Shown here: positions 1-64,000 of the stretch, in pieces
Numbering within the stretch: position 1 is the first letter of the stretch
Layout: the number at the start of each line of letters is the position of its first letter
Source of the DNA: Flavobacteriia bacterium
GTDB taxonomy: Bacteria > Bacteroidota > Bacteroidia > Flavobacteriales_D > Crocinitomicaceae
DNA length: 64,000 nt
Reading direction: 5' to 3'
Assembly: GCA_016183815.1 (NCBI GenBank)
Contig: JACPDW010000016.1
Coordinates: forward strand, 1 to 64,000
Notes under the pieces: generated by a model
Seen by the model: only the letters and a program-made list of their open reading frames with translations
The model's database searches: none
Told to the model about the DNA's origin: nothing
Program-made: the position numbers and the translations under genes

Positions 1-445
1 TCGTTTCATTGGGTTGCAATAAACCGTAGGGTGATATCATTCTATTTGGTATAGATGAATTTACAATAACTCCATTGTTATATCCGTATTCATTATCTCT
101 ATAATGCAATAAACCTGGATTGGGAGAATTACAAAAATCCTCATCCCATTGCGAGTAAAAACCCGAAGCTGTAATAGTATAATTCATACCACAAATCAAT
201 AGAAAAGTATCACTTGCATTATATTCTGTAAAAGATAAATTATAATTTACAATTGCAGTTCCTTCGTCAGGAAACCCATTCCAATCTAAAGTAAAATCAA
301 CATTTTGATCAGTACAAAAAGTTCCTTCAGCTCCAATATCCAAAGTTATTTGAGAACGGTAACTCATAATTAAGGAAATAAAAAGTAAAGATACAAAACT
401 TTTTTTAAAAATTCTAGAAATAGAGTTGGAATTTACCCCCCCCAT
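1..445 (-). CDS. Secreted protein, N-terminal part (runs off the left edge)
   Basis: The reading frame is open from an ATG at 445 to the left edge, giving 148 visible codons; the 3' end lies outside the window. The first 30 residues look like a signal peptide: a basic stretch (SRIFKK) then a hydrophobic core (SFVSLLFISLIM). The mature part contains well-spaced aromatic residues and Cys (for example GTFCTDQNVDFTLDWNG), which resembles Bacteroidota extracellular beta-rich domains, but I do not recognise a family. A second in-frame ATG lies at 367. The start codon is the first base triplet of ATGGGGGGGG, so the reading frame depends on a run of eight G. An upstream mini-ORF ends right after this run. 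Export is inferred; the function is unknown. Confidence 0.6.
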   Translation of the reverse strand, partial: MGGVNSNSISRIFKKSFVSLLFISLIMSYRSQITLDIGAEGTFCTDQNVDFTLDWNGFPDEGTAIVNYNLSFTEYNASDTFLLICGMNYTITASGFYSQWDEDFCNSPNPGLLHYRDNEYGYNNGVIVNSSIPNRMISPYGLLQPNET

Positions 446-483
446 TTAATAAGCTGATAATCAGCTACATACATCTTTTTCAT
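433..483 (-). other. Upstream mini-ORF across the G8 tract
   Basis: A 16-codon frame starts at the ATG at 483 (MKKMYVADYQLIKWGG, then TAA). Its stop lies directly after the G8 run. With eight G it terminates and is out of frame with the secreted protein. With nine G the same frame would read through into the secreted protein. Its start is the first ATG after the predicted promoter at 509-538, so it may be the real initiation site of the gene. Whether it is translated is inference. Confidence 0.4.
436..443 (-). repeat. G8 homopolymer, candidate slippage site
   Basis: Eight consecutive G on the minus strand, in DNA that otherwise has few G or C runs. The tract sits at the very start of the secreted-protein frame and inside an upstream mini-ORF, so a change of one base alters which frame is expressed. 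Confidence 0.7.
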
Positions 484-508
484 AACAACAAATTTAGATT
501 AAACACTA

Positions 509-538
509 CAAAGTTAAAATAAAAAAGGATATAAACAA
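509..538 (-). promoter_or_regulatory. Bacteroidota-type promoter of the left-edge secreted protein
   Basis: On the minus strand a TTG (536-538) is followed, after 19 nt, by TAACTTTG (509-516), matching the -33 TTG and -7 TAnnTTTG consensus. The expected transcript start is near 500. The leader contains a perfect hairpin with GCTGAT arms at 453-465, just before the G tract. Confidence 0.6.
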
Positions 539-646
539 GTATTTTTTATTAAATGTTTGAAAATAATTTAGATTCGTATGACTTTAATGAATATTTGTCG
601 AAAAGTAATTTATTTTGAATGTTTTCAATAATTAGTATTAATTTGA

Positions 647-1840
647 CTACAAAAACAAATTCCCTTCATTATCAAATTTTTTATAAGAAAATAAAACGGC
701 AATAGTAGCATACACAATCATCATTCCAAAACTTAAAATTAAATGTGGAAAATACAAAGTATCTGCAATCATTTCTTTACATGCTAAAACCACATTAACT
801 ATGGGAATGCAAGCTGTTGACCAATCTAATTCTATTCCAGGAATAAATCCTACAAAAGCGGGTAAAATAATCACTGCATTCATCGGTGCTATTGTACTTT
901 GTGCTTCCTTAAAAGTTTTAGCTCTCAATGCTAAAGAAATTATAAAGCCAGCAAAAAAGACAATCAATGGAATAAAAATAAAATAAAATTGTAAAATAAA
1001 TTTAACATTCAAAATTTGATAAATCAAGTCTTTAATCTTAGGGTCTTCGACTAATTGAAAAACTTCCATCGATAAAAACAAACCAAAAAGAGTAAAGGTT
1101 GCAGACAGAATCCCTGAAAGAATGACCACCAACATTTTACCAATTAATACTTGCCATCTTAATACTGGAGTGGTAAGTAATGTTTCTAAAGTGCCTCTTT
1201 CCTTTTCTCCAGTAAATAAATCTATAGCTGGATACATACAGCCCATAAAACCAAAAATGATAAATAAATAAGGTAAAATACCTCCAGCAATTTGAGCCAA
1301 CATCTCTTTTGAAGTGGCCATGTCTAGTTGTTTAATTTCAATGGGATTGATTTGTTTTTCGTCTATTTGAAGTTTTTTTAATCGTTTAGCAATCATTTGC
1401 TTTTTAATAAATTCTTCAAAATAATTGATTTTAAAACCCATACCAATGTTGCCAGAATGAAAATAGATTTTTAATTTACTTTGATAAAATGAATCAACTG
1501 ATGATTTAAAATCTTTAGGAACAAATAAGGCAAAATCTAATTCTTCATTTTTTACTTTTCTTTTTAACTCAATCGTATCTTTAAATTTAAAAAAATCTCT
1601 TTGTCCAAATTCGTTTGGTATTTTTAGTAGTAATGCTTCAAAAGAATCACTAGAGTCGAGATTGACAACTCCAATTCTTAAAGCTTTATTTTTTGCCTCC
1701 TCTGTCTTGCTTTTTGTAAACTTTATACTAATAGTCATCAAAAGTGGAATCAACAAAACAGGGATAACTACCATTGTAATTATTGTTCTTTTATCTCTTA
1801 AAGTGTCAATAAATTCTTTTTTAAAAATTGTAAATATCAT
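647..1840 (-). CDS. ABC transporter permease, NatB-like
   Basis: A 397-residue ABC-2 type permease. One transmembrane helix lies near residues 20-40 after the charged start (FKKEFIDTLRDKRT). A large extracytoplasmic domain follows to about residue 185, then a block of about five helices. The cytoplasmic motif GEKERGTLETLLTTPV after the second helix is typical of the NatB/YhaP branch of this family. It overlaps the ATPase gene upstream by 4 bp (ATGA), so the two are co-translated and form one exporter. In the family NatAB exports sodium or small toxic compounds; the substrate here cannot be read from the sequence. Confidence 0.8.
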   Translation of the reverse strand: MIFTIFKKEFIDTLRDKRTIITMVVIPVLLIPLLMTISIKFTKSKTEEAKNKALRIGVVNLDSSDSFEALLLKIPNEFGQRDFFKFKDTIELKRKVKNEELDFALFVPKDFKSSVDSFYQSKLKIYFHSGNIGMGFKINYFEEFIKKQMIAKRLKKLQIDEKQINPIEIKQLDMATSKEMLAQIAGGILPYLFIIFGFMGCMYPAIDLFTGEKERGTLETLLTTPVLRWQVLIGKMLVVILSGILSATFTLFGLFLSMEVFQLVEDPKIKDLIYQILNVKFILQFYFIFIPLIVFFAGFIISLALRAKTFKEAQSTIAPMNAVIILPAFVGFIPGIELDWSTACIPIVNVVLACKEMIADTLYFPHLILSFGMMIVYATIAVLFSYKKFDNEGNLFL

Positions 1841-2607
1841 GATAGTTCTTGTTGGTGAATTAAATGGATAAATTCTTTCGTCAAACTTTCTGTTGTCATT
1901 TGTGATTTAAATTGTTCAAAAGAGTCATTATAAATTATTTTTCCTTTATGGATAATGGCTAAATCATCGCATAATAAATCAACTTCAGACATAATATGAC
2001 TGGAAAATATTACTGTTTTACCTGAGTTTTTACAATCAGAAATCAATTGAATTATACTTTCAGCAGCGATAACGTCTAAACCACTTGTCGGTTCATCAAA
2101 AACAATTACTTCAGGGTCATGAATCATAGTTCGACATAAAGATATTTTTTGTTTCATGCCGGTGCTCATTTTACCAATTCTTTGGTGTTGAAATTCATGA
2201 ATTCCTAATAAAGTAAACAGTTTTTCTTTTCTTACTTCAAAAAGTTGGGGGCTTACTTCGTACAAATCTGCAAAATATTTTACCAATTCCAATCCAGAAA
2301 GTCGAGCATATAAACCAGAAGAACCAGTTAGAAATCCAATTTTTTTTCTTGCTTCTCTTGGTTCCTTTAAAACATTAATGCCAGAAATTTCAATTTCACC
2401 AGAGGTGGGCTGTACAAGTGTTGATAACATTCTCATTATTGTTGTTTTTCCAGCTCCATTTGGACCTAAGAGTGAAAAAATACGACCTTTATGACAAGTA
2501 AAACTAACATCATCAACAGCAATATTTTTTTTATTATTTGTTTGAAATTCTTTTTGAAGTTTCCTTGTCAAAACAAATTCCTTACTTAAATTTTGAACTT
2601 TTATCAT
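1837..2607 (-). CDS. ABC transporter ATP-binding protein, NatA-like
   Basis: A 256-residue ABC ATPase. The Walker A motif is GPNGAGKTT near residue 50. The signature region MSTGMKQKISL is followed by Walker B in VIVFDEPTSGLD and by the H-loop SSHIMSEVD. The degenerate signature (STGMKQK instead of LSGGQ) is common in NatA-type exporter ATPases. The gene leads a two-gene operon with the permease that overlaps it by 4 bp. It diverges from the sugar transferase gene only about 25-50 bp away, so their promoters must overlap. The ATPase energises the permease at the inner membrane. Confidence 0.87.
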   Translation of the reverse strand: MIKVQNLSKEFVLTRKLQKEFQTNNKKNIAVDDVSFTCHKGRIFSLLGPNGAGKTTIMRMLSTLVQPTSGEIEISGINVLKEPREARKKIGFLTGSSGLYARLSGLELVKYFADLYEVSPQLFEVRKEKLFTLLGIHEFQHQRIGKMSTGMKQKISLCRTMIHDPEVIVFDEPTSGLDVIAAESIIQLISDCKNSGKTVIFSSHIMSEVDLLCDDLAIIHKGKIIYNDSFEQFKSQMTTESLTKEFIHLIHQQELS

Positions 2608-2632
2608 TATAAACTGTTAAAATTGCTTTATT

Positions 2633-3271
2633 TTGTGTTTGAAATTAATTAAAAATATTTTGATAAAAAGAATTTTTGATATTATTCTCTCTTTAATAGT
2701 GTTGATACTGTTTTTTCCTATAGGGTTAATCTTATCTATTTTTATCATTTTAGAAAGTAAAGGTGGTGTTTTTTTTATACAAAAAAGAGTTGGGAAAAAT
2801 GAAAGAGAATTTGGAATGTTTAAATTTAGAAGTATGAAAATTAATTCAGAAGAAAAAGGACAACTAACTATAGGTGAAAAAGACAAACGAATTACAAAAA
2901 TTGGATTTTTCATAAGAAAATATAAATTAGATGAATTTCCACAATTTATTAATGTATTAAAAGGAGATATGAGTATTGTTGGACCTCGTCCTGAAGTGAA
3001 AAAATATACACAATATTACAATGAAGAGCAGAAAAAAGTCCTTTCAGTCAAGCCAGGAATTACAGATTTGGCATCGATACAATATTACGACGAAAATGCT
3101 CTGTTGGGAAAATCAAATAATCCAGAACAAACATATATTGAGGAAATTATGCCTAATAAAATTAAAATAAATTTAAAATATTGTGAAAACGCCAATATTC
3201 TAACAGACTTTAAAGTTCTGACTCTAACTTTTTTCAGAATCTTAGGTTTAAAGTTGATTTCTAAAAATTAA
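2633..3271 (+). CDS. Undecaprenyl-phosphate sugar phosphotransferase (bacterial sugar transferase)
   Basis: A 212-residue monotopic phosphoglycosyl transferase of the PglC/WcaJ catalytic-domain type. It would transfer a sugar phosphate from a nucleotide sugar to undecaprenyl phosphate, starting a glycan. Visible hallmarks are KRIFDIILS followed by one hydrophobic re-entrant helix (residues 14-38), QKRVGKNEREFGMFKFRSM, the acidic motif KLDEFPQ and SIVGPRPE. There is no ATG at the front: TTG at 2633 is the longest start, and TTG at 2660 (giving MIKRIFDI) fits the family better. It stands apart from the exopolysaccharide block at 29-36 kb. Its end overlaps the end of dnaE by 4 bp on the opposite strand. 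Confidence 0.85.
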   Translation: MCLKLIKNILIKRIFDIILSLIVLILFFPIGLILSIFIILESKGGVFFIQKRVGKNEREFGMFKFRSMKINSEEKGQLTIGEKDKRITKIGFFIRKYKLDEFPQFINVLKGDMSIVGPRPEVKKYTQYYNEEQKKVLSVKPGITDLASIQYYDENALLGKSNNPEQTYIEEIMPNKIKINLKYCENANILTDFKVLTLTFFRILGLKLISKN

Positions 3272-6200
3272 CCTACTAATTCAACAATTAAATTTAATTT
3301 TTCAATTTCATTAATCATTTTGTCGTTAGCATTAATTTTGATATTTTTAGATTTAAGTTCTACAAAATTATTGTCTTCATTGATTAGGATTTTTAAAGGG
3401 TGATTTCCTTTATTTTCATCAAATATCTTTTTTAAATTTTGTATTATAATACTGTCAACATTTTCGTTTTTTATTTTAATTAATAGTGCTTTAGTCCTTT
3501 TTTCTCTTAAATTATGAAGTAAATCAATGGTTTTAATATTGAAATCCAATTCATCTCTATAACGATGTTTTTCAACCACACCATGAATATAAACAAAAAG
3601 ATTGTTGTCCAACATGTGTTTGTTTTTTAAATACGTTTCTCCAAAAAGTGAAAACATTGTGGAATCGTCAATGCCATCAACTACAATTCTGCCATAAGGT
3701 TCATTTTTTTTGGACATTTTATGTTCAGCTAAAGTAATGATTCCAGCAACTAAAAATTCTTGATTGACCTTATAATTTTTATTCTTAATATCTGAAATAC
3801 TACCTTTTCCGAGTGCATTGATTTCTTTTTTGAATGTATCTAAAGGATGTCCAGAAATGTAAATTCCTACTACTTCTTTTTCTTTGATTAATTTTTGAAT
3901 GATACTCCAATCATTTCCTTGAGGAATTTCAGGTTCATAAAGAGTCATTTCTTCGCTGTCACCAAACATATTCATTTGATCGCTGTTTGCATTTTCTTTA
4001 TGAGCATTGGCATATTTAATCACATTTTCAATAAATATTTTGCCATTTTTGTCTTCTAATAGATATTGAGATCGTTTGAGAGAAAAACTATCAAAACAAC
4101 CTGAATAAACGAGTGCTTCTAAAGTTTTTTTATTAACTATTCTTAAATCAACTCTTTTTGTTAAATCAAATATAGATTTAAATGGACCATTTTCTGTTCT
4201 TTTCTTAATGATTTCATCTACTGAAGCTGTACTTAAACCTTTTATTGCACCTAATCCAAAACGAATATTTCCATCTTTACTCACTATAAATTGATGTTCA
4301 GATTCATTGATGTCTGGTATTAAAACATTTATACCCATTCTTTTACATTCTTCCATTAAAAATGCAATTTCTTTGATGTCGTTCATTTTTCCCGACAAAC
4401 AAGAAGCCATAAATTCAGATGGAAAATTTGCTTTTAGGTAGGCAGTTTGATAAGCCACCCAAGAATAGCAAGTTGAATGGGATTTATTAAAAGCATATTC
4501 AGCAAAAGCGTTCCAATCAGACCAAATTTTTTCTAATTTAGCTTTGTCGTGGCCATTTATAGCTCCACCCTCGATAAATTTAGGTTTCATTTCTTCAAGG
4601 ATCGAAGCTTGTTTTTTTCCCATAGCTTTTCTCAAACTATCTGCATTACCTTTAGAAAAATTCGCTAATTTTTGCGACAACAACATCACTTGTTCTTGAT
4701 AAACAGTTATTCCATACGTTTCTTTTAAAAATTCTTCACAATCATCTATATCGTAAGAAATTTCTTCTTTACCGTGTTTTCTTGCAATGAATTTTGGAAT
4801 ATAATCCATTGGTCCTGGACGATACAATGCATTCATTGCAATTAAATCTTCAAAAATAGTAGGTTTTAAATCTTTTAAATGTTTTTGCATTCCAGGAGAC
4901 TCAAATTGAAACACTCCAACGGTTTCTCCTTTTTGAAATAATTCATAAGTTTTTTCATCATCAATCGGTATTAAATCAGGGTCTATTTCTATGCTTTTTG
5001 TTGATTTGATAATTTTAAGTGCTTGTTTGATTGTTGTTAATGTTTTAAGTCCTAAAAAATCCATTTTTAATAGTCCAGCATGATCAACAACGTGGTTATC
5101 AAACTGGGTACAAATCATTTGTGAGTCTTTAGCTGTAGTAACAGGCACAAAATCACTGATGTCGTCAGGAGTAATAATTACACCACAAGCATGTATTCCT
5201 GTATTTCTAACCGAACCTTCCAGCTCTTTGGCTTGATTCAAAACTTTTAGCTTCAATTCATCGTTACCTTTGTAAACGGATATTAACTGTCTTGCTTTAG
5301 CAATTTCATCTTGACGGTCGCCAATAATTTTTTCTAAGTTTTCAAAGGGTGTTTCCAATAATTTTTTTAAGGAAATGTTGGGCATCATTTTGGTTAAACT
5401 ATCCTGCTCGTGTATTGGTAAACCAAGCACTCTTCCTGCATCTTTTATTGCAGATTTTGCGGCCATTGTACCATAAGTAATAATTTGAGCTACCTGTTTA
5501 GAGCCGTATTTATTGATAACCCAATCAATAACTTTTCCTCGTCCTTCGTCTTCAAAATCTATATCAATATCAGGAAGAGAAACCCTATCAGGATTTAAAA
5601 AACGCTCAAAAAGTAAGTTGTACTTAATAGGGTCTATGTTCGTAATACCGATACTATAAGCAACTACAGAGCCAGCGGCTGAACCTCTACCAGGACCAAC
5701 CCATACGTCCATTTCACGAGAAGCATTGCAAAAATCTTGAACAATTAAGAAATAACCAGGATAACCAGTATTTTTTATTGTATTTAATTCAAATTCAATA
5801 CGTTCTTTAATCTCATCTGACAAATCACCGTATCTTTTTTTTGCACCTTCGTAGGTAATATATCGAAGATAATTATTCTCACCTCTTTTTCCTCCATCGT
5901 TTATGTCATTAGGATCTTGAAATTCTTCTGGAATGTCAAAAGCGGGTAAAAGAACATCTCTTTGAAGAGAATAGGATTCAATTTTAGATAGAATGTCTGA
6001 AATACTTTCAATTGCTTGAGGAAGATCTGCAAACAACTTTTTCATTTCGTCAGGAGATTTAAAATAATATTCTTCATTTTCTAATCCCACTTTGAATTTT
6101 CTTATTTGCTGGTCTTCTTCACTTTTCACCATTCCCTCTTTCACATAATGTAAAATCTCACAAGTATTGGCATCTTTTTTATTAATAAAATAAGTGTTGT

Positions 6201-8235
6201 TCGTTGCAACTAATTTAATTTGATGTGTATTTGATAATCTTACTAATGCTTCGTTAATGTGGGCTTCATTTTTTATTCCTAAACGTGTTATTTCTAAATA
6301 AAAATCATCTTGAAATGTTTCTTTCCACCATAATATATTTTCATTTGCTTTTTCTACTCCATACCTATCAATTGTCCAAGAAATTTCTCCATTTATCCCA
6401 CCAGATAAAACAATTAAATCCTCTTTATAAGTAACTAATAAGTTTTTATCAATTCTCGGAACATAATAAAATCCGTCAATAAAGGATATAGAAGATAATT
6501 TTATCAAATTTTGATACCCTTTTTTACTTTTAGCTAATAAAACAATAGTTGTACCGTTGTCTTTGACTTTTTTATCGGCATGGTTTTCACATAAATTGAA
6601 TTCACAACCAATAATTGGTAATATTAAGTCATTGATTTGAATTTCTTTATCAGAACTTTTTTCAAGAATTTTATCTTTATATTCCTTGTTTTTTTTACTT
6701 ATATATTGTTCAAAAATAAATGCAGCGTACAAATTACCGCAGTCTGTTAATGCAATTGCTGGCATTTGGTATTCTATTGCTTTATCAACTAGTTTAGAAA
6801 CTGTACTTGTTGATTGTAAAATTGAATATTGTGAATGGTTATGTAAATGAACAAATGGAGGGTTTAATTTTTTGTATAAATCAATAATTGTGGTTTCTAC
6901 ATTTTCATTTTTCAATAAGAGTTTAAATTCATCTAAAACCTTATTTCTAAAATGAATAAAATCAAGTTTATATGTAATAAAAAATGGATTGTACTCTAAA
7001 TATTTTGAAGCTAATGTTATGTACTCCTTAGTATTTTCTAATTCTGAAAAATCTGTTAAAATTAATTGTTCATACTTTTTTACCCAAGGATTAATTTTTT
7101 CAGAGGGGATTGAAAGGGGAAGAATTTGTAAAAATAATTTGTAAAGATCTTGATTCTTATTTTCATTAAAAGAAGTCTCTATCAAATTCAAAAAATAGGG
7201 GAGTACTTCTGTTCGAATAGATTGAAAAATTACATCTATTTGAGGTATTTTTGGATTTGTACTCGAAACTAACCTTTCAATTAACTTGTAATAATGCAAA
7301 ATCTCTTCATTATTTTTTTCATTGAAAAAGTAAAATAATTGTTCTGAATAACATTGAACACTTTCTATTTTTAAATTTTGATGTTTGAGACCAATGAGAG
7401 AAGTGATTTGCTGATTTTTCTCTCTCAATTCATCTAAATAGTTTTCTTCTTGTACTAATTCTTCTTTGCTGTAAAAATAAGTTCGAAGCATCTCGAAAAA
7501 ACATCGAGCTGTTGCCTCCACATCGGCAGTAGCATTATGTGCTTCATCAAAAGAATGCTCAAATAATGTTAAATACAATTCACCTAAGGTCGGAAATTTC
7601 TGCTTTTTAATATTACTAATTAAAAAATCTATATGGGAATTATTCCAATCTTGCCATTTTGAAAGTTCGTTTCTTATTTTTTCTTTTTCAGATAAATTGT
7701 CTTGATTTTTAAAAAAAATACTTTCTCTTATCTCCAAACCATTAAGCGTTTGAACATCACCAAATTTATTTCTTTTTAACTCGAGGACATCACCTTTTCG
7801 AATAAATTTGATGGCAGCACATATTTTTGCAGATTTTTCATTACATGTATCAAGTATTTTTTTGTCGTGTAATGAGGTAGCTTGATTTAATCTACAAAAT
7901 GCCGCTCCCATTACGTTAATATCAAACGAAATATTATGACCAACCACAAATTCAGTTTGTTCTAATACTGTATTAAAAGCTGTACAAACTTCTTCGATAG
8001 GACTTCCTTTTTTTTGAGCCAATAAAGTAGAAATACCATGAACTTTTTCTACTTCAAATGGAATTTGAAGGTCTTTCGATTGAATTAAAAAAGATTTTTG
8101 TTCGATCAAATTTCCCCATTTGTCGTGTAACTGCCACGCTAATTGTACTGGTAATGGCCAATTGTCTGTCTGTTGATAAGATAAATTCCAATCTTTCGGT
8201 AAACCAGTGGTTTCTGTGTCAAAAATTAAATACAT
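3268..8235 (-). CDS. dnaE: DNA polymerase III alpha subunit with fused 3'-5' exonuclease
   Basis: The 1655-residue replicative polymerase. Residues 1-255 form a DEDDh proofreading exonuclease: D6 and E8 in FDTETTG, D105 in HNISFD, and H233/D238 in AHNATADVEAT. The PHP domain starts near 462 (FVHLHNHSQYS). The polymerase core has VGPGRGSAAGS (847-857) and the catalytic PDIDIDFED (888-896). A C-terminal helix-hairpin-helix and OB-fold region follows. The exonuclease fusion to DnaE is common in Flavobacteria-like lineages. Two parts look longer than usual: an insert of roughly 80 residues inside the exonuclease (about 140-220) and a linker of about 190 residues before PHP. A promoter-like sequence lies just upstream at 8255-8285. 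Confidence 0.95.
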   Translation of the reverse strand: MYLIFDTETTGLPKDWNLSYQQTDNWPLPVQLAWQLHDKWGNLIEQKSFLIQSKDLQIPFEVEKVHGISTLLAQKKGSPIEEVCTAFNTVLEQTEFVVGHNISFDINVMGAAFCRLNQATSLHDKKILDTCNEKSAKICAAIKFIRKGDVLELKRNKFGDVQTLNGLEIRESIFFKNQDNLSEKEKIRNELSKWQDWNNSHIDFLISNIKKQKFPTLGELYLTLFEHSFDEAHNATADVEATARCFFEMLRTYFYSKEELVQEENYLDELREKNQQITSLIGLKHQNLKIESVQCYSEQLFYFFNEKNNEEILHYYKLIERLVSSTNPKIPQIDVIFQSIRTEVLPYFLNLIETSFNENKNQDLYKLFLQILPLSIPSEKINPWVKKYEQLILTDFSELENTKEYITLASKYLEYNPFFITYKLDFIHFRNKVLDEFKLLLKNENVETTIIDLYKKLNPPFVHLHNHSQYSILQSTSTVSKLVDKAIEYQMPAIALTDCGNLYAAFIFEQYISKKNKEYKDKILEKSSDKEIQINDLILPIIGCEFNLCENHADKKVKDNGTTIVLLAKSKKGYQNLIKLSSISFIDGFYYVPRIDKNLLVTYKEDLIVLSGGINGEISWTIDRYGVEKANENILWWKETFQDDFYLEITRLGIKNEAHINEALVRLSNTHQIKLVATNNTYFINKKDANTCEILHYVKEGMVKSEEDQQIRKFKVGLENEEYYFKSPDEMKKLFADLPQAIESISDILSKIESYSLQRDVLLPAFDIPEEFQDPNDINDGGKRGENNYLRYITYEGAKKRYGDLSDEIKERIEFELNTIKNTGYPGYFLIVQDFCNASREMDVWVGPGRGSAAGSVVAYSIGITNIDPIKYNLLFERFLNPDRVSLPDIDIDFEDEGRGKVIDWVINKYGSKQVAQIITYGTMAAKSAIKDAGRVLGLPIHEQDSLTKMMPNISLKKLLETPFENLEKIIGDRQDEIAKARQLISVYKGNDELKLKVLNQAKELEGSVRNTGIHACGVIITPDDISDFVPVTTAKDSQMICTQFDNHVVDHAGLLKMDFLGLKTLTTIKQALKIIKSTKSIEIDPDLIPIDDEKTYELFQKGETVGVFQFESPGMQKHLKDLKPTIFEDLIAMNALYRPGPMDYIPKFIARKHGKEEISYDIDDCEEFLKETYGITVYQEQVMLLSQKLANFSKGNADSLRKAMGKKQASILEEMKPKFIEGGAINGHDKAKLEKIWSDWNAFAEYAFNKSHSTCYSWVAYQTAYLKANFPSEFMASCLSGKMNDIKEIAFLMEECKRMGINVLIPDINESEHQFIVSKDGNIRFGLGAIKGLSTASVDEIIKKRTENGPFKSIFDLTKRVDLRIVNKKTLEALVYSGCFDSFSLKRSQYLLEDKNGKIFIENVIKYANAHKENANSDQMNMFGDSEEMTLYEPEIPQGNDWSIIQKLIKEKEVVGIYISGHPLDTFKKEINALGKGSISDIKNKNYKVNQEFLVAGIITLAEHKMSKKNEPYGRIVVDGIDDSTMFSLFGETYLKNKHMLDNNLFVYIHGVVEKHRYRDELDFNIKTIDLLHNLREKRTKALLIKIKNENVDSIIIQNLKKIFDENKGNHPLKILINEDNNFVELKSKNIKINANDKMINEIEKLNLIVELVG

Positions 8236-8254
8236 GGGAAAATTATTATGCTTA

Positions 8255-8285
8255 CAAAGTTAGACGGACTAATCTTGTTTTACAA
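8255..8285 (-). promoter_or_regulatory. Promoter of dnaE
   Basis: On the minus strand TTG (8283-8285), a 20-nt spacer and TAACTTTG (8255-8262) match the Bacteroidota -33/-7 pattern. The start codon at 8235 is 20 nt downstream of the -7 box, so the leader would be short. Confidence 0.6.
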
Positions 8286-8372
8286 TAAAAAAAAATGAAT
8301 TCTTACTAAAGTTATTCACATCTTATTAAAAGAGAATTTTAGATTGATTTTGTTAAAAATTCCCAATAATAA

Positions 8373-8990
8373 TCATCTCGAAAGAATAAAATTTTGTATC
8401 GATATCAATTCATTATTATTTGAAAAAAGGTATATAAAATATGTTCCTGAAGGAATATCTTGCAAAAATATATTATTGCTAACTGCTTTAATCGATTTTA
8501 TAATGTTTCCATTAAAATCTTTAATTATTACTTTGTTTATTCCAATTAAGGGAATGTTTAATTGTTCATTTGTAGGATTAGGATAAATATGAAAATATTC
8601 AGAATCTTTAGACTCTTTTAATAAAGAAATTGAGCTATTTTTAGCTACTTTTTTTGTAATATTTTTTGTTGTCCCTATGTCTAAACTAACAAAATATATT
8701 CCGTTTACCAAACCATCTCCATTCAAGTTAATATCATAAGAACCAATAGGTAATACTGCTAAATCATAGAATATATTTATAGTCTGACCCAAATTATCAA
8801 TCAATCTTAAAGTAATCGTATCGGACTGTGCTAATTCAAAATGAATGTTTGCAGATGTGCTAAAAGGATTTGGAAACACAGATAGACTGTCAGAAGTCTG
8901 CGAAAAAGATGTTTTACTAACAAAAGTCAATAAAGTACAAAAAATCAATCTTATAATGCCTTTCATTTTTTTGTGATGAAAAAATTTCAA
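8373..8990 (-). CDS. Secreted protein made of two tandem T9SS type A sorting domains
   Basis: A 205-residue protein with a signal peptide (KGIIRLIFCTLLTFVSKTSFSQ) followed by two related modules and little else. Module one (about 35-115) has VFPNPFSTSANIHF and ends GIYFVSLDIGTTKNITKKV. Module two (about 132-205) has IYPNPTNEQLNIPL and ends GTYFIYLF...IQNFILSR. Both match the Por-type C-terminal sorting domain, which directs outer-membrane passage through the type IX system and is normally attached to a large cargo. Here no cargo domain is visible between signal peptide and sorting domains. The start could also be the ATG at 8966. A -7 box lies at 9019-9026. Confidence 0.75.
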   Translation of the reverse strand: MKFFHHKKMKGIIRLIFCTLLTFVSKTSFSQTSDSLSVFPNPFSTSANIHFELAQSDTITLRLIDNLGQTINIFYDLAVLPIGSYDINLNGDGLVNGIYFVSLDIGTTKNITKKVAKNSSISLLKESKDSEYFHIYPNPTNEQLNIPLIGINKVIIKDFNGNIIKSIKAVSNNIFLQDIPSGTYFIYLFSNNNELISIQNFILSR

Positions 8991-9018
8991 TTCTTTTAAA
9001 ACTTTGTTGCAATCTATA

Positions 9019-9026
9019 CAAAAGTA
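9019..9026 (-). promoter_or_regulatory. -7 box of the double sorting-domain gene
   Basis: TACTTTTG on the minus strand matches TAnnTTTG and lies 29 nt before the ATG at 8990. I see no clear -33 TTG at the usual distance. Confidence 0.4.
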
Positions 9027-9103
9027 AATAAAATTATTTGTTGCTTTTAGATTGACTAAAAAAAATTAAAATTCTCTCATTTGCAAATTTTACAAAAACA
9101 AAA

Positions 9104-9126
9104 AAAGGAGAGAAATTCCCTCCTTT
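9104..9126 (-). terminator. Rho-independent terminator after hsp20
   Basis: On the minus strand a perfect 7-bp stem (AAAGGAG / CTCCTTT) with a 9-nt loop is followed by a T-rich run. It lies 57 bp beyond the hsp20 stop and ahead of the next gene on the same strand, so it separates the two transcripts. Confidence 0.7.
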
Positions 9127-9182
9127 CCTGTAACTATTTAAATTTTGTGTATCAGATACACCTTGCCTTAAAAATCAATCTT

Positions 9183-9599
9183 TTATTGGATTGAAATTTG
9201 TTTTTTTAAAGGCAATTCTTTTTGACTTTTTTTATTGACACTTAACTTTAAAATACCGTCAACATAATTGGCTTTAATGTCTTCTTCTAAAGTGTTTTCA
9301 GGTAATTGAAATGAACGTGAAAATGAATTTTTTGTAAACTCTTTTCTTGTGTATTTGTCTTCTTTAGTTTCTTTTTCTGATGAAGACTCTCCAGAAATTT
9401 GCAAAACACCCTGTTCAATTTCAATTTTAATTTCTTCTTTTTTAAATCCAGGAATTTTCGCTTCAATTTCAAATGAATTTTCTGTCTCTTTGATGTTTAC
9501 AGCTGGAACATTTTCTTTTTTAAAAAAACGATCATTACCAAAAAAGTCAAATAAATCGTCATTAAAAAATGGATACGATGATCTTTTAACTAAACTCAT
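9183..9599 (-). CDS. Small heat shock protein, Hsp20 family
   Basis: A 138-residue alpha-crystallin-type holdase. The central domain runs from about 32 (VPAVNIKETENSFEIEAKIPGF) to 130. Conserved features include IPGFKKEEI, VLQISGE and the AxxxxGxLxL-like motif NYVDGILKLSV near the end. The short C-terminal tail KKQISIQ carries the I-x-I type motif that docks subunits in the oligomer. Cytoplasmic, it binds unfolding proteins under stress. The gene stands alone between a terminator downstream and a -7 box (TAAATTTG, 9627-9634) upstream; no heat-shock operator such as CIRCE is visible. Confidence 0.92.
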   Translation of the reverse strand: MSLVKRSSYPFFNDDLFDFFGNDRFFKKENVPAVNIKETENSFEIEAKIPGFKKEEIKIEIEQGVLQISGESSSEKETKEDKYTRKEFTKNSFSRSFQLPENTLEEDIKANYVDGILKLSVNKKSQKELPLKKQISIQ

Positions 9600-9626
9600 A
9601 ACTCTTACTATTTAAAATTATTAGCA

Positions 9627-9634
9627 CAAATTTA
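9627..9634 (-). promoter_or_regulatory. -7 box of hsp20
   Basis: TAAATTTG on the minus strand matches TAnnTTTG and lies 27 nt upstream of the ATG. No convincing -33 element is seen, which may mean an activator or alternative sigma factor is used. Confidence 0.4.
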
Positions 9635-9738
9635 TATCATTTTGTCATTAAAAACTATGATGAAAATCATTGTAAATATGTATATTTTTACTATTGTAAG
9701 TTTTTTAAATATTTTTAACAAATCAATTGTCAATTTTG

Positions 9739-9746
9739 TACTTTTG
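9739..9746 (+). promoter_or_regulatory. -7 box decides the recG start
   Basis: TACTTTTG lies four bases before the ATG at 9751. Transcription from this box would begin at or next to that ATG, giving a leaderless or nearly leaderless mRNA and excluding the longer TTG start at 9727. Confidence 0.5.
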
Positions 9747-9750
9747 TTCA

Positions 9751-11850
9751 ATGCAAACTAAGTTCTTTGATACAGATATCACTTTTTTAAAAGGAGTTGG
9801 TCCAGAAAAAGCAGAGTTGTTAAAAAAGGATTTTTCAATTCATACTTATTTCGATTTGCTTCATCATTTTCCTTTTAGGTATATTGACCGATCAAAAATT
9901 GTCAGTATTAAAGACGCTATTTACCAAGATGATTATGTTCAAATAGCAGGAACAATTGTCTCCTTAACAGAAACAGGAAAACAAAGAAGTAAAAAATTAA
10001 TTGCTGTTTTTAGCGATGGAAAAAATCAAATTGATCTCGTTTGGTTTCAAGGTGTTAGTTGGGTGAAAGCGAGTATAAAAAACAAACAATCGTATTTATT
10101 ATTCGGAAAAATTAAAAAGTATCAAAATCAATTTTATATTCCACATCCTGATTTACAAGAGTTTAATGCTGAAAATAGTTTTAAAAAATTCAAACCTGTT
10201 TATTCTTCTTCAGAAAAATTAAGTGCTAAAGGTTTAAATTCTAACGGTTTTGAAAAAATCATTTCTCAGCTAATCCAACAAGTTGAAGGTAAAATTGAAG
10301 ACCCTTTTCCTTTAGATTTTATACAACAAATTCAACTTCTTCCTTTAGATGAAGCCATTCATGAAATTCATTCACCCGATTCTTTAGAAAATCTTCAAAA
10401 AGCTCAATATCGTTTAAAATTTGAAGAGTTATTTTTTCTTCAACTGGAATTATTAAGCAGAAAATTGATTAACCATCAAAAGAATACCTCTTTTTGTTTC
10501 AATAAAATAGGTCAATATTTCAATGATTTTTTTTCACATCATATGCCTTTTGAATTGACTTCAGATCAAAAAAAAGTGCTTCGTGAGATTCATAACGATT
10601 GCAAAAGTTCATTCCAAATGAATCGTTTATTACAAGGTGATGTTGGAAGTGGGAAAACTATTGTGGCATTTTTTACTATGTTATTGGCATTAGACAATGG
10701 ATTTCAAGCTGCTTTGATGGCTCCAACAGAGATATTAGTTCAACAACATTTTGATAATTTTAAAGAATTTGCCAATGTCCTTAATTTAAACATCGCAAAA
10801 CTGTCTTCTTCTACTAAAAAAAAGGAAAGATCCTCACTTTTGAGTAAACTTGAATCTGGTGAAATTCAGATAATTGTTGGTACTCATGCATTAATCGAAG
10901 AACAAGTAATTTTTAAAAATCTTGGAGTAGTGGTTATAGATGAACAACATCGTTTTGGCGTTGCTCAAAGAGCTAAATTATGGCATAAAAACAAAAAAAA
11001 TCCTCATATTTTAGTTATGACAGCGACGCCAATTCCCCGGACATTAGCCATGACCGTATATGGTGATTTAGATGTTTCCATAATTAAAGAATTACCACCA
11101 GGACGTAAACCAATTACGACCGTACATCGTTTTGAAAGTTCTCGTTTAAGTGTATTTCAATTTTTAAAAGAAGAAATTGCAAAAAACAGGCAAATTTATA
11201 TAGTATATCCATTGATTGAAGAATCAGAAAAATTAGATTATATGAATTTGATGGAAGGATATGAATCAATTTCTAGGGCGTTTCCATTGCCTGAATATCG
11301 AATAAGTATTGTCCATGGAAAAATGAAAGCTGAGGACAAAGATTTTGAAATGCAGCGGTTTATTAAAGGAGAAACACAAATTATGGTTGCAACAACGGTT
11401 ATTGAAGTGGGCGTTAATGTTCCCAATGCTAGCGTGATGGTGATTGAAAGTGCAGAACGTTTTGGATTATCACAACTTCATCAATTACGTGGTAGAGTAG
11501 GGAGAGGTGCAGAAAAATCGTATTGCATTTTAATGACTGGAAATAAAATTTCTAAAGAAGGCAAATTGCGTTTAGAAACTATGACAGAGTCGCAAGATGG
11601 GTTTAAAATTGCTGAAGTTGATTTAAAATTAAGAGGTCCAGGCGATTTATTAGGTACGCAACAAAGTGGAATTTTAGATTTAAAAATTGCTGACCTAACA
11701 AAAGACGGAGAGGTCTTAAGTCGTGCAAGAACGATAGCGATTAAAATGTTAGAAGAAGACCCTTCGTTAGAAAAAAAAGAGTTGCAAAAAATTAGAGAAA
11801 AATTAGAAAATAAATTAAATAACAAAATAAATTGGAGTAAAATTTCGTAA
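9751..11850 (+). CDS. recG: ATP-dependent DNA helicase RecG
   Basis: The 699-residue helicase that remodels stalled replication forks and branch-migrates Holliday junctions. The N-terminal wedge (OB-fold) domain covers about 1-170 (LKGVGPEKAELL at the start). The SF2 motor contains Walker A GDVGSGKT, motif II DEQH followed by RFG, motif III TATPIPRT and motif VI QLRGRVGRG. The C-terminal part (LRGPGDLLGTQQSG) is typical of RecG. The length agrees with the family. I take ATG 9751 rather than TTG 9727 because the upstream -7 box leaves no room for the longer form. It converges with the methyltransferase gene across 262 bp. Confidence 0.95.
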   Translation: MQTKFFDTDITFLKGVGPEKAELLKKDFSIHTYFDLLHHFPFRYIDRSKIVSIKDAIYQDDYVQIAGTIVSLTETGKQRSKKLIAVFSDGKNQIDLVWFQGVSWVKASIKNKQSYLLFGKIKKYQNQFYIPHPDLQEFNAENSFKKFKPVYSSSEKLSAKGLNSNGFEKIISQLIQQVEGKIEDPFPLDFIQQIQLLPLDEAIHEIHSPDSLENLQKAQYRLKFEELFFLQLELLSRKLINHQKNTSFCFNKIGQYFNDFFSHHMPFELTSDQKKVLREIHNDCKSSFQMNRLLQGDVGSGKTIVAFFTMLLALDNGFQAALMAPTEILVQQHFDNFKEFANVLNLNIAKLSSSTKKKERSSLLSKLESGEIQIIVGTHALIEEQVIFKNLGVVVIDEQHRFGVAQRAKLWHKNKKNPHILVMTATPIPRTLAMTVYGDLDVSIIKELPPGRKPITTVHRFESSRLSVFQFLKEEIAKNRQIYIVYPLIEESEKLDYMNLMEGYESISRAFPLPEYRISIVHGKMKAEDKDFEMQRFIKGETQIMVATTVIEVGVNVPNASVMVIESAERFGLSQLHQLRGRVGRGAEKSYCILMTGNKISKEGKLRLETMTESQDGFKIAEVDLKLRGPGDLLGTQQSGILDLKIADLTKDGEVLSRARTIAIKMLEEDPSLEKKELQKIREKLENKLNNKINWSKIS

Positions 11851-12112
11851 AATCAGCATTAAATAGTCCTAAAATAGGTTTATACTTTTTTAACTAAATC
11901 CTACCGTATTTTTACAGTGTAAATTTAATCCTAAAATTGATTGATTTATCATTTTTTTTCCCCTATTTTAAGTTTTACAAACATAAAATCAGCAAAACCT
12001 ATCATGGTACTTTTTCTTGTTCAATAACAGAAAAAATATTGAAAATCAACAGTTTTATATTTTTAAACTATTTTTTATCCAAATAGTTTAAATTTGTATT
12101 TGTTAAAATATT

Positions 12113-12886
12113 TTAATATTTCAATACAAAATGTTCTTTTGCTTGACCATTCCTTTTTGAAAGAATTCCCATTCTAAACAAATCAATGCTGACATTAAAA
12201 TCTTCATTTGCAACACAGGTTTCCCAAAACGACAACATATCTACATTCCATCTAATATCGTCTAAAACAATCAAACTTTCTTGATGTATTATAGCTTCAA
12301 TTAATTTTAAATAGTGCAATAATGCAGTACTTTCATGATGACCATCAATAAAAATGAGGTCGAATTTTACATTTTTGTCTTGTTTTATTAAAAAATCTGA
12401 AAAAGAAGAATGAATAAATTCAACATTACTAATCGAATATTTTTTAAAAACTTGTTTAGGGTAGTTTAAGATATTCGAACAACCTTCAACGCTAATTACA
12501 GAAGAAGTAGGATTTGCCATTGAAAGATGTAAAGTGCCAATCCCAAGGTTAGTTCCTAACTCAAGTATTTGTTGATTTTCCTTGAAATTTGATAAAAAAT
12601 ATAATAAATCGGCATATTTCCCTTTTGTGGAAGAAAAATTAAAAATTGAAGAAATACTTCTTTGATTGGATTGTGTTTTTTTTGAACCAGCGCCTAAATC
12701 ATTAATTTCTATTTTTGTATGATTAGTTTTGTAATAGTGGTATATTTCCTTTCTTAATTTTTTAAATTTACTACTTACTTTTGCTTGTTCTAAATGAACA
12801 GACAAATTATAGACAAATGGTGAGTGAATAGAAAATTTATTTTTTCTGTTCCATAAATATTTGATAAATTCGCCTAAAAAAAACAT
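12113..12886 (-). CDS. Class I SAM-dependent methyltransferase (O-methyltransferase-like)
   Basis: About 257 residues from the ATG at 12886; a longer frame reaches 12970 but would run through the divergent gene's start and encode an implausible Phe-rich leader. The Rossmann core shows motif I ILELGTNLGIGTLHLS, an acidic strand (VISVEG) that binds SAM ribose, and the strand FDLIFIDGHHES. The last resembles catechol-O-methyltransferase-like enzymes. The N-terminal region has NRKNKFSIHSPFVYNL, shared by Bacteroidota proteins of this group. The substrate is unknown. Its start lies only 15 bp from the DUF4301 gene, so the two share a bidirectional control region. Confidence 0.75.
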   Translation of the reverse strand: MFFLGEFIKYLWNRKNKFSIHSPFVYNLSVHLEQAKVSSKFKKLRKEIYHYYKTNHTKIEINDLGAGSKKTQSNQRSISSIFNFSSTKGKYADLLYFLSNFKENQQILELGTNLGIGTLHLSMANPTSSVISVEGCSNILNYPKQVFKKYSISNVEFIHSSFSDFLIKQDKNVKFDLIFIDGHHESTALLHYLKLIEAIIHQESLIVLDDIRWNVDMLSFWETCVANEDFNVSIDLFRMGILSKRNGQAKEHFVLKY

Positions 12887-12901
12887 TAACCCCTTATTAA
12901 A

Positions 12902-14305
12902 ATGGCTGAAATTAAAGAAAAAAACAGGATTGAAGAACAAAAAAAGAAAGTTTTTGATAAAAAACCTCAAGTGAATCTTGTTTCAGCATGTGGTGTAAAA
13001 AATGGTATTATAAAAATGGATCAAGTAAGTGTTGATTATTTTACGACCTTGTTTGATAAATCTAATTTTTCTTTTTGTTATTTTATACCCGCTTCTGGTT
13101 CAGGATCGAGAATGTTTCAATTTTTGTATGAGTTTTTAAATAAACCCGACTCAAAAAATGTGATGCAAATTGAAAAATTCTTTAATCACTTAAACCAATT
13201 CGCCTTTTATTCTTTTTTACCAAATGAGATACAAAAAGAGGAATTGCTTGATTCTGAAAATATTAAAAACATTATTCTTTTTATTTTAGAAAAAAATGGA
13301 TTAAATTATTCCCATTTTCCAAAAGGATTAATTCCATTTCACTCTATAGGTCCTTTTGTTCTTAACCCTTTTCAAGAACAAATTGTTCAAGCTATTCGTA
13401 TTAAAGAACAAAATTTAAGTATTCATTTTACCATAAACAATGATTTTGAAAAAGAAATTGAAAACAGCATACAAAATGTGTTGAGGTTTAACTATAAAAA
13501 AGTTGATTATTCTTTCAGTTATCAAAATCCTAATACCGATTCTTTTGCTTTTTATAAAGACGGAGAATTAGTTTACGAAAAAGACGATCAAGCTTTTAAA
13601 AAACCATCGGGTCATGGCGCATTGTTGGATAATTTACAAAAAATAACTAGCGATATTATTTTCCTTAAAAATATTGATAACATTCAAAATTATAAAAAAT
13701 CTGATTCATCCACTACTTATATCAAAGTTCTTTCAGGAATTGTATTAGAATTCAGGTCTGTAATGAAAAAGTTATTTGAAAATCCCACTTTGGATTATTT
13801 AACTGAAGTTAATCAACAATATAAATTATTCCCAGAAAACAATATTCCTAATCTTACCAAAAAAGAAATACAAGCTTTGGCAAATAAACCTATAAGAGTT
13901 TGTGGAATGATAAAAAATGAAGGTCAACCCGGAGGAGGTCCGTTTTGGGTAAATCATAATGGCATCATACACAAACAAATCATTGAAAAATCTCAAATCG
14001 AAGGTAATGTCAATCAATTGACCTTATTGGCAAATAGCTCGCATTTTAATCCAGTTATGATGGCTTGTTGTATTAAAGATTTAGAGGGGAATTTAATAAA
14101 TTTAGTAAAATATGCAGAACTCTCTGAGTATTTTATCATAGAAAAAAAACACAAAGGAAAATCAATATTTTTTATCGAATTACCAGGATTATGGAATGGT
14201 TCAATGGCTCATTGGAATACTATTTTTGTTGAAGTGCCTTCAGAAACATTTAGTCCAGTGAAGACAGTTTTAGATTTATTAGAACCAGCTCATTTAGAAG
14301 ATTAA
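12902..14305 (+). CDS. DUF4301 family protein
   Basis: A 467-residue cytoplasmic protein that matches the DUF4301 family in length and motifs. Near residue 63 it has PASGSGSRMFQF, which resembles the nucleotide-binding GxGxR loop of sugar-1-phosphate nucleotidyltransferases. Further landmarks are KPSGHGALLDNL (about 235) and RVCGMIKNEGQPGGGPFWV (about 333). A sugar-nucleotide or related transferase role is an inference from the loop only. It diverges from the methyltransferase gene with a 15-bp gap. A dispersed repeat copy follows 66 bp after its stop. Confidence 0.75.
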   Translation: MAEIKEKNRIEEQKKKVFDKKPQVNLVSACGVKNGIIKMDQVSVDYFTTLFDKSNFSFCYFIPASGSGSRMFQFLYEFLNKPDSKNVMQIEKFFNHLNQFAFYSFLPNEIQKEELLDSENIKNIILFILEKNGLNYSHFPKGLIPFHSIGPFVLNPFQEQIVQAIRIKEQNLSIHFTINNDFEKEIENSIQNVLRFNYKKVDYSFSYQNPNTDSFAFYKDGELVYEKDDQAFKKPSGHGALLDNLQKITSDIIFLKNIDNIQNYKKSDSSTTYIKVLSGIVLEFRSVMKKLFENPTLDYLTEVNQQYKLFPENNIPNLTKKEIQALANKPIRVCGMIKNEGQPGGGPFWVNHNGIIHKQIIEKSQIEGNVNQLTLLANSSHFNPVMMACCIKDLEGNLINLVKYAELSEYFIIEKKHKGKSIFFIELPGLWNGSMAHWNTIFVEVPSETFSPVKTVLDLLEPAHLED

Positions 14306-14370
14306 ATCAAATTTTTATTTCTTATTAAAAAAAAGAAGAATTAAATTAATTTTGCAATTCATAGTAATTA

Positions 14371-14478
14371 TACCGATTACATATTCAAGATAGACCAATT
14401 AAAATTTGTCTATTTTCATATTGTACCGGCGTAATACAAATTATTTTTGGAATATTTAATAAATGTATCTGGTATTAT
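14371..14478 (-). repeat. Third, reverse-oriented copy of the island repeat, upstream of hisS
   Basis: Read on the minus strand this stretch follows the core of the long direct repeat at 42298-42430 and 46981-47113. Shared blocks include ACATATTCAAGATAG, TAGACCAATT-like sequence and ATATTTAATAA followed by GGTATTAT. It lacks the Cs-rich hairpin segment of the long copies. It ends exactly at the hisS start codon. It is palindromic in its left half, like a MITE. Confidence 0.65.
14421..14449 (+). promoter_or_regulatory. Promoter of hisS inside the repeat
   Basis: TTG at 14421-14423, an 18-nt spacer and TATTTTTG at 14442-14449 match the Bacteroidota consensus. The hisS ATG is 29 nt downstream of the -7 box. 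In the two island copies the corresponding -7 sequence is altered (TAATTATG), so this copy may have become a promoter by mutation. Confidence 0.55.
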
Positions 14479-15840
14479 ATGCAAAAAGCAAACATTCCCA
14501 AGGGAACAAGAGATTTTTTACCTCGTGAAGTAGCAAAAAGAAATTATATTTTTTCAACAATTCAGTCGGTTTTTAAAAAACATGCTTTTTATCCAATCGA
14601 AACGCCTTCTTTTGAATTGTCACAAACTTTATTAGGGAAATATGGTGAAGAGGGAGATCGCTTAATTTTTAGAATATTAAACTCTGGAGAAAAAGTATTT
14701 AAAGCAGATACATTGGCTTTAGAAAATAAAAACGTTGCAAAGTTTGCTAATTCTATTTCAGAAAAAGCTTTAAGATATGATTTAACAGTTCCTTTTGCTC
14801 GATTTGTTGTTCAACATCAACATGAATTAAATTTTCCTTTTAAAAGATATCAAATTCAAGCTGTGTGGAGGGCAGATCGACCTCAACATGGAAGGTATCA
14901 AGAGTTTTATCAATGTGACGCTGATGTGGTGGGAAGTGATTCATTAATATATGAGGTAGAAATGATTCAACTTTTTGATGAAATATTATCTTTACTTCAA
15001 ATTCCAAGTTTTACCATAAAAATTAACAATAGAAAAATACTTTCTGGAATTGCAGAAATTTCAAAAGTTCCAGATAAATTAATTGACATTACCGTAGCCA
15101 TTGATAAAATTGATAAAATAGGTGAAGAAGCTGTTTTGTCTGAGTTAAGGACAAAGAACCTTAGTGAAGAAGCCATTTCCATTGTTCAAAAACTGTTACA
15201 TATTAGTGGAAATAATGAGGAGAAAATTTCACAAATTAAAAATTTCCTAAAAGACAGTGAAGAAGGACTTAAAGGAATTGATGAATTAGAATGGGTTTTA
15301 AACAAAATAAAACTATTAGGACTAAAAAAAGCTGAGTTAGAATTTGATTTATCTCTTGCAAGGGGATTAAATTATTATACAGGTGCAATTTTTGAAGTTA
15401 AAGCCAATAACGTGGAAATGGGTAGTATTTGTGGGGGTGGAAGGTATGCAAATCTAACTGAACTGTTTGGGTTAAAGAATATGTCAGGTGTTGGAATTTC
15501 ATTCGGTGCTGATAGAATTTATGATGTTTTGAATACATTAAATTTGTTCCCAAAAGATGTTGAACAAGGAATTGACTTCTTTTTTCTCCAGTTTGGTGAA
15601 GAAGAATTAATGACTTGTCTTGAAATTATGAAACAGCTTAGAGAAAAAAAATACAGTTGTGACATGTATCCTATTTCAGCCAAAATACAAAAACAAATGA
15701 AATTCGCAAACGATATTTCTGCCAAAAAAGTTATAATTTATGGCGAAAATGAACGTAAAAAAGGAATTTTAGTTTTAAAAGATATGCAAAGTGGTTTTCA
15801 AGAAGAAATAAAAATTAAAAACTTTTTGGATTCTATTTAA
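14479..15840 (+). CDS. hisS: Histidyl-tRNA synthetase
   Basis: A 453-residue class II aminoacyl-tRNA synthetase that charges tRNA-His. Hallmarks are the opening KGTRDFLP, motif 2 (VWRADRPQHGRYQEFYQCD), the histidine-binding segment ARGLNYYTG and motif 3 GISFGADRIYDVL. The C-terminal anticodon-binding domain starts near 355. The length is close to other family members. The start codon abuts a dispersed repeat that carries the likely promoter. The gene is followed by about 150 bp before the convergent S46 peptidase. Confidence 0.96.
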   Translation: MQKANIPKGTRDFLPREVAKRNYIFSTIQSVFKKHAFYPIETPSFELSQTLLGKYGEEGDRLIFRILNSGEKVFKADTLALENKNVAKFANSISEKALRYDLTVPFARFVVQHQHELNFPFKRYQIQAVWRADRPQHGRYQEFYQCDADVVGSDSLIYEVEMIQLFDEILSLLQIPSFTIKINNRKILSGIAEISKVPDKLIDITVAIDKIDKIGEEAVLSELRTKNLSEEAISIVQKLLHISGNNEEKISQIKNFLKDSEEGLKGIDELEWVLNKIKLLGLKKAELEFDLSLARGLNYYTGAIFEVKANNVEMGSICGGGRYANLTELFGLKNMSGVGISFGADRIYDVLNTLNLFPKDVEQGIDFFFLQFGEEELMTCLEIMKQLREKKYSCDMYPISAKIQKQMKFANDISAKKVIIYGENERKKGILVLKDMQSGFQEEIKIKNFLDSI

Positions 15841-15874
15841 AGTAATTTTTACCTTTATTTTTTTTAAATTACAA

Positions 15875-16018
15875 TTAATCAATAATAAAGTCTAAATGCT
15901 TATGTTTAATTGTATAATATTTACCTCCAATAGAAGTAATTCGATTAATTGAGTTAATATTTCCTTTAGTAAAAAACTCGTAAAAACCCAAAGAATTATT
16001 GAATAATATCCATTTCAT
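15875..16018 (-). CDS. Possible 47-codon small protein overlapping the S46 gene end
   Basis: A frame from ATG 16018 to TAA 15875-15877 overlaps the last 23 bp of the S46 peptidase gene in another frame. It encodes a peptide beginning MKWILFNNSLGFYEFFTKG and ending HKHLDFIID. Codon choice outside the overlap looks protein-like and the amino acid mix is balanced, but I recognise no family and see no start signal. It may be translated by coupling to the upstream gene, or may be chance. Confidence 0.25.
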   Translation of the reverse strand: MKWILFNNSLGFYEFFTKGNINSINRITSIGGKYYTIKHKHLDFIID

Positions 16019-18134
16019 CAACAATGTGTTTTGCCCCAGAAAAATTCTCTATCAACCACAACACATATCGAATATCCACGTTAATTGTTCTTTGTAAATT
16101 ACTATCAAAAATCACATCACCAGCCATTGCTTCGATATTTCCATCAAAAGCTAAACCAATCAATTCTCCTTTGCCATTCAAAACAGGAGAACCAGAATTT
16201 CCACCTGTAATATCATTGTCAGTTAGAAAGTTAACAGGCATATATCCTTTAGCATCAGCATATCTTCCAAAATCTTTGTTTTTAAACATTTCCAAAAGTT
16301 TTACTGGTAAATCAAACTCTTTATCCCCAGCTTTGTATTTTTTTACTAAGCCTTCCATGGTTGTATAATTGTTGATTTTGGCATCGTTTCTTTTATCCAA
16401 AGGCAATGCTTTTACTTTTCCATAAGTTAATCTCATCGTAGAATTCGCATCAGGATATTGAATTGGGGCTAATTTAGAAACTCTCAATCCTTCGACTAAA
16501 AGTCTGAATGAAGTTGAATAATCGTCTTGGGCTTTCTTTAATTCATCACTTTTTGTGTTTAAGTGAGAAAGAATTCCATCAGATAACACATAAATTGGAT
16601 CGTTTTTAACAAGTCCTTCTGAAGGAACCTCAAGGAAACTTATTAGTTTATCTTTAGAAGTAAAAATACTTAAATTAAAAGCAGCTTCAACATATTGTTC
16701 AAAATTATTACCGATTTTTAAAATTTCAGGTGCTAATGCATAAGGTTTAGCTTTTTCAGTATATAATTTCAATTGAGCGATAAGAATTTCTTTTTCAGCA
16801 GGAATATATGCTTCAGCGTAAAATTCATTGATTAAATCCATTAAACCAGCTTTCAACTCAACTCTTTTGGAAGGTTCTGCATTTGCATAGGCAATTAATT
16901 GTTTTCCAAAACCTCTTGAAACGCTACCAAATGCTGAGGAACGCATTAGCATAATTAAATAATTATCGTGTTTTGATTTTTCATTGGTCATACCGTAATA
17001 GGTGTTGATGTTCGTCATCACCTGACCATATTTATCTTTATTTTCTGCTTTGTTTGCCCATTTATTAAATTTTTCTTCTTGAAGGGCTTTGGTTTTTGCA
17101 GTTTGAAATTTACTTAATGCATCAATCATTCCTTGTCTATTTTTCCAATAATTGGCAACACCTGCATACTTTGAAGCATACACTAAGTTTAAAGCATCCG
17201 ATTGCACCATGTATTTTTTCATCACGTCCATTCCTGTTTTAGAGCCTTCTACCCAAGCAGGATAAGCATATTTTACGTTTTGTTCTATACCCCCTGATGG
17301 CATCCAACGGTTTGTTCTTCCAGGGTAACCTAAAATCATCGCAAAATCATTCTCCTTAACACCTTTTATATTAACTTTTAAATGTTTTTTTGCTTTTAAA
17401 GGTACATTATTGGTAGAGTAATCAGCTGGGTTTCCATTTGCATCTGAGTATATTCTAAACATTGAAAAATCTCCCGTATGACGAGGCCATTCCCAATTAT
17501 CTGTATCGCCACCAAATTTACCTACACTTTCTGGAGGTGTACCTACTAAACGAACATCTTTATAGTCTTGATAAACAAAGAAATAAAATTCGTTTCCTTG
17601 AAAAAATGAACGTACAGAAACGGTGTATTTACCACCTTCGTTATTTTCTTTTTCAATTAATGCAATTTCTTGATTGATTGCTTTTTCTCTTTCGCTTTCT
17701 GTCATTGTAGGTGTAACCTTAGATAATATTCTTTGTGTTACATCATCCATACGAACAAAAAATCGAACATATAAACTTTTGGGTTTCAATTCATCTTTTT
17801 TGGAAGGGGCCCAAAATCCGTTTTTTAAATGATTTTTTTCAGCTGAGGATAATTCAGCGATGGCATCATAACCACAATGGTGATTGGTTAAAACTAAACC
17901 ATCTTTTGAAATAATTTCAGCAGTACAGCCACCATTAAATTGAACGATGGCGTCTTTTAAAGAGTGATTGTTTATACTATATATTTCTTCTGCTGTGAGC
18001 TGTAATCCCATTTTTTGCATGTCTCTATGGTTTAATCTATCGATGTGCATTAAAAACCACATTCCTTCGTCCGCTTTTGTCAATCCAATAATAAATAGGC
18101 AAAATAAACTTAACAACAATTTCATCTTATACAT
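15996..18134 (-). CDS. S46 family dipeptidyl-peptidase, DPP7-like
   Basis: About 712 residues from the ATG at 18134 (the ATG at 18125 is equally possible; a longer frame starts at 18182 but buries the signal peptide). The signal peptide KLLLSLFCLFIIGLTKA is followed by DEGMW, the usual mature start. The chymotrypsin-like triad is visible as His in TNHHCGYDAI, Asp in the WEWPRHTGDFS region and Ser in TGGNSGSP. Eighteen residues after the catalytic Ser there is Gly (AFDGN), as in DPP7, whereas DPP11 has Arg. This predicts release of dipeptides with hydrophobic rather than acidic P1 residues. It acts in the periplasm to feed on extracellular peptides. Confidence 0.9.
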   Translation of the reverse strand: MYKMKLLLSLFCLFIIGLTKADEGMWFLMHIDRLNHRDMQKMGLQLTAEEIYSINNHSLKDAIVQFNGGCTAEIISKDGLVLTNHHCGYDAIAELSSAEKNHLKNGFWAPSKKDELKPKSLYVRFFVRMDDVTQRILSKVTPTMTESEREKAINQEIALIEKENNEGGKYTVSVRSFFQGNEFYFFVYQDYKDVRLVGTPPESVGKFGGDTDNWEWPRHTGDFSMFRIYSDANGNPADYSTNNVPLKAKKHLKVNIKGVKENDFAMILGYPGRTNRWMPSGGIEQNVKYAYPAWVEGSKTGMDVMKKYMVQSDALNLVYASKYAGVANYWKNRQGMIDALSKFQTAKTKALQEEKFNKWANKAENKDKYGQVMTNINTYYGMTNEKSKHDNYLIMLMRSSAFGSVSRGFGKQLIAYANAEPSKRVELKAGLMDLINEFYAEAYIPAEKEILIAQLKLYTEKAKPYALAPEILKIGNNFEQYVEAAFNLSIFTSKDKLISFLEVPSEGLVKNDPIYVLSDGILSHLNTKSDELKKAQDDYSTSFRLLVEGLRVSKLAPIQYPDANSTMRLTYGKVKALPLDKRNDAKINNYTTMEGLVKKYKAGDKEFDLPVKLLEMFKNKDFGRYADAKGYMPVNFLTDNDITGGNSGSPVLNGKGELIGLAFDGNIEAMAGDVIFDSNLQRTINVDIRYVLWLIENFSGAKHIVDEMDIIQ

Positions 18135-18314
18135 ACTTAATTTTTTAAAAATTGGAGGTAAAATTAATATAAATTTATTCAATTTTTTACCATTTATAAA
18201 AAATTATTATTGAAGTTAAATTTTAACAAACAATAATTTTAAAAAAAAATTGCTCAATTTTATTCATTCAAAGCGCTTGTTTGATAATTTTATTCAATTC
18301 AACTATGCTTTTAA

Positions 18315-18344
18315 TTGTTTTATCGATTATTTTTATTATCTTTG
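18315..18344 (+). promoter_or_regulatory. Promoter of the 122-residue gene and large surface protein
   Basis: TTG (18315-18317), a 19-nt spacer and TATCTTTG (18337-18344) match the Bacteroidota consensus exactly. The first ATG is 24 nt further on, at 18369. Confidence 0.65.
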
Positions 18345-18368
18345 AAAAAACCCTAAACTTGTTTAAAA

Positions 18369-18737
18369 ATGAAAAATTTTTTATTTTTATTTTTTGTACT
18401 TATATTTACTTATAATTATAGCCAAACTAACCAAGATTTAAACGAAATATTAAGTACAAAAAAAATTCAACTTTCACAAGAGTTCGGATTAAGTATGAAT
18501 GATCATCGAGGATTTATTGTCTATTTTCAAGATCAAAATCAAATTTCTTATCCAATTCAACAAACTTTTACAACTTTACAAGAGGCCTTTCAATTTTATT
18601 TTGATGGTGGAATAAAGAAAGACATGATGGTATTTAGAGTTTTACAAACACAAAGCATGTATCCTAACTTTGAAGGTGGACTTGCTTTAGATATGAATTC
18701 TACAATGGAAAAATACATTACCTTATTTAATTATTAA
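18369..18737 (+). CDS. Small secreted protein of unknown function
   Basis: A 122-residue product with a typical signal peptide (MKNFLFLFFVLIFTYNYSQ, cleavage expected after YSQ). The rest is soluble and hydrophilic; landmarks are NDHRGFIVYFQDQNQI and GGIKKDMMVFRVLQTQ. I do not recognise a domain. It is the first gene behind a strong promoter and ends only 2 bp before the 1182-residue T9SS protein, so the two are one operon. A role as chaperone or partner for that surface protein is possible but not shown by the sequence. Confidence 0.7.
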   Translation: MKNFLFLFFVLIFTYNYSQTNQDLNEILSTKKIQLSQEFGLSMNDHRGFIVYFQDQNQISYPIQQTFTTLQEAFQFYFDGGIKKDMMVFRVLQTQSMYPNFEGGLALDMNSTMEKYITLFNY

Positions 18738-18739
18738 CT

Positions 18740-21700
18740 ATGAAAAATTTGTATTTAACATATTTTGGAACAATTTTTTTTATGATTGTTTCACTTTCTG
18801 CGTTATCACAAGGAGCTCAAACAACAATTCCTTGTCCTGCTGGATCGGTAAATACTACCTTACCAGGAGCTGGATTTTCTGGTGATGATCCAACTACAGC
18901 TGCTGGGTCTTGTGGTCAATGTTGTTATGCTGGTTCTGATATTGATGGTGATGGTGATCAAGATGTATCTTTTTCAATCGAAAATTCAAAATGGTTTAAA
19001 TATTGTAACGCAACAGCTTCTACTTTAACACAAACTTTTGCAGTTGATGAAAACAATAACAATTGCAATTTGCAAGGTGCAATATTTGTTGGTACAAATG
19101 CTAGTCCTAATAACGCTTCTGATGCTTTAGATATTGACTGTAGTAACAATGAATTTAATGAATATGGAAGTAATATGAATGGAAATGCCGATGGTTTTTC
19201 TTTTGGAAATATTGATATTGCACCTGGTCAATGTGCTTATATAATGGTTGATGGTTATGCTGGTGCAACTTGTCCTGATGGATTTACAATTTCTACTTCT
19301 TGTGCTACTTGTACAGCCCCTACTAGTATTACTGAAAGTGTAGATGTTTTAATTTGTGAAGGTGCTTCAACTGGGTTAACTGCAACTGCTGTAGGTGGAA
19401 TAGTATCTCCGTCTGTTTTTTATAAATGGGCACCTGCAACTGGTTTATCCTGCACAAATTGTCAAAGTCCAACAGCAACTCCTTCAGCTACTACAACTTA
19501 TACAGTTACAGCTTGTAATGATGGAGCTGGGTTGGTTTGTTGTACTACAGATCAAGTAGTAGTTAGTGTTACTCCAACTTTCGTAGCTAATGCAGGGACT
19601 GATATAGTTGCCTGTGCTGGTGCTACAGTTACATTAGGAGGAGCACCTACAGGTCCAGTTGGTTCTACTTATACTTGGGCAAAATCTGGTGCAAACAATG
19701 CTGCGTTTTCTAATCCAAGTGGAAATGTTGCCAATCCAACTGTTACTATAGCTGGTGGAACTGCTGCAGGACAATTTCAAGAATATCAAGTAACAGTGGT
19801 TAATGGTGCTTGTACTCGTACTGATATCATTAGAGTAACCGCAGGTACTTTAGCTGTAAGTGCAGGTCCAGATTTAACCATTTGTGCTGGAACAACTGCA
19901 GTAATTGGTGGACTTCCAACAGCTCCTCCTGGTTCAACTTATGTATGGACTGAAACAGTTGGAGATAATACAAATCCTTCAACAGGAAATGTTACCTTAT
20001 CTGCTACTAACACAGCAAATCCAACTGTAAATGCTTCATCTGCAGCTGTTGCAGGGAATGTAACTTATAGAGTTACGGCAACCTTAAGTGGTTGTTCCAA
20101 TTTTGATGATGTAGTGGTAACAATTTCTGCAATACCAACCACACCTACAGCAACGCCTTCTGTAAATCCTGTTTGTGCAGGTGCTGCTACAGTTTTAACT
20201 GCTGCTGGTGGTGCAGGTGCAGGAACTTATACATGGTGGGATGCAGCAGCTGGAGGTGCTCAACTTGCTGCTGGAAATACTTATACCGTTTCACCAGTTG
20301 CAACAACAACGTATTACGTAATGTCCACTAATGCAACTCCATGTAATAGTTTGAGAGGTTCTGTTACAATAAATGTTACACCAACACCTGTTGCTAATGC
20401 TGGAATTGATGTAGAGGTGTGTCAAAATACTGCTTTTAATTTAGCTGGTAGTGTTGCTAATCCTGGTGCTTGTGCACCTGCACAGACTTGGTCAGTAGTA
20501 TCAGGTACTGGTAATTTTGGAAATGTAAATGCTCTAAACAGTAGTTTTACACCTACTTCATCAGGCACAATTGTTTTGCGATTAACACCTTGTACACCTG
20601 GAGGATGTGCTCCTGTTAGTGATGATATTACAATTACTTCTAATCCTGCCCCAACGGTTACAGCTGGGGCGACTGATGTTGATTTTTGTGCTGGTCAAAT
20701 AACTGATTTGTTTTGTTCAGCTGTTGGTGGTACACCCGCTCCAGATGTATTAATTCCAAGTGGTCCGTTTTCTTCTGCAGCTGGTCCATTTGCAATTCCT
20801 GATAATAATGCTCAAGGAGTAGTTATTCCAATTACTGTAAGTGGAGTGCCAAACGCTACATTAGGTTTATCTGATTTATCTGATTTAACTGTTAATGTGG
20901 ATCATAATAGAATTGGACAAGTAGAAGTATGGTTATGTCCTCCAGGTGTTAGTCCTGCCACACCTTATACTGGATGTGTTTTGGCTTTTGACAATAATGG
21001 TGGTAATGGTGACGATTTGGTAAATACAGTGTTTAGCGATGTTGCCGCTACAGATATTGCTTCAGGAACAGCTCCTTTCACAGGTTCATTTAATTTAGCT
21101 GGAGCAGGAGTTTTTACTAGTCTTGATGGTCAAGCTACTAATGGAACATGGAATGTTGTGGTTCTAGATAATAGTGGTGGTGGAGCAACAACAGGAACAG
21201 CAGGACAAATGAGTATGAATTTTTCCACTTCTGTGCCTAATCCAATTCCTTATACTTATTCTTGGTCAACAGCAGCTGGATTATCCAGTACTGTTGGAGA
21301 TTATATAACTTTAAGTGCCGGTGCTTTTGCTCCACCAACAGCAATTACTAAAACTGTAACGGTAACTGATGACAATGGTTGTACCGATACAGATAATGTA
21401 ACGATAAATTTAAGAGCTACTCCAACAGCAACCATTACAAGCGGCACAACAGATTTATGTCCTGTTGCTTCTGGCATTGGTAGCTCCACAGCAAGTGTTT
21501 CTATTGATTTTACAGGTTTTGCAACTTGGGAATACACTGGCGTTCGTGATGGAACTCCAGATGCAGCGCCTACGACAACAAATAGCGACCCAACTACTTA
21601 TTCAATTAATTATGCTGATGTTGCTGCTTTAGGTGATCAAACAATGGTTTTTACAATGTCTAGTTTTAAGGACAATTATTGTCCGGGTACAATTATTAAT

Positions 21701-22288
21701 TCCCATACTGTAACAGCTTTTTGTTTGCTTCCAGTTGAATTAATATCATTCACAGGAGAAAATATTATTAGAAAAAATGAACTAAATTGGATAACAGCTA
21801 GTGAAACTAACAATAATTACTTTTCGGTAGAGAAATCAGAAAATGGCTTAGATTATTTTTTACTTTCAAAAGTTTCTTCTTTAAATGGTGGAAATTCATT
21901 AAATTCATCTAGTTATACTTTAATTGATGAAAATCCTTATGAAAAAGGTACTTATTACAAGTTGATTCAAACTGATATCGATGGAAAAGATAAATTTTTA
22001 TCGCAAATATTTGTTGATAATAATAAAAATGAAACACTTGTAATCATGCCAAATCCTATTAACGATTATTTTGTAATTCAATTTTCTTCTGATTCAAATC
22101 AAGAGACAAAAATACAAGTAACGGATATTTTTGGGAGAGTTATTTATAAAGATTTGATTAATTCAATGAATAATAAATATGAAAAAATTATTGATAGTAA
22201 GGATTTTAAAGATGGAGTTTATTTTTTAGATATAGAAAATAAATTTTTAAAAGAACGCTATAAAATAAATAAAATTAGCAAGTTATAG
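18740..22288 (+). CDS. Large T9SS-secreted surface protein with Ig-like repeats and a P domain
   Basis: A 1182-residue exported protein rich in Thr, Ala and Gly. After the signal peptide (to SLSALSQG) comes a Cys-rich region with DIDGDGDQD. Several Ig-like repeats of the Bacteroidota surface type follow, each opening with a pattern such as AGTDIVACAGATVTLGG or AGPDLTICAGTTAVIGG, and one TYTWWDAAAGG module. Around 665-850 a domain with NATLGLSDLSDLTVNVDHNR and NGTWNVVVLDNSGGG matches the P/Homo B (proprotein convertase) fold. The C-terminus has VELISFTGENI then IMPNPINDYFVIQF and GVYFLDIENK, a type A sorting domain. The base composition is clearly GC-richer than the neighbours. Adhesion is an inference. 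Confidence 0.8.
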   Translation: MKNLYLTYFGTIFFMIVSLSALSQGAQTTIPCPAGSVNTTLPGAGFSGDDPTTAAGSCGQCCYAGSDIDGDGDQDVSFSIENSKWFKYCNATASTLTQTFAVDENNNNCNLQGAIFVGTNASPNNASDALDIDCSNNEFNEYGSNMNGNADGFSFGNIDIAPGQCAYIMVDGYAGATCPDGFTISTSCATCTAPTSITESVDVLICEGASTGLTATAVGGIVSPSVFYKWAPATGLSCTNCQSPTATPSATTTYTVTACNDGAGLVCCTTDQVVVSVTPTFVANAGTDIVACAGATVTLGGAPTGPVGSTYTWAKSGANNAAFSNPSGNVANPTVTIAGGTAAGQFQEYQVTVVNGACTRTDIIRVTAGTLAVSAGPDLTICAGTTAVIGGLPTAPPGSTYVWTETVGDNTNPSTGNVTLSATNTANPTVNASSAAVAGNVTYRVTATLSGCSNFDDVVVTISAIPTTPTATPSVNPVCAGAATVLTAAGGAGAGTYTWWDAAAGGAQLAAGNTYTVSPVATTTYYVMSTNATPCNSLRGSVTINVTPTPVANAGIDVEVCQNTAFNLAGSVANPGACAPAQTWSVVSGTGNFGNVNALNSSFTPTSSGTIVLRLTPCTPGGCAPVSDDITITSNPAPTVTAGATDVDFCAGQITDLFCSAVGGTPAPDVLIPSGPFSSAAGPFAIPDNNAQGVVIPITVSGVPNATLGLSDLSDLTVNVDHNRIGQVEVWLCPPGVSPATPYTGCVLAFDNNGGNGDDLVNTVFSDVAATDIASGTAPFTGSFNLAGAGVFTSLDGQATNGTWNVVVLDNSGGGATTGTAGQMSMNFSTSVPNPIPYTYSWSTAAGLSSTVGDYITLSAGAFAPPTAITKTVTVTDDNGCTDTDNVTINLRATPTATITSGTTDLCPVASGIGSSTASVSIDFTGFATWEYTGVRDGTPDAAPTTTNSDPTTYSINYADVAALGDQTMVFTMSSFKDNYCPGTIINSHTVTAFCLLPVELISFTGENIIRKNELNWITASETNNNYFSVEKSENGLDYFLLSKVSSLNGGNSLNSSSYTLIDENPYEKGTYYKLIQTDIDGKDKFLSQIFVDNNKNETLVIMPNPINDYFVIQFSSDSNQETKIQVTDIFGRVIYKDLINSMNNKYEKIIDSKDFKDGVYFLDIENKFLKERYKINKISKL

Positions 22289-22291
22289 TTT

Positions 22292-22310
22292 TTTGATTAT
22301 AAAAATCAAA
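22292..22310. terminator. Hairpin between convergent genes
   Basis: A perfect inverted repeat (TTTGATT / AATCAAA, 5-nt loop) lies 3 bp after the surface-protein stop and 6 bp before the stop of the opposite gene. A T-run precedes it on the plus strand, so it is not a textbook terminator, but its position suits a bidirectional one. Confidence 0.35.
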
Positions 22311-22316
22311 CTTAGT

Positions 22317-23600
22317 TTAATAATCAATAATTGCTGTCCAAAGTGTGATTTTTCTTTCATCCATTCTTGGCCAAATAGGTCGAATTTTATTATTAAAAGC
22401 AGCGATGGATAGATAATCTCCAAAAAATATCTCTGGATTTGGTTTAAATGGTTTTTGTGATATTCGAATATCTTCAAATGAATTTCCTCCATCTGTCGAT
22501 TGAGATAAAAAAATGTCTGTATTCCAATCTATTTGCTCCCTTCTGTCCATATAAACGACATAAAGATTGCCATTTTTTTGATCTATAGCCATTGAAGAAA
22601 AAAATTGTGAAGATTTAGTAAAATCTTGGTTTACTTTTTGAACAGTTGACCAACTTTCACCTGAATTGTCAGAATAGGATAAAAAAACATCAGAATTTTC
22701 AGCTCCATTTCTTAAATCGGTCCAACTTAAATATAAGCGACCTCTATTAGAAGATTGAGAAGTATCACATATCAATGACGGAAAACCATTACATCTATAT
22801 ATTCCAGGCACCTCTTGTACCCAACCGCCATAAATTTTTTGGATAATTCTCTCATTTTTTAGCCAAGTTTCCCCGTCGTCATATGATACTTGGAAATAAA
22901 TGTTTTCGTCTTTCACCCAAATCACATAGATTTCTCCATTTATTCCTATAGATGAAACAGCTCCTTCTACAGTTTGGTCGTCATCTAAACAAGTTCCGGA
23001 ACTATTTGATATTCTTTTTGGGTTTGTCCACGTGTTCCCTCCATTATTAGATTTTGAAAAAAGAATTATTGATGAATCCAAAGGGTTTTTAGATTGATAG
23101 CCATCAAATTGTGTCCAAGTTAAATAAAAGGTATTTTTTTTATGGTTATACGATACTTGATGTTTGTCTTGAACTTTTGTACCATTTTCTTTTGGAAAAG
23201 TACCTTGATTCCAAAACCCTTCAATAGATTTGGATTTTTGACATACAATTCTGTCCAATCTTTGAGTTTTTTTATAATTTGCTAAATGGAAATAATACAC
23301 ACTTCCAAATTTATCAAACATCAAAACGGGATCACCATTTACACCATATTTACTTTTTAAACTAGTAGAATTCCAATTTTGACCTCCGTCTTTTGAATAG
23401 TAATAGTCATTCATAACACTACCAGCTATTAACTCGTTGAGATTATTACTATTTATGGCAATTGAAGGTTCTACTTGAGAGTAAGGATATTTAGCATTGG
23501 TTGGAATTGGTATTTGCACGTTTTTATATGTCGATTGTCCAAAAAAACATAAATCAAAAAAAAATAAATAAAATAGCAAAAAAAAAGTATGGATTTTCAT
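22317..23600 (-). CDS. Secreted BNR/Asp-box beta-propeller protein, sialidase-like
   Basis: A 427-residue protein with a signal peptide ending near FFGQS. At least five Asp-box repeats are visible: SKDGGQNW, SNNGGNTW, SYDDGETW, SDNSGESW and STDGGNSF. This pattern marks six-bladed sialidase-type propellers. The family also includes many non-enzymatic propellers, and I cannot place the Arg triad of a true sialidase, so the activity is open. No T9SS tail is present; the protein ends LWTAIIDY. It is 2 bp downstream of the M61 peptidase gene, which implies one transcript. Confidence 0.7.
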   Translation of the reverse strand: MKIHTFFLLFYLFFFDLCFFGQSTYKNVQIPIPTNAKYPYSQVEPSIAINSNNLNELIAGSVMNDYYYSKDGGQNWNSTSLKSKYGVNGDPVLMFDKFGSVYYFHLANYKKTQRLDRIVCQKSKSIEGFWNQGTFPKENGTKVQDKHQVSYNHKKNTFYLTWTQFDGYQSKNPLDSSIILFSKSNNGGNTWTNPKRISNSSGTCLDDDQTVEGAVSSIGINGEIYVIWVKDENIYFQVSYDDGETWLKNERIIQKIYGGWVQEVPGIYRCNGFPSLICDTSQSSNRGRLYLSWTDLRNGAENSDVFLSYSDNSGESWSTVQKVNQDFTKSSQFFSSMAIDQKNGNLYVVYMDRREQIDWNTDIFLSQSTDGGNSFEDIRISQKPFKPNPEIFFGDYLSIAAFNNKIRPIWPRMDERKITLWTAIIDY

Positions 23601-23602
23601 AT

Positions 23603-25381
23603 TTAGAATATTTCTCTTAACCAGTATTTTTGAAGCTTATTTTTTTCTCCATTAAAAGAAAAACGATATGATGGAGTTTCGAAAAGATTCATTTTGCCAT
23701 GTAATTCCAATTGAATTTGATCTCTAGAAACCAATAATTTTATTTCACTATTTTCTGACAATTCTTGTATTTTCTTTTCAAATTCATTGCCTTTTACATT
23801 GACATCGTTTAAACTAATAATCACATCATTAGCTTGTAATCCTAAATTTTCAGCTGTTGAATTTCTTCTAACTGAACGAACGACATTATTATTGATTGAA
23901 GCACCAAAATTTACTTTTGGAGTTCCTGTATAGGCGACATTCACTCCTAATGCTTTATAATATTCAGAAAAATCTGGTGTTTTTGTACCGTAAACAAAAT
24001 CTTCGAAAAATGGAGAACAATCTTCTTGTAAAAAGGCACTTAACGCATTTTTAAATTCATCTGAAGTAAATCCTCTATTCATTTTTTTATAATATTCTTG
24101 ATAAAGGTTTTGTAAAAAATGATCCAAACATTTTTCACCATTAAATTTTTGAATGATTTTAACATCAATCAAAGCAGCTAACATCGCACCTCTTGAATAA
24201 TAAGTCATAGTTGTATTCGATGAATTTTCATTTGGACGATACGCTTTAATCCAAGCATCAAAACTAGCATGGGCAACTGGTTGAATACGACTGCCGTACG
24301 TTCCCTCAACGTAATTAACCCCACTATTTATCTTTGCTAACAACTGATCGTTGGTATAATATCCAGCTCTTTTCAATAATAATTCATCGTAATAAGAAGT
24401 AAATCCCTCCATTACCCATAATAAATCTGTGTAAACTTCATTATCGTAATCAAAAGGTCCTAATTCAATTGGACGAATTCGTTTAACATTCCACAAATGA
24501 AAATACTCGTGAGCTACAAGAGATAAGAATCCAAGATATTTATCTCCATCGTAGGAATCTCTGTCCACACTTAAAGTACAAGAATTAGAATGTTCGAGTC
24601 CACCTTGTCCATCACTAACATTGTGAATAATAAATAAATATTCTTTGTTTGGATTTTCTTTAAAAACATCTGTAGCAGCTAAAACTATTTTTTTCATATC
24701 TTTTTTCATCAATTCAAAGTCGGCATTGCTTTCACCGTAAATAGCCACACGATGGACAATTCCATTTACATCAAATTCAAATTCTTGATGATTACCAATT
24801 TCTATTGGAGAATCAACTAACTCGTCATAATTCTTAAATTGAAATAAAAAAATATTGTCTGAACCAAGACTTTCTTTCATTTTGGCTAATGGAGTACTCA
24901 CTTTTTTAAAAGTAGGATGAGTATGAATAAATAATATTCCTGGAATATCTTTCCATTGATCTACATACATAAAAACACTACTTCCACTAACAAATCCATG
25001 TAAAATATCTAAATAACTAGTTCTTACACTCAATTCAAAAGCATAAACTTCGTATTTAATGGAAATTTTTTTTACTTGATTTGTTTGGATTTTCCATGTA
25101 TTTTTATTGCTTTTTTTAATAGGTAAAACAATGTTTTTTTCAACATCATATGCGTTTACGATGTTGACATTTTTAGAAAATTCTCGAACTAAATAGGATC
25201 CAGGAGCCCAAACAGGCATTTTAACGGACAATTCGTTTTGTTTGTTGTCTTCAATAAGCATTTCCACTTCAAAATAATGACTTTGAGGTTTACTCATTCT
25301 CAAATGATAACTTATTTTTTGAGCATCAAGTAAAGTTGAAATCAATACTAATGAAACTATTGAAAAGATAATTTTTAACAT
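23603..25381 (-). CDS. M61 family metallopeptidase with PDZ domain
   Basis: A 592-residue glycyl-aminopeptidase-type enzyme, probably periplasmic (signal peptide through LLDAQ at residue 21). An N-terminal beta domain covers about 22-190. The catalytic domain has GLEHS (261-265), the zinc motif HEYFH (291-295) followed by LWNVKRIRP, and the third ligand in MEGFTSYY (Glu325). A PDZ domain near 500-560 (AENLGLQANDVIISLNDVNV) is typical of the family and may bind substrate C-termini. The gene leads an operon with the BNR-repeat protein. With the S46 enzyme nearby it suggests a peptide-degrading lifestyle. Confidence 0.9.
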   Translation of the reverse strand: MLKIIFSIVSLVLISTLLDAQKISYHLRMSKPQSHYFEVEMLIEDNKQNELSVKMPVWAPGSYLVREFSKNVNIVNAYDVEKNIVLPIKKSNKNTWKIQTNQVKKISIKYEVYAFELSVRTSYLDILHGFVSGSSVFMYVDQWKDIPGILFIHTHPTFKKVSTPLAKMKESLGSDNIFLFQFKNYDELVDSPIEIGNHQEFEFDVNGIVHRVAIYGESNADFELMKKDMKKIVLAATDVFKENPNKEYLFIIHNVSDGQGGLEHSNSCTLSVDRDSYDGDKYLGFLSLVAHEYFHLWNVKRIRPIELGPFDYDNEVYTDLLWVMEGFTSYYDELLLKRAGYYTNDQLLAKINSGVNYVEGTYGSRIQPVAHASFDAWIKAYRPNENSSNTTMTYYSRGAMLAALIDVKIIQKFNGEKCLDHFLQNLYQEYYKKMNRGFTSDEFKNALSAFLQEDCSPFFEDFVYGTKTPDFSEYYKALGVNVAYTGTPKVNFGASINNNVVRSVRRNSTAENLGLQANDVIISLNDVNVKGNEFEKKIQELSENSEIKLLVSRDQIQLELHGKMNLFETPSYRFSFNGEKNKLQKYWLREIF

Positions 25382-25497
25382 AAGAATTTCTAAAAAATGA
25401 AAAGATAAAAGTACTATAAATAAAAAATACTGTGATAAAATTCGTTTTTTTTTTCTTCTTAAAAAGTCAATTGAATTTTTTTTTGCAATTTAGCCAA

Positions 25498-26733
25498 ATG
25501 GTATTAAATAGAGTTTGGATAGGAATGTTTATGATTTCTATGATAATGGGTTTTTCAAAACTTATTTTTTGGCAAGATTTGAACATTCTTCAAACTATGA
25601 TGGAAAGTTTAATGAAAGCAGCAGAATCAGGGTTTAATCTTGCTCTATTAATGACGGCAACTCTTTCATTATGGATGGGATTCCTACAAATTGGACAAGA
25701 TGGTGGGGCAATAGGGATTATGAGCAAACTTATATCACCATTATTTTCAAAATTATTTCCTGAGGTACCAAAAAATCATCCAGCAGTTGGTTCTATTATG
25801 ATGAATTTTTCTGCAAATATGTTAGGATTAGACAACGCAGCAACACCTGCAGGATTAAAAGCAATGAAAGAATTGCAAGAACTAAATCCAAATCCAAAAG
25901 TGGCAACTAATGCACAGATTATGTTTTTAGTGCTTAATGCTTCTGGATTAACTATTATTCCAGTCTCAATTTTAGCTGCAAGAACAGCAAATCACTCTAC
26001 CGATCCGACTTCGGTTTTTTTACCTATACTTATTACGACCTACTTTGCCACATTAGGTGGTTTAATTTATGTTTCCATTCGTCAAAAAATTAGTCTTTTA
26101 AATAAAACTATACTTTCATACGTGGGTGGAATGACTGCTTTAATAGTAATATTTTTAATTTATCTTGTTTATCATCCAGAACAAATTAAAACAATTTCTT
26201 CCATTGTAAGTAATACAATAATGTTTGGTTTCATCATTTTTTTCTTTACATTAGCAATTAAATCAAAAGTTCAAGTTTTTGAATCCTTTATTAATGGAGC
26301 AAAGGAAGGTTTTCAAGTTGCAATCAATATTATACCTTATTTAATAGCTATGTTGGCTGCAGTAGCTCTTTTTCGTTCATCAGGAGCTTTTGATGGACTA
26401 ATGATGGGATTAAAAGAGAGTTTGATATTTTTAGGTGTAAAATCACTTGAATTTATTGATGCTTTACCCGTTATTTTCATGAAACCGTTTTCTGGTAGTG
26501 GAGCAAGAGGACTGATGATTGAAAATATGACAGTTTTTGGTCCTGATTCATTTGTAAGTAATTTATCTGCTACTTTCCAAGGCAGTACAGAAACTACGTT
26601 TTATGTTTTAGCAGTTTATTTTGGCTCTGTTAAAATTACACAAACTCGATATGCTGCAGGAGCTGGGATTTTATGTGATTTGATTGGTGGAACCGTTGCG
26701 GTACTCGTTGCTTATTTGTTTTTTAATGTTTAA
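25498..26733 (+). CDS. SpmA/SpmB-like nucleoside recognition (Gate) domain membrane protein
   Basis: About 411 residues from the ATG at 25498; a longer frame to 25432 would add an unlikely Phe-rich leader. The protein carries two Gate domains, one resembling SpmA (MMNFSANMLGLDNAATPAGLKAM) and one resembling SpmB (MKPFSGSGARGLMIENM and GSTETTFYVLAVYFGSV). These two are separate spore maturation proteins in Firmicutes but are fused in Bacteroidota, which do not sporulate. About ten membrane segments are expected. The transported compound is unknown. The next gene starts 2 bp later. Confidence 0.85.
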   Translation: MVLNRVWIGMFMISMIMGFSKLIFWQDLNILQTMMESLMKAAESGFNLALLMTATLSLWMGFLQIGQDGGAIGIMSKLISPLFSKLFPEVPKNHPAVGSIMMNFSANMLGLDNAATPAGLKAMKELQELNPNPKVATNAQIMFLVLNASGLTIIPVSILAARTANHSTDPTSVFLPILITTYFATLGGLIYVSIRQKISLLNKTILSYVGGMTALIVIFLIYLVYHPEQIKTISSIVSNTIMFGFIIFFFTLAIKSKVQVFESFINGAKEGFQVAINIIPYLIAMLAAVALFRSSGAFDGLMMGLKESLIFLGVKSLEFIDALPVIFMKPFSGSGARGLMIENMTVFGPDSFVSNLSATFQGSTETTFYVLAVYFGSVKITQTRYAAGAGILCDLIGGTVAVLVAYLFFNV

Positions 26734-26735
26734 CC

Positions 26736-27206
26736 ATGTTTTCTTTCTTTAAAAAAAATAAAATTACAAAAGTTGAAGGGGTAAAGATTATCAATAAAAT
26801 TTATCCTGCCAAAATTATATTAGCATGGGCAAAATCATTAGAGGGAAATATTGAGATTGCTCAATATTTAAAAGAAAACAACTATGAAGAATTGGTTTTT
26901 TCTAATGCTGCTATTTATTTAAAACAAGAGGCAAGAGATTGGTTAATGAAAAATGGATTTCCTCATTTAATGGCTTTTATTCATGCATCAGAAGGGGACC
27001 AAAAAGCAAGTGATTGGTTGCTTAAAAACAATTTTGAACTTCTTTATCAAATGGCCTTAGCTATCGATGGTGAAAACGAATCATGGCTTTGGCTTAAAAA
27101 ATATTCTACTCCAGATTTTTTTATTTTGACACAAAGTATTAAAAAAGTCAAAGATTCTATAGAAGAAAATCATAACGACATACACTCTTTTGGGAAAGAC
27201 AGTTAG
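26736..27206 (+). CDS. Conserved Flavobacteriales protein of unknown function
   Basis: A 156-residue soluble protein without signal peptide. It contains three or four helical repeats built around a W-L-x-x-N motif: DWLMKNGFPHLMAF, DWLLKNNFELLYQM and WLWLKKYSTPDFFIL. This looks like a short alpha-solenoid. It lies 2 bp behind the SpmAB-like gene and so is almost certainly co-expressed with it. I know similar proteins only as hypothetical proteins in Flavobacteria; no function can be assigned. Confidence 0.65.
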   Translation: MFSFFKKNKITKVEGVKIINKIYPAKIILAWAKSLEGNIEIAQYLKENNYEELVFSNAAIYLKQEARDWLMKNGFPHLMAFIHASEGDQKASDWLLKNNFELLYQMALAIDGENESWLWLKKYSTPDFFILTQSIKKVKDSIEENHNDIHSFGKDS

Positions 27207-27413
27207 TGAGCTTCGTTGGATTTAAAATTATAATTGTACCATGTTAAATAAATATCAGGTATTAAAAAGCAAATCGACAAATTGAGATCGAAAAAGTATT
27301 GTTGCATTTTAGTTTATCTAGCCTCTTTTATTACTTTGAATGAAAAGCACAAAGAATATAAAAATATAATTATCTTTATAAATAATTTCATAAACAACTA
27401 AAATTGTAAAAAA

Positions 27414-28616
27414 ATGAAAAAACTGAATTTTTTCTTTATATTAATGAGTATAACTTATTCATATATCTGCCAACCAGTGGTTTATTTTAATTTTATTTCT
27501 CACGATGAAGACACTGGACCTTGGAATTCCACAAATTACTATACAGGTGATAGAGCCAAATTGGTTTCATTGGCTAATTATTTTCAAAATAATGGTATTA
27601 CTTTTAATTTGCAGTCTGATTGGCTTTATCTAACAAATGTGATATCAAAAGAAACGCCCCAATTAATGTCCACTACCAACAACAAAAATATTTTAAAGTG
27701 GATGGTTGAAGATAAAGGAGTTGAAATGGATCCTCATTCACATGAAAATTCCTATATATATCCTGATATTGTAAAATTAATGGATTCCCTTGGACTACCT
27801 GAAAGTAAGTTGATTGGTGGTTCATTATACAATGAGATGAATGGTCTAAACTTATGGACAAATTTAATTAACGGTCAATATGGTGTGATTTTTCCTGACA
27901 AGTTTTGGCAACCAGATTATTTAATGGGCGGTGGTTCAAAGATGCATGTAGCAGATTTAAATTACTATGGTTTTTGGAACCCTAAAGATACGGCAAATTA
28001 TTTAACACATGATCCAAACAATCATCTTCGACATATAGGTACAGGTTGTGAAATTAAAATTTATGACACATCTACCGTTGTAGAAGTTGTTTCAAAAATT
28101 AATGATGTAGTAAACAATGTGCAAAATGCATACTATCCATCCAATGGGTTTTACTTACAAACAATATTTTTTGGTCATGGTGATTTAAATAATATTGAAT
28201 TTTATAATAAAATAATCGCAATTGCAGATAGTGTTAATATAATTGTTGATTCAGGTAAAGCACAATGGAAAACTCTTAAACAAGCATATACTTTGTGGGA
28301 AACAGTTTACAATGCACAAATGTTTCAATGGGAATGTGGAAATATTAGTAATTCTATTTTTGAAAATTACAAAAAAGACAATTTTGCTGTGTTTCCCAAT
28401 CCTTTTACTTTACAGACAAACATAAATTCAGACCATATACTTCACAATGCAACACTTACATTAACTAATTCCAATGGACAAATTTTAGAAAAAATTAAAA
28501 ATATTAACGGTCAGACTATTATTCTATCAAGAAATCAACTTGAAAATGGTTTATACTTTATTAATATTGAGGAAAATAATAATCTACTCTTCCATAATAA
28601 GATTGTTTTAGAGTAA
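27414..28616 (+). CDS. Secreted polysaccharide-deacetylase-like protein with T9SS sorting domain
   Basis: A 400-residue exported protein (signal peptide to about residue 20). The main domain has NFISHDEDTGPW and, at about 106, EMDPHSHENS. These recall the His/Asp metal-binding motifs of NodB-like deacetylases, but the rest diverges, so the enzyme call is tentative. The C-terminal 75 residues form a type A sorting domain (FAVFPNPFTLQTNI through ENGLYFINIEEN), which predicts export through the type IX system and a surface or extracellular location. The 207 bp before the gene contain no clear promoter apart from a near match, TATCTTTA. Confidence 0.6.
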   Translation: MKKLNFFFILMSITYSYICQPVVYFNFISHDEDTGPWNSTNYYTGDRAKLVSLANYFQNNGITFNLQSDWLYLTNVISKETPQLMSTTNNKNILKWMVEDKGVEMDPHSHENSYIYPDIVKLMDSLGLPESKLIGGSLYNEMNGLNLWTNLINGQYGVIFPDKFWQPDYLMGGGSKMHVADLNYYGFWNPKDTANYLTHDPNNHLRHIGTGCEIKIYDTSTVVEVVSKINDVVNNVQNAYYPSNGFYLQTIFFGHGDLNNIEFYNKIIAIADSVNIIVDSGKAQWKTLKQAYTLWETVYNAQMFQWECGNISNSIFENYKKDNFAVFPNPFTLQTNINSDHILHNATLTLTNSNGQILEKIKNINGQTIILSRNQLENGLYFINIEENNNLLFHNKIVLE

Positions 28617-28768
28617 TCTAACTTTGACCTTTGGAGTAGAATCTTACATTTGATAAAAAATAATTAATACACTAAAAAAAGAAATTTTTTCTTTTCTAAA
28701 TTTTGAAATTTTGTTTAACTGCCTAAACTTAAAAATATGAATTCAATTTTTATATTTAAAAAAAATAG

Positions 28769-28789
28769 ATTATCTTTGATGAAGATAAT
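28769..28789 (+). promoter_or_regulatory. Promoter and operator palindrome of the ParDE-like pair
   Basis: TATCTTTG (28771-28778) is a -7 box. It lies inside a perfect inverted repeat with arms ATTATCTT and AAGATAAT and a 5-nt centre. The position fits autorepression by the antitoxin. It also argues that translation begins at the ATG at 28797 and not at 28737, which is upstream of the box. Confidence 0.6.
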
Positions 28790-28796
28790 TAAAGTT

Positions 28797-29012
28797 ATGA
28801 GTTTAGAAGCTAAAAAATTAAATTTTATTGAGCGTTTCATGAAGCTAAAACAAGAACGTTCTGTCTTAAAACTAGAATCAGTAATAACAGAGATTGAACT
28901 TAATGCCCGAGCTGATACTTCTTTAGAAGAAATTAAACAAGAAAAAACACGCTCTTATGATGAATTTAGTAATGAGGTCAAACAATGGTTAAAGAACAAA
29001 ACTATCAAATAA
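28797..29012 (+). CDS. Antitoxin of a ParDE/RelBE-like module
   Basis: 71 residues from ATG 28797 (MSLEAKKLNFIERFMKL...). The protein is short, charged and largely helical, ending in YDEFSNEVKQWLKNK. It lies directly upstream of a ParE-like toxin and overlaps it by 28 bp, the standard antitoxin-first order. The longer frame from 28737 begins upstream of the likely promoter and would not be transcribed. I cannot assign the DNA-binding fold with confidence. The palindrome over the promoter suggests it represses its own operon, alone or with the toxin. Confidence 0.65.
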   Translation: MSLEAKKLNFIERFMKLKQERSVLKLESVITEIELNARADTSLEEIKQEKTRSYDEFSNEVKQWLKNKTIK

Positions 29013-29329
29013 TCATTACTTCAAGAGCTGAACAATCCTATTTTGAAGTATTAGATTATGTGTTTGAGCATCATACATTTGAACAAGCCAAAAAAATATC
29101 TTTGGAACTCATTGATTATCCGCAAGTTTTAAAAAAATTTCCTAATTTGGGTAATATTGAATCTAATTTAATAGGACGTCCTGAAAAATTTAGATTTTTA
29201 CTTTATTGTCGGACAAAAAAAACTTCAGTAAAAATAATATATTTTGTGGATGATTGGAATAAAAGAGTTTTTATAATTGATTATTTTCCTTGTGAAAATC
29301 ACGAACAAAAGATTATAAATAAAAGATAA
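28985..29329 (+). CDS. ParE/RelE-family toxin
   Basis: A 114-residue toxin of the RelE/ParE fold. Recognisable parts are IIITSRAEQSYFEVLDYV at the start, the central FPNLGNIESNLIGRPEKFRFLLY and the terminal strands KIIYFVDDWNKRVFIIDYF. Family members poison gyrase (ParE) or cut ribosome-bound mRNA (RelE); the sequence alone does not decide. It overlaps the antitoxin gene by 28 bp. The module sits between the T9SS deacetylase-like gene and the exopolysaccharide block and may stabilise that region. Confidence 0.8.
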   Translation: MVKEQNYQIIITSRAEQSYFEVLDYVFEHHTFEQAKKISLELIDYPQVLKKFPNLGNIESNLIGRPEKFRFLLYCRTKKTSVKIIYFVDDWNKRVFIIDYFPCENHEQKIINKR

Positions 29330-29442
29330 TTATTAAAGGGTATTCAATAGTTTTAATAATAACATATTTTTAATAGTTGGCATAGAAAAAGCTTAATCAA
29401 TATTCTTTTTTCACGTATTCTTTCAGACTATCTTAGTGGATT

Positions 29443-29475
29443 TTGTTAAAATTTTAACTTTAAATCTTATCTTTG
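29443..29475 (+). promoter_or_regulatory. Promoter of the exopolysaccharide block
   Basis: TTG at 29443-29445 and TATCTTTG at 29468-29475 with a 22-nt spacer, slightly longer than usual. The flippase ATG lies 13 nt downstream, so the leader is very short. Gene spacing downstream suggests this promoter may serve all five genes to 36118. Confidence 0.5.
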
Positions 29476-29487
29476 TATTAATCTATA

Positions 29488-30942
29488 ATGAGTGATACTT
29501 TAAAAAAGAAAGCAACAAGTGCCTTTTTATGGGATTTCTTGGGTTTAGTTGCCAATCAAGGCACAACTTTTATCGTTTCTATTTTTTTAGCTCGTTTACT
29601 CGACCCAAAAGATTTTGGTGTTTTAGGAATGATGACTATCCTCGTCTCGACTTTTCAATCGCTTACTTACCTAGGTTTTGGAGAGTCTATTATTCAAAAA
29701 AAAGAAAGTACAGAACTACAACTTTCTACCATGTTTTATTTAAATATTTTAATTGGGATTGTTTTATGTTCAATCACTTTTTTCTTTTCAGAAACAATTG
29801 CAGGTTTTTATGCTGAATCTCAAATCATTCTCCCTTTAAAAGCACTTTCTCTTTGTTTTATCTTTTTAAGTGTAAATTTAATTCAAAAAGCTTTATTAAC
29901 TAAAAAATTAGCTTTCAAATCCATCACAAAAGCTTCCATATATTCAGGAATAATTTCTGGTATCGTCGGTATTGTTCTTGCTTTTTCTGGTTATGGATTA
30001 TGGAGTTTAGTCGTCAAAACTATATTAAATATGTTTTTGAATTCAGTTTTAATTTGGTGGTACTCAAATTGGAAACCTAAACTTCTTTTCAGTTTAAATT
30101 CCATCAAAGAACATTGGGCTTTTGGAAAAAATATGTATTTATCAACTATTATCTATACAATTTTTAATCAAATTGATGGTTTTTTTATTGCAAAAATGGC
30201 TGGTTCGCTTCAACTTGGCTTATATTTTCGAGCAAAATCCTTAAATCAATTGTTGGTTAAATATTCATCAGAAAGTCTAGGTAAAATTATGCTTCCTGTT
30301 TTTAGTACTGTGCAGGACGATAAAGTTAGATTAAAAGAAATTATGTCTAAAACTTTACACGTTACCTCTTTTTTTGTCTTTGGACTGGTGGCGTATTTGT
30401 ATTTAGAAGGCGAAGACATTATTGTTTTGCTGTTTGGAGTAAAATGGCTTTCAACAATCACTTTTTTTAATATTATGATTTTTTATTCTTACTCTTACCC
30501 TATCAATCATATATTTGGAAATCTTATACAAAGTATCGGTGAATCTGCCGCTTATTTGAGATTAGAAATCATAAAAAAATCAATGGTTTTAATTGCCATC
30601 TTAATTGGAGTTTATTATGGAATTTTCGCTTTTTTGTGGTCTATGTTTTTCATAACAATTTTACAAATGTGGATAAATATGTTGTATGTTCAAATAAAAC
30701 TAAAATTCGAAATGAAACATTATGTAGTGTTGATATTCAAATATTTAATTATCAGTTGTTTGCCAATTTTTTTATTGTTTTACCTTAAAGAATACCTTCA
30801 TTGGAGAAGAATTCATGAGTGCTTACTTTTTACTTTTCTATTTGTATTTCTCTATCTATCTTTGAGCAGATTATTTAAAAGTGAAGGACTTATTTTTATA
30901 AAAAATTTAATAAATGAACGTTTTATTAGAAAAAAAGTTTAA
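29488..30942 (+). CDS. Polysaccharide flippase, Wzx/MOP superfamily
   Basis: A 484-residue integral membrane protein of the polysaccharide-transport branch of the MOP superfamily, which moves lipid-linked glycan units across the inner membrane. Typical family patterns are the start KKKATSAFLWDFLGLVANQG, IFLARLLDPKDFGVLGMM and GFGESIIQKKE, and the mid-protein FAKMAGS-like FFIAKMAGSLQLGLYFRAKS. About 12-14 helices are expected. It opens a run of five genes on one strand with glycosyltransferases, a deacetylase-like protein and AsnB, which together point to surface polysaccharide assembly. No polymerase (Wzy) is visible. Confidence 0.87.
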   Translation: MSDTLKKKATSAFLWDFLGLVANQGTTFIVSIFLARLLDPKDFGVLGMMTILVSTFQSLTYLGFGESIIQKKESTELQLSTMFYLNILIGIVLCSITFFFSETIAGFYAESQIILPLKALSLCFIFLSVNLIQKALLTKKLAFKSITKASIYSGIISGIVGIVLAFSGYGLWSLVVKTILNMFLNSVLIWWYSNWKPKLLFSLNSIKEHWAFGKNMYLSTIIYTIFNQIDGFFIAKMAGSLQLGLYFRAKSLNQLLVKYSSESLGKIMLPVFSTVQDDKVRLKEIMSKTLHVTSFFVFGLVAYLYLEGEDIIVLLFGVKWLSTITFFNIMIFYSYSYPINHIFGNLIQSIGESAAYLRLEIIKKSMVLIAILIGVYYGIFAFLWSMFFITILQMWINMLYVQIKLKFEMKHYVVLIFKYLIISCLPIFLLFYLKEYLHWRRIHECLLFTFLFVFLYLSLSRLFKSEGLIFIKNLINERFIRKKV

Positions 30943-30987
30943 AAATTTTGTGATTTCTCATTCAATAAAATTATATCAAAAAACAGC

Positions 30988-31944
30988 ATGAACGCATTGG
31001 TTTCAATAATTATCCCCATGTATAACGCTTCTCAAACAATTGTAGAAACGGTAAATAGTGTTTGTAAGCAAAGTTATACAGAAATTGAAATAATTATTAT
31101 TGACGACGCTTCGACAGATAATAGTCTAGAATTGCTTAGTCAATTTAAAAAACCAAAAATTCAAATTATTCAAAATAAAAACAATAAAGGAGCTTCATTT
31201 TGCAGAAATTTAGGTTTAAAAAATTCAAAAGGTGCTTTTATTCAATTTGTCGATTCAGACGATATTTTACATCGTGATAAAATTCTAAATCAGATAAATT
31301 CTATTGATTTAACTGACAAAAACGTTCTTGATTCATCCATTTTATCTTCACATTTTTATTATTTTGATAAAACTATATCAGATAAAAAATCCTCAAAATA
31401 TGAAAACAATTTTCGTGATTATATGCCATTGGAATGGTTAATTGCTGCGAACTATGACAAAGTAATGTTTCCACCAATCGCTTGGTTAATTCCAAAAAAT
31501 ATCATTGAAAAAGCTGGTTTTTGGGACGAAAGCATAAGTTACAACGACGATACTGAGTTTTTTTGTAGAGTATTATTAAATGCAAATAAAATTGTTCATG
31601 TGCCTGAATCTATTTGTTTTTATAGAACGAATAACCCAAATAGTTATGGCAGTCAACGAACTAAAAAAGCCATCTTATCGGAATGGAAAGTCAATACTTG
31701 TTTGGTTCGACATTTGTTAAATGCAAAAAATGACGATTCTATCAGGAAATCATTGGCCTACAGAATTTCTAAATTTTATTATTCAATTTATCCTGAACAC
31801 CACGAAATACATAAAGAAATTGAAAATTTATTAAAAGATCTCAATGTAGAATATCCTAAGATATTTGGAAATGGTTTTTTTAGTAAATTAGCAAAACTTA
31901 TCGGTTGGAAAATTACAAAACGTTTGCATAAACTCTATAAATGA
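30988..31944 (+). CDS. Glycosyltransferase family 2
   Basis: A 318-residue GT-A enzyme. The nucleotide-sugar site starts VSIIIPMYNASQTIVETVNSV, continues IIIIDDASTDNSLELL and has the metal-binding motif FVDSDDIL (near residue 89). Downstream, SYNDDTEFFCRVL carries the probable catalytic acid region. It is cytoplasmic or peripheral at the inner membrane and adds a sugar to the lipid-linked unit; donor and acceptor are unknown. It overlaps the following glycosyltransferase gene by 4 bp (ATGA), so the two are translationally coupled. Confidence 0.9.
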   Translation: MNALVSIIIPMYNASQTIVETVNSVCKQSYTEIEIIIIDDASTDNSLELLSQFKKPKIQIIQNKNNKGASFCRNLGLKNSKGAFIQFVDSDDILHRDKILNQINSIDLTDKNVLDSSILSSHFYYFDKTISDKKSSKYENNFRDYMPLEWLIAANYDKVMFPPIAWLIPKNIIEKAGFWDESISYNDDTEFFCRVLLNANKIVHVPESICFYRTNNPNSYGSQRTKKAILSEWKVNTCLVRHLLNAKNDDSIRKSLAYRISKFYYSIYPEHHEIHKEIENLLKDLNVEYPKIFGNGFFSKLAKLIGWKITKRLHKLYK

Positions 31945-32870
31945 GTACATTTTCTATAATAATTCCTTTTTACAACGCTGAAAGGTACCTTCATGAGGCA
32001 CTATTAAGTGTACAAAATCAATCGTTTACTGACTGGGAGTGCCTTTTAATTAACGATGCTTCAACCGACAATAGCGAGCAAATTGCACTTTCAATGGTTT
32101 CTTCTGATGAAAGATTTAAATTAGATAAAAATTTCCAAAACAAAGGTGTAAGTTCAAGTAGAAATTTAGGACTTTATAAAGCAAAATCAAAATGGATTTG
32201 TTTTTTAGATGCTGACGACATTTGGAAAGAAAACAAACTTGAAAAAGATTTTGAAATCATACAACATTCTGATTCTCAACTTGTATTTATTTATTCAACA
32301 ACTCAATTAATCCATAATTCAATTGATAATAAGGGCAATCTTTATGGTGCTGGTAATAATGGTTTAACTCAAAATCCTTTTTTTTCTTTGCTTTCTGGGA
32401 TGCATATTCATTTATCGACGGTTGTTGTTCGAAATGAACTTATTAAAAAAAAATCTGTCGTTTTTAATGAAAAAATGCGTTTTGCCGAAGATACTTTATT
32501 CTGTTATGAACTATTGAGGTTTGGTTCAGTTTTTTTTAACAATCAAGTTTTGTCTTATTATCGAGTTGATGTAGTGTCTAGTACAAGCTTTATTCCGAAA
32601 AAAGAGCAAATTATGGGTTCTTATATAGTTTTTGAAAATTTACTTTTGAAAGTAAAGACCTCTGTAGAAAAAAAAATTGTCTCATTATATTTAGTGAAAA
32701 TTGGATTTAAAAAGTTGATTGTATTAAGTTTGTTAAAACAAAGACCACATTTTTCTTTATATTTCAGCACATTGTTAAAAATATTAAAAAACAAAAATGT
32801 ATTTTTACTTCACAAAGTTTATGCTTTAATTCTGCCTTTTTCAATTTTGATAAATAAATGGTTTAAATAA
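31941..32870 (+). CDS. Glycosyltransferase family 2
   Basis: A 309-residue GT-A enzyme related to its upstream neighbour, with FSIIIPFYNAERYLHEALLS, LINDASTDNSEQIA and the DxD motif in CFLDADDIW (near residue 92). MRFAEDTLFCYELL forms the acceptor-side motif. The C-terminus becomes hydrophobic (VYALILPFSILINKW), which may attach it to the membrane. It starts within the stop of the previous gene and ends 7 bp before the next. It should act in sequence with the first transferase. Confidence 0.9.
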   Translation: MSTFSIIIPFYNAERYLHEALLSVQNQSFTDWECLLINDASTDNSEQIALSMVSSDERFKLDKNFQNKGVSSSRNLGLYKAKSKWICFLDADDIWKENKLEKDFEIIQHSDSQLVFIYSTTQLIHNSIDNKGNLYGAGNNGLTQNPFFSLLSGMHIHLSTVVVRNELIKKKSVVFNEKMRFAEDTLFCYELLRFGSVFFNNQVLSYYRVDVVSSTSFIPKKEQIMGSYIVFENLLLKVKTSVEKKIVSLYLVKIGFKKLIVLSLLKQRPHFSLYFSTLLKILKNKNVFLLHKVYALILPFSILINKWFK

Positions 32871-32877
32871 TCGAATC

Positions 32878-34227
32878 GTGCTTGAAATAAAAGTCAATAC
32901 TAGTTTAAAAAATGAATTTTTATACGTTTGTTCCGTTATTTTTGACGAATGGCTCAACATACCCTATCGAATTCAATATGAACACAATATCAATGAAATT
33001 TATGTATCTTTTGAGAACAAACTTTTGATTTTTAATGCAGATTTTTGGACAAAAAATGAATTTGATTTGTTGAAAAGTTTACCTAAAAATGTTTGTTTTC
33101 ACGAACTCCCTTTCACTTCTGAAAAAGATATTGTCTGTCTTTTTGGAAATGATTTTTTTGAACAAACTGAAAATTCTATCCGATGTGGTGTAGATATTTT
33201 TGCTTCCGTTTTTTTTATGTTGTCACGTTGGGAAGAATTGACTATTGACCAAAGAGATAACGACAACCGTATTCCAGCAAAAGCTTGTATGAGTGCAAAA
33301 TACGATTTTCTTCATCGTCCGGTTGTAGATGAATGGATAGAATTTATTTGGAATTGTTTAAAAGCATTAGGTTTTACTTTAGAAAGAAAAGAACATTCTC
33401 ATAACTTTAATTTAAGTTGTGATGTCGATAATCCATTCGACCCAGCAATAAGAAATTTTTCGTATTTATTTAAGAGTATTGTTGGAGACCTATTTAAAAG
33501 AAAAACCTTAAAATCTGCTTGTGAAAGAATTAAAAATTATTTTTTATCACGTTTAATTTCAGATAATTACGACCCTGTTTATTCTTTTGATTGGTTAATA
33601 GAATTAGCTAAAAGAAATAATTTAACAATGACTTTTTATTTTATTGCTGAAAATAAAGAAGTTCGAAATGGAACGTATTCCATCGAAAATAAAAAAATAA
33701 TAGAATTGTTTAAAAAAATTAATCAAAACAAACATGAGATTGGACTACATGGTTCATATCAATCTTACAATTCAGAAAAAAGATTATTTCATGAACAAAA
33801 AAAAATTAATTTTATTTTAGAAAAAAATGCTATTTCACAACAAATCATAAACTCTCGACAACATTATTTACGTTGGGATTCTAAAATCACACCAGATTTA
33901 CTTAATCATATTGGAATTGAAATGGATTCAACTGGAGGATATGCCGATTTACCTGGATATAAATATGGTACTTGCAAAGATTTTTCGATGTGGAGCTGGA
34001 AAAAAAATGAAAAATTAAAGTTAAAACAAAGACCATTAATTGTAATGGATGCAACGTACATGGATAAAGAATTTTTAAATTTAGGTAACGATGAATCGTT
34101 GAAAGAAAAAATTCTTTATTTTAAAAAATTGAGTTTAAAATACGGAAATTTTAACCTTTTGTGGCATAATGACCGATTGAAAAGTCAAAAAGAAAAAGAA
34201 ATACTTACTTACATCGTCGAAAATTAA
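32878..34227 (+). CDS. Polysaccharide deacetylase-like protein
   Basis: A 449-residue cytoplasmic protein with GTG start. The N-terminal 170 residues form a domain often paired with deacetylases in capsule loci (SVFFMLSRWEELTIDQRD followed by RIPAKACMSAKYDFLHRPVVDEW). The C-terminal part is NodB-like: NLSCDVDNPFDP holds the metal-binding Asp pair and KHEIGLHGSYQSY the His. It would remove acetyl groups from an amino sugar in the growing glycan, though the motif set is not complete enough for certainty. It lies tightly between a glycosyltransferase and asnB. Confidence 0.7.
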   Translation: MLEIKVNTSLKNEFLYVCSVIFDEWLNIPYRIQYEHNINEIYVSFENKLLIFNADFWTKNEFDLLKSLPKNVCFHELPFTSEKDIVCLFGNDFFEQTENSIRCGVDIFASVFFMLSRWEELTIDQRDNDNRIPAKACMSAKYDFLHRPVVDEWIEFIWNCLKALGFTLERKEHSHNFNLSCDVDNPFDPAIRNFSYLFKSIVGDLFKRKTLKSACERIKNYFLSRLISDNYDPVYSFDWLIELAKRNNLTMTFYFIAENKEVRNGTYSIENKKIIELFKKINQNKHEIGLHGSYQSYNSEKRLFHEQKKINFILEKNAISQQIINSRQHYLRWDSKITPDLLNHIGIEMDSTGGYADLPGYKYGTCKDFSMWSWKKNEKLKLKQRPLIVMDATYMDKEFLNLGNDESLKEKILYFKKLSLKYGNFNLLWHNDRLKSQKEKEILTYIVEN

Positions 34228-34231
34228 TTTT

Positions 34232-36118
34232 ATGTGTGGAATTATAGGTGCATGCTGGAAAAACGATGAAATTTCTGAAAAACAAATAGAAAAAGCCCTT
34301 TCACAAATTAAATTTAGAGGACCCGACGATGATGGTATAGAGTATTTTCAAGAGTCTGAATTTAAAGTTTTTTTAGGACACACACGACTTTCCATCATCG
34401 ATTTATCTTCATCAGGACATCAACCGTATTTTTCTCCTTGTAAAAAGTATGTAATGAGTTACAATGGTGAAATTTACAACTATTTAGAGTTAAAAAAAGA
34501 ACTGCAAAATATAGGAATTCATTTTTACAGCAATACCGATACGGAAGTTTTACTCCAAGCTTATATCTATTGGGGCGAACTATGCTTAAAACGTTTTCAA
34601 GGAATGTTTGCTTTTGTCATTTATGATTTAATGAAGCAAAGTCTGTTTTGTGCAAGAGATGCTTTTGGAATTAAACCATTTTACTATTCCATTGAAAATA
34701 AACAGTTTCAATTTTCTTCTGATGTTAAAAGTATAAACATTTTACTCAACAAAAAAAATGAGGCCAATCTTCAAACCTGTTTTCAATACTTAAAATACGG
34801 GTTATACGACCACAGTGAAGAAACTTTTTATAAAAATATTAAACGTTTAAAATCTGGTCATTTTCTCGAATTTGATATTCAAAAAAACACAATTACAAAA
34901 TATGAAAATTGGTGGAAACCTGATTTTAGTAAAGAAATTCAAGTTTCTTTTAAAGATGCCGTTGAACAAGTTAGGACAAATTTTTTACATAACATTTCAC
35001 TACATCTTAGAAGTGATGTTAAAATAGGTGCTGCTTTGTCTGGTGGAATTGATTCTTCTGCAATTGTCTGTGCTATTAAATATTTACATAAAGATTTTCC
35101 ATTAGAGACCTTCAGTTATCTTGACATTAATCCAGTTTACAATGAAAAAAAATGGGTGGAAATTGTTAATAAACAATGTAATTTTAAAAATTTTCAAGTT
35201 TCATTTACTGAGGAATCTTTTATCAAAGAAATAGACGAAATGCTAATTGCTCAAGGCGAACCATTTGGAAGCACTAGCATATTTGCTCAATACAAAATAA
35301 TGAAAAAAGCAAAGGAACAAGGAATAAAAGTAATGTTAGAAGGTCAAGGAGCAGACGAATTATTAGCAGGGTACAATGGGTTTGTAGGTCAAAGACTATT
35401 GAGTTTATGGGAAACTCATTCTTATTTTGAATTTTATTCTTTTGCTAAATCATGGTCAGATTTTTCAAATAAAAGCATTAAAGACGCTCTATTTCAATTT
35501 ATTAAACTAAAAAGCCCCAATTATTTAATTCAATTTTTAAGAAGTAAATCAATGGAAAAGGATACAAAATGGTTAAACGGTTTTTTTATTGAACAAAATG
35601 CCATTGATTTACTTTTTTATAAACCAAAATTAAAAAAAGAATATAAATCAAGAAGAGTAATAGAGCAACTTTTATATTCTTCTCAACAAAATGGACTTCC
35701 ACATTTACTTCGACATAGTGATAGAAACAGCATGAATTTTCAGATTGAAGCGAGGGTTCCTTTTTTAACAACTTCTTTTGCAGAAACACTTTTATCATTA
35801 CCAGAAAATTACCTTATTTCATCCAATGGGGTTAATAAGTTTGTTTTTAGAGAAGCCATCAAAGAATTTGTACCAAAAGAAATTGTTGAACGAAAAGATA
35901 AAATTGGTTTTGTCAGCTCAGATAAAGAAATTATTTTAGCCAATAAACATTATTTTAAACAAATATTGAAATCAGCTGAATCCATTCCATTTTTTAATGT
36001 AAATGAATTACTAAAGGAGTTTGATTTGATTGTGGAAAACAAAAAAAAATATACATGGCAAGTCTGGAGATGGATTAATTTTATCCGTTGGGTTCAACTT
36101 AACGACATACAATTTTAG
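34232..36118 (+). CDS. asnB: Asparagine synthetase, glutamine-hydrolysing, AsnB type
   Basis: A 628-residue two-domain amidotransferase. The N-terminal glutaminase has the nucleophile Cys2 in MCGIIGACW, and FRGPDDDG, GHTRLSIIDLS and SYNGEIYNY. The synthetase domain carries the PP-loop SGGIDSSAI near residue 270 and GQGADELLAGY. Family members that sit inside polysaccharide clusters often amidate a uronic or amino-acid-like sugar instead of making free asparagine. The location at the end of the flippase and glycosyltransferase block supports that reading here, but does not prove it. Strongly co-directional with the upstream genes (4-bp gap). Confidence 0.9.
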   Translation: MCGIIGACWKNDEISEKQIEKALSQIKFRGPDDDGIEYFQESEFKVFLGHTRLSIIDLSSSGHQPYFSPCKKYVMSYNGEIYNYLELKKELQNIGIHFYSNTDTEVLLQAYIYWGELCLKRFQGMFAFVIYDLMKQSLFCARDAFGIKPFYYSIENKQFQFSSDVKSINILLNKKNEANLQTCFQYLKYGLYDHSEETFYKNIKRLKSGHFLEFDIQKNTITKYENWWKPDFSKEIQVSFKDAVEQVRTNFLHNISLHLRSDVKIGAALSGGIDSSAIVCAIKYLHKDFPLETFSYLDINPVYNEKKWVEIVNKQCNFKNFQVSFTEESFIKEIDEMLIAQGEPFGSTSIFAQYKIMKKAKEQGIKVMLEGQGADELLAGYNGFVGQRLLSLWETHSYFEFYSFAKSWSDFSNKSIKDALFQFIKLKSPNYLIQFLRSKSMEKDTKWLNGFFIEQNAIDLLFYKPKLKKEYKSRRVIEQLLYSSQQNGLPHLLRHSDRNSMNFQIEARVPFLTTSFAETLLSLPENYLISSNGVNKFVFREAIKEFVPKEIVERKDKIGFVSSDKEIILANKHYFKQILKSAESIPFFNVNELLKEFDLIVENKKKYTWQVWRWINFIRWVQLNDIQF

Positions 36119-36202
36119 ATTAAATTCTAGCTTTGTAAAACTAGATTATTGTTAATTAAACTAAATGCAAGGTGTTAAAGTTAAAGTAATTAAAAAATAA
36201 AT

Positions 36203-36310
36203 TCAACTATTAACCATTCAACTATTAACTATCCAACTAATAACTAATCAACTAATAACTAATCAACTAATAACTAATCAACTAATAACTAATCAACTAA
36301 TCAACTATCT
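36203..36310. repeat. Tandem 15-bp repeat after asnB
   Basis: Four perfect units of CAACTAATAACTAAT cover 36234-36293. Degenerate units precede (CAACTATTAAC) and a partial unit follows. The array sits between the asnB stop and the stop of the convergent Mpv17-like gene. It has no spacers of unique sequence. The unit length is a multiple of three but no frame across it looks coding. Confidence 0.85.
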
Positions 36311-36313
36311 CTA

Positions 36314-36796
36314 TCAAAAATACATTTTAGACAAGGCATAATAAATATTCATTAATGCACTAAATATTGCACTGGACATAAATCTATACTTTAAATGAAT
36401 GATGTTTTGTATAATATAATTCGCAATAATTGTGAAAATGATACTAGCTATAAATGTTTTTAAAGATGAAAAGAAAGCTGTTTCAATACTCAACTCAATT
36501 GAAGATAAGGAAAATAATTTTTCAGGAAACATTGAAAATTCAATAAATAGAAAATGTCTAGTTATCCACAATGGATTAAAAAATAGAACGGCTAAAAGTG
36601 TTTTACTGTATGCATTTTTACTTTTTTTTTCAATAAACGCAAACCATTTTCCAATTTCATAACTGTATAAAAATCCGCCGATTAATGCTAGAACAAGAAG
36701 ACGAATTAAATGAAATTCTCCAATAATAATTTGAGCAATTAAATCACCTAAAGGATAAATTATAAACCCTTTTAGAATATCCTTATTAAATTTCAT
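36314..36796 (-). CDS. Membrane protein resembling the Mpv17/PMP22 family
   Basis: A 160-residue protein with four predicted membrane helices. Its layout recalls the eukaryotic Mpv17/PMP22 family: IYPLGDLIAQIIIGE near the start, a helix ending EIGKWFAFIEK, FFNPLWITRHFLF in the middle, and NIIHLKYRFMSSAIFSALMNIYYALSK at the C-terminus, matching the family's GD-x-x-Q, W-x-x-L-E and R-x-x...W/N-x-Y-LS pattern. I know related proteins from Flavobacteria only from memory, so the assignment is tentative. It overlaps the molybdopterin subunit gene by 11 bp and is therefore in the same transcript. Confidence 0.5.
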   Translation of the reverse strand: MKFNKDILKGFIIYPLGDLIAQIIIGEFHLIRLLVLALIGGFLYSYEIGKWFAFIEKKSKNAYSKTLLAVLFFNPLWITRHFLFIEFSMFPEKLFSLSSIELSIETAFFSSLKTFIASIIFTIIANYIIQNIIHLKYRFMSSAIFSALMNIYYALSKMYF

Positions 36797-39077
36797 TTTT
36801 AAGTTTGTCGATACTTAAAAGAATGGTTTCGTGGGTTGCAGGAATTTTAAATTCAGGTTCAACTTGATGATTTTTAATTGAAGAAATAGCATCTTTTATC
36901 GCCAACCAAGTAGATAATCCGTACATAAATGGTGGTTCGGCAACGGCTTTACTTTTTCGTATCGCCAAAGGATTATCAACTTCTTTTAATAATTCTACTC
37001 TAAAATCTAATGGAATATCTTGAATAGAAGGTATTTTATAGGTATCTGGTGAATAATTCAACAAACGACCTTTAGAATCGTATTTACACTCTTCTGTTGT
37101 GCACCAGCCAAGTCCTTGTATATAAGCTCCTTGTATCTGTCCGATATCAATATTTGGATTAATAGACTTTCCACAATCGTGTAAAATATCAGTACGTAAA
37201 ACTTTTACATACCCGGTTAAGACGTCGAGTTGAACCTCACTTACACACATACCATAAGTAAAATAATTAAATGGTTTCCCCCAACCTTTAATTTTATCCC
37301 AACCAATATCAGGAGTTTGATAAAAACCACTTGCACTTAAGTGCATTCTTTTTAAATATGCTTCTTGAATCAATTTTTTAAATTCAATTTTTTTAGCTTT
37401 ATTTGAAAGTATTCCTACGTAATTATTTTCGAATACTATTTCATCATTTGTATTTAAAAGTTCTTTCGCTAAAGGGATTAATCTGTCCTTAATTTGATCT
37501 AAAGCATTTTTAACAGCCATTCCGTTTAAATCTGTACCTGAAGAGGCTGCTGTAGCTGAAGTGTTTGCTACTTTTGAGGTGTTTGTGGCACCAACTTTAA
37601 TGAAATCCATACTTAAACCCAATTCCATCGAAGCAATTTGAGCAATTTTTGTATGTAAACCTTGACCCATTTCTGTTCCTCCATGACTAATCAAAACAGA
37701 GCCGTCTGTATAAACATGAATTAATGCTCCTGCTTGGTTTAAATGTGTAGTTGTAAAAGAAATTCCAAATTTCACTGGAGTTAATGCAATTCCCTTTTTG
37801 TAAAATTCATTGGAATTATTAAAATTTTCAATCTCTTTTTTTCTATTGAAATAATCAGAACTTTTAATCAACTGATCATAAATCTTATGCAAATGATTGT
37901 ATTCAACTTTTTGTCCGTAATGTGTTACGTTTTTAGCATCTTCTTCATAAAAATTAATTTTCCTAACTAATGCTGAATCAATTTTTAGTTTTCTAGCTAT
38001 TTGATCGAGTATAAACTCAATACAAGCTACACCTTGCGGACCTCCAAATCCTCTAAAAGCAGTATTAGATGGTAAATTTGTCTTATAAGCCCTACCTTCG
38101 ATATGAACATGAGGAATAAAATACGCATTGTCGTTATGTAACATAGCTCTTTCTAAAATAGCGAAAGATAAGTCTGTAGCACATCCCGCATCGGTATGTT
38201 GAATTACATTCAAATAAACTAAGCTACCATCTGATTGATAACCTACTTCATAATCAAAAATAAAGGGATGTCTTTTCCCTGTAATTTTTTGATCATCGTC
38301 TCTTGACAGTCTTAATTTGACAGGTTTTTTGCAATGAAAAGCCAACAGACTAGACCAAGCAGCTAACCAATTGGCTTGAGTTTCTTTACCACCAAAAGCA
38401 CCTCCCATTCTTTTGGTTTCTATGGTGATTTGATTTTTATTTATCCCTAAAACTTCAGCGACAATTGCTTGTGTCTCAGAAGGATGTTGAGTAGAGCTAT
38501 AGACCAACATTTCATCGTCTTCACTAGGAACAGCAAGTGAAATTTGAGTTTCTAAGTACCAATGTTCTTGAGCCCCTGTTTCTAATTGTCCAATTAAATG
38601 ATGTTTTGCTTGTTTTTTACCTAAGTCGATGTCCCCTCTATTCATTGAACGAACACTTCCAATCAAAGAATTTTTATTAATTGCATCTTTAAGAGAAAGA
38701 ACAGATTCCAATTCCTCGTAATCGATTGTAATCAATTTTGATGCTTCGATAGCAATTTTTTCCGTTGTTGCTGCTATTAAAACCACTGCTTGACCAATAC
38801 ATTCCACTTTATCGCTTGCTAAACATACTTCATCGTGAATAACAGGCCCCATTTGATTAACTCCAGGGATATCCTTTGAAGTTAACACACAATGCACTCC
38901 ATGCAAATTTTTGGCATTATGTGTATGAATAGCTTTTATTTTAGCATGAGGTACATTACTGTAAACCACTCGTGCATGGAGCAAATTATCATTCAATAAA
39001 ATGTCGTCAATAAAAATTGATTTTCCAGAGACATGTTTTTTTATACTATCGTGAAGAACAGAAATAGAATTTTTCAT
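36786..39077 (-). CDS. xdhB: Xanthine dehydrogenase, molybdopterin-binding subunit
   Basis: 763 residues from the ATG at 39077, one base after the stop of the upstream subunit gene; the longer frame to 39128 would overlap that gene by 50 bp. Domain order matches the large subunit: substrate-channel domain (SGKSIFIDDILLNDNLLHARVVYS), then the Mo-cofactor domains with RMGGAFGGKE, FRGFGGPQGV and GGTEMGQGLHTKIAQ. The catalytic Glu lies in KAVAEPPFMYGLS. The enzyme oxidises hypoxanthine and xanthine to uric acid. The maturation gene xdhC is not in the neighbourhood. Guanine deaminase, which supplies xanthine, is found 9 kb downstream. Confidence 0.9.
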   Translation of the reverse strand: MKNSISVLHDSIKKHVSGKSIFIDDILLNDNLLHARVVYSNVPHAKIKAIHTHNAKNLHGVHCVLTSKDIPGVNQMGPVIHDEVCLASDKVECIGQAVVLIAATTEKIAIEASKLITIDYEELESVLSLKDAINKNSLIGSVRSMNRGDIDLGKKQAKHHLIGQLETGAQEHWYLETQISLAVPSEDDEMLVYSSTQHPSETQAIVAEVLGINKNQITIETKRMGGAFGGKETQANWLAAWSSLLAFHCKKPVKLRLSRDDDQKITGKRHPFIFDYEVGYQSDGSLVYLNVIQHTDAGCATDLSFAILERAMLHNDNAYFIPHVHIEGRAYKTNLPSNTAFRGFGGPQGVACIEFILDQIARKLKIDSALVRKINFYEEDAKNVTHYGQKVEYNHLHKIYDQLIKSSDYFNRKKEIENFNNSNEFYKKGIALTPVKFGISFTTTHLNQAGALIHVYTDGSVLISHGGTEMGQGLHTKIAQIASMELGLSMDFIKVGATNTSKVANTSATAASSGTDLNGMAVKNALDQIKDRLIPLAKELLNTNDEIVFENNYVGILSNKAKKIEFKKLIQEAYLKRMHLSASGFYQTPDIGWDKIKGWGKPFNYFTYGMCVSEVQLDVLTGYVKVLRTDILHDCGKSINPNIDIGQIQGAYIQGLGWCTTEECKYDSKGRLLNYSPDTYKIPSIQDIPLDFRVELLKEVDNPLAIRKSKAVAEPPFMYGLSTWLAIKDAISSIKNHQVEPEFKIPATHETILLSIDKLKNEI

Positions 39078-39078
39078 A

Positions 39079-40512
39079 TTATACAATATTTTCAGACCAA
39101 AATTTAAGTAAAAGATTTTTAGCTGCAATCATCCTAAATTCAGCACTTGAACGTGCATCAGAAATAGGGTTAAAAATATCGTCTAACAAAAGTTGAGCTT
39201 GTTCGATATTATTTCTTTCCCAAGTTTTCCCTATTAAAAAATTTTCTATTAGATGGACTCTTATAGCCACTGCATCCATTCCCCCAAAACAAATTTTAAT
39301 ATTTTCAACTAAAATTCCATTAAGTTTTAATTCAAAAGCAGCACTTAGCGTTGAAATATCCATGTCTTTTCTTTTGGAAACCTTATAAAATTGATGTATC
39401 ACTCCTATTTTTGGTACTGGAATGTGTATTTTAGTAATCAATTCGTTTTGATTGCGGAGTGTTTTTCGGTATCCAAGTACATAATCGTTTATGTTAACCA
39501 AACGATCTGATTTAATAGATTGTAATTTCAATTCTGCTTCTAAAACCATTAAAACAGGTAATAAATCGCTAATTGGCGAGCTTGATCCCACATTTCCTCC
39601 AATCGTACCCATTTCTCTTATCTGTTTAGAAGCAAACACAGTGAGGTTTTGAAACAAAATGGGCAAACGATTTTCACTAAAATTTTTTAATTTTTCTAAG
39701 CTCACGCCAGCTCCAATTTTAATCCATTCATCTGATAAGACTAACTTTTTCAACTCATTAACAGAAGAAATGTCTAAAATTCGTTGCAAATGTTCATGTC
39801 TTTTAGTTACAGCTAAAGAAACATCGGTTGAACCGTTTAGGATTAGAGTATCGGGATATTTATCTAAATAGAGGAGGGCTTCTTCTTTTTTGAAACATTT
39901 GAAATATTCTTGATTTAAATTCTTTATTACAATGGATTCTTTAGTGTTTATTGATTCCAAGAGTATTTTTTGTTCTTGTTCAAGCACTTCGATTTGTTGA
40001 TTTTTATTTTTAAAAACATCAGACAAACAAGCTTCAATAATAGATTGATATCCAGTGCATCTACATAAATTACCACTCAAAGCATCTTCAATTTTATTTC
40101 TATCAGCTTGAGAATCTTGTTGATGTAAGGCAAACATGGACATGGTAAAACCAGGAGTACAAAACCCACATTGACTACCATTGTGTGCTATAAGTGCCTC
40201 TTGAACAGGATGATATTGATCGGAATATAATGTTTCAATAAATTCCACTGTGTAAACAGATAAACCATGCAACATTGGTAAAAAAATCAAACAAGAATCT
40301 ACCGCTTTATATTGAAAAGAATTGTCAATAAATTCAGAAATTACAACAGTGCAAGCACCACAATCGCCTTCTGCACAACCCTCTTTCACACCTTTAAAAG
40401 GAGTGTTATTTCTTAGGTATTGAAGTAGGGTAGTGGTACTATTCAAATTTTCAGCAAATGTTAATTCCGTCAATTGATTGTTTAGAATAAATTGAATCTT
40501 GTTTTCTGTCAT
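39079..40512 (-). CDS. xdhA: Xanthine dehydrogenase, iron-sulfur and FAD subunit
   Basis: A 477-residue subunit. The [2Fe-2S] ferredoxin domain has GCAEGDCGACTVV; the second cluster is bound by CGFCTPGFTMSM and NLCRCTGYQSI. The FAD domain starts near 205 (LILNGSTDVSLAVTKR), with GTIGGNVGSSSPISD as the nucleotide site, and a CO dehydrogenase flavoprotein-type C-terminal domain follows. Electrons pass from the molybdenum site through both clusters to FAD and NAD. The gene is first in an operon with the Mo subunit (1-bp gap) and the membrane protein. I see no clear -7 box in the region upstream. Confidence 0.92.
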   Translation of the reverse strand: MTENKIQFILNNQLTELTFAENLNSTTTLLQYLRNNTPFKGVKEGCAEGDCGACTVVISEFIDNSFQYKAVDSCLIFLPMLHGLSVYTVEFIETLYSDQYHPVQEALIAHNGSQCGFCTPGFTMSMFALHQQDSQADRNKIEDALSGNLCRCTGYQSIIEACLSDVFKNKNQQIEVLEQEQKILLESINTKESIVIKNLNQEYFKCFKKEEALLYLDKYPDTLILNGSTDVSLAVTKRHEHLQRILDISSVNELKKLVLSDEWIKIGAGVSLEKLKNFSENRLPILFQNLTVFASKQIREMGTIGGNVGSSSPISDLLPVLMVLEAELKLQSIKSDRLVNINDYVLGYRKTLRNQNELITKIHIPVPKIGVIHQFYKVSKRKDMDISTLSAAFELKLNGILVENIKICFGGMDAVAIRVHLIENFLIGKTWERNNIEQAQLLLDDIFNPISDARSSAEFRMIAAKNLLLKFWSENIV

Positions 40513-41095
40513 AATGAATTCCGTTTATCTTTATTTTGAAAAAGGTAAAAGTAACAAAAAACAAATTATTTCAAATTATTTCAAAAAACTTTTTCCGTTA
40601 CGCTTTTTAAATTTAACCAAAAATAAGCATTAGAATTACTTTTTTGTTTAACAAAATCTAAATCAATGATTTACAAAATTGATAGATTTTTTAAAATGGG
40701 GTTAACTCTCATTTAATCATATAGTTCGTTTTCTAAAAAACTCCAAAAGATGAATTCGGGTTTAATTTGTTTTTCAAAGTACTATACTATTTTTTTAATA
40801 AACTCTACAAAAATCTGTGAATTTTTTCAGCGTAAATCTTCGGGAAAATTCACACTGATTTTTAATTATAAAAAATCTGATTTTTCCCTAATACATCTGA
40901 AATTTATAAACATGATAGTATTTATAGAAAAAAAATTATTATACTCTTTGAATTGTTATAAAATATTCTTATCATTGCAAATTAAATAAAACTAAAGGTT
41001 TGTATGTACAACAAAAGTTGCTATTATAACCTTTGTTAAGGTTTTAAGAGAGTTATTGGTCAGCTTAAAAGACGACACATCAAATAATTAATAAT
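40513..41095. other. Gene-free stretch between xdhA and the accessory island
   Basis: About 580 bp of very AT-rich DNA. A 79-codon frame at 40750-40989 lacks any start signal or family likeness and I do not consider it a gene. Near the right end a perfect hairpin (AACCTT / AAGGTT, loop TGTT) lies at 41028-41043, about 55 bp ahead of the DUF4268 gene, and may be its operator. The sequence GTTATTGGTCAGCTT (41053 on) resembles the boundary strings seen before other island genes. Confidence 0.5.
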
Positions 41096-42028
41096 ATGGA
41101 ATTAGGAATATTAAAAACAGTTACACCAAGACAAAAATGGAATAACGAGGCAAGAGATTTTACTCCTTGGCTAGCGAATAACATATCAGAATTGAATAAA
41201 GCTCTTGGAATTGAACTTGAAGTTGAAAACACTGAGGTTAGTGTTGGACCTTATTCCGCAGATATTTTGGCAAAGGATACTGGCACAGATAATTATGTTG
41301 TCATTGAGAATCAATTAGAAAAAACAAATCATGACCATCTAGGTAAAGCAATTACATACGCTTCTGTGTTAGATGCTTCCATGATAATTTGGATAGCTAC
41401 TGAATTTACAGAAGAACATAAAAAATCATTGGATTGGCTTAATGACCATACAAATGATGAGATTTCATTTTATGGAGTGCAATTAGAATTGTGGCAAATT
41501 GACGAAAGCAAAGCTGCTTTGAGATTCAATGTGATTAGTAAACCAAATCAGGCTGTTAGACAAGCAGCAAGGTCGAAAGTAAATGAGGACTTATCTGATA
41601 AGCGAAAATTCCAATTTGACTTTTGGAGTAAGTTCAAAGAAAAATTAGCGAAGACAAAAAAGATTCCTTCGCTTCAAACTCCAAGACCTCAATATTGGTT
41701 TGACGTGACTTTAGGTAAATCATATATTCATATTTCAAATACTTGTAACACGGACGACAATACTGTTGGCGTGCGGATTTATATAGGAAATAAGATTGCC
41801 GATACAATGTTGCCATTTTTGGAGACTAAAAAAGAGGAAATAGAATCCTCAATCGGACAAAAACTAATATGGAATCCAAATCCAGACAATAGAGATAAAG
41901 TAATTTTCTTGCAACATACGACTGAATTTGAGGATGAAAAGAAGCTGGACGAGTCATTGAATTGGCTTGTTGATTATACAATAAAATTTAGAGAAACATT
42001 TTCAAAGATTATAAAACAAGCACCATGA
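41096..42028 (+). CDS. DUF4268 protein with a PD-(D/E)xK nuclease-like domain
   Basis: A 310-residue protein. Residues 1-150 look like a restriction-endonuclease fold: VGPYSADILAK supplies the Asp (D56) and VVIENQLEKTNHDHLG the E-N-Q motif (71-73), a known variant of the (D/E)xK catalytic strand. The C-terminal DUF4268 part starts near 165 (FWSKFKEKL). Such proteins occur as single genes in accessory DNA and are thought to be nucleases, possibly for defence; activity has not been shown here. It stands alone, followed by the first long direct repeat. A hairpin at 41028-41043 precedes it. Confidence 0.7.
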   Translation: MELGILKTVTPRQKWNNEARDFTPWLANNISELNKALGIELEVENTEVSVGPYSADILAKDTGTDNYVVIENQLEKTNHDHLGKAITYASVLDASMIIWIATEFTEEHKKSLDWLNDHTNDEISFYGVQLELWQIDESKAALRFNVISKPNQAVRQAARSKVNEDLSDKRKFQFDFWSKFKEKLAKTKKIPSLQTPRPQYWFDVTLGKSYIHISNTCNTDDNTVGVRIYIGNKIADTMLPFLETKKEEIESSIGQKLIWNPNPDNRDKVIFLQHTTEFEDEKKLDESLNWLVDYTIKFRETFSKIIKQAP

Positions 42029-42120
42029 AAACAAAAGCCGAACCTCTAACATTGTATATAAAACATTTGGCAGTCAGTGGATTATCGAGCGTTTCAACTC
42101 GTATCAAAAGTACTTTTAAC

Positions 42121-42552
42121 CCCTGTTCCGCTGGATTTGCAATCCTGCGGTTATTCCCACTTCGCTGCATTTGTAATGCTACGTTTTATTTCAAGATTAT
42201 TTTGTTCAATAGATTTCTAAAAAATGGTAGTAAAAATAAAAATTTTAGTGCCGAAGGATTGTAAATCCAACGTAGCTTAGTAGCTTTTTTAAGCTAATAA
42301 TACCATATACAATTATTAAATATCCCATAATTAAAAAGTATCCCCGAAAAAAAATCGGGATAATAATATACCGAAACAATATGTAAATAGACCAATTTTA
42401 TTGGACTATCTTGAATATGTATTCGGTACAAGAGCGGCTTTTTTTAAACTTGATACTTTGCTAAAAAGTACCAAAAATATTAATGAAAGTTGCTTAAAAT
42501 TAAAATATTTGCTTATTTTTGAGTTGAATTTAAATAAAAATTTTTAGACGAA
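42121..42552 (+). repeat. Long direct repeat, copy 1 (left of the R-M operon)
   Basis: About 432 bp that recur at 46804-47242 with only a few substitutions and small indels. Inside are a REP-like palindrome (CCGCTGGATT / AATCCTGCGG at 42128-42150), a second half-palindrome GGATTGTAAATCC, an imperfect C/G hairpin around CCCGA-A(n)-TCGGG, and a long imperfect palindrome (42368-42430) bounded by ACCGAA and TTCGGT. No transposase or recombinase is encoded. Confidence 0.9.
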
Positions 42553-42622
42553 CTGACGTTATGCCTCACTCTAAAACCAACCGCAAAAATCCAACATTCG
42601 ACAAAAATTAACAAAAAAAAAC

Positions 42623-42652
42623 TTGCTGAATTAAAAAAAATAGTTAAATTTG
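42623..42652 (+). promoter_or_regulatory. Promoter of the R-M operon
   Basis: TTG (42623-42625), a 19-nt spacer and TAAATTTG (42645-42652) fit the consensus exactly. The ATG of the controller gene is 32 nt downstream of the -7 box. Confidence 0.65.
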
Positions 42653-42666
42653 TCATTTAATGACAA
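42650..42666 (+). promoter_or_regulatory. Operator palindrome (C-box-like) of the R-M operon
   Basis: A perfect 17-bp palindrome, TTGTCATT-T-AATGACAA, overlaps the -7 box. It is flanked by a direct repeat GTTAAATTT (42643-42651 and 42667-42675). Controller proteins of R-M systems bind such sites to first activate and then repress their operon; the assignment to this protein is an inference from position. Confidence 0.65.
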
Positions 42667-42684
42667 GTTAAATTTTACAAGCAA

Positions 42685-43011
42685 ATGAAAGCAACTTTTG
42701 GAGAATACATCAGACAATTAAGAACAAATAAAGGTTTGACTTTGACTGAACTTGCGGCATTGCTAAAACTAGATTCTGCTAATTTGAGTAAAATTGAAAA
42801 TGGCAAACGTGAATTTGACGAAAAACGTTTAGACAAATTAGCAAATGCTTTCGAACTTGACTTTGAAAAATTGAAAGTAGAATATTTTGGCGACCAATTT
42901 GCTAAAAAAATGTATGCTTACAATTGTTCATCTGAAACATTAATGGTTGTAGAAGAAAAAGTAAATTACTTAAAAAGTATAAATGTTAAACAAGCCGAAA
43001 TAAAATTCTAA
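42685..43011 (+). CDS. XRE-family controller (C) protein of the R-M system
   Basis: A 108-residue helix-turn-helix regulator. The HTH spans about 14-45 (KGLTLTELAALLKLDSANLSKIENGKRE is the family pattern in two pieces: LTLTELAALLKLD and SANLSKIENGKR). A short C-terminal extension follows. It is first in the operon, 4 bp before the methyltransferase gene. Its promoter carries a palindrome over the -7 box. In known systems such proteins delay endonuclease expression until DNA is methylated; here the order C-M-R in one transcript would serve the same purpose. Confidence 0.8.
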   Translation: MKATFGEYIRQLRTNKGLTLTELAALLKLDSANLSKIENGKREFDEKRLDKLANAFELDFEKLKVEYFGDQFAKKMYAYNCSSETLMVVEEKVNYLKSINVKQAEIKF

Positions 43012-43015
43012 AACT

Positions 43016-45523
43016 ATGAACAAACCATTGACATACATTAGTTTATTCAGCAGTGCAGGAGTTGGATGTTACGGCTTCAAACAAAACGGTTTTGAATGCA
43101 TTGCGACAAATGAAATTTTAACAAAACGCTTGAAAATACAAGCATTTAATAACAAATGCAAGTATGAAACAGGCTATTTAGACGGAGATATTTCAACAAA
43201 AGAAATAAAAAACAAACTTTTTGCTGAAATCAAAAAATGGCAAACTGAACATAAAATTTCAGAGCCTGATGTCATTGTGGCTACGCCACCTTGTCAAGGA
43301 ATGTCTGTTGCTAATCACAAAAAAAATCAAGAGCTAACAAGAAATTCTCTGGTTGTAGAATCAATAAAAATAACAAAAGAAGTAAATCCAAAATTCTTCA
43401 TTTTTGAAAATGTAAGAGCATTTTTAAACACAACTTGTACAGATGTTGACGGTAACGAAAAAACGATAGAAGAAGCCATAAAACTTAATTTAGGTGGACA
43501 TTACAATATACTTTTCAAGGTTGTAAACTTCAAAGATTATGGTTCACATTCAAGTAGAACAAGAACGCTTGTAATTGGTGTTCGTAAAGATTTACAAAAC
43601 ATTAGTCCTTTTGATATTTTCCCCGAGAAACATAAGCCGAAAACATTACGCAAACTTTTTATAGGTTTAGAAGAATTAAACGAAATGGGGAAAATATCGG
43701 AAACCGATATTTTCCATTCGTTCCGAGAGTATAATATAAATATGTTACCTTGGATTGAAACTCTAAAAGAAGGACAATCCGCATTTCAAAATACTGAAGA
43801 AAATAGAATTCCTCATCAAATAAAAGATGAAAAAATTGTTTTTAATGAAAGTAAAAACGGAGATAAATATGCTCGTTGGTATTGGGATAAAGAAGGTCCT
43901 TGCGTACATACAAGGAACGATATTTTATCAAGTCAAAATACTGTTCACCCAGCAGAAAACAGAGTTTTCAGCATTAGAGAGCTAATGTTGATGATGAGTA
44001 TTCCAGAAAATTTTCAATGGACAAATACTTCAATTGAAAAGTTGAATAATTTAAGTTTTCTTGAAAAGAAAATGTTTTTGAAAAAAGAAGAATTGAACAT
44101 CAGACATTGTATTGGTGAATCAGTTCCTACTGGCGTTTTTGCAAATATTGCAAAAAGGATTAAAGATGTATTAAATCAAAAAGTACTTTCAACAACTGAA
44201 ATAAATAACATCATTAAAAAAGAAGAATTGAGTAAAATTGAAAATTTACTTTCTTTTATTAATGAAGATTTTGAAAAATCAGGACTTGAAAATATATATC
44301 AAATTGCAGAATACGCAAATTCAAGCAGACAAGAAAATTCAGCATTTTTCACACGAAAAGATATTGCTTTTTCGGTTGTTAAAGACTTGCCTGAACTAAA
44401 AGGAAAAAAGAAAATTAGAATTTTAGAACCTTCAGTTGGTATTGGTAATTTCATTCCTTTGTTGATAGAGAAATACAAAGATAAAGACGAAGTAATTTTT
44501 GACCTTGTTGATATTGATAACAATTCCTTTGTTGTTCTGAAAAATATTTTGGATAAATTAAAATTGTCTAAAAAGTTTAAATTTAATTTTATCAATGCTG
44601 ATTTTTTGACTTATAATTTTAATACAAAATATGATATTGTTGTAGGTAATCCACCATACAAAAAACTTACAAACAGTCAAGAATTATTATCGCTTTATAA
44701 ATTCAATGCAAGAAATAACGAAACAAATAACTTGTTTTCTTTTTTCATTGAAAAAGCCATTTCATTAGGAAACTTCGTTTCCTTAATAGTTCCAAAAAGT
44801 CTTATTAATTCACCTGAATTTAATATTACAAGAGATATTTTGAATGAGAAAAATCTATTGAAAATTTGTGATTATGGAGAAAAAGGGTTTAAAGGTGTAA
44901 AAATTGAAACGATAAGTTTCTTACTTGAAACTTCATCAAAAAAGCAAACTGAAAACATTTTGATTGAAAGTTATATTACTGAAACGTTTGAAGTGAAACC
45001 AAAAGAATATTTATTTTCTAATAGATTTCCTTATTGGTTGATTTATCGAAATGAAGAATTTGACCAAATTTCAGAAAAAATGAAATTCGATATTTTCAAT
45101 AGTTTCAGAGATAGGCAAATCACAAAACAAATCACGAAAGAAAACGGAATATTTAGAGTTTTAAAATCTCGAAATGTTGGTAATAATGAGGTTAAAGAAT
45201 TGGAAAATTACGATTGTTATATTGACGATACAGAAAATTTGGCTGTCGCCAAATTTCTTAATCGTGATGATGTGGTAATGATTCCCAACCTTACTTATTA
45301 TCCAAGGGCAAGTTTTTTACCAAAGAACACAATTACAGATGGTTCAGTAGCATTATTGACTTTGAAAAATGGAAGCCGACTTCCGACTGAAAAAGATTTA
45401 GAATATTACGGCTCTAAAGAATTTGAAAAGTTCTATAGAGTTGCTCGTAATTATGGTACACGTTCATTAAACATTGACAATAATTCCGTATTTTTCTTCG
45501 GACTTTTAAAAGAAATTGAATAG
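43016..45523 (+). CDS. Fused DNA methyltransferase: m5C domain plus m6A domain
   Basis: An 835-residue polypeptide with two complete methyltransferase domains. Residues 1-390 are a cytosine-C5 enzyme: LFSSAGVG (motif I), PPCQG with the nucleophile Cys93 (motif IV), ENVRAF (VI), SRTRTLVIGV (VIII) and IGESVPTG (X). Residues 440-835 are an adenine-N6 enzyme with EPSVGIGNF (motif I, 471-479) and NPPY (545-548), then a target-recognition region. Paired m5C and m6A modification is known for type IIS systems with asymmetric sites, such as Eco31I, Alw26I and Esp3I, one domain for each strand. The recognition sequence cannot be deduced. No gap separates it from the endonuclease gene. Confidence 0.87.
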   Translation: MNKPLTYISLFSSAGVGCYGFKQNGFECIATNEILTKRLKIQAFNNKCKYETGYLDGDISTKEIKNKLFAEIKKWQTEHKISEPDVIVATPPCQGMSVANHKKNQELTRNSLVVESIKITKEVNPKFFIFENVRAFLNTTCTDVDGNEKTIEEAIKLNLGGHYNILFKVVNFKDYGSHSSRTRTLVIGVRKDLQNISPFDIFPEKHKPKTLRKLFIGLEELNEMGKISETDIFHSFREYNINMLPWIETLKEGQSAFQNTEENRIPHQIKDEKIVFNESKNGDKYARWYWDKEGPCVHTRNDILSSQNTVHPAENRVFSIRELMLMMSIPENFQWTNTSIEKLNNLSFLEKKMFLKKEELNIRHCIGESVPTGVFANIAKRIKDVLNQKVLSTTEINNIIKKEELSKIENLLSFINEDFEKSGLENIYQIAEYANSSRQENSAFFTRKDIAFSVVKDLPELKGKKKIRILEPSVGIGNFIPLLIEKYKDKDEVIFDLVDIDNNSFVVLKNILDKLKLSKKFKFNFINADFLTYNFNTKYDIVVGNPPYKKLTNSQELLSLYKFNARNNETNNLFSFFIEKAISLGNFVSLIVPKSLINSPEFNITRDILNEKNLLKICDYGEKGFKGVKIETISFLLETSSKKQTENILIESYITETFEVKPKEYLFSNRFPYWLIYRNEEFDQISEKMKFDIFNSFRDRQITKQITKENGIFRVLKSRNVGNNEVKELENYDCYIDDTENLAVAKFLNRDDVVMIPNLTYYPRASFLPKNTITDGSVALLTLKNGSRLPTEKDLEYYGSKEFEKFYRVARNYGTRSLNIDNNSVFFFGLLKEIE

Positions 45524-46696
45524 ATGAGAGAACAAATAAATATTTTTTTAGAACAATTTGATTTTGATATACGAAAATCAAAAGATGCAAGATTTGTTGA
45601 CCAAAAATGTACTCCTGACATTGTTTGTTTTATGGCTGATTGTGTTTTAAATATGATTGCAACTAAACCAACTTTTGTAATAAATGATATTTGGGAAACT
45701 CAATATTTCATTCAAAATTGTAGAGTTGTGTTTAACAAACCTTGGGCAAATGATAAAAATGCAAAAAATGAATACAATAAAGTTCTTTCGCAACCATTGA
45801 AATTACTGGCATATTCACAAATATTAAAAGTAGAAAAAATTAAAGGTTCATTGGCCTTTTCGGTAAACAATGAAGAACTTTTGGATTTCATTTCTAGAAA
45901 AGACAGAAACGCTTACAATTTTCTATATTGCTACTTTACAAAAGTTCTATCAGACAGTGGTTTTTTAAAAAATTTAGAAGAATATAAAATAGAGCATCGT
46001 AAAGGTTTAAACAACGCAAGAGAAAACCTATACAATAAATATTTTCGATTTATTTCAGGTAATACGCCAACTCGTTCTAGACTTGATATTCGAAGAATGT
46101 TTCATAAGATATTGAATATTTACGCAGTTGAGCATAATCTTCTAGGAAGTAAAGGGAAATTCACAATGACATTTTCTGAAACTATGTACAATAAAAAGAA
46201 TTGGAGAGATGTAAATAAAGAAAAATCAATTACAAGACAAGAAACATTAAGTGCTCAAGATATTGAAAAACAAGAAATTATTAATGCTTATTATGTTCAA
46301 AAAGCCATTGCACTTATTCGCAAAACACATAAGGAAAGTGAAATGAAAGACCAATGGGGTAATGGAGAAGCTACACAAGTTCATCATATTTTTTCCCGTG
46401 CTGAATTTCCAGAACTTGCGCATTATGTAGAAAATCTAATTTTACTAACAGCAACACAACATAATACAAAAGCTCATCCAAACAACAGAACTCAACAAAT
46501 AAACAAAGATTATCAATTAACTTGCTTGTTGGCTAAATCTGACAGTATTGAAAAATCTCTAAAAAAAGGGGAATTCGTTTATAGAAAAGAATCTTTTATT
46601 TTCGTAATTAACACAGGTTTATTAGTTGAATTAAGTGACAAACTTGACTTTGTAACTATTAAATCGGAATTGACAAAAATATATAATGTTGCTTAA
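45524..46696 (+). CDS. HNH-type restriction endonuclease
   Basis: A 390-residue protein whose C-terminal part has an HNH nuclease motif: VHHIFSRAEF (His287/288), ENLILLTATQHNTKAH (Asn304, His313). The N-terminal 270 residues show no known domain and presumably recognise the target. The ATG follows directly on the stop of the fused methyltransferase gene, which together with the controller gene makes the R-M assignment strong. Type IIS enzyme Eco31I is also an HNH nuclease paired with m5C/m6A methylation, so a related mode of cutting is plausible. The terminator at 46747-46788 closes the operon. Confidence 0.82.
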   Translation: MREQINIFLEQFDFDIRKSKDARFVDQKCTPDIVCFMADCVLNMIATKPTFVINDIWETQYFIQNCRVVFNKPWANDKNAKNEYNKVLSQPLKLLAYSQILKVEKIKGSLAFSVNNEELLDFISRKDRNAYNFLYCYFTKVLSDSGFLKNLEEYKIEHRKGLNNARENLYNKYFRFISGNTPTRSRLDIRRMFHKILNIYAVEHNLLGSKGKFTMTFSETMYNKKNWRDVNKEKSITRQETLSAQDIEKQEIINAYYVQKAIALIRKTHKESEMKDQWGNGEATQVHHIFSRAEFPELAHYVENLILLTATQHNTKAHPNNRTQQINKDYQLTCLLAKSDSIEKSLKKGEFVYRKESFIFVINTGLLVELSDKLDFVTIKSELTKIYNVA

Positions 46697-46746
46697 TCAA
46701 ACTCGAAAAAAGAAGGGCGAAGGCATAACATTTAGAGAACTAGCAG

Positions 46747-46788
46747 AAAAAAGCCCAAAATTAAAGCCCTGTACGTGGGCTTTTTTTT
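46747..46788 (+). terminator. Rho-independent terminator of the R-M operon
   Basis: AAGCCCA and TGGGCTT form a stem extended by A/T pairs, with an 18-nt loop, followed by eight T. It is 50 bp after the endonuclease stop. Confidence 0.85.
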
Positions 46789-46803
46789 GTTAGTTCGTGT
46801 TGA

Positions 46804-47242
46804 CCCTGTTCCGCTGGATTTGTAATCCTGCGGTTTATTCCCACTTCGCTGCATTTGTAATGCTACGTTTTATTTCAAGATTATTTTGTTCAATAGATTT
46901 CTAAAAAATGGTAGTAAAAATAAAAATTTTAGTGCCGAAGGATTGTAAATCCAACGTAGCTTAGTAGCGTTTTTAAGCTAATAATACCATATACAATTAT
47001 TAAATATCCCATAATTAAAAAGTATCCCCGAAAAAAAAATCGGGATAATAATATACCGAAACAATATGTAAATAGACCAATTTTATTGGACTATCTTGAA
47101 TATGTATTCGGTACAAGAGCGACTTTTTTTAAACTTGATACTTTGAAAAAAGTAAAATAAATATTAATGAAAGTTGCTTAAAATGGAAATATTTGCTTAT
47201 TTTTGAGTTGAGTTTAAATAAAAAAGGAGGTTATTAGACGAA
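46804..47242 (+). repeat. Long direct repeat, copy 2 (right of the R-M operon)
   Basis: About 438 bp nearly identical, in the same orientation, to 42121-42552. Differences are scattered single bases and short indels, mostly near the right end (an extra GGAGGTTA-like segment before TTAGACGAA). Its REP-like palindrome is at 46811-46833. Homologous recombination between the copies would delete the R-M operon as a circle. Confidence 0.9.
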
Positions 47243-47300
47243 TTTAGGTTATACATCAGCATTGAAGTACACACTTAATAAAATAAATGTTAAATAATTT

Positions 47301-47318
47301 GTTTCCTAAATAAGAAAC
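47301..47318 (+). promoter_or_regulatory. Operator of higBA
   Basis: An imperfect palindrome, GTTTCCTAAATAAGAAAC, lies between a TTTG (47298-47301) and a weak -7 box TTTTTTTG (47320-47327). The position suits repression by HigA. Confidence 0.45.
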
Positions 47319-47347
47319 TTTTTTTTGCATAAAATTAACATATTTAA

Positions 47348-47692
47348 GTGAAAGAATATAAATTTAGAGTTAAGTTTTTGGAAGAAGTAAAACAATTTTT
47401 GGACAAATTAGATGAAAAATCCAGAGACAAAATAATTTACAATATTTGGAAAGCTCGTAGCTCAAATGACAAAGACCTTTTTAAAAAACTTCAAGACAAA
47501 ATATGGGAATTTAGAACAAAGTATAATAAATTTTATTTTCGACTTTTTGCGTTTTGGGACAAGTCAGACAAAAATGATACTGTTGTAATTTCCACTCATG
47601 GTTTGATAAAAAAGACAGACAAAATTCCAAAAAGTGAAATTGAACACGCTGAAAAATTGAGAGAAAAATATTTTAAAAATAAAAAGTTATGA
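47348..47692 (+). CDS. higB: HigB-like toxin (phage-derived Gp49-like family)
   Basis: A 114-residue RelE-superfamily toxin with GTG start. It begins KEYKFRVKFLEEVKQFLDKL and contains DLFKKLQDKIWEFRTKYNKFYFRLFAFW, the pattern of HigB/Gp49 proteins, then THGLIKKTDKIPKSEIEHAEKL. These cut mRNA on the ribosome. The toxin gene comes first and overlaps its antitoxin by 4 bp, the reversed gene order typical of higBA. It lies beside long repeat copy 2 and may help keep the R-M island in place. Confidence 0.85.
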   Translation: MKEYKFRVKFLEEVKQFLDKLDEKSRDKIIYNIWKARSSNDKDLFKKLQDKIWEFRTKYNKFYFRLFAFWDKSDKNDTVVISTHGLIKKTDKIPKSEIEHAEKLREKYFKNKKL

Positions 47693-47997
47693 AAACATAT
47701 AGTTTAGAAGATTTAACTGATAAATATATCGGTAAAAAAGGCACAAAAAAAAGAGATGAGTTTGAAAATGAACTTCGACTTGATTTGTTGGGTAAAGCTA
47801 TAAAACAAGCTAGACAAGAACGAAATTTGACACAAGAAGAACTTGGCGAAATGGTGGGAGTAAAAAAAGCACAAATATCAAAAATTGAAAATAGTACAAC
47901 TGACGCTAGGTTTACAACTATTCTAAAAGTTTTTGAAGCATTGGGAGCAAGAGTGATATTTAATGTTGAACTAAACAACAGAAAAATAGCCTATTAA
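47689..47997 (+). CDS. higA: HigA-like antitoxin, XRE family
   Basis: A 102-residue helix-turn-helix protein. The HTH occupies about 40-92 (RNLTQEELGEMVGVKKAQ then ISKIENSTTDARFTTILKV). The N-terminal 35 residues (MKTYSLEDLTDKYIGKKGT) should wrap the toxin. The overlap with the toxin gene gives coupled translation. It probably represses the operon through the palindrome at 47301-47318. Confidence 0.85.
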   Translation: MKTYSLEDLTDKYIGKKGTKKRDEFENELRLDLLGKAIKQARQERNLTQEELGEMVGVKKAQISKIENSTTDARFTTILKVFEALGARVIFNVELNNRKIAY

Positions 47998-48096
47998 TTA
48001 ATGCCGAAATAAAAAGTAGTATTTATACATTTTTTTCCAATTGTTCTGAAAATTGCAGTTAGCGAGAAATGTAGAACAAATTAAAAGAAATACAAA

Positions 48097-48103
48097 AAAG
48101 GAG
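48097..48103 (+). promoter_or_regulatory. Strong Shine-Dalgarno sequence
   Basis: AAAGGAG ends 9 nt before the ATG at 48113. Such a site is unusual in this window, where other genes lack one. It settles the start of the DHFR-like gene and hints that the gene came from elsewhere. Confidence 0.6.
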
Positions 48104-48112
48104 AAACACAAA

Positions 48113-48682
48113 ATGAGAAAATTAAAACTTCAATTACAAATTACAATTGACGGTTTCATTTCGGGACAAAATGGAGAAATGGATTGGATGAAATTTCCTT
48201 GGACAGATGATATTATGAATTATGTACGAGAAATAACAGAAAATGTTGACACTATTGTTTTAGGAAGAAAACTCGCAGAAGGCTTTATTCCTCATTGGGA
48301 AAATGTTGCTAAAGATCCAAATAATCCTGAATATGAAGGAGGAATAAAATATTCAACAACTCCAAAAATTGTTTTTACTAAAACAATTGATAAGTCTATA
48401 TGGAAAAATACAGAAGTTTCTAATGGAGATTTTATAGAAGAAATAAATAAACTTAAAAATCAAAATGGTAAAGACATAATAGTTTATGGAGGAGGAACAT
48501 TTGTTACTTCATTAATTAATGCAGGATTAATTGACGAATACCATTTATTTATCAATCCAACAGCTATTGGTAGCGGAATGACAATTTTTAAAGGTTTAGA
48601 TAAGAATTTAAAACTAAAATTAAAAACATCAAAACAATTTGACTGTGGTATAACTTTAACCTGCTATGAACTTGATAAATAG
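48113..48682 (+). CDS. Dihydrofolate reductase family protein (RibD C-terminal-like)
   Basis: 189 residues from ATG 48113, chosen because a Shine-Dalgarno sequence precedes it; the frame continues up to 48053 without signals. It has the DHFR/RibD reductase fold: LQLQITIDGFISGQNGEMDW at the start, TIVLGRKLAEGF, DIIVYGGGTFVTSLINAGLIDEYHLFINPTAIGSG. Such proteins are common, often of unknown substrate, and some lower sensitivity to antifolates. It stands alone between the higBA and mazEF modules in the accessory island. NADPH-dependent reduction is the likely chemistry. Confidence 0.82.
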   Translation: MRKLKLQLQITIDGFISGQNGEMDWMKFPWTDDIMNYVREITENVDTIVLGRKLAEGFIPHWENVAKDPNNPEYEGGIKYSTTPKIVFTKTIDKSIWKNTEVSNGDFIEEINKLKNQNGKDIIVYGGGTFVTSLINAGLIDEYHLFINPTAIGSGMTIFKGLDKNLKLKLKTSKQFDCGITLTCYELDK

Positions 48683-48719
48683 AAATGATTAAACAACTAC
48701 CTACTACAAAAAAGGTTAA

Positions 48720-48762
48720 ATCCCTGCTCTGCTAGACTTGTAACTCGCTCCGCTGGATTTAT
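48720..48762. repeat. Degenerate REP-like remnant
   Basis: CCGCTGGATTTA preceded by CTGCTAGACTTGTAAC resembles broken copies of the CCGCTGGATT palindrome in the long repeats. No full hairpin is left. Confidence 0.35.
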
Positions 48763-48923
48763 TTTAAAAATGTAATTTAAAGAAAAAACATTATTTACTT
48801 TTATGAAGTACTTGTTAAATTAAAGTATTGTTCATTAGATATTTCTACAACAGGAGAATTACTCTTGAACAGACATTAAAAGAAACTTGTAAATTTCTCA
48901 TTCAAAAAATTTTCAAAATTAAA

Positions 48924-48965
48924 TTTGGTTTATTGAATTAAATGTAATAACTTTGTAATTACAAA
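48924..48965 (+). promoter_or_regulatory. Promoter and operator of mazEF
   Basis: TTTG (48924-48927), a 20-nt spacer and TAACTTTG (48948-48955) fit the consensus. A perfect 14-bp palindrome, TTTGTAATTACAAA (48952-48965), overlaps the -7 box and transcript start, as expected for MazE autorepression. Confidence 0.65.
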
Positions 48966-48975
48966 AAAAACATTT

Positions 48976-49221
48976 ATGGACATTTCAGTAATACCAATAG
49001 GAAACTCGAAAGGAATTCGATTATCCAAAACCGTGATTGAAAAATATAATATTCAAGATACAGTTGAACTCATTCTTGAAAAAGGGTTTATGATTCTTAA
49101 ACCCAAAACCGCACCGAGAAAAGATTGGGAAAAATCATTTAAGAAAATGCACGAAAATGGCGACGATAAATCTTTAATGTCCGACGTTTTTGACGACGAA
49201 AATTTTGAGGAATGGTCTTGA
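48976..49221 (+). CDS. mazE: MazE-like antitoxin, AbrB/SpoVT fold
   Basis: An 81-residue protein. The N-terminal swapped-hairpin DNA-binding domain is clear: ISVIPIGNSKGIRLSKTVIE followed by VELILEKGFMILKP. The acidic C-terminus (SDVFDDENFEEWS) is the flexible toxin-binding tail. It overlaps the toxin gene by 10 bp. The palindrome at 48952-48965 is its likely binding site. Confidence 0.88.
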   Translation: MDISVIPIGNSKGIRLSKTVIEKYNIQDTVELILEKGFMILKPKTAPRKDWEKSFKKMHENGDDKSLMSDVFDDENFEEWS

Positions 49222-49535
49222 AACAATATCAAATCGTATTAGTTAATCTTGACCCAACAATTGGAAGTGAAATGAAAAAAACTCGACCATGTATAATTAT
49301 TTCACCCGACGAAATTAATCGACATTTACAAAGTGTTGTAATAGCTCCATTGACAAGTACTTCAAAACCTTATCCGACTCGAGTTTTGGTAAAACATAAT
49401 AAACAGAAAGGATGGGTCGTACTTGATCAAATTAGAACAATCGACAGAAGACGTGTAATCAAAGCATTTGACTCACTCACTGAAAAAGAAATTAATAATG
49501 TTAAAGCGATAATAAAGGAAACATACGTTGACTAA
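49212..49535 (+). CDS. mazF: MazF-like mRNA interferase toxin
   Basis: A 107-residue protein matching the MazF/PemK family: QIVLVNLDPTIGSEMKKTRP, CIIISPDEIN and VIAPLTSTSKPYPTRV, then GWVVLDQIRTIDRRRVIK. Family members cut single-stranded RNA at short sequences. ATG 49212 lies inside the antitoxin gene; TTG 49218 is an alternative. This is the last clear accessory gene before the purine genes resume. Confidence 0.9.
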   Translation: MVLKQYQIVLVNLDPTIGSEMKKTRPCIIISPDEINRHLQSVVIAPLTSTSKPYPTRVLVKHNKQKGWVVLDQIRTIDRRRVIKAFDSLTEKEINNVKAIIKETYVD

Positions 49536-49845
49536 TTGGGTAAAAAAACGGCACAAAACATTTATCCAAGTTGACCAAAAATCATTAAAAATCGAATAAA
49601 TTATTGATTCAACATCACTATTTTGTTGTTTTAATTATTTGAGTCTTTCAACTTTTGTCGATTTATAAATCGTTCAAGGAAATTGGTTCAAATTTGCACT
49701 TTTTTTTAAATTTTCCTTTTCAGCATCGTTTTCGAGCAAAAATCTAAATGTAATTCGATTATTTTCAATTCATACCTTTTACGATTTATTTTAATCATCT
49801 GATATTATTAGAAAAATTTTATTATTATTGTAAAAAATATTCAAA
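49536..49845. other. Gene-free stretch between mazF and guanine deaminase
   Basis: About 310 bp of AT-rich DNA. I see no coding frame, no hairpin with long arms and only a near match to a -7 box (TATTATTG) about 15 bp before the deaminase start. It forms the right border of the accessory island. Confidence 0.4.
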
Positions 49846-50316
49846 ATGAGTAAGGAAGATTTTATGCGAGAAGCCATTCGTTTATCTATTGAAAACGTTG
49901 ACAAAAATATTGGGGGTCCATTTGGTGCTGTAGTGGTGAAAGATGGAAAAATTATAGCTAGAGGTTCGAATCAAGTTACTTCATCTAATGATCCTACAGC
50001 TCATGCAGAAGTTGTTGCCATTAGAGAAGCGTGCAAAGAATTGAACAGTTTTCAATTAGACGATTGTGAAATTTATACCAGTTGTGAACCTTGTCCAATG
50101 TGTTTAGGAGCAATCTATTGGGCTCGACCAAAAAAAGTATATTACGCCAATACTAAAAAAGACGCTGCTGAAATTGATTTTGATGACCAATTTATATATG
50201 AAGAGATTGAGTTGAATTTGAACAATAGGAAATTACCTTTTGAACAAATGTTGAGAGAGGAAGCACTAATTGCATTTAAAAATTGGAAAAACAAATCCGA
50301 TAAAATTGAGTATTAA
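49846..50316 (+). CDS. guaD: Guanine deaminase, CDA-fold type
   Basis: A 156-residue zinc enzyme that converts guanine to xanthine. It resembles the Bacillus subtilis GuaD type closely: IGGPFGAVVVKDGKIIA, NDPTAHAEVVAIREACK (His and catalytic Glu), CEPCPMCLGAIYWARP (two zinc Cys) and the diagnostic FDDQFIYEEI. tRNA adenosine deaminase TadA lacks that last motif. Its product is the substrate of the xanthine dehydrogenase at 36.8-40.5 kb. The stop overlaps the start of the MazG-like gene by one base. Confidence 0.9.
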   Translation: MSKEDFMREAIRLSIENVDKNIGGPFGAVVVKDGKIIARGSNQVTSSNDPTAHAEVVAIREACKELNSFQLDDCEIYTSCEPCPMCLGAIYWARPKKVYYANTKKDAAEIDFDDQFIYEEIELNLNNRKLPFEQMLREEALIAFKNWKNKSDKIEY

Positions 50317-50642
50317 TGGGACTAAAAACGTATCAAAAAAATGTTGATGCTTGGATAAATGAACATGGAGTTCGTTATTTTTCTGAGTTAACTAACATGG
50401 CTATTTTAACTGAAGAAATAGGTGAGGTTGCGAGAATTATTTCTCGAAGGTATGGGGAACAAAGTGAAAAAGAATCTGATAAAAATTTAGATTTAGGAGC
50501 CGAACTTTCAGATGTTTTGTTTGTCATTTTTTGTTTAGCTAATCAAACAGGGATAGACCTTGAAAAAAGTTTTGAATCAAATATGATAAAAAAAACAGAA
50601 AGAGATAAAAACAGACATAAAAACAACGAAAAACTTAAATAA
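50316..50642 (+). CDS. MazG-like nucleotide pyrophosphohydrolase
   Basis: A 108-residue all-alpha NTP pyrophosphohydrolase. The metal-binding motifs are LTEEIGEVARII (ExxE) and LGAELSDVLFVIFCLA (ExxD), in the single-domain MazG arrangement. It would hydrolyse (d)NTPs, perhaps non-canonical ones. The ATG overlaps the last base of the guanine deaminase stop, so the two are translated together, which suggests a role in purine housekeeping. Confidence 0.85.
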   Translation: MGLKTYQKNVDAWINEHGVRYFSELTNMAILTEEIGEVARIISRRYGEQSEKESDKNLDLGAELSDVLFVIFCLANQTGIDLEKSFESNMIKKTERDKNRHKNNEKLK

Positions 50643-50982
50643 GAGAGTTTGAAAATATAAAAATAAAGATTTATACATTGATTTAAAATTTTATCTAAGA
50701 TAAATATTCATTTTTATAATACCTTTTCAATCGAATATTTTTTGATATTTTTTAGACCATTTTGCTTGAGAAAGCTAGTTGACAAAAGATATCTAAAATT
50801 TGATTAGTAATTTAATCAAATATCAAAATTTTGAGTTCTTAATAGTTCCAGAAAAAAAAGGACTTAAAAATAACTTATTTTTTAAAAAAAAAATTATAAA
50901 TATTTTGAACATTCCATCAATAAATTTTTATCATATTTTGTGTAATTGATCTATAAAATGTACATTTGTAGGAATAAAAAAT
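50643..50982. other. Gene-free stretch before the PIN module
   Basis: 340 bp of AT-rich DNA with two inverted repeats: TTATCT-A-AGATAA at 50691-50703 and TTTGATTA / TAATCAAA at 50799-50820 (6-nt loop). The first may end transcription of the guanine deaminase operon. The right end holds the PIN promoter. No coding frame is supported. Confidence 0.45.
50938..50968 (+). promoter_or_regulatory. Promoter and operator of the PIN module
   Basis: TTG (50938-50940), a 20-nt spacer and TACATTTG (50961-50968) fit the consensus. A perfect 12-bp palindrome, AAATGTACATTT (50956-50967), overlaps the -7 box. Confidence 0.6.
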
Positions 50983-51444
50983 ATGAAGCAACGATTTTAC
51001 TTTGACACTTCTGTTTTTGGTGGTGTTTTCGACAAAGAATTTGAAGAAGAAACACTTCAACTTTTTGAGCGTGTAAAATTAGGTAAAATTATTTGTCTGT
51101 ATTCAGATTTAACTGAAACAGAATTATTAAAAGCACCTGATAATGTTAAGGTTTACTTTTTTAAGTTACCTAAAGAAAATACTGAGCGTTTAATTATAAA
51201 TAAAGAAATAATAGAACTTGCTCATCTTTATATTGAAGAAAAAGTTGTTGGAAAAACAAGCTTTGATGATTGTTTACATATTGCAACTGCAACTTTGAAT
51301 AAAGCAGATATTTTAGTTAGTTGGAACTTTAAACATATTGTTAATGTTTATAGAATTAGAGGATACAACTCTGTCAATTTAAAAATGAATTATTTTTCTT
51401 TAGAAATACGTTCACCAAAAGAAATTTTAGAATATGAAGACTAG
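50983..51444 (+). CDS. PIN-domain toxin
   Basis: A 153-residue PIN ribonuclease. Acidic residues are in FYFDTSVFGG (Asp8), LTETELLKA and KTSFDDCLHIATA, and ADILVSWNFKHIV is the usual final motif. Single PIN proteins of this size are mostly VapC-type toxins that cut RNA. The gene precedes a 52-codon gene and overlaps it by 11 bp; the toxin-first order is unusual for vapBC but known for this PIN branch. The promoter carries a palindrome over the -7 box. Confidence 0.85.
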   Translation: MKQRFYFDTSVFGGVFDKEFEEETLQLFERVKLGKIICLYSDLTETELLKAPDNVKVYFFKLPKENTERLIINKEIIELAHLYIEEKVVGKTSFDDCLHIATATLNKADILVSWNFKHIVNVYRIRGYNSVNLKMNYFSLEIRSPKEILEYED

Positions 51445-51592
51445 ACAAAAAACAAACGAAAAAAAAATTGATACAGTCAAAACATTTCGAGAAATTAAAG
51501 AAAAAATTTCAAAAGATTTAGTAGAAAAATCTTCTGAACAAATTATTGAATATCTAAAAAAAAATAGTTTAAAACTACAAACTAATAATTAA
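51434..51592 (+). CDS. Short antitoxin-like partner of the PIN protein
   Basis: 52 residues, starting MKTRQKTNEKKIDTVKTF and ending LQTNN; strongly charged and probably helical. DTVKTFREIKEKISKDL resembles the short proteins that often accompany PIN genes of this branch (pattern VKxxRxIRxKIxxE). The ATG lies 11 bp inside the PIN gene, which implies coupled translation. It has the right size and position for an antitoxin; binding to the toxin or to the palindromic operator is inferred. Confidence 0.65.
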   Translation: MKTRQKTNEKKIDTVKTFREIKEKISKDLVEKSSEQIIEYLKKNSLKLQTNN

Positions 51593-51614
51593 TATAGTTG
51601 CTATATTTCACTTA

Positions 51615-51629
51615 AATTTACCCCCCCCA
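51615..51629. repeat. Second G8/C8 tract with the same flanks as the one at 430-444
   Basis: AATTTACCCCCCCCA is identical over 15 bp to the sequence around the G8 tract of the left-edge secreted protein. Here it lies between the PIN module and the fumarase stop, outside any gene. Confidence 0.7.
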
Positions 51630-51651
51630 AAAAAACTCTTAGTATCTTTAG

Positions 51652-53256
51652 TTACAAATTTTCAAAAAAATCGTTTCCTTTATCGTCAGTTATTATAAAA
51701 GCAGGGAAATCTTTTACTGTTATTTTTCTTACTGCTTCCATACCCAATTCTTCGAAGTCTAAAACTTCTACTGAAATGATATTTTCTTTTGCTAAAATAG
51801 CTGCTGGACCTCCAATCGAACCAAGGTAAAATCCACCATGTTTTTTACATGCAGTCGTTACTTCCTTTGATCTATTGCCTTTGGCCAACATAATCATACT
51901 CCCTCCATGCTGTTGAAATAAATCTACATAAGAATCCATTCTACCTGCTGTTGTCGGACCAAAACTCCCTGAAGGCATCCCTTGTGGTGTTTTAGCCGGA
52001 CCAGCATAATAAACAGGGTGATTTTTGAAATATTCTGGCATGCTTTTTCCTGAATCCAATAACTCTTTTATTTTGGCATGAGCAATGTCACGTGCAACAA
52101 TTAAAGTTCCATTTAATTTCAACCTTGTTTTTATGGGGTATTTTGTTAATTCCTCCAAAATCTCCTTCATTGGTTTGTTTAAATCAATGCTTACTGGTGC
52201 TTCTAAATGAGGTGCTTTTTCAGGTAAAAATTGGCGTGGATTTTTTTCTAATTCTTCTACAAAAAGTCCTTCTTCAGTTATTTTCGCTTTAATATTTCTA
52301 TCAGCAGAACAAGAAACACCTAAACCAACAGGACAAGATGCTGCATGTCGAGGAAGTCGAATAACACGAACATCATGTGTAAAATATTTTCCTCCAAACT
52401 GAGCACCAATTAAACTTTCTTGACATATTTTTTGAACACGTTTTTCCCATTCTAAGTCCCTGAAAGCTTGACCACCCATATTTCCTTCCGTAGGTAAATG
52501 ATCTAGATAACCAGCACTGGCTTTTTTAACGATGGATAAATTGATTTCAGCAGAAGATCCACCAATTACCAAAGCTAAATGATATGGAGGACAAGCAGCA
52601 GTACCTAAGTCTTTTATTTTTTCTCTTACAAATTCCTCTAATGATTTTTCGTTTAATAAAGATTTTGTTTTTTGATACAAAAATGATTTATTAGCAGAAC
52701 CTCCTCCTTTTGCTAAAAATAAAAACTCGTATTTTTTTCCTTTTGTAGCGTAAATATCAATCTGTGCTGGTAAGTTGCTGCCAGAATTTTTTTCTTCAAA
52801 CATGTTTAAAGGAACAATTTGAGAATACCGTAAATTTTTATTTTGATAGGTGTTAAAAATTCCTTTTGAAATAAATTCCTCATCGCACACACCAGTAAAA
52901 ACCAGTTCCCCTTTTTTTGCCATCACAATTGCCGTTCCAGTATCTTGACATGAAGGCAACTGACCTTCTGCTGCCACCACTGCATTTTGAAGTAAGTTAT
53001 ACGCCACAAAACGATCGTTGTCTGTTGCTTCAGGGTCGTCTAAAATTGCACGCAGTTTAGCTAAATGTGCACTTCTTAAATAAAAAGAAACGTCAGACAT
53101 AGCTACTTCTGCTAACAATTCTAAACCTTTTGGTTCTACTCGTATTATTTCATGTTCTCCCCACTTTTCTATATGAACATAATGATCACTAATTTTTCGA
53201 TAAGTAGTATCGTCTTTTAGTATTGGATAGGGTTCTTGATAAAAAAAATCAGCCAT
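51652..53256 (-). CDS. Fumarate hydratase, class I (iron-sulfur)
   Basis: A 534-residue fused-type class I fumarase of the TCA cycle, reversibly hydrating fumarate to malate. The alpha part has the cluster Cys in [12 protein letters not shown], the [18 protein letters not shown] segment and [16 protein letters not shown]. The beta part has [13 protein letters not shown] and [13 protein letters not shown]. The length agrees with single-chain class I enzymes. The [4Fe-4S] cluster makes it oxygen-sensitive. It follows an OmpA-like lipoprotein gene by 10 bp and shares its transcript. Confidence 0.93.
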
Positions 53257-53266
53257 TATTTAACTT

Positions 53267-54160
53267 TTATTGAGGTACATTTTTAGGATTTAACAAGTCG
53301 TAAAATTCATTAATTTTTGGCATTAATATAATACGAGTTCTTCTGTTTGTTGCTTTATTTTCAGGACTATCATTGCTGACCAACGCATTGTATTCTCCTC
53401 TTCCTGCTGCAATGAGGCGATTAGGATTAACCTTGTTTTTTTCTTGTAAAGAACGTACAACAGTTGTTGCTCTTTTTACGCTTAAATCCCAATTGTCTTT
53501 TAAACATGTATTTTTAATTGGAACATTGTCTGTATAACCCTCTATCATAACTTCTAATTCAGGTCTTGACTCTATGATTTTAGCAATATTTGCCAACACT
53601 TCGTCAGCTTTTGGCGTTAGTTCCCAACTACCACTTTTAAATAAAACCTTGTCAGAAATATTAATCATAACCACCGTTTTATCCACTTTAATGTCCACAT
53701 CTCCGTCCTCAAGACCATTTTTTAAAACACCTTTCAAATTTACTGCTAAAGCAAGATTTATCGAATCGGCTTTGGTTTTGGCGGCTTGTAATAGTGTTAT
53801 ATACTTATCTTTTCTTTCCAATTGTGAAAGAGTTTCTTTAATATTGTCGTTGGCAGCTTGAGTCAGAACGGTTAAATCACCTACCTGAGTCAATTGTTTA
53901 TCTCTCAACTTCTTACAATCTTCAAGTTGATCTCGTAAGTCTTTGATTTGTTCGTTTTTATTCATTAAAGAGCTGTTGACTGTGGTAACTTCATTACTAA
54001 ACTTAGCAGATTGACTTTCAGCTAAAAAAAGTTTGTTTTGTGTTTCTGCTAATAAAGCATTACATTTTTTACTTTCTTCTTCCAAAGCAATGTACTTTTT
54101 TTTACTAACCATACATGAACTTAAAAGAATAACAAAAATTAGAATACTATTTATTTTCAT
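53267..54160 (-). CDS. OmpA-family peptidoglycan-binding lipoprotein
   Basis: A 297-residue protein. The N-terminus is a lipoprotein signal (ILLSSC, Cys16). Residues 25-140 form a coiled coil (KKKYIALEEESKKCNALLAETQ and similar heptads). The C-terminal OmpA domain (about 165-290) has FKSGSWELTPKADEVL, IEGYTDNVPI, WDLSVKRATTVV and NRRTRIILMP, the usual peptidoglycan-binding residues. It probably tethers the outer membrane to the cell wall. The gene leads an operon with fumarase, a pairing with no obvious functional logic. Confidence 0.87.
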   Translation of the reverse strand: MKINSILIFVILLSSCMVSKKKYIALEEESKKCNALLAETQNKLFLAESQSAKFSNEVTTVNSSLMNKNEQIKDLRDQLEDCKKLRDKQLTQVGDLTVLTQAANDNIKETLSQLERKDKYITLLQAAKTKADSINLALAVNLKGVLKNGLEDGDVDIKVDKTVVMINISDKVLFKSGSWELTPKADEVLANIAKIIESRPELEVMIEGYTDNVPIKNTCLKDNWDLSVKRATTVVRSLQEKNKVNPNRLIAAGRGEYNALVSNDSPENKATNRRTRIILMPKINEFYDLLNPKNVPQ

Positions 54161-54184
54161 TGTTTATACAATTTATTCAAAAAA

Positions 54185-54192
54185 CAAAACTA
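54185..54192 (-). promoter_or_regulatory. -7 box of the OmpA-fumarase operon
   Basis: TAGTTTTG on the minus strand lies 24 nt before the ATG at 54160. A -33 TTG at the usual spacing is not evident. Confidence 0.4.
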
Positions 54193-54294
54193 AAAAGAAA
54201 AGCTCAAATAATTACATTTTAACATTTTTTTTGCTTAATAATCTTAGATTAAAGATTATTTTCCAAAGTAGGAGATCTTTATAATTAACCTTAA

Positions 54295-54681
54295 TTAATT
54301 GGCTTTCCAAGGATAAAAAAGAGGAAAACGCGGAATTATTACTTTAAATCTTTTATTTGTATTTAAATTTAAAAACTCGTAATACCCTTCCATATATCCG
54401 ATGTCACTTTTAATTTCACAAAAACTTGAATATTGATGTTTTTGTTTGATATCTAAAATTGGTTGAAGTCCGATAACACCAAAACCTTCAACCTCATAGG
54501 GTTCATTTAATGAATCAAAAATATGCCAGTTTCTTTTTATTAGTTGAACTTTTTGTTCTGTATTATTTTCAATAAAAATAGTATATTTATAAATAAATGA
54601 ATTTTCTTCTAAAAAAGAGGTTTTAGGACAAAACTTAACATTGACCGAAACTTTTACACCAGATGTTGTTTTTGTTACCAT
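54295..54681 (-). CDS. apaG: ApaG family protein
   Basis: A 128-residue protein of the ApaG/DUF525 fold (fibronectin-like beta sandwich). Landmarks are VSVNVKFCPKTSFLEEN, YIFIENNTEQKVQLIKR-like YTIFIENNTEQKVQLIKRNW, HIFDSLNEPYEVEGFGVIG and GYMEGYYEF. The length fits the family. Its molecular role is poorly known; in enterobacteria it is linked to magnesium/cobalt efflux and nucleotide signalling. It stands alone here. Confidence 0.9.
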   Translation of the reverse strand: MVTKTTSGVKVSVNVKFCPKTSFLEENSFIYKYTIFIENNTEQKVQLIKRNWHIFDSLNEPYEVEGFGVIGLQPILDIKQKHQYSSFCEIKSDIGYMEGYYEFLNLNTNKRFKVIIPRFPLFYPWKAN

Positions 54682-55233
54682 CCAATTTGTATTAATAACG
54701 ATGCCAAATTAAATTAAAAAAAAATAAATTCGCAAAAATTGTTGATAAATTTTTAATTTTTTTTTAACTTTCTTTTGTTTAGTGAAATCGTTAATAATAC
54801 TTTGTAACATAATTGTAACGATTTTCGATAAAAAATTCTTTATCTACCGTTCAAACTCTTTTCTAGTTTGTATTCCTATTAAATTTAGTATTTGACTTTA
54901 ATTACAAATTTTAAATTTTTTTCAACTTCATAATGACCGCAGTAATCGGAATTCCAGATAAGCGATGATTATCAGCATTGGTTTAAAAATCTGAAAAGTT
55001 AATCTCATTTTTGCTTGTTTTTTGATATGAAATTTTTTAAGTTGTTGTTAATTAGATATTTGTAATGTTAATGTCTTTCTGTAAAATAAACTATTTTAAA
55101 CAAAAAATAAACCGCTGGATTACAAATCCAGCGGAGCGGGGGGAAAAAGAACTTTTTGAAGAAACCGCAGGATTACAAATCTCTGTGTATCAAGTTTTTG
55201 GTTCAATAAGAAAAGTAACCTCTGAAAATCTTT
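54682..55233. other. Gene-free stretch between apaG and gldH with REP-like repeats
   Basis: About 550 bp. An inverted repeat with 9-bp perfect arms (AAATCGTTA 54785-54793, TAACGATTT 54816-54824) lies near the apaG start. REP-like elements are at 55112-55134 and 55164-55181. A 65-codon frame (55065-55262) runs through these repeats and into gldH on the other strand; I judge it spurious. Confidence 0.5.
55112..55134. repeat. REP-like perfect palindrome
   Basis: Arms CCGCTGGATT and AATCCAGCGG are perfect 10-bp complements around a 3-nt centre. A partial second unit (ACCGCAGGATTACAAATC) follows at 55164-55181. The same palindrome, with one arm mismatch, opens both long direct repeats of the island (42128 and 46811). 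Confidence 0.8.
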
Positions 55234-55695
55234 CTAACTTTTTGTTCGCTTATTCACAATAAAGGTGATGTCTAGTAACTCTTTAAGTTCTTTTTGTATT
55301 ACAGCTTGTTCTATAATGAATTGATATTTACCTTTCATAGGAAATTTTTTATTAGGAAAAGTAATTTTATGTTCTACAATACTTCCTGTTTTTTTACCAA
55401 TCCATGTTCCGTCTTCCCTAGCAAATTTTATTTCAAAAGCTTCTTTGGATTTTTTTTTATCTGGAGAGATAGAGTAGATAAAAATCCAGCAATTTGAATA
55501 TGAATAATCCGTAGTACTTCTAAAACTTATATTAAAATCATAAGAACTTAATGTGTCCTTGATGTCTATTGCAAACTTTGGAAGCACTTTACGTGACCAA
55601 ACATTTTTGTTAAATGAGTATGTTTTGGTATAAAAAACTTTTTCTTGACAAGAAGATATTAACAATAAAAGGGATAAAATAAAACTAATTTTCAT
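55234..55695 (-). CDS. gldH: Gliding motility lipoprotein GldH
   Basis: 153 residues from the ATG at 55695 (an ATG at 55710 would add MIIQT). The lipobox LLLISSC follows a short hydrophobic core. The body matches GldH: TDYSYSNCWIFIYSI, FAREDGTWIGKKTGSI and FPMKGKYQFIIEQAV. GldH is an outer-membrane lipoprotein needed for gliding and is found mainly in Flavobacteria-like bacteria; together with type IX sorting domains elsewhere in the window it supports a T9SS-bearing host. It overlaps the end of the RicT-like gene by 11 bp. Confidence 0.85.
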   Translation of the reverse strand: MKISFILSLLLLISSCQEKVFYTKTYSFNKNVWSRKVLPKFAIDIKDTLSSYDFNISFRSTTDYSYSNCWIFIYSISPDKKKSKEAFEIKFAREDGTWIGKKTGSIVEHKITFPNKKFPMKGKYQFIIEQAVIQKELKELLDITFIVNKRTKS

Positions 55696-56947
55696 TGTTT
55701 GGATTATCATTTAAAGGTTTATTTTGATTCCTGTTTCTATTCTTATTATTCTTTTTGTTTTTATTGTGCTGATTTGGATTAATTGCCTGAACATCATTTT
55801 TTTCTTTATTTTCTACTGTCTTATTGAAAGAATGATTTGGATGCTTTTTTTTATTTTTAAACTGCTTATCAAAACGATTTAAACTATCTTGTCCGACTAC
55901 ATTTCCATATTCTGGAATATCAACAATACTTTTTTTCTCAATAAATTCAAGTAAATCTTTTGGTTTTATGCCTTTTTCATTTAATTTTTTAATTTCTTGT
56001 ACTCTATCTGGTGTTAAAGCAATCAAACCAGATTCTCCATTGTACATATACCACATGATTTGCTTAAACAAGTCTGTTTTAACAGGGAAAGCTGTACCTT
56101 TTTCAGTATATAGTTTTGTTTCAATAGATGGGAATGTTTTTAATATTTCTAAATACATATCCAATTCGTAATTGAGACAACATTTTAATTTTCCACATTG
56201 TCCAGCTAATTTAAGTGGATTTAATGATAGTTGTTGATATCTTGCTGAGGAAGTCGCCACTGTTCTGAAATCTGTTAACCAAGTACTACAACACAATTCT
56301 CTTCCACAAGAGCCAATTCCACCTAATTTTGAAGACTCTTGACGTGAACCAATTTGACGCATTTCAATACGAATTTTAAATTGGTCTGCCATATCTTTGA
56401 TTAACTGTCTGAAATCTACTCGTTCTTCAGCAGTATAAAAAAAAGTGGCTTTTGATAAATCACCTTGATATTCAACATCGGAGATTTTCATTTTTAAATC
56501 TAAATTAACGGCTAAAACTCTAGATTGAAACATCAAATCTTTTTCTAATCCTCTAGCTTTAATCCATTTATCAATATCTTCTTTGTTTGCTTTACGAATA
56601 ATTTTTTTCTGTTCTTGTTCTTTTCCATCTGGATTTCTTTTTTGAAACTGAATTTTAGCTAATTCACCAGTTACTGAAACAACACCTACATCATAACCAG
56701 GTGCAACATCAACCACAACCAAATCTCCAGACTGTAAAGGAATATTTTTATCGTTTTTGTAAAACGACTTTCTGCTGTTTTTAAAACGTACTTCAATAAT
56801 TTTTGTACTTTCACCCATAGGTGAATTCATATTTTCTAACCAATCATATACCTCAAGTTTGTTACAGCCATTTGAGGTGCATAAGCCATTATTCTTACAC
56901 CCACCAGGTGTTCCATCTTTAGAATGACATGTTTTACAATTACTCAT
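55685..56947 (-). CDS. ricT: RicT/PSP1 domain protein
   Basis: A 420-residue protein. The N-terminal Cys cluster (NCKTCHSKDGTPGGCKNNGLCTSNGC in parts) is a Bacteroidota addition. The PSP1 core (about 95-290) has the Cys motif GIGSCGRELCCSTWL and AGQCGKLKCCLNYEL, which in the Bacillus RicT complex bind [4Fe-4S] clusters and help direct mRNA processing. The C-terminal 70 residues are low-complexity, rich in Asn and Lys. The gene overlaps gldH, a pairing I recall from other Flavobacteria. A near-consensus -7 box lies just upstream. Confidence 0.85.
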   Translation of the reverse strand: MSNCKTCHSKDGTPGGCKNNGLCTSNGCNKLEVYDWLENMNSPMGESTKIIEVRFKNSRKSFYKNDKNIPLQSGDLVVVDVAPGYDVGVVSVTGELAKIQFQKRNPDGKEQEQKKIIRKANKEDIDKWIKARGLEKDLMFQSRVLAVNLDLKMKISDVEYQGDLSKATFFYTAEERVDFRQLIKDMADQFKIRIEMRQIGSRQESSKLGGIGSCGRELCCSTWLTDFRTVATSSARYQQLSLNPLKLAGQCGKLKCCLNYELDMYLEILKTFPSIETKLYTEKGTAFPVKTDLFKQIMWYMYNGESGLIALTPDRVQEIKKLNEKGIKPKDLLEFIEKKSIVDIPEYGNVVGQDSLNRFDKQFKNKKKHPNHSFNKTVENKEKNDVQAINPNQHNKNKKNNKNRNRNQNKPLNDNPNNEN

Positions 56948-57024
56948 TTAGGGTGTAAAGTTAGCATTAATTTAACGAAAAACACTGATTTTTTTTATGG
57001 TATATCACTTACTCTTTTTTTTAT

Positions 57025-57032
57025 TACTTTTG
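57025..57032 (+). promoter_or_regulatory. -7 box of the E2-PorE operon
   Basis: TACTTTTG lies 20 nt before the E2 start codon. No TTG at the -33 position is seen. Confidence 0.45.
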
Positions 57033-57052
57033 CAAAGTATTTAAAATAAACA

Positions 57053-58387
57053 ATGGCTCAAATTGAAATAAAATTACCCAAAATGGGGGAAAGTGTTACC
57101 GAAGCAACAATAACTAATTGGTTAAAAAATATCGGTGATCAAGTTGAATTAGATGAACCTTTAGTTGAAGTGGCTACAGATAAAGTAGATAATGAATTAC
57201 CTTCTGAAGCTAAAGGAATACTTATAAAAAGATTTTTTGAAAAAGATCAAGTAGCCCAAGTTGGTGATGTGATTGCACTTATTTCTTCTGATGGATTAGC
57301 TGTTGAAGAAATACAAACTCCAGTGGTACAACAAAATAATACTAGTTCAGAAACTGTTGTAGAAAAATCTTCACCTATTACAAATAATTCACAAAACAAT
57401 TCCATTTCCTCAAATAGATTTTATTCACCTTTAGTTAAAAGCATCGCCGATAAAGAAGGAATCAATTACAATGAGTTAGAGCAAATACCTGGTACAGGAC
57501 AAGATGGAAGAGTAAGTAAAAAAGACATTCTTCAATACGTCGAAAATAGAAAAAACACAATACAAACTCCTGATGAGGTAAAACAAGAAACTGTCCAAAC
57601 TTCAACACCAATACTTTCTAATCACAGCAATGTAACAAATGCAACAGTTAAACCAGAACCAGTAATTATTCCTAATTCAGGAGATGAAATTATTGAGATG
57701 GATAGAATGAGAAAGCTTATAGCTGAACACATGTTAATGTCTGTTCATACCTCACCTCATGTAACCTCATTCGTCGAAGCAGACGTGACAAATATTGTGA
57801 TTTGGAGAAATAAAATTAAAAAAGTTTTTGAACAAAGAGAAGGTGAAAGCATTACATTTACACCTATTTTTATTGAAGCAGTAAGCAAAGCAATAAAAGA
57901 TTTCCCGATGATAAATGTATCCGTTAGCGGAAACCATATTATTAAAAGAAAAGACATTAATATTGGTATGGCGACAGCTTTACCTTCAGGTAATTTAATT
58001 GTACCTGTAATTAAAAATGCCGATCGTTTTAATTTAACAGGATTAACGAAAACGGTAAACGAGTTAGCAAAAAATGCTAGAAACAATAAATTAAAACCTG
58101 AAGACATTCAAGGAGGTACTTATACTGTAACTAATGTTGGGTCTTTCGGAAATGTAATGGGCACTCCAATAATAAATCAACCTCAAGTGGCGATAATGGC
58201 TTTAGGTGCTATTAGAAAAATCCCAGCTGTAATCGAAACCCCTGAAGGTGATTTTATTGGTATTCGACATAAAATGTTTTTATCTCATTCCTATGACCAC
58301 AGAGTTGTAGATGGAGCATTAGGAGGACAGTTTGTTCGACGTGTTGCAGATTATTTAGAACAATTTGATATAAATCGAGAACTTTAA
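57053..58387 (+). CDS. 2-oxo acid dehydrogenase E2 subunit (dihydrolipoyl acyltransferase)
   Basis: A 444-residue E2 component. The lipoyl domain (1-76) has MGESVTEATI and the lipoylated Lys44 in ATDKVD. The E1/E3-binding domain is at about 123-165 (SPLVKSIADKEGINYNELEQIPGTGQDGRVSKKDI in part). The catalytic domain ends with HSYDHRVVDGALGG, holding the His and Asp. The opening KLPKMGESVTEATI is typical of the branched-chain 2-oxo acid complex in Flavobacteria, but pyruvate or 2-oxoglutarate complexes cannot be excluded. It heads a four-gene operon; E1 and E3 are elsewhere. Confidence 0.9.
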   Translation: MAQIEIKLPKMGESVTEATITNWLKNIGDQVELDEPLVEVATDKVDNELPSEAKGILIKRFFEKDQVAQVGDVIALISSDGLAVEEIQTPVVQQNNTSSETVVEKSSPITNNSQNNSISSNRFYSPLVKSIADKEGINYNELEQIPGTGQDGRVSKKDILQYVENRKNTIQTPDEVKQETVQTSTPILSNHSNVTNATVKPEPVIIPNSGDEIIEMDRMRKLIAEHMLMSVHTSPHVTSFVEADVTNIVIWRNKIKKVFEQREGESITFTPIFIEAVSKAIKDFPMINVSVSGNHIIKRKDINIGMATALPSGNLIVPVIKNADRFNLTGLTKTVNELAKNARNNKLKPEDIQGGTYTVTNVGSFGNVMGTPIINQPQVAIMALGAIRKIPAVIETPEGDFIGIRHKMFLSHSYDHRVVDGALGGQFVRRVADYLEQFDINREL

Positions 58388-58398
58388 AAAAATTTGTT

Positions 58399-60513
58399 AT
58401 GAAAAAAATCTTACTTATTACCACATTTTTTCTTATACTTTTTAATTTAAGAGCTCAATATGATTCTTTACAATTAGTTAAAGCAATCAATTCCTCTAGT
58501 GAAAAAGATTTAGTAGCTGATAACAGTAGGATGATTGAAGAAGGGTATTATTTTCATGCTTATTTGATGGCAAAAAAATTAGTAGAGATTAATCCTGAAA
58601 GTTCAAATTATTGTTATAGATTAGCATTTTTAACTTTAGAGTTGTATTCAGATTTTATAACAGCAAAACCATTGTTAGAAAAAGCCATTTTAAATGTGGA
58701 TGTAAATTTTGATATGTATTCTGTAAATGAAAAAAGTGCATCATTGGACGCATATTATCACATGGGAAGATGTTATCATTTGAATAATGATATACCAAAA
58801 GCAAGGGCATTTTATACAAAGTTTTTAGAAGAAACTAAAGGTAAATCTCCAATGATTGCTCAAGCAAATTTAAGATTGTTACAATGTGATGTAGCTGAAA
58901 AATTACTTGCTACTCCAAAAAAATATAGAGTGAAAAACTTAGGTAAAGTGGTGAATACTAATGAACCTGAATATTCTCCTGTAATTTCTTTAGATGGTTC
59001 AGCCCTCTATTTTACATCTAGAAAAGAATGGCCAGGAAAAGAATCTAATAAATTTAGAGACCCAAGTACCAACTTTTTACCTGAAGATATTTATGTTAGT
59101 TATCTAGATTTCGATAGCACTTGGACTACACCAACTAAATTAGATTTTTGTGACCCAGAACAAATGGAAGCCAGTATTTCAGTTAGTTCTGATGAAAGAA
59201 GAATTTATGTTTATCAAGATATAATTGGAGCAGGTGACATCTTTTTTTCTGATTTAACAGACAATAAATTTAAAGAGCTCAATCATTTTAAAGCAAGAAA
59301 CGTAAATACAAAATACTGGGAACCTCATTCTAGTGTTTCTCCCGATGGGTTGATTATGTATTTTACTTCTGACAGACCTGGAGGACTTGGTGGAAGAGAC
59401 ATTTATAAAATTCAAAAATTACCTGATGGGACTTGGTCTCAACCTATTAATATGGGACCAAAAATCAATACTCCTTATGATGAAGATTGTCCGTTCTTAG
59501 CAATAGATAATAAAAGTCTTTATTTTTCAAGTAATGGACCTAAAAGTATGGGTGGTTTTGATGTGTTTTTAACAATTTTAGACAATGAAGGAGTTTGGTC
59601 TGACCCAATTAACTTAGGTTATCCTTTAAATTCAACTAATGACGATGTTTTTTACACTACTACTGTAAATGGTTTAAAAGGATATTTATCCTCTTTTAGA
59701 GAAGGCGGTTACGGAGAGAAAGACATTTACGAAATTCAAAACGACTTCTTAGGGTTAAACCAATTGGCTGTATTTAAAGGTAGAATTAAAACTTTAAATG
59801 ACAAAGCGATTCCAGAAAGTATGGGAATTTTTGTCAATTGTTTAGATTGTGGTGATGGGGTTAAAAGAAATGTATTTCCAAATCTTAGAAATGGTTTATA
59901 TTATTCTGCATTGGAGCCATGTCGTCAATATGAATTGATATTTTATTACGTCAAAGAAGGTAAACAAACAGATTTTTATAAGGAAAACGTATCAACTGAC
60001 TGTTATAAAAAATACGATGAAATTTATCGAGAAGTATTGTTAGATGTGGATAAAATGGAAGTGGTTAAATACGATACAACAAAAGTATTGGTTAATAACG
60101 TAGAAGTAAAAGTGGGTGATGATATTGGTAAAGTAATTAATATCAATCCAATTTATTTCGACTTTGACAAATTTAATATTCGTCCTGATGCAGCCATTGA
60201 ATTAGATAAGATTGTTAAAATCATGAACGAATACCCTGGAATTGAAATTGAATTAGGATCACATACTGACTGTAGAGGAAAGATGGTATATAATGATTGG
60301 CTTTCTCAACAACGTGCTACTTCTTCTGCAAATTACATAAAAGAAAGAATTAAAAATCCTCAACGTATTTATGGAAAAGGTTATGGTGAGAGAAATTTAA
60401 AAGTTGATTGTCCTTGTGAAGGAAAATCAGAGAAAAAACAAGCTCAAAAATGTGCTGAAGAAGTTCATCAATTGAATAGGAGAACTGAATTTTTAGTGAT
60501 TAAATTAAAATAA
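58399..60513 (+). CDS. PorE-like OmpA/PD40/TPR protein (type IX secretion associated)
   Basis: A 704-residue exported protein. Domain order: signal peptide (to FNLRAQ), TPR-like helices (about 30-155; AYYHMGRCYHLNNDIPKARAFYTK), a PD40 beta-propeller (about 180-460; EYSPVISLDGSALYFTSR, SVSPDGLIMYFTSDRPGGLGG, FLAIDNKSLYFSSNGPKSMGG), a beta-sandwich carboxypeptidase-regulatory-like part (about 470-560) and an OmpA peptidoglycan-binding domain (about 590-704; YFDFDKFNIRPDA, SHTDCRGK). That order equals PorE, which anchors the type IX machinery to the cell wall in Porphyromonas. Similar multidomain proteins with other roles exist, so the call is moderate. Confidence 0.7.
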   Translation: MKKILLITTFFLILFNLRAQYDSLQLVKAINSSSEKDLVADNSRMIEEGYYFHAYLMAKKLVEINPESSNYCYRLAFLTLELYSDFITAKPLLEKAILNVDVNFDMYSVNEKSASLDAYYHMGRCYHLNNDIPKARAFYTKFLEETKGKSPMIAQANLRLLQCDVAEKLLATPKKYRVKNLGKVVNTNEPEYSPVISLDGSALYFTSRKEWPGKESNKFRDPSTNFLPEDIYVSYLDFDSTWTTPTKLDFCDPEQMEASISVSSDERRIYVYQDIIGAGDIFFSDLTDNKFKELNHFKARNVNTKYWEPHSSVSPDGLIMYFTSDRPGGLGGRDIYKIQKLPDGTWSQPINMGPKINTPYDEDCPFLAIDNKSLYFSSNGPKSMGGFDVFLTILDNEGVWSDPINLGYPLNSTNDDVFYTTTVNGLKGYLSSFREGGYGEKDIYEIQNDFLGLNQLAVFKGRIKTLNDKAIPESMGIFVNCLDCGDGVKRNVFPNLRNGLYYSALEPCRQYELIFYYVKEGKQTDFYKENVSTDCYKKYDEIYREVLLDVDKMEVVKYDTTKVLVNNVEVKVGDDIGKVININPIYFDFDKFNIRPDAAIELDKIVKIMNEYPGIEIELGSHTDCRGKMVYNDWLSQQRATSSANYIKERIKNPQRIYGKGYGERNLKVDCPCEGKSEKKQAQKCAEEVHQLNRRTEFLVIKLK

Positions 60514-61361
60514 TGAAGCTTAATTTAACTCGCCCAATTGCTTTTTTTGATATTGAATCAACTGGTATTAATGTTAGTAAAGACAGGATTGTTGAAATTG
60601 CAATTGTTAAAATTAATGTTGATGGGTCTAAAGAAACTTTTCACTCATTGGTAAATCCTCAAATGTCCATTCCAGCTCAAGTAGTTGAAATTCACGGTAT
60701 AGACGATGATAAAGTTAAAAATGCTCCAATATTTTCAGCAATTGCAGAAGAAATCAAATTATTTTTAAATTCAGCTGATTTAGCGGGCTATAATTCGTAT
60801 AAATTAGATATTCCATTGTTAGTTGAAGAATTTTTAAGAGCAGGAACAGAAATAGATTTTGACAACAGAAAAGTAGTAGATGTTCAAAATATTTTTCACA
60901 AAATGGAACAAAGAACACTTTCTGCAGCTTATAAATTTTATTGCAATAAAGATTTACAAAATGCCCATTCTGCATTGATTGATACAGAAGCAACTTTAGA
61001 AGTACTAGAATCTCAATTGGATAAATATTCAAATTTAAATAATTCAGTAGATTTTTTATCAGAATTTTCATCAATAAATGATTTTGAACGAGTGGATTTT
61101 GCTGGTAGATTAGCAAAAAATGCTCAAAATAAAGTAATCTATAATTTTGGAAAACACAAAGGGAAAACAGTTGAAGAAGTAATGGAATTAGAACAAGGAT
61201 ACTACGGTTGGTTTGTTTCAGAACAAACTGATTTTCCTAAATATTCTAAATTGATGTTAAAAAAAGAAATGTTACGAATAAAAGAAAGTAAAAAAAATTC
61301 AAACAATTTATCTGAAGATAAACTTGATGCATTAAAAAATAAATTCAACTCATCCAAATAG
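60513..61361 (+). CDS. DEDDh 3'-5' exonuclease (DnaQ-like) with C-terminal DUF3820-like domain
   Basis: A 282-residue exonuclease. Residues 1-175 have FFDIESTGIN (metal residues), IVKINVDGSKETFHSLVNP, HGIDDDKV, GYNSYKLDIPLL and AHSALIDTEATLEVL (His and Asp). This is a free-standing proofreading or repair nuclease, distinct from the exonuclease fused in DnaE. The C-terminal VIYNFGKHKGKTVEEVMELEQGYYGWFV matches a small domain often attached to such enzymes. It overlaps the PorE-like stop by one base (TAATG). Confidence 0.85.
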   Translation: MKLNLTRPIAFFDIESTGINVSKDRIVEIAIVKINVDGSKETFHSLVNPQMSIPAQVVEIHGIDDDKVKNAPIFSAIAEEIKLFLNSADLAGYNSYKLDIPLLVEEFLRAGTEIDFDNRKVVDVQNIFHKMEQRTLSAAYKFYCNKDLQNAHSALIDTEATLEVLESQLDKYSNLNNSVDFLSEFSSINDFERVDFAGRLAKNAQNKVIYNFGKHKGKTVEEVMELEQGYYGWFVSEQTDFPKYSKLMLKKEMLRIKESKKNSNNLSEDKLDALKNKFNSSK

Positions 61362-61367
61362 CTAAAA

Positions 61368-61979
61368 ATGAAAATTATATGTATTGGCAGAAACTATGTT
61401 GATCATGCCAAAGAGATGAATTCATCTATACCATCTGAACCTATATTTTTTCTAAAACCTGAAACTGCATTATCCATCAATCCTACAGATTTTTATTATC
61501 CTGATTTTACTAAAAATTTACATTATGAATGTGAAATGGTGGTTAAAATCAACAAAATGGGAAAATCAATCCCAGTAGAATTCGCAAAAAACTACTACAA
61601 TGAGTATTCGCTTGGCATTGATTTTACTGCAAGAGATTTGCAAGAAGATTGTAAGTCAAAAGGACTTCCTTGGGAAAAAGCTAAAAGTTTTGATAACAGT
61701 GCAATTTTATCAAAACAATTTTTAAACAAAGATACTTTTCCTATTTCGGAAGCAAGATTTTCTTTTTTTAAAAATGAGGTTAAATGTCAAGACGGAAACC
61801 CAAACGATATGTTGTTTTCAATAGATTTTTTGATTTCATACGTTTCCAAATTTATCACTCTTAAAACTGGAGATTTAATTTACACTGGAACACCTTCTGG
61901 AGTTGGATCAATTCAAATCAACGATGTATTGAAAGGTACTTTAAATGATATTGAGATGTTTCATTTAGAGGTAAAATAA
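61368..61979 (+). CDS. Fumarylacetoacetate hydrolase family protein, FAHD1-like
   Basis: A 203-residue enzyme of the short FAH branch. It opens with IICIGRNYVDHAKEM and has metal ligands in HYECEMVVKI, GIDFTARDLQ and the conserved LKTGDLIYTGTPSGVG. Short members act as acylpyruvases or oxaloacetate decarboxylases. It is the last gene of the E2-PorE-exonuclease operon, with 6 bp to its neighbour. The substrate is not determined by the sequence. Confidence 0.85.
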   Translation: MKIICIGRNYVDHAKEMNSSIPSEPIFFLKPETALSINPTDFYYPDFTKNLHYECEMVVKINKMGKSIPVEFAKNYYNEYSLGIDFTARDLQEDCKSKGLPWEKAKSFDNSAILSKQFLNKDTFPISEARFSFFKNEVKCQDGNPNDMLFSIDFLISYVSKFITLKTGDLIYTGTPSGVGSIQINDVLKGTLNDIEMFHLEVK

Positions 61980-62185
61980 ATTTTGTAATTACAGTTATCT
62001 TCTTTATTAATTCTATAATCTTTTAGAAATCAATATTAATGTTTATTCAATCTCACTCATTTTTTAAAAAATCGTTTTATCTTTTTTGAAAAGTTAGGTA
62101 TAAAGAAAATTTAATTGATCTAAATTGAATTTGTTTTCGTTATTATTTTATAAATCATTCTGAAATCTTTAGTAATACAAATCGA

Positions 62186-62815
62186 TTACAATTGTTGTAA
62201 AATAAATTTTAATTCATTGACCATCAAACCTGTTGCTCCCCAAATAATACGATTGTTAATTTTAAAACACGGAACACTGATTTCTTGATTTTGATGTGTA
62301 ATAACGGTTTCATTTGTTCGATTTTCCTGTTTTAAAAATTCATTAATAGGGATATAAAATAAGTCTTCAACTTCATGAAAATCGGGTATAATAGTGTCGG
62401 TAATATTAGGTAAATAAAATAAATAAGGTTGAACTAAAAAATTACTAACAGGGATAAAAACTTCGCTCATTGCTCCAATTAATTGAGTATTTTCCAATTG
62501 AATATTTGTTTCTTCAACACATTCTCTCAAAGCAGTATCAAACAATGATAAATCACTTTCTTCTTTTTTTCCTCCTGGAAATGCAATTTGACCACTATGA
62601 TGTCCGTCGTAAGTTGGACGTTTTATAAATAGTAATTCAGTGATGTTCTCCAAATTATTCGTTAAAATCATGCAAATTGCTGCATTTTGAAAAGTTGAAG
62701 TGTCTGGTTTATACTTTCTATTTTTCAGAGGATAAAACTCTTCATGTGCTTTAAATCCAGGTAAATCATTATTTAAAATATTTTTTATTTTGTTGATTTT
62801 ATTCCCGATAAACAT
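62186..62815 (-). CDS. NUDIX hydrolase, CoA pyrophosphatase-like
   Basis: A 209-residue enzyme. The Nudix box reads GGKKEESDLSLFDTALREC followed by VEETNI, matching G-x5-E-x7-REUxEExGU. The preceding LLFIKRPTYDGHHSGQIAFPGG is the UPF0035 signature of CoA-diphosphatases (NudL), which split CoA and its derivatives. It lies 1 bp after the TerC gene on the same strand, so they are co-transcribed. Confidence 0.87.
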   Translation of the reverse strand: MFIGNKINKIKNILNNDLPGFKAHEEFYPLKNRKYKPDTSTFQNAAICMILTNNLENITELLFIKRPTYDGHHSGQIAFPGGKKEESDLSLFDTALRECVEETNIQLENTQLIGAMSEVFIPVSNFLVQPYLFYLPNITDTIIPDFHEVEDLFYIPINEFLKQENRTNETVITHQNQEISVPCFKINNRIIWGATGLMVNELKFILQQL

Positions 62816-62816
62816 T

Positions 62817-63758
62817 TTAGTTATTTTCTGTTTTAATAATTATTGAAACAAAAATTCCTAAAAGTAATGAGGAAAGAATAAAAATCAAAGAAAACAATGG
62901 ACTTAAATGCACCCAAGGTTCAATTATCATTTTTATTCCAACAAACAATAAGATTAAAACTAAAGAATATTTAATGTATTGAAATTTATTCATCATTCCG
63001 GATAGGAAAAAAAACAAATTCCTAAGTCCGAGTATAGCAAAAATATTTGAAGTAAAAACTATAAATGGATCTTTTGTAATTGAAAAAATAGCTGGTATTG
63101 AGTCCACAGCAAAAAGAATATCTGAAAATTCAACCACAACTAAAGCAGCTAATAAACCTGTTGCCATTCTTTTTCCATTCTTTATAATAATATATTTTCG
63201 ATGATTCATTTCCCAATCTATCGGGTAAATTTTTTCCAATAATTTTATGGCTAAAGAGTCTTTAAAATCCTTTTCTTCCTTTTCTGGAATCAGCATTCTG
63301 ATTGCTGAATAAATTAAAATTCCACCAAAAACATACATTGACCATTCGAAACTCTCAACAAAAGTAGTTCCTAACAATATCATTATTAAACGAAAAAAAA
63401 TCGCTCCTATAATTCCCCAAAAAAGAATATTGTGTTGAAATTTAGCGTCTATCTTGAAATAAATAAATATCAATGCAATAACAAAGATATTGTCTAAACT
63501 GAGTGATTCTTCTATTAAATATCCAGAAAAGTATTCAATTGTAGCTTTTGATGCAGAAATTTGGTGTGGATTAATATTTAAAAAATTTGTGTCGTACAAC
63601 CAATAAACAACTCCACCAAAACTTAAAGCAATAAAAACCCATACAGCTGTCCATGCAAGTGATTCTTTAATTGTTACTACTTTTTCTTTTTTATGAAATA
63701 CACCTAAATCAAGCGCTAATAAACCAAAAATCAATAATATAAATAAAACCCAAATCAT
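62817..63758 (-). CDS. TerC family integral membrane protein
   Basis: A 313-residue protein with eight to nine predicted helices. TerC marks are LDLGVFHKK, GYLIEESLSLDNIFVIALIF and ALVVVEFSDILFAVDSIPAIFSIT, in which acidic residues lie within membrane segments and are thought to bind metal ions. TerC proteins in other bacteria export manganese or give tellurite resistance. It overlaps the upstream membrane gene by 4 bp (ATGA) and precedes the NUDIX gene by 1 bp, so three genes form one operon. A manganese riboswitch was not visible within the window. Confidence 0.88.
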   Translation of the reverse strand: MIWVLFILLIFGLLALDLGVFHKKEKVVTIKESLAWTAVWVFIALSFGGVVYWLYDTNFLNINPHQISASKATIEYFSGYLIEESLSLDNIFVIALIFIYFKIDAKFQHNILFWGIIGAIFFRLIMILLGTTFVESFEWSMYVFGGILIYSAIRMLIPEKEEKDFKDSLAIKLLEKIYPIDWEMNHRKYIIIKNGKRMATGLLAALVVVEFSDILFAVDSIPAIFSITKDPFIVFTSNIFAILGLRNLFFFLSGMMNKFQYIKYSLVLILLFVGIKMIIEPWVHLSPLFSLIFILSSLLLGIFVSIIIKTENN

Positions 63759-64000
63759 AAGGTAAGAATAAAAATGCTTAAAATTTTGCTAAATAATAAC
63801 CAAATATCTAATAAAAAAAAGTAAAAGAAAACATTGAACTCTTTCTTTTTATTGTCAGACAAAAGTAAGAAAAAGCTAATTAATAATGAACACAATAAAA
63901 TTAAAATAATGTACTCATTAATTTGGATTCCAATCATCATAAATAAAAATCCTGTAATACAGACACTTAGTAGCCATTTATAGTTTTTTTCCTCTTTGAT
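63755..64000 (-). CDS. Partial membrane protein upstream of terC (runs off the right edge)
   Basis: The frame is open from the right edge to a TGA at 63755-63757, giving 81 visible codons; an internal ATG is at 63940. The visible part has three hydrophobic segments (WLLSVCITGFLFMMIG, IILILLCSLLISFFLLL, FFYFFLLDIWLLF) separated by short charged loops (SDNKKKEF). It is the 3' portion of a larger membrane protein. The 4-bp overlap with terC suggests joint expression. Family unknown. Confidence 0.55.
   Translation of the reverse strand: MKEEKNYKWLLSVCITGFLFMMIGIQINEYIILILLCSLLISFFLLLSDNKKKEFNVFFYFFLLDIWLLFSKILSIFILTL

Follow-up and report, generated by a model that had tools for sequence, protein, structure and literature searches.

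The restriction–modification (R–M) operon that lies between two long direct repeats in this window (the whole 64,000-nucleotide stretch of DNA from a Flavobacteriia bacterium) quite probably belongs to an integron-like system as one of its gene cassettes; mobile palindromes would have filled the joining sites, which for that reason resemble direct repeats. The first-pass annotation had read the same arrangement as a composite cassette spread by homologous recombination. The idea of a mobile unit lying between related sites is supported by an array elsewhere in the genome (contig C27), while the mechanism is not, since the ends of the unit are the inverted pair GTTATGCC...GGCATAAC, which is kept in another lineage.

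The operon comprises three genes, which like all features located below in the window lie on the forward strand: an HTH controller-like protein (C protein; 42685–43011; HTH_3, 9.8e-13; PADLOC Control_protein, 7.3e-08), a fused methyltransferase with C5-cytosine and Eco57I-type domains, the latter probably of the N6-adenine type (43016–45523; PF00145, 2.9e-41; PF07669, 3.7e-12; PDLC03277 over almost its full length), and a Type II restriction enzyme (45524–46696; PADLOC REase_II PDLC03488, 6.1e-81), which carries an HNH-like motif by eye and for which Pfam and NCBIfam (both at E ≤ 0.001) and the PDB (at E ≤ 1) gave no match. With methyltransferase and restriction endonuclease together, these profile matches point to a Type II R–M system; in keeping with the earlier description, profile searches recognised no transposase among the three genes. 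The preceding gene encodes a DUF4268 protein of the PADLOC candidate defence family PDC-S11 (41096–42028; Pfam PF14088, 1.7e-24; PDC-S11, 1.9e-112), and the next unit is a pair of Gp49/RelE-like toxin and HTH antitoxin (47348–47997; PF05973, 3.3e-16; HTH_3, 1.9e-14).

The repeat of about 435 bp (copy 1, 42121–42552; copy 2, 46804–47242) is a mosaic of REP/MITE-like modules and the tail of a dispersed element, both copies consisting of a REP hairpin (repeat positions about 1–36), a REP doublet (about 40–162), a MITE-like module B (about 178–311) and the tail of dispersed element C (about 308–432). Aligned over 42121–42564 and 46804–47254, they agree in 428 of 452 columns; the longest stretch of full identity is 135 bp, and one ungapped 204-bp block has a single mismatch, which excludes chance as the source of their similarity. 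That similarity is unevenly distributed: the left 308 bp (REP hairpins and MITE-like palindrome) hold 4 difference events, against 11 in the 124 bp at positions 309–432 (Fisher p = 3.5e-4), with another 4 at positions 433–443. Two same-orientation copies thus lie where the first-pass annotation had placed them, but their near-identity is confined to the left 308 bp. Nine of 119 positions differ between the tails, which are about as distant from each other as from other tail copies. The step in divergence along the repeat suggests that the two sites underwent homologous exchange in the past.

The bounds of the mobile unit are best read not as the repeat edges but as the cassette-specific inverted pair GTTATGCC...GGCATAAC. 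The R' end of site 1, G↓TTATGC(C) at 42558–42564, is the start of the R–M cassette and is complementary over 8–9 bp to the cassette's own R''-like end, GGCATAAC, at 46722–46729; both words recur in a relative from a Porphyromonadaceae metagenome-assembled genome (L062), and the right-hand one in a further relative, L052, as well. Site 1 also has the R''-like word CTCTAAC (42044–42050), followed by ATTGTATA, which by eye resembles other Bacteroidota attC sites (those of L051, L058 and L100). Site 2 contains a hairpin (GAACTAGCAGAAAAAAGCCC / GGGCTTTTTTTTGTTAGTTC; 46730–46803; DNA fold of 46721–46806, −12.7 kcal/mol) and has its R' end, GTTATAC, at 47248–47254, where the best complement downstream is only 7 bp. 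A third member of the genome's cassette-site family (AACATTTATCC...) occupies 49557–49706 and matches the site on C27 at 73% (E 4.3e-17). Minimum-energy DNA folds leave the R''/R' ends unpaired in the window sites (520–534 nt), the C27 site and the site of a Psychroserpens relative (L053; R' end free), and pair them in the L051 and L062 sites. In the window itself, our attC model gave no match and the integrase search found no integrase gene.

Evidence on the nature of these ends comes from relatives of the operon. Seven of the 23 loci found show 83–96% methyltransferase identity (one match being partial), six of them in Bacteroidota and one in Ignavibacteria; 199 other genomes sampled from the family gave no match to the restriction enzyme. 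In L062 (91% methyltransferase identity) the operon has the identical inverted ends, GTTATGCCT / AGGCATAAC, with attC-type palindromes on either side, and its flanks give no BLAST match to the repeat. Because the inverted ends are unchanged in another lineage whose flanks do not match the repeat, recombination of the integron type, site-specific rather than homologous, is the more natural explanation. Paired ends also occur, with an attC-like palindrome downstream, in L051 (GTTGTGCGT/ACGCACAAC), in L053 and L055 (GTTGTACAC/GTGTACAAC) and, over 7 bp, in L050 (GTTATAG/CTATAAC), so that together with L062 the combination is present in 5 of 20 relatives scanned; a convincing end pair with attC was absent from the other 15. 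L052 has the right end as in the window, plus attC. Cassette bodies are similar and end words shared, with differing attC cores, both between the window and L062 and between L053 and L055. Across 19 R–M loci, complementarity of the ends extends to 9 bp in 6, compared with 31 of 342 swapped pairs (of which 4 share a cassette), a test that is weak alone because AT-rich words match by chance; since end-pair scans are full of such matches, the argument rests on the attC palindromes that accompany the ends. The attC model matches the L051 and L062 sites, a partly circular result as both belong to the set from which it was built.

These observations bear directly on the earlier account, in which RecA acting on the long repeats would release a circle with one repeat and re-insert it at another copy. 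The 308 bp with 4 difference events would be ample substrate, and the divergence step suggests that exchange between the copies did once occur. Yet the expected recurrence of the repeat was found only in pieces: another 44 matches in the genome are all partial, covering separate modules and in some cases representing neighbouring pieces of one place, whereas a similarity search found no other full-length copy that could serve as target, and four genus relatives gave no match at E ≤ 0.001. As this account also leaves the GTTATGCC/GGCATAAC ends of L062 unexplained, we consider it improbable as the route by which the operon spreads.

A single R–M insertion that duplicated a 435-bp target is less probable again, although the layout of one operon flanked by two long direct repeats fits it, such insertions are on record (cited in passages of PMC3031569), and on the left the conserved operon DNA begins within a few bases of where copy 1 stops. 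On the right, that conserved DNA ends at 46730, 74 bp short of copy 2. One event predicts even divergence, whereas here the tails differ and the left part hardly does; by a small margin, the copy 2 tail may even be closer to a copy on contig C18 (6 of 124 differences) than to that of copy 1. We rejected the flanking repeats as one duplicated target on their uneven divergence (p = 3.5e-4) and on the tails being about as far from other copies as from each other.

Composite transposition, with REP/MITE machinery carrying the operon between two copies of the composite element, is just as unlikely: repeat positions 1–31 and 7–36 match, in inverted orientation, both sides of a Y1_Tnp (Y1/RAYT-like transposase) gene on contig C11, which suggests that the REP palindromes of the repeat are RAYT REP elements, and modules B and C resemble MITEs with terminal inverted repeats by eye, but none of the 23 related loci has a match to the repeat around the operon (E ≤ 1e-5, within the flanks covered), for which reason we no longer regard this transposase as having moved the entire unit. 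No other full composite turned up, and hence no further gene block between two of them; L062 already looks like operon movement without composite elements; and RAYT elements are not known to carry multi-kilobase cargo.

Several features elsewhere in its genome agree with the reading of the operon as an integron-like cassette. On contig C27 five cassettes stand in a row, three of them with exactly matched ends, and the C27 site has 32 matches across the genome, itself included; other genes of the genome, those on C27, lie between sites of the same family. Half of the predicted cassette starts (7 of 14) have, at most 5 kb downstream, a complement of at least 9 bp ending in AAC, compared with 3 of 158 control starts on other contigs; no matched end was found for the other seven, one of which had only 671 bp to search. 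The attC model gave at least three matches at E ≤ 1 in this genome (best among those listed, 3.9e-4), an undercount in that 150 of 4812 candidates were scored and a stronger match on contig C16 (7e-7), which the same model gave elsewhere in the analysis, was missed. An integrase-like gene at C18:923–2053, the best in the genome, is interrupted by one in-frame TAG, and a stem scan found no site in the 919 bp downstream; the copies on C16 and C13 are fragments, the decayed C16 remnant being the only one found to adjoin cassettes; and one XerC-like locus of the genome (L091) gave no attC model match. With the best integrase gene interrupted, cassettes of the local array may no longer move.

Across the phylum, integrases of the same XerA/IntI-like type, which score highly in 70 of 198 genomes, are linked to attC sites. 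The attC model (R1) was built from nine sites beside R–M operons, matches on which carry no weight. Applied to 30 integrase loci, from at least 29 other genomes plus our own, it gave 20 matches at E ≤ 0.01, of which 19 lie downstream on the integrase strand, in 17 of the loci, while 20 Xer-like loci, also from this phylum and chosen by hand among the lower-scoring integrase-search matches listed, gave none at E ≤ 1. A stem scan covering 27 of the 30 loci found 25 sites in 37.3 kb downstream and 11 in 34.6 kb upstream, with 1.6 in shuffles. In L053 the cassettes begin with the operon's relative, just downstream of a tyrosine recombinase gene (5271–6443), and four attC matches follow (11185, 12026, 12354 and 13271, the last three outside the set used to build the model); an attI position is likely between integrase and first cassette. 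A Chryseobacterium plasmid likewise has an integrase and then four attC matches, and on a Rufibacter plasmid the integrase is followed by small same-strand genes with attC-like sites recognised by eye and by the stem scan, short sites of which the attC model found none. The integrase of our genome matches the integron integrase model TIGR02249 only at 3–180 and 238–315, and four Bacteroidota integrases score 196–207 bits against its cut-off of 265, again matching in two stretches. The skipped stretch we take to be the IntI additional domain near patch III, a domain that this integrase type, judged by its profile matches, apparently lacks.

In the model that we favour, the cassette would span G↓TTATGCC to GGCATAAC. 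In the circular form its ends would meet as the arms of an attC-type palindrome, and an XerA/IntI-like tyrosine recombinase acting on these sites would excise cassettes and integrate them at G↓TT. The palindromic joining sites would have been invaded by REP hairpins and MITE-like palindromes until each reached about 500 bp, and it is by this enlargement that the sites flanking the operon would have come to resemble long direct repeats. The left 308 bp would have been homogenised later than the tails, most simply via homologous exchange.

An exact empty site, looked for in four genus relatives, was not found. In the two relatives with a usable locus (G001 and G004) some 1 kb separates xdhA from guaD and there are no cassettes, but because they carry an XdhC-like gene (named by eye) between the two, an empty site could not be drawn at base level.

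On balance we lean towards a broader proposal, that a widespread class of integrons in Bacteroidota is run by XerA/IntI-like integrases lacking the additional domain, has been missed by surveys that select IntI on that domain, and moves defence genes such as this R–M operon between members of the phylum, with cassettes swapping the attC core but retaining both body and end words. Our literature search found no published description of such a class. The additional domain is said to be necessary for integron integrase activity (so the title of Messier and Roy 2001), and that requirement could be put to the test with a large set of cassette arrays whose neighbouring integrases have no such domain. 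The R–M operon and its relatives would illustrate the cargo of an integron-like system in a bacterial group with few such reports. Shared end words with different attC cores bear on how cassettes come by their sites, and exchange of attC cores between constant bodies, if true, bears on cassette formation. Such arrays would also extend the reach of integrons into a phylum for which the survey in PMC9024848, in its passages on Bacteroidetes, names one complete example.

That example, the integron of Salinibacter ruber, comes from the same phylum and was detected by standard IntI and attC models, according to those passages; the integrases described here score under the TIGR02249 cut-off. In Riemerella anatipestifer, passages of PMC13148043 place a stem-loop resembling attC downstream of aph(3')-IVb, and the authors, as we do, tie gene gain in a member of the Flavobacteriia to attC-like folds; unlike here, neither integrase nor array is named in those passages. 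R–M insertions in which a long target is duplicated or movement is linked to an IS, as described in parts of PMC3031569, also have an R–M operon between long direct repeats, whereas the cassette ends and uneven divergence seen here oppose one target duplication. Integron gene cassettes, with their attC arrays and IntI, offer a parallel in their same-strand arrays, attC-type palindromes and GTT/AAC words, in cassette starts complementary to their own R'', in the similarity of sites within one genome, and in toxin–antitoxin and R–M cargo. They differ in that the integrase here scores under the cut-off for IntI and its match skips the place of the additional domain, that integrase and cassettes are co-oriented in L053, L099 and L100, where the integrase adjoins the array, and that the sites in our genome, with their REP/MITE elements, reach about 500 bp. 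The attC sites of Vibrio are far shorter than these, which unlike them hold dispersed palindromic elements, but in Vibrio-type chromosomal integrons, too, the many similar sites of a genome make each cassette look as though it were bracketed by direct repeats.

Twenty-three relatives of the fused methyltransferase were found in named genomes, and the DNA similarity of these loci to the window is confined between the two direct repeats, at 42121-42552 (copy 1) and 46804-47242 (copy 2), that surround the R-M operon. The longest such similarity, to a Porphyromonadaceae metagenome-assembled genome (locus L062), runs from 42556, just past copy 1, to 46730, 74 bp before copy 2, and its limits are the mutually complementary words GTTATGCC and GGCATAAC. 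The Porphyromonadaceae operon keeps both words with attC-type palindromes adjoining, and BLAST found no match to the window's repeat in its flanks. Among the other operon relatives, L052 has the same right end as the window plus a similar palindrome; L051, L053 and L055 carry the operon with different paired words of 9 bp, and L050 with paired words of 7 bp, all four with attC-type palindromes downstream. Palindrome cores differ despite common end words, both between L053 and L055 and between the window and L062; a convincing end pair with attC was absent from 15 of the 20 relatives scanned. By eye, a similar extra gene lies just downstream of the restriction enzyme in L047, L049, L051, L053, L055 and L067, within the cassette in L051, L053 and L055, and is missing from the window.

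The repeats themselves, described by the first-pass annotation as almost identical, are indeed both present, in the same orientation, around the three-gene operon; aligned from the first base of each copy through to the GTT word that comes next, they match in 428 of 452 columns. Near-identity holds for the first 308 positions (4 difference events) but not for the next 124 (11 events; P = 3.5e-4), and 4 further events fall in the last 11 positions of the alignment. The tails, the right-hand parts of the copies, differ from each other at 9 of 119 compared positions, while a tail on contig C18 differs from that of copy 2 at 6 of 124 and from that of copy 1 at 10 of 120. The two tails thus resemble separate members of one dispersed family, and sharing of the left part of the copies seems to be more recent.

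Relatives of its R-M operon and integrase suggest that this genome (3.24 Mb, 44 contigs) belongs to the Bacteroidota. Searched with the repeat, it gave 46 matches, 44 of them partial and the other two the copies themselves. Repeat positions 1-36 form a hairpin, further copies of which flank a Y1_Tnp (RAYT-like) gene on C11 in inverted orientation; positions 40-162 turn up again on C43, where they overlap a weak attC-model match (E 0.056); and positions 308-435 correspond to the right-hand end of a different element, with inverted ends recognised by eye on C31. Positions 178-311 (about 42298-42431) are a MITE-like palindrome with a terminator-like hairpin inside, scattered across the genome in about 20 partial copies. 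A genome search for other genes bracketed by the same repeat had been proposed; no gene block between two full copies was found, the whole repeat occurring at no other place in the genome, and no part of it was found in four genus relatives at E ≤ 0.001.

Contig C27 carries five consecutive units which, by eye, encode a signal-peptide protein, an ATPase-like protein, an esterase-like protein, a RelE/HTH pair and one unknown. Every unit starts with a GTT word and ends in ...AACATTTATCC; in three units the two ends complement each other over 10 bp, in a fourth at 8 of 9 positions (by eye), and one unit fails. Genome-wide, 14 cassette starts were predicted; for 7 of them a complement of at least 9 bp lies downstream, compared with 3 of 158 when starts were tried on other contigs. 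The C27 site matches 32 places in the genome, its own included. Three of these are in the window (42472, 47170 and 49557), so the R-M operon is a member of an array, flanked by a DUF4268 gene and a RelE-like/HTH pair. The adjoining DUF4268 gene (41096-42028) belongs to the candidate defence family PDC-S11 (PADLOC, 1.9e-112), and with the R-M operon and two toxin-antitoxin-like pairs it gives the array a defence theme. One pair occupies 48976-49535, with a MazF/PemK-like toxin at 49212-49535 (Pfam) and, just upstream, a probable antitoxin assigned by position without a Pfam match; the cassette-type site at 49557 follows this unit.

We infer that recombination at G|TT brought in or moved the operon as an integron-type cassette, that palindromic elements then inserted into the cassette sites, and that the left parts of the two sites were made alike, probably through homologous exchange. 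The circle proposed earlier, released by homologous recombination between the repeats, is physically possible, but it leaves the shared operon ends in another lineage unexplained.

In Psychroserpens (L053), whose methyltransferase is 70% identical to the window's, the R-M cassette has a tyrosine recombinase gene (5271-6443) immediately upstream, and four attC matches follow. A Chryseobacterium plasmid carries a recombinase of the same type, then four attC matches; on a Rufibacter plasmid another is followed by small same-strand genes with short attC-like sites, missed by the attC model and plain by eye and in the stem scan. The best model for four such recombinases is NCBI's XerA-like 'site-specific tyrosine recombinase/integron integrase' (205-225 bits; two of the four reach the cut-off of 220); with the IntI model they score 196-207 bits, below its cut-off of 265. 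Among PDB matches of the Psychroserpens protein, XerA and an XerC-like protein rank first, and a solved IntI (2a3v) comes third. The window genome's own integrase leaves out IntI profile positions 181-237, which we take to be the place of the additional domain. A profile built from the four proteins matches at 240 bits or more in 70 of 198 genomes of the phylum, this one included, with the next matches at about 204 bits and below; these are candidate integrases by score, which is no proof of function.

At 30 loci of the best profile matches (116.6 kb, E ≤ 0.01), the attC model found 20 matches, 19 downstream on the integrase strand and one upstream, with downstream same-strand matches in 17 loci; across 77.8 kb at 20 Xer-like loci from this phylum it found none at E ≤ 1. 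Scanned separately for stems, 27 of the 30 loci showed 25 sites downstream and 11 upstream, against 1.6 in shuffles. IS110-family transposases and a group II intron reverse transcriptase lie within the integrase-linked arrays of the Chryseobacterium (13206-14207, 15672-16988) and Rufibacter (15950-17008) plasmids, a placement that fits the insertions targeting attC known elsewhere. At 2552-4573 of an Acinetobacter baylyi plasmid (NZ_CP104735.1), a tyrosine recombinase gene sits directly upstream of annotated tet(X3); it shares 55% identity with the C-terminal region of the Psychroserpens integrase and resembles a fragment of an integron-like platform of Bacteroidota. Of the 25 entries listed, 17 from Acinetobacter are headed by a match of equal identity and extent; the neighbouring gene was inspected in this plasmid alone.

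In the window's own genome, the best integrase-like gene (C18:923-2053) is interrupted by a single in-frame TAG, and C16 and C13 carry integrase fragments, that on C16 with genes and an attC-model match (E 7e-7) downstream. The window's sites are 520-534 nt long, and end-to-end folding is absent in the minimum-energy model. It may be that the array is now a relic, or that it relies on an enzyme elsewhere.

Integrons in Bacteroidota are already on record: the phylum is named among integron hosts in the available text of PMC8618304, and intI genes were reported for the Bacteroidetes/Chlorobi group in that of a 2008 survey, in which the additional domain or IntI patch served to select IntI (PMC2426708). 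The portion consulted of the IntegronFinder 2.0 paper credits Salinibacter ruber with one complete Bacteroidetes integron, all earlier finds having been integrase-only elements (PMC9024848); 11 taxon-specific attC models, none for Bacteroidetes, appear in the accessible part of PMC8352920. The literature searched, with partial journal coverage, yielded no description of such Bacteroidota XerA/IntI-like integrases with attC arrays. In Riemerella, gene gain is tied to an attC-like fold, with no integrase named in the excerpt at hand (PMC13148043), and R-M genes have already been found on integrons, according to the sections seen of PMC3031569 and PMC8618304.
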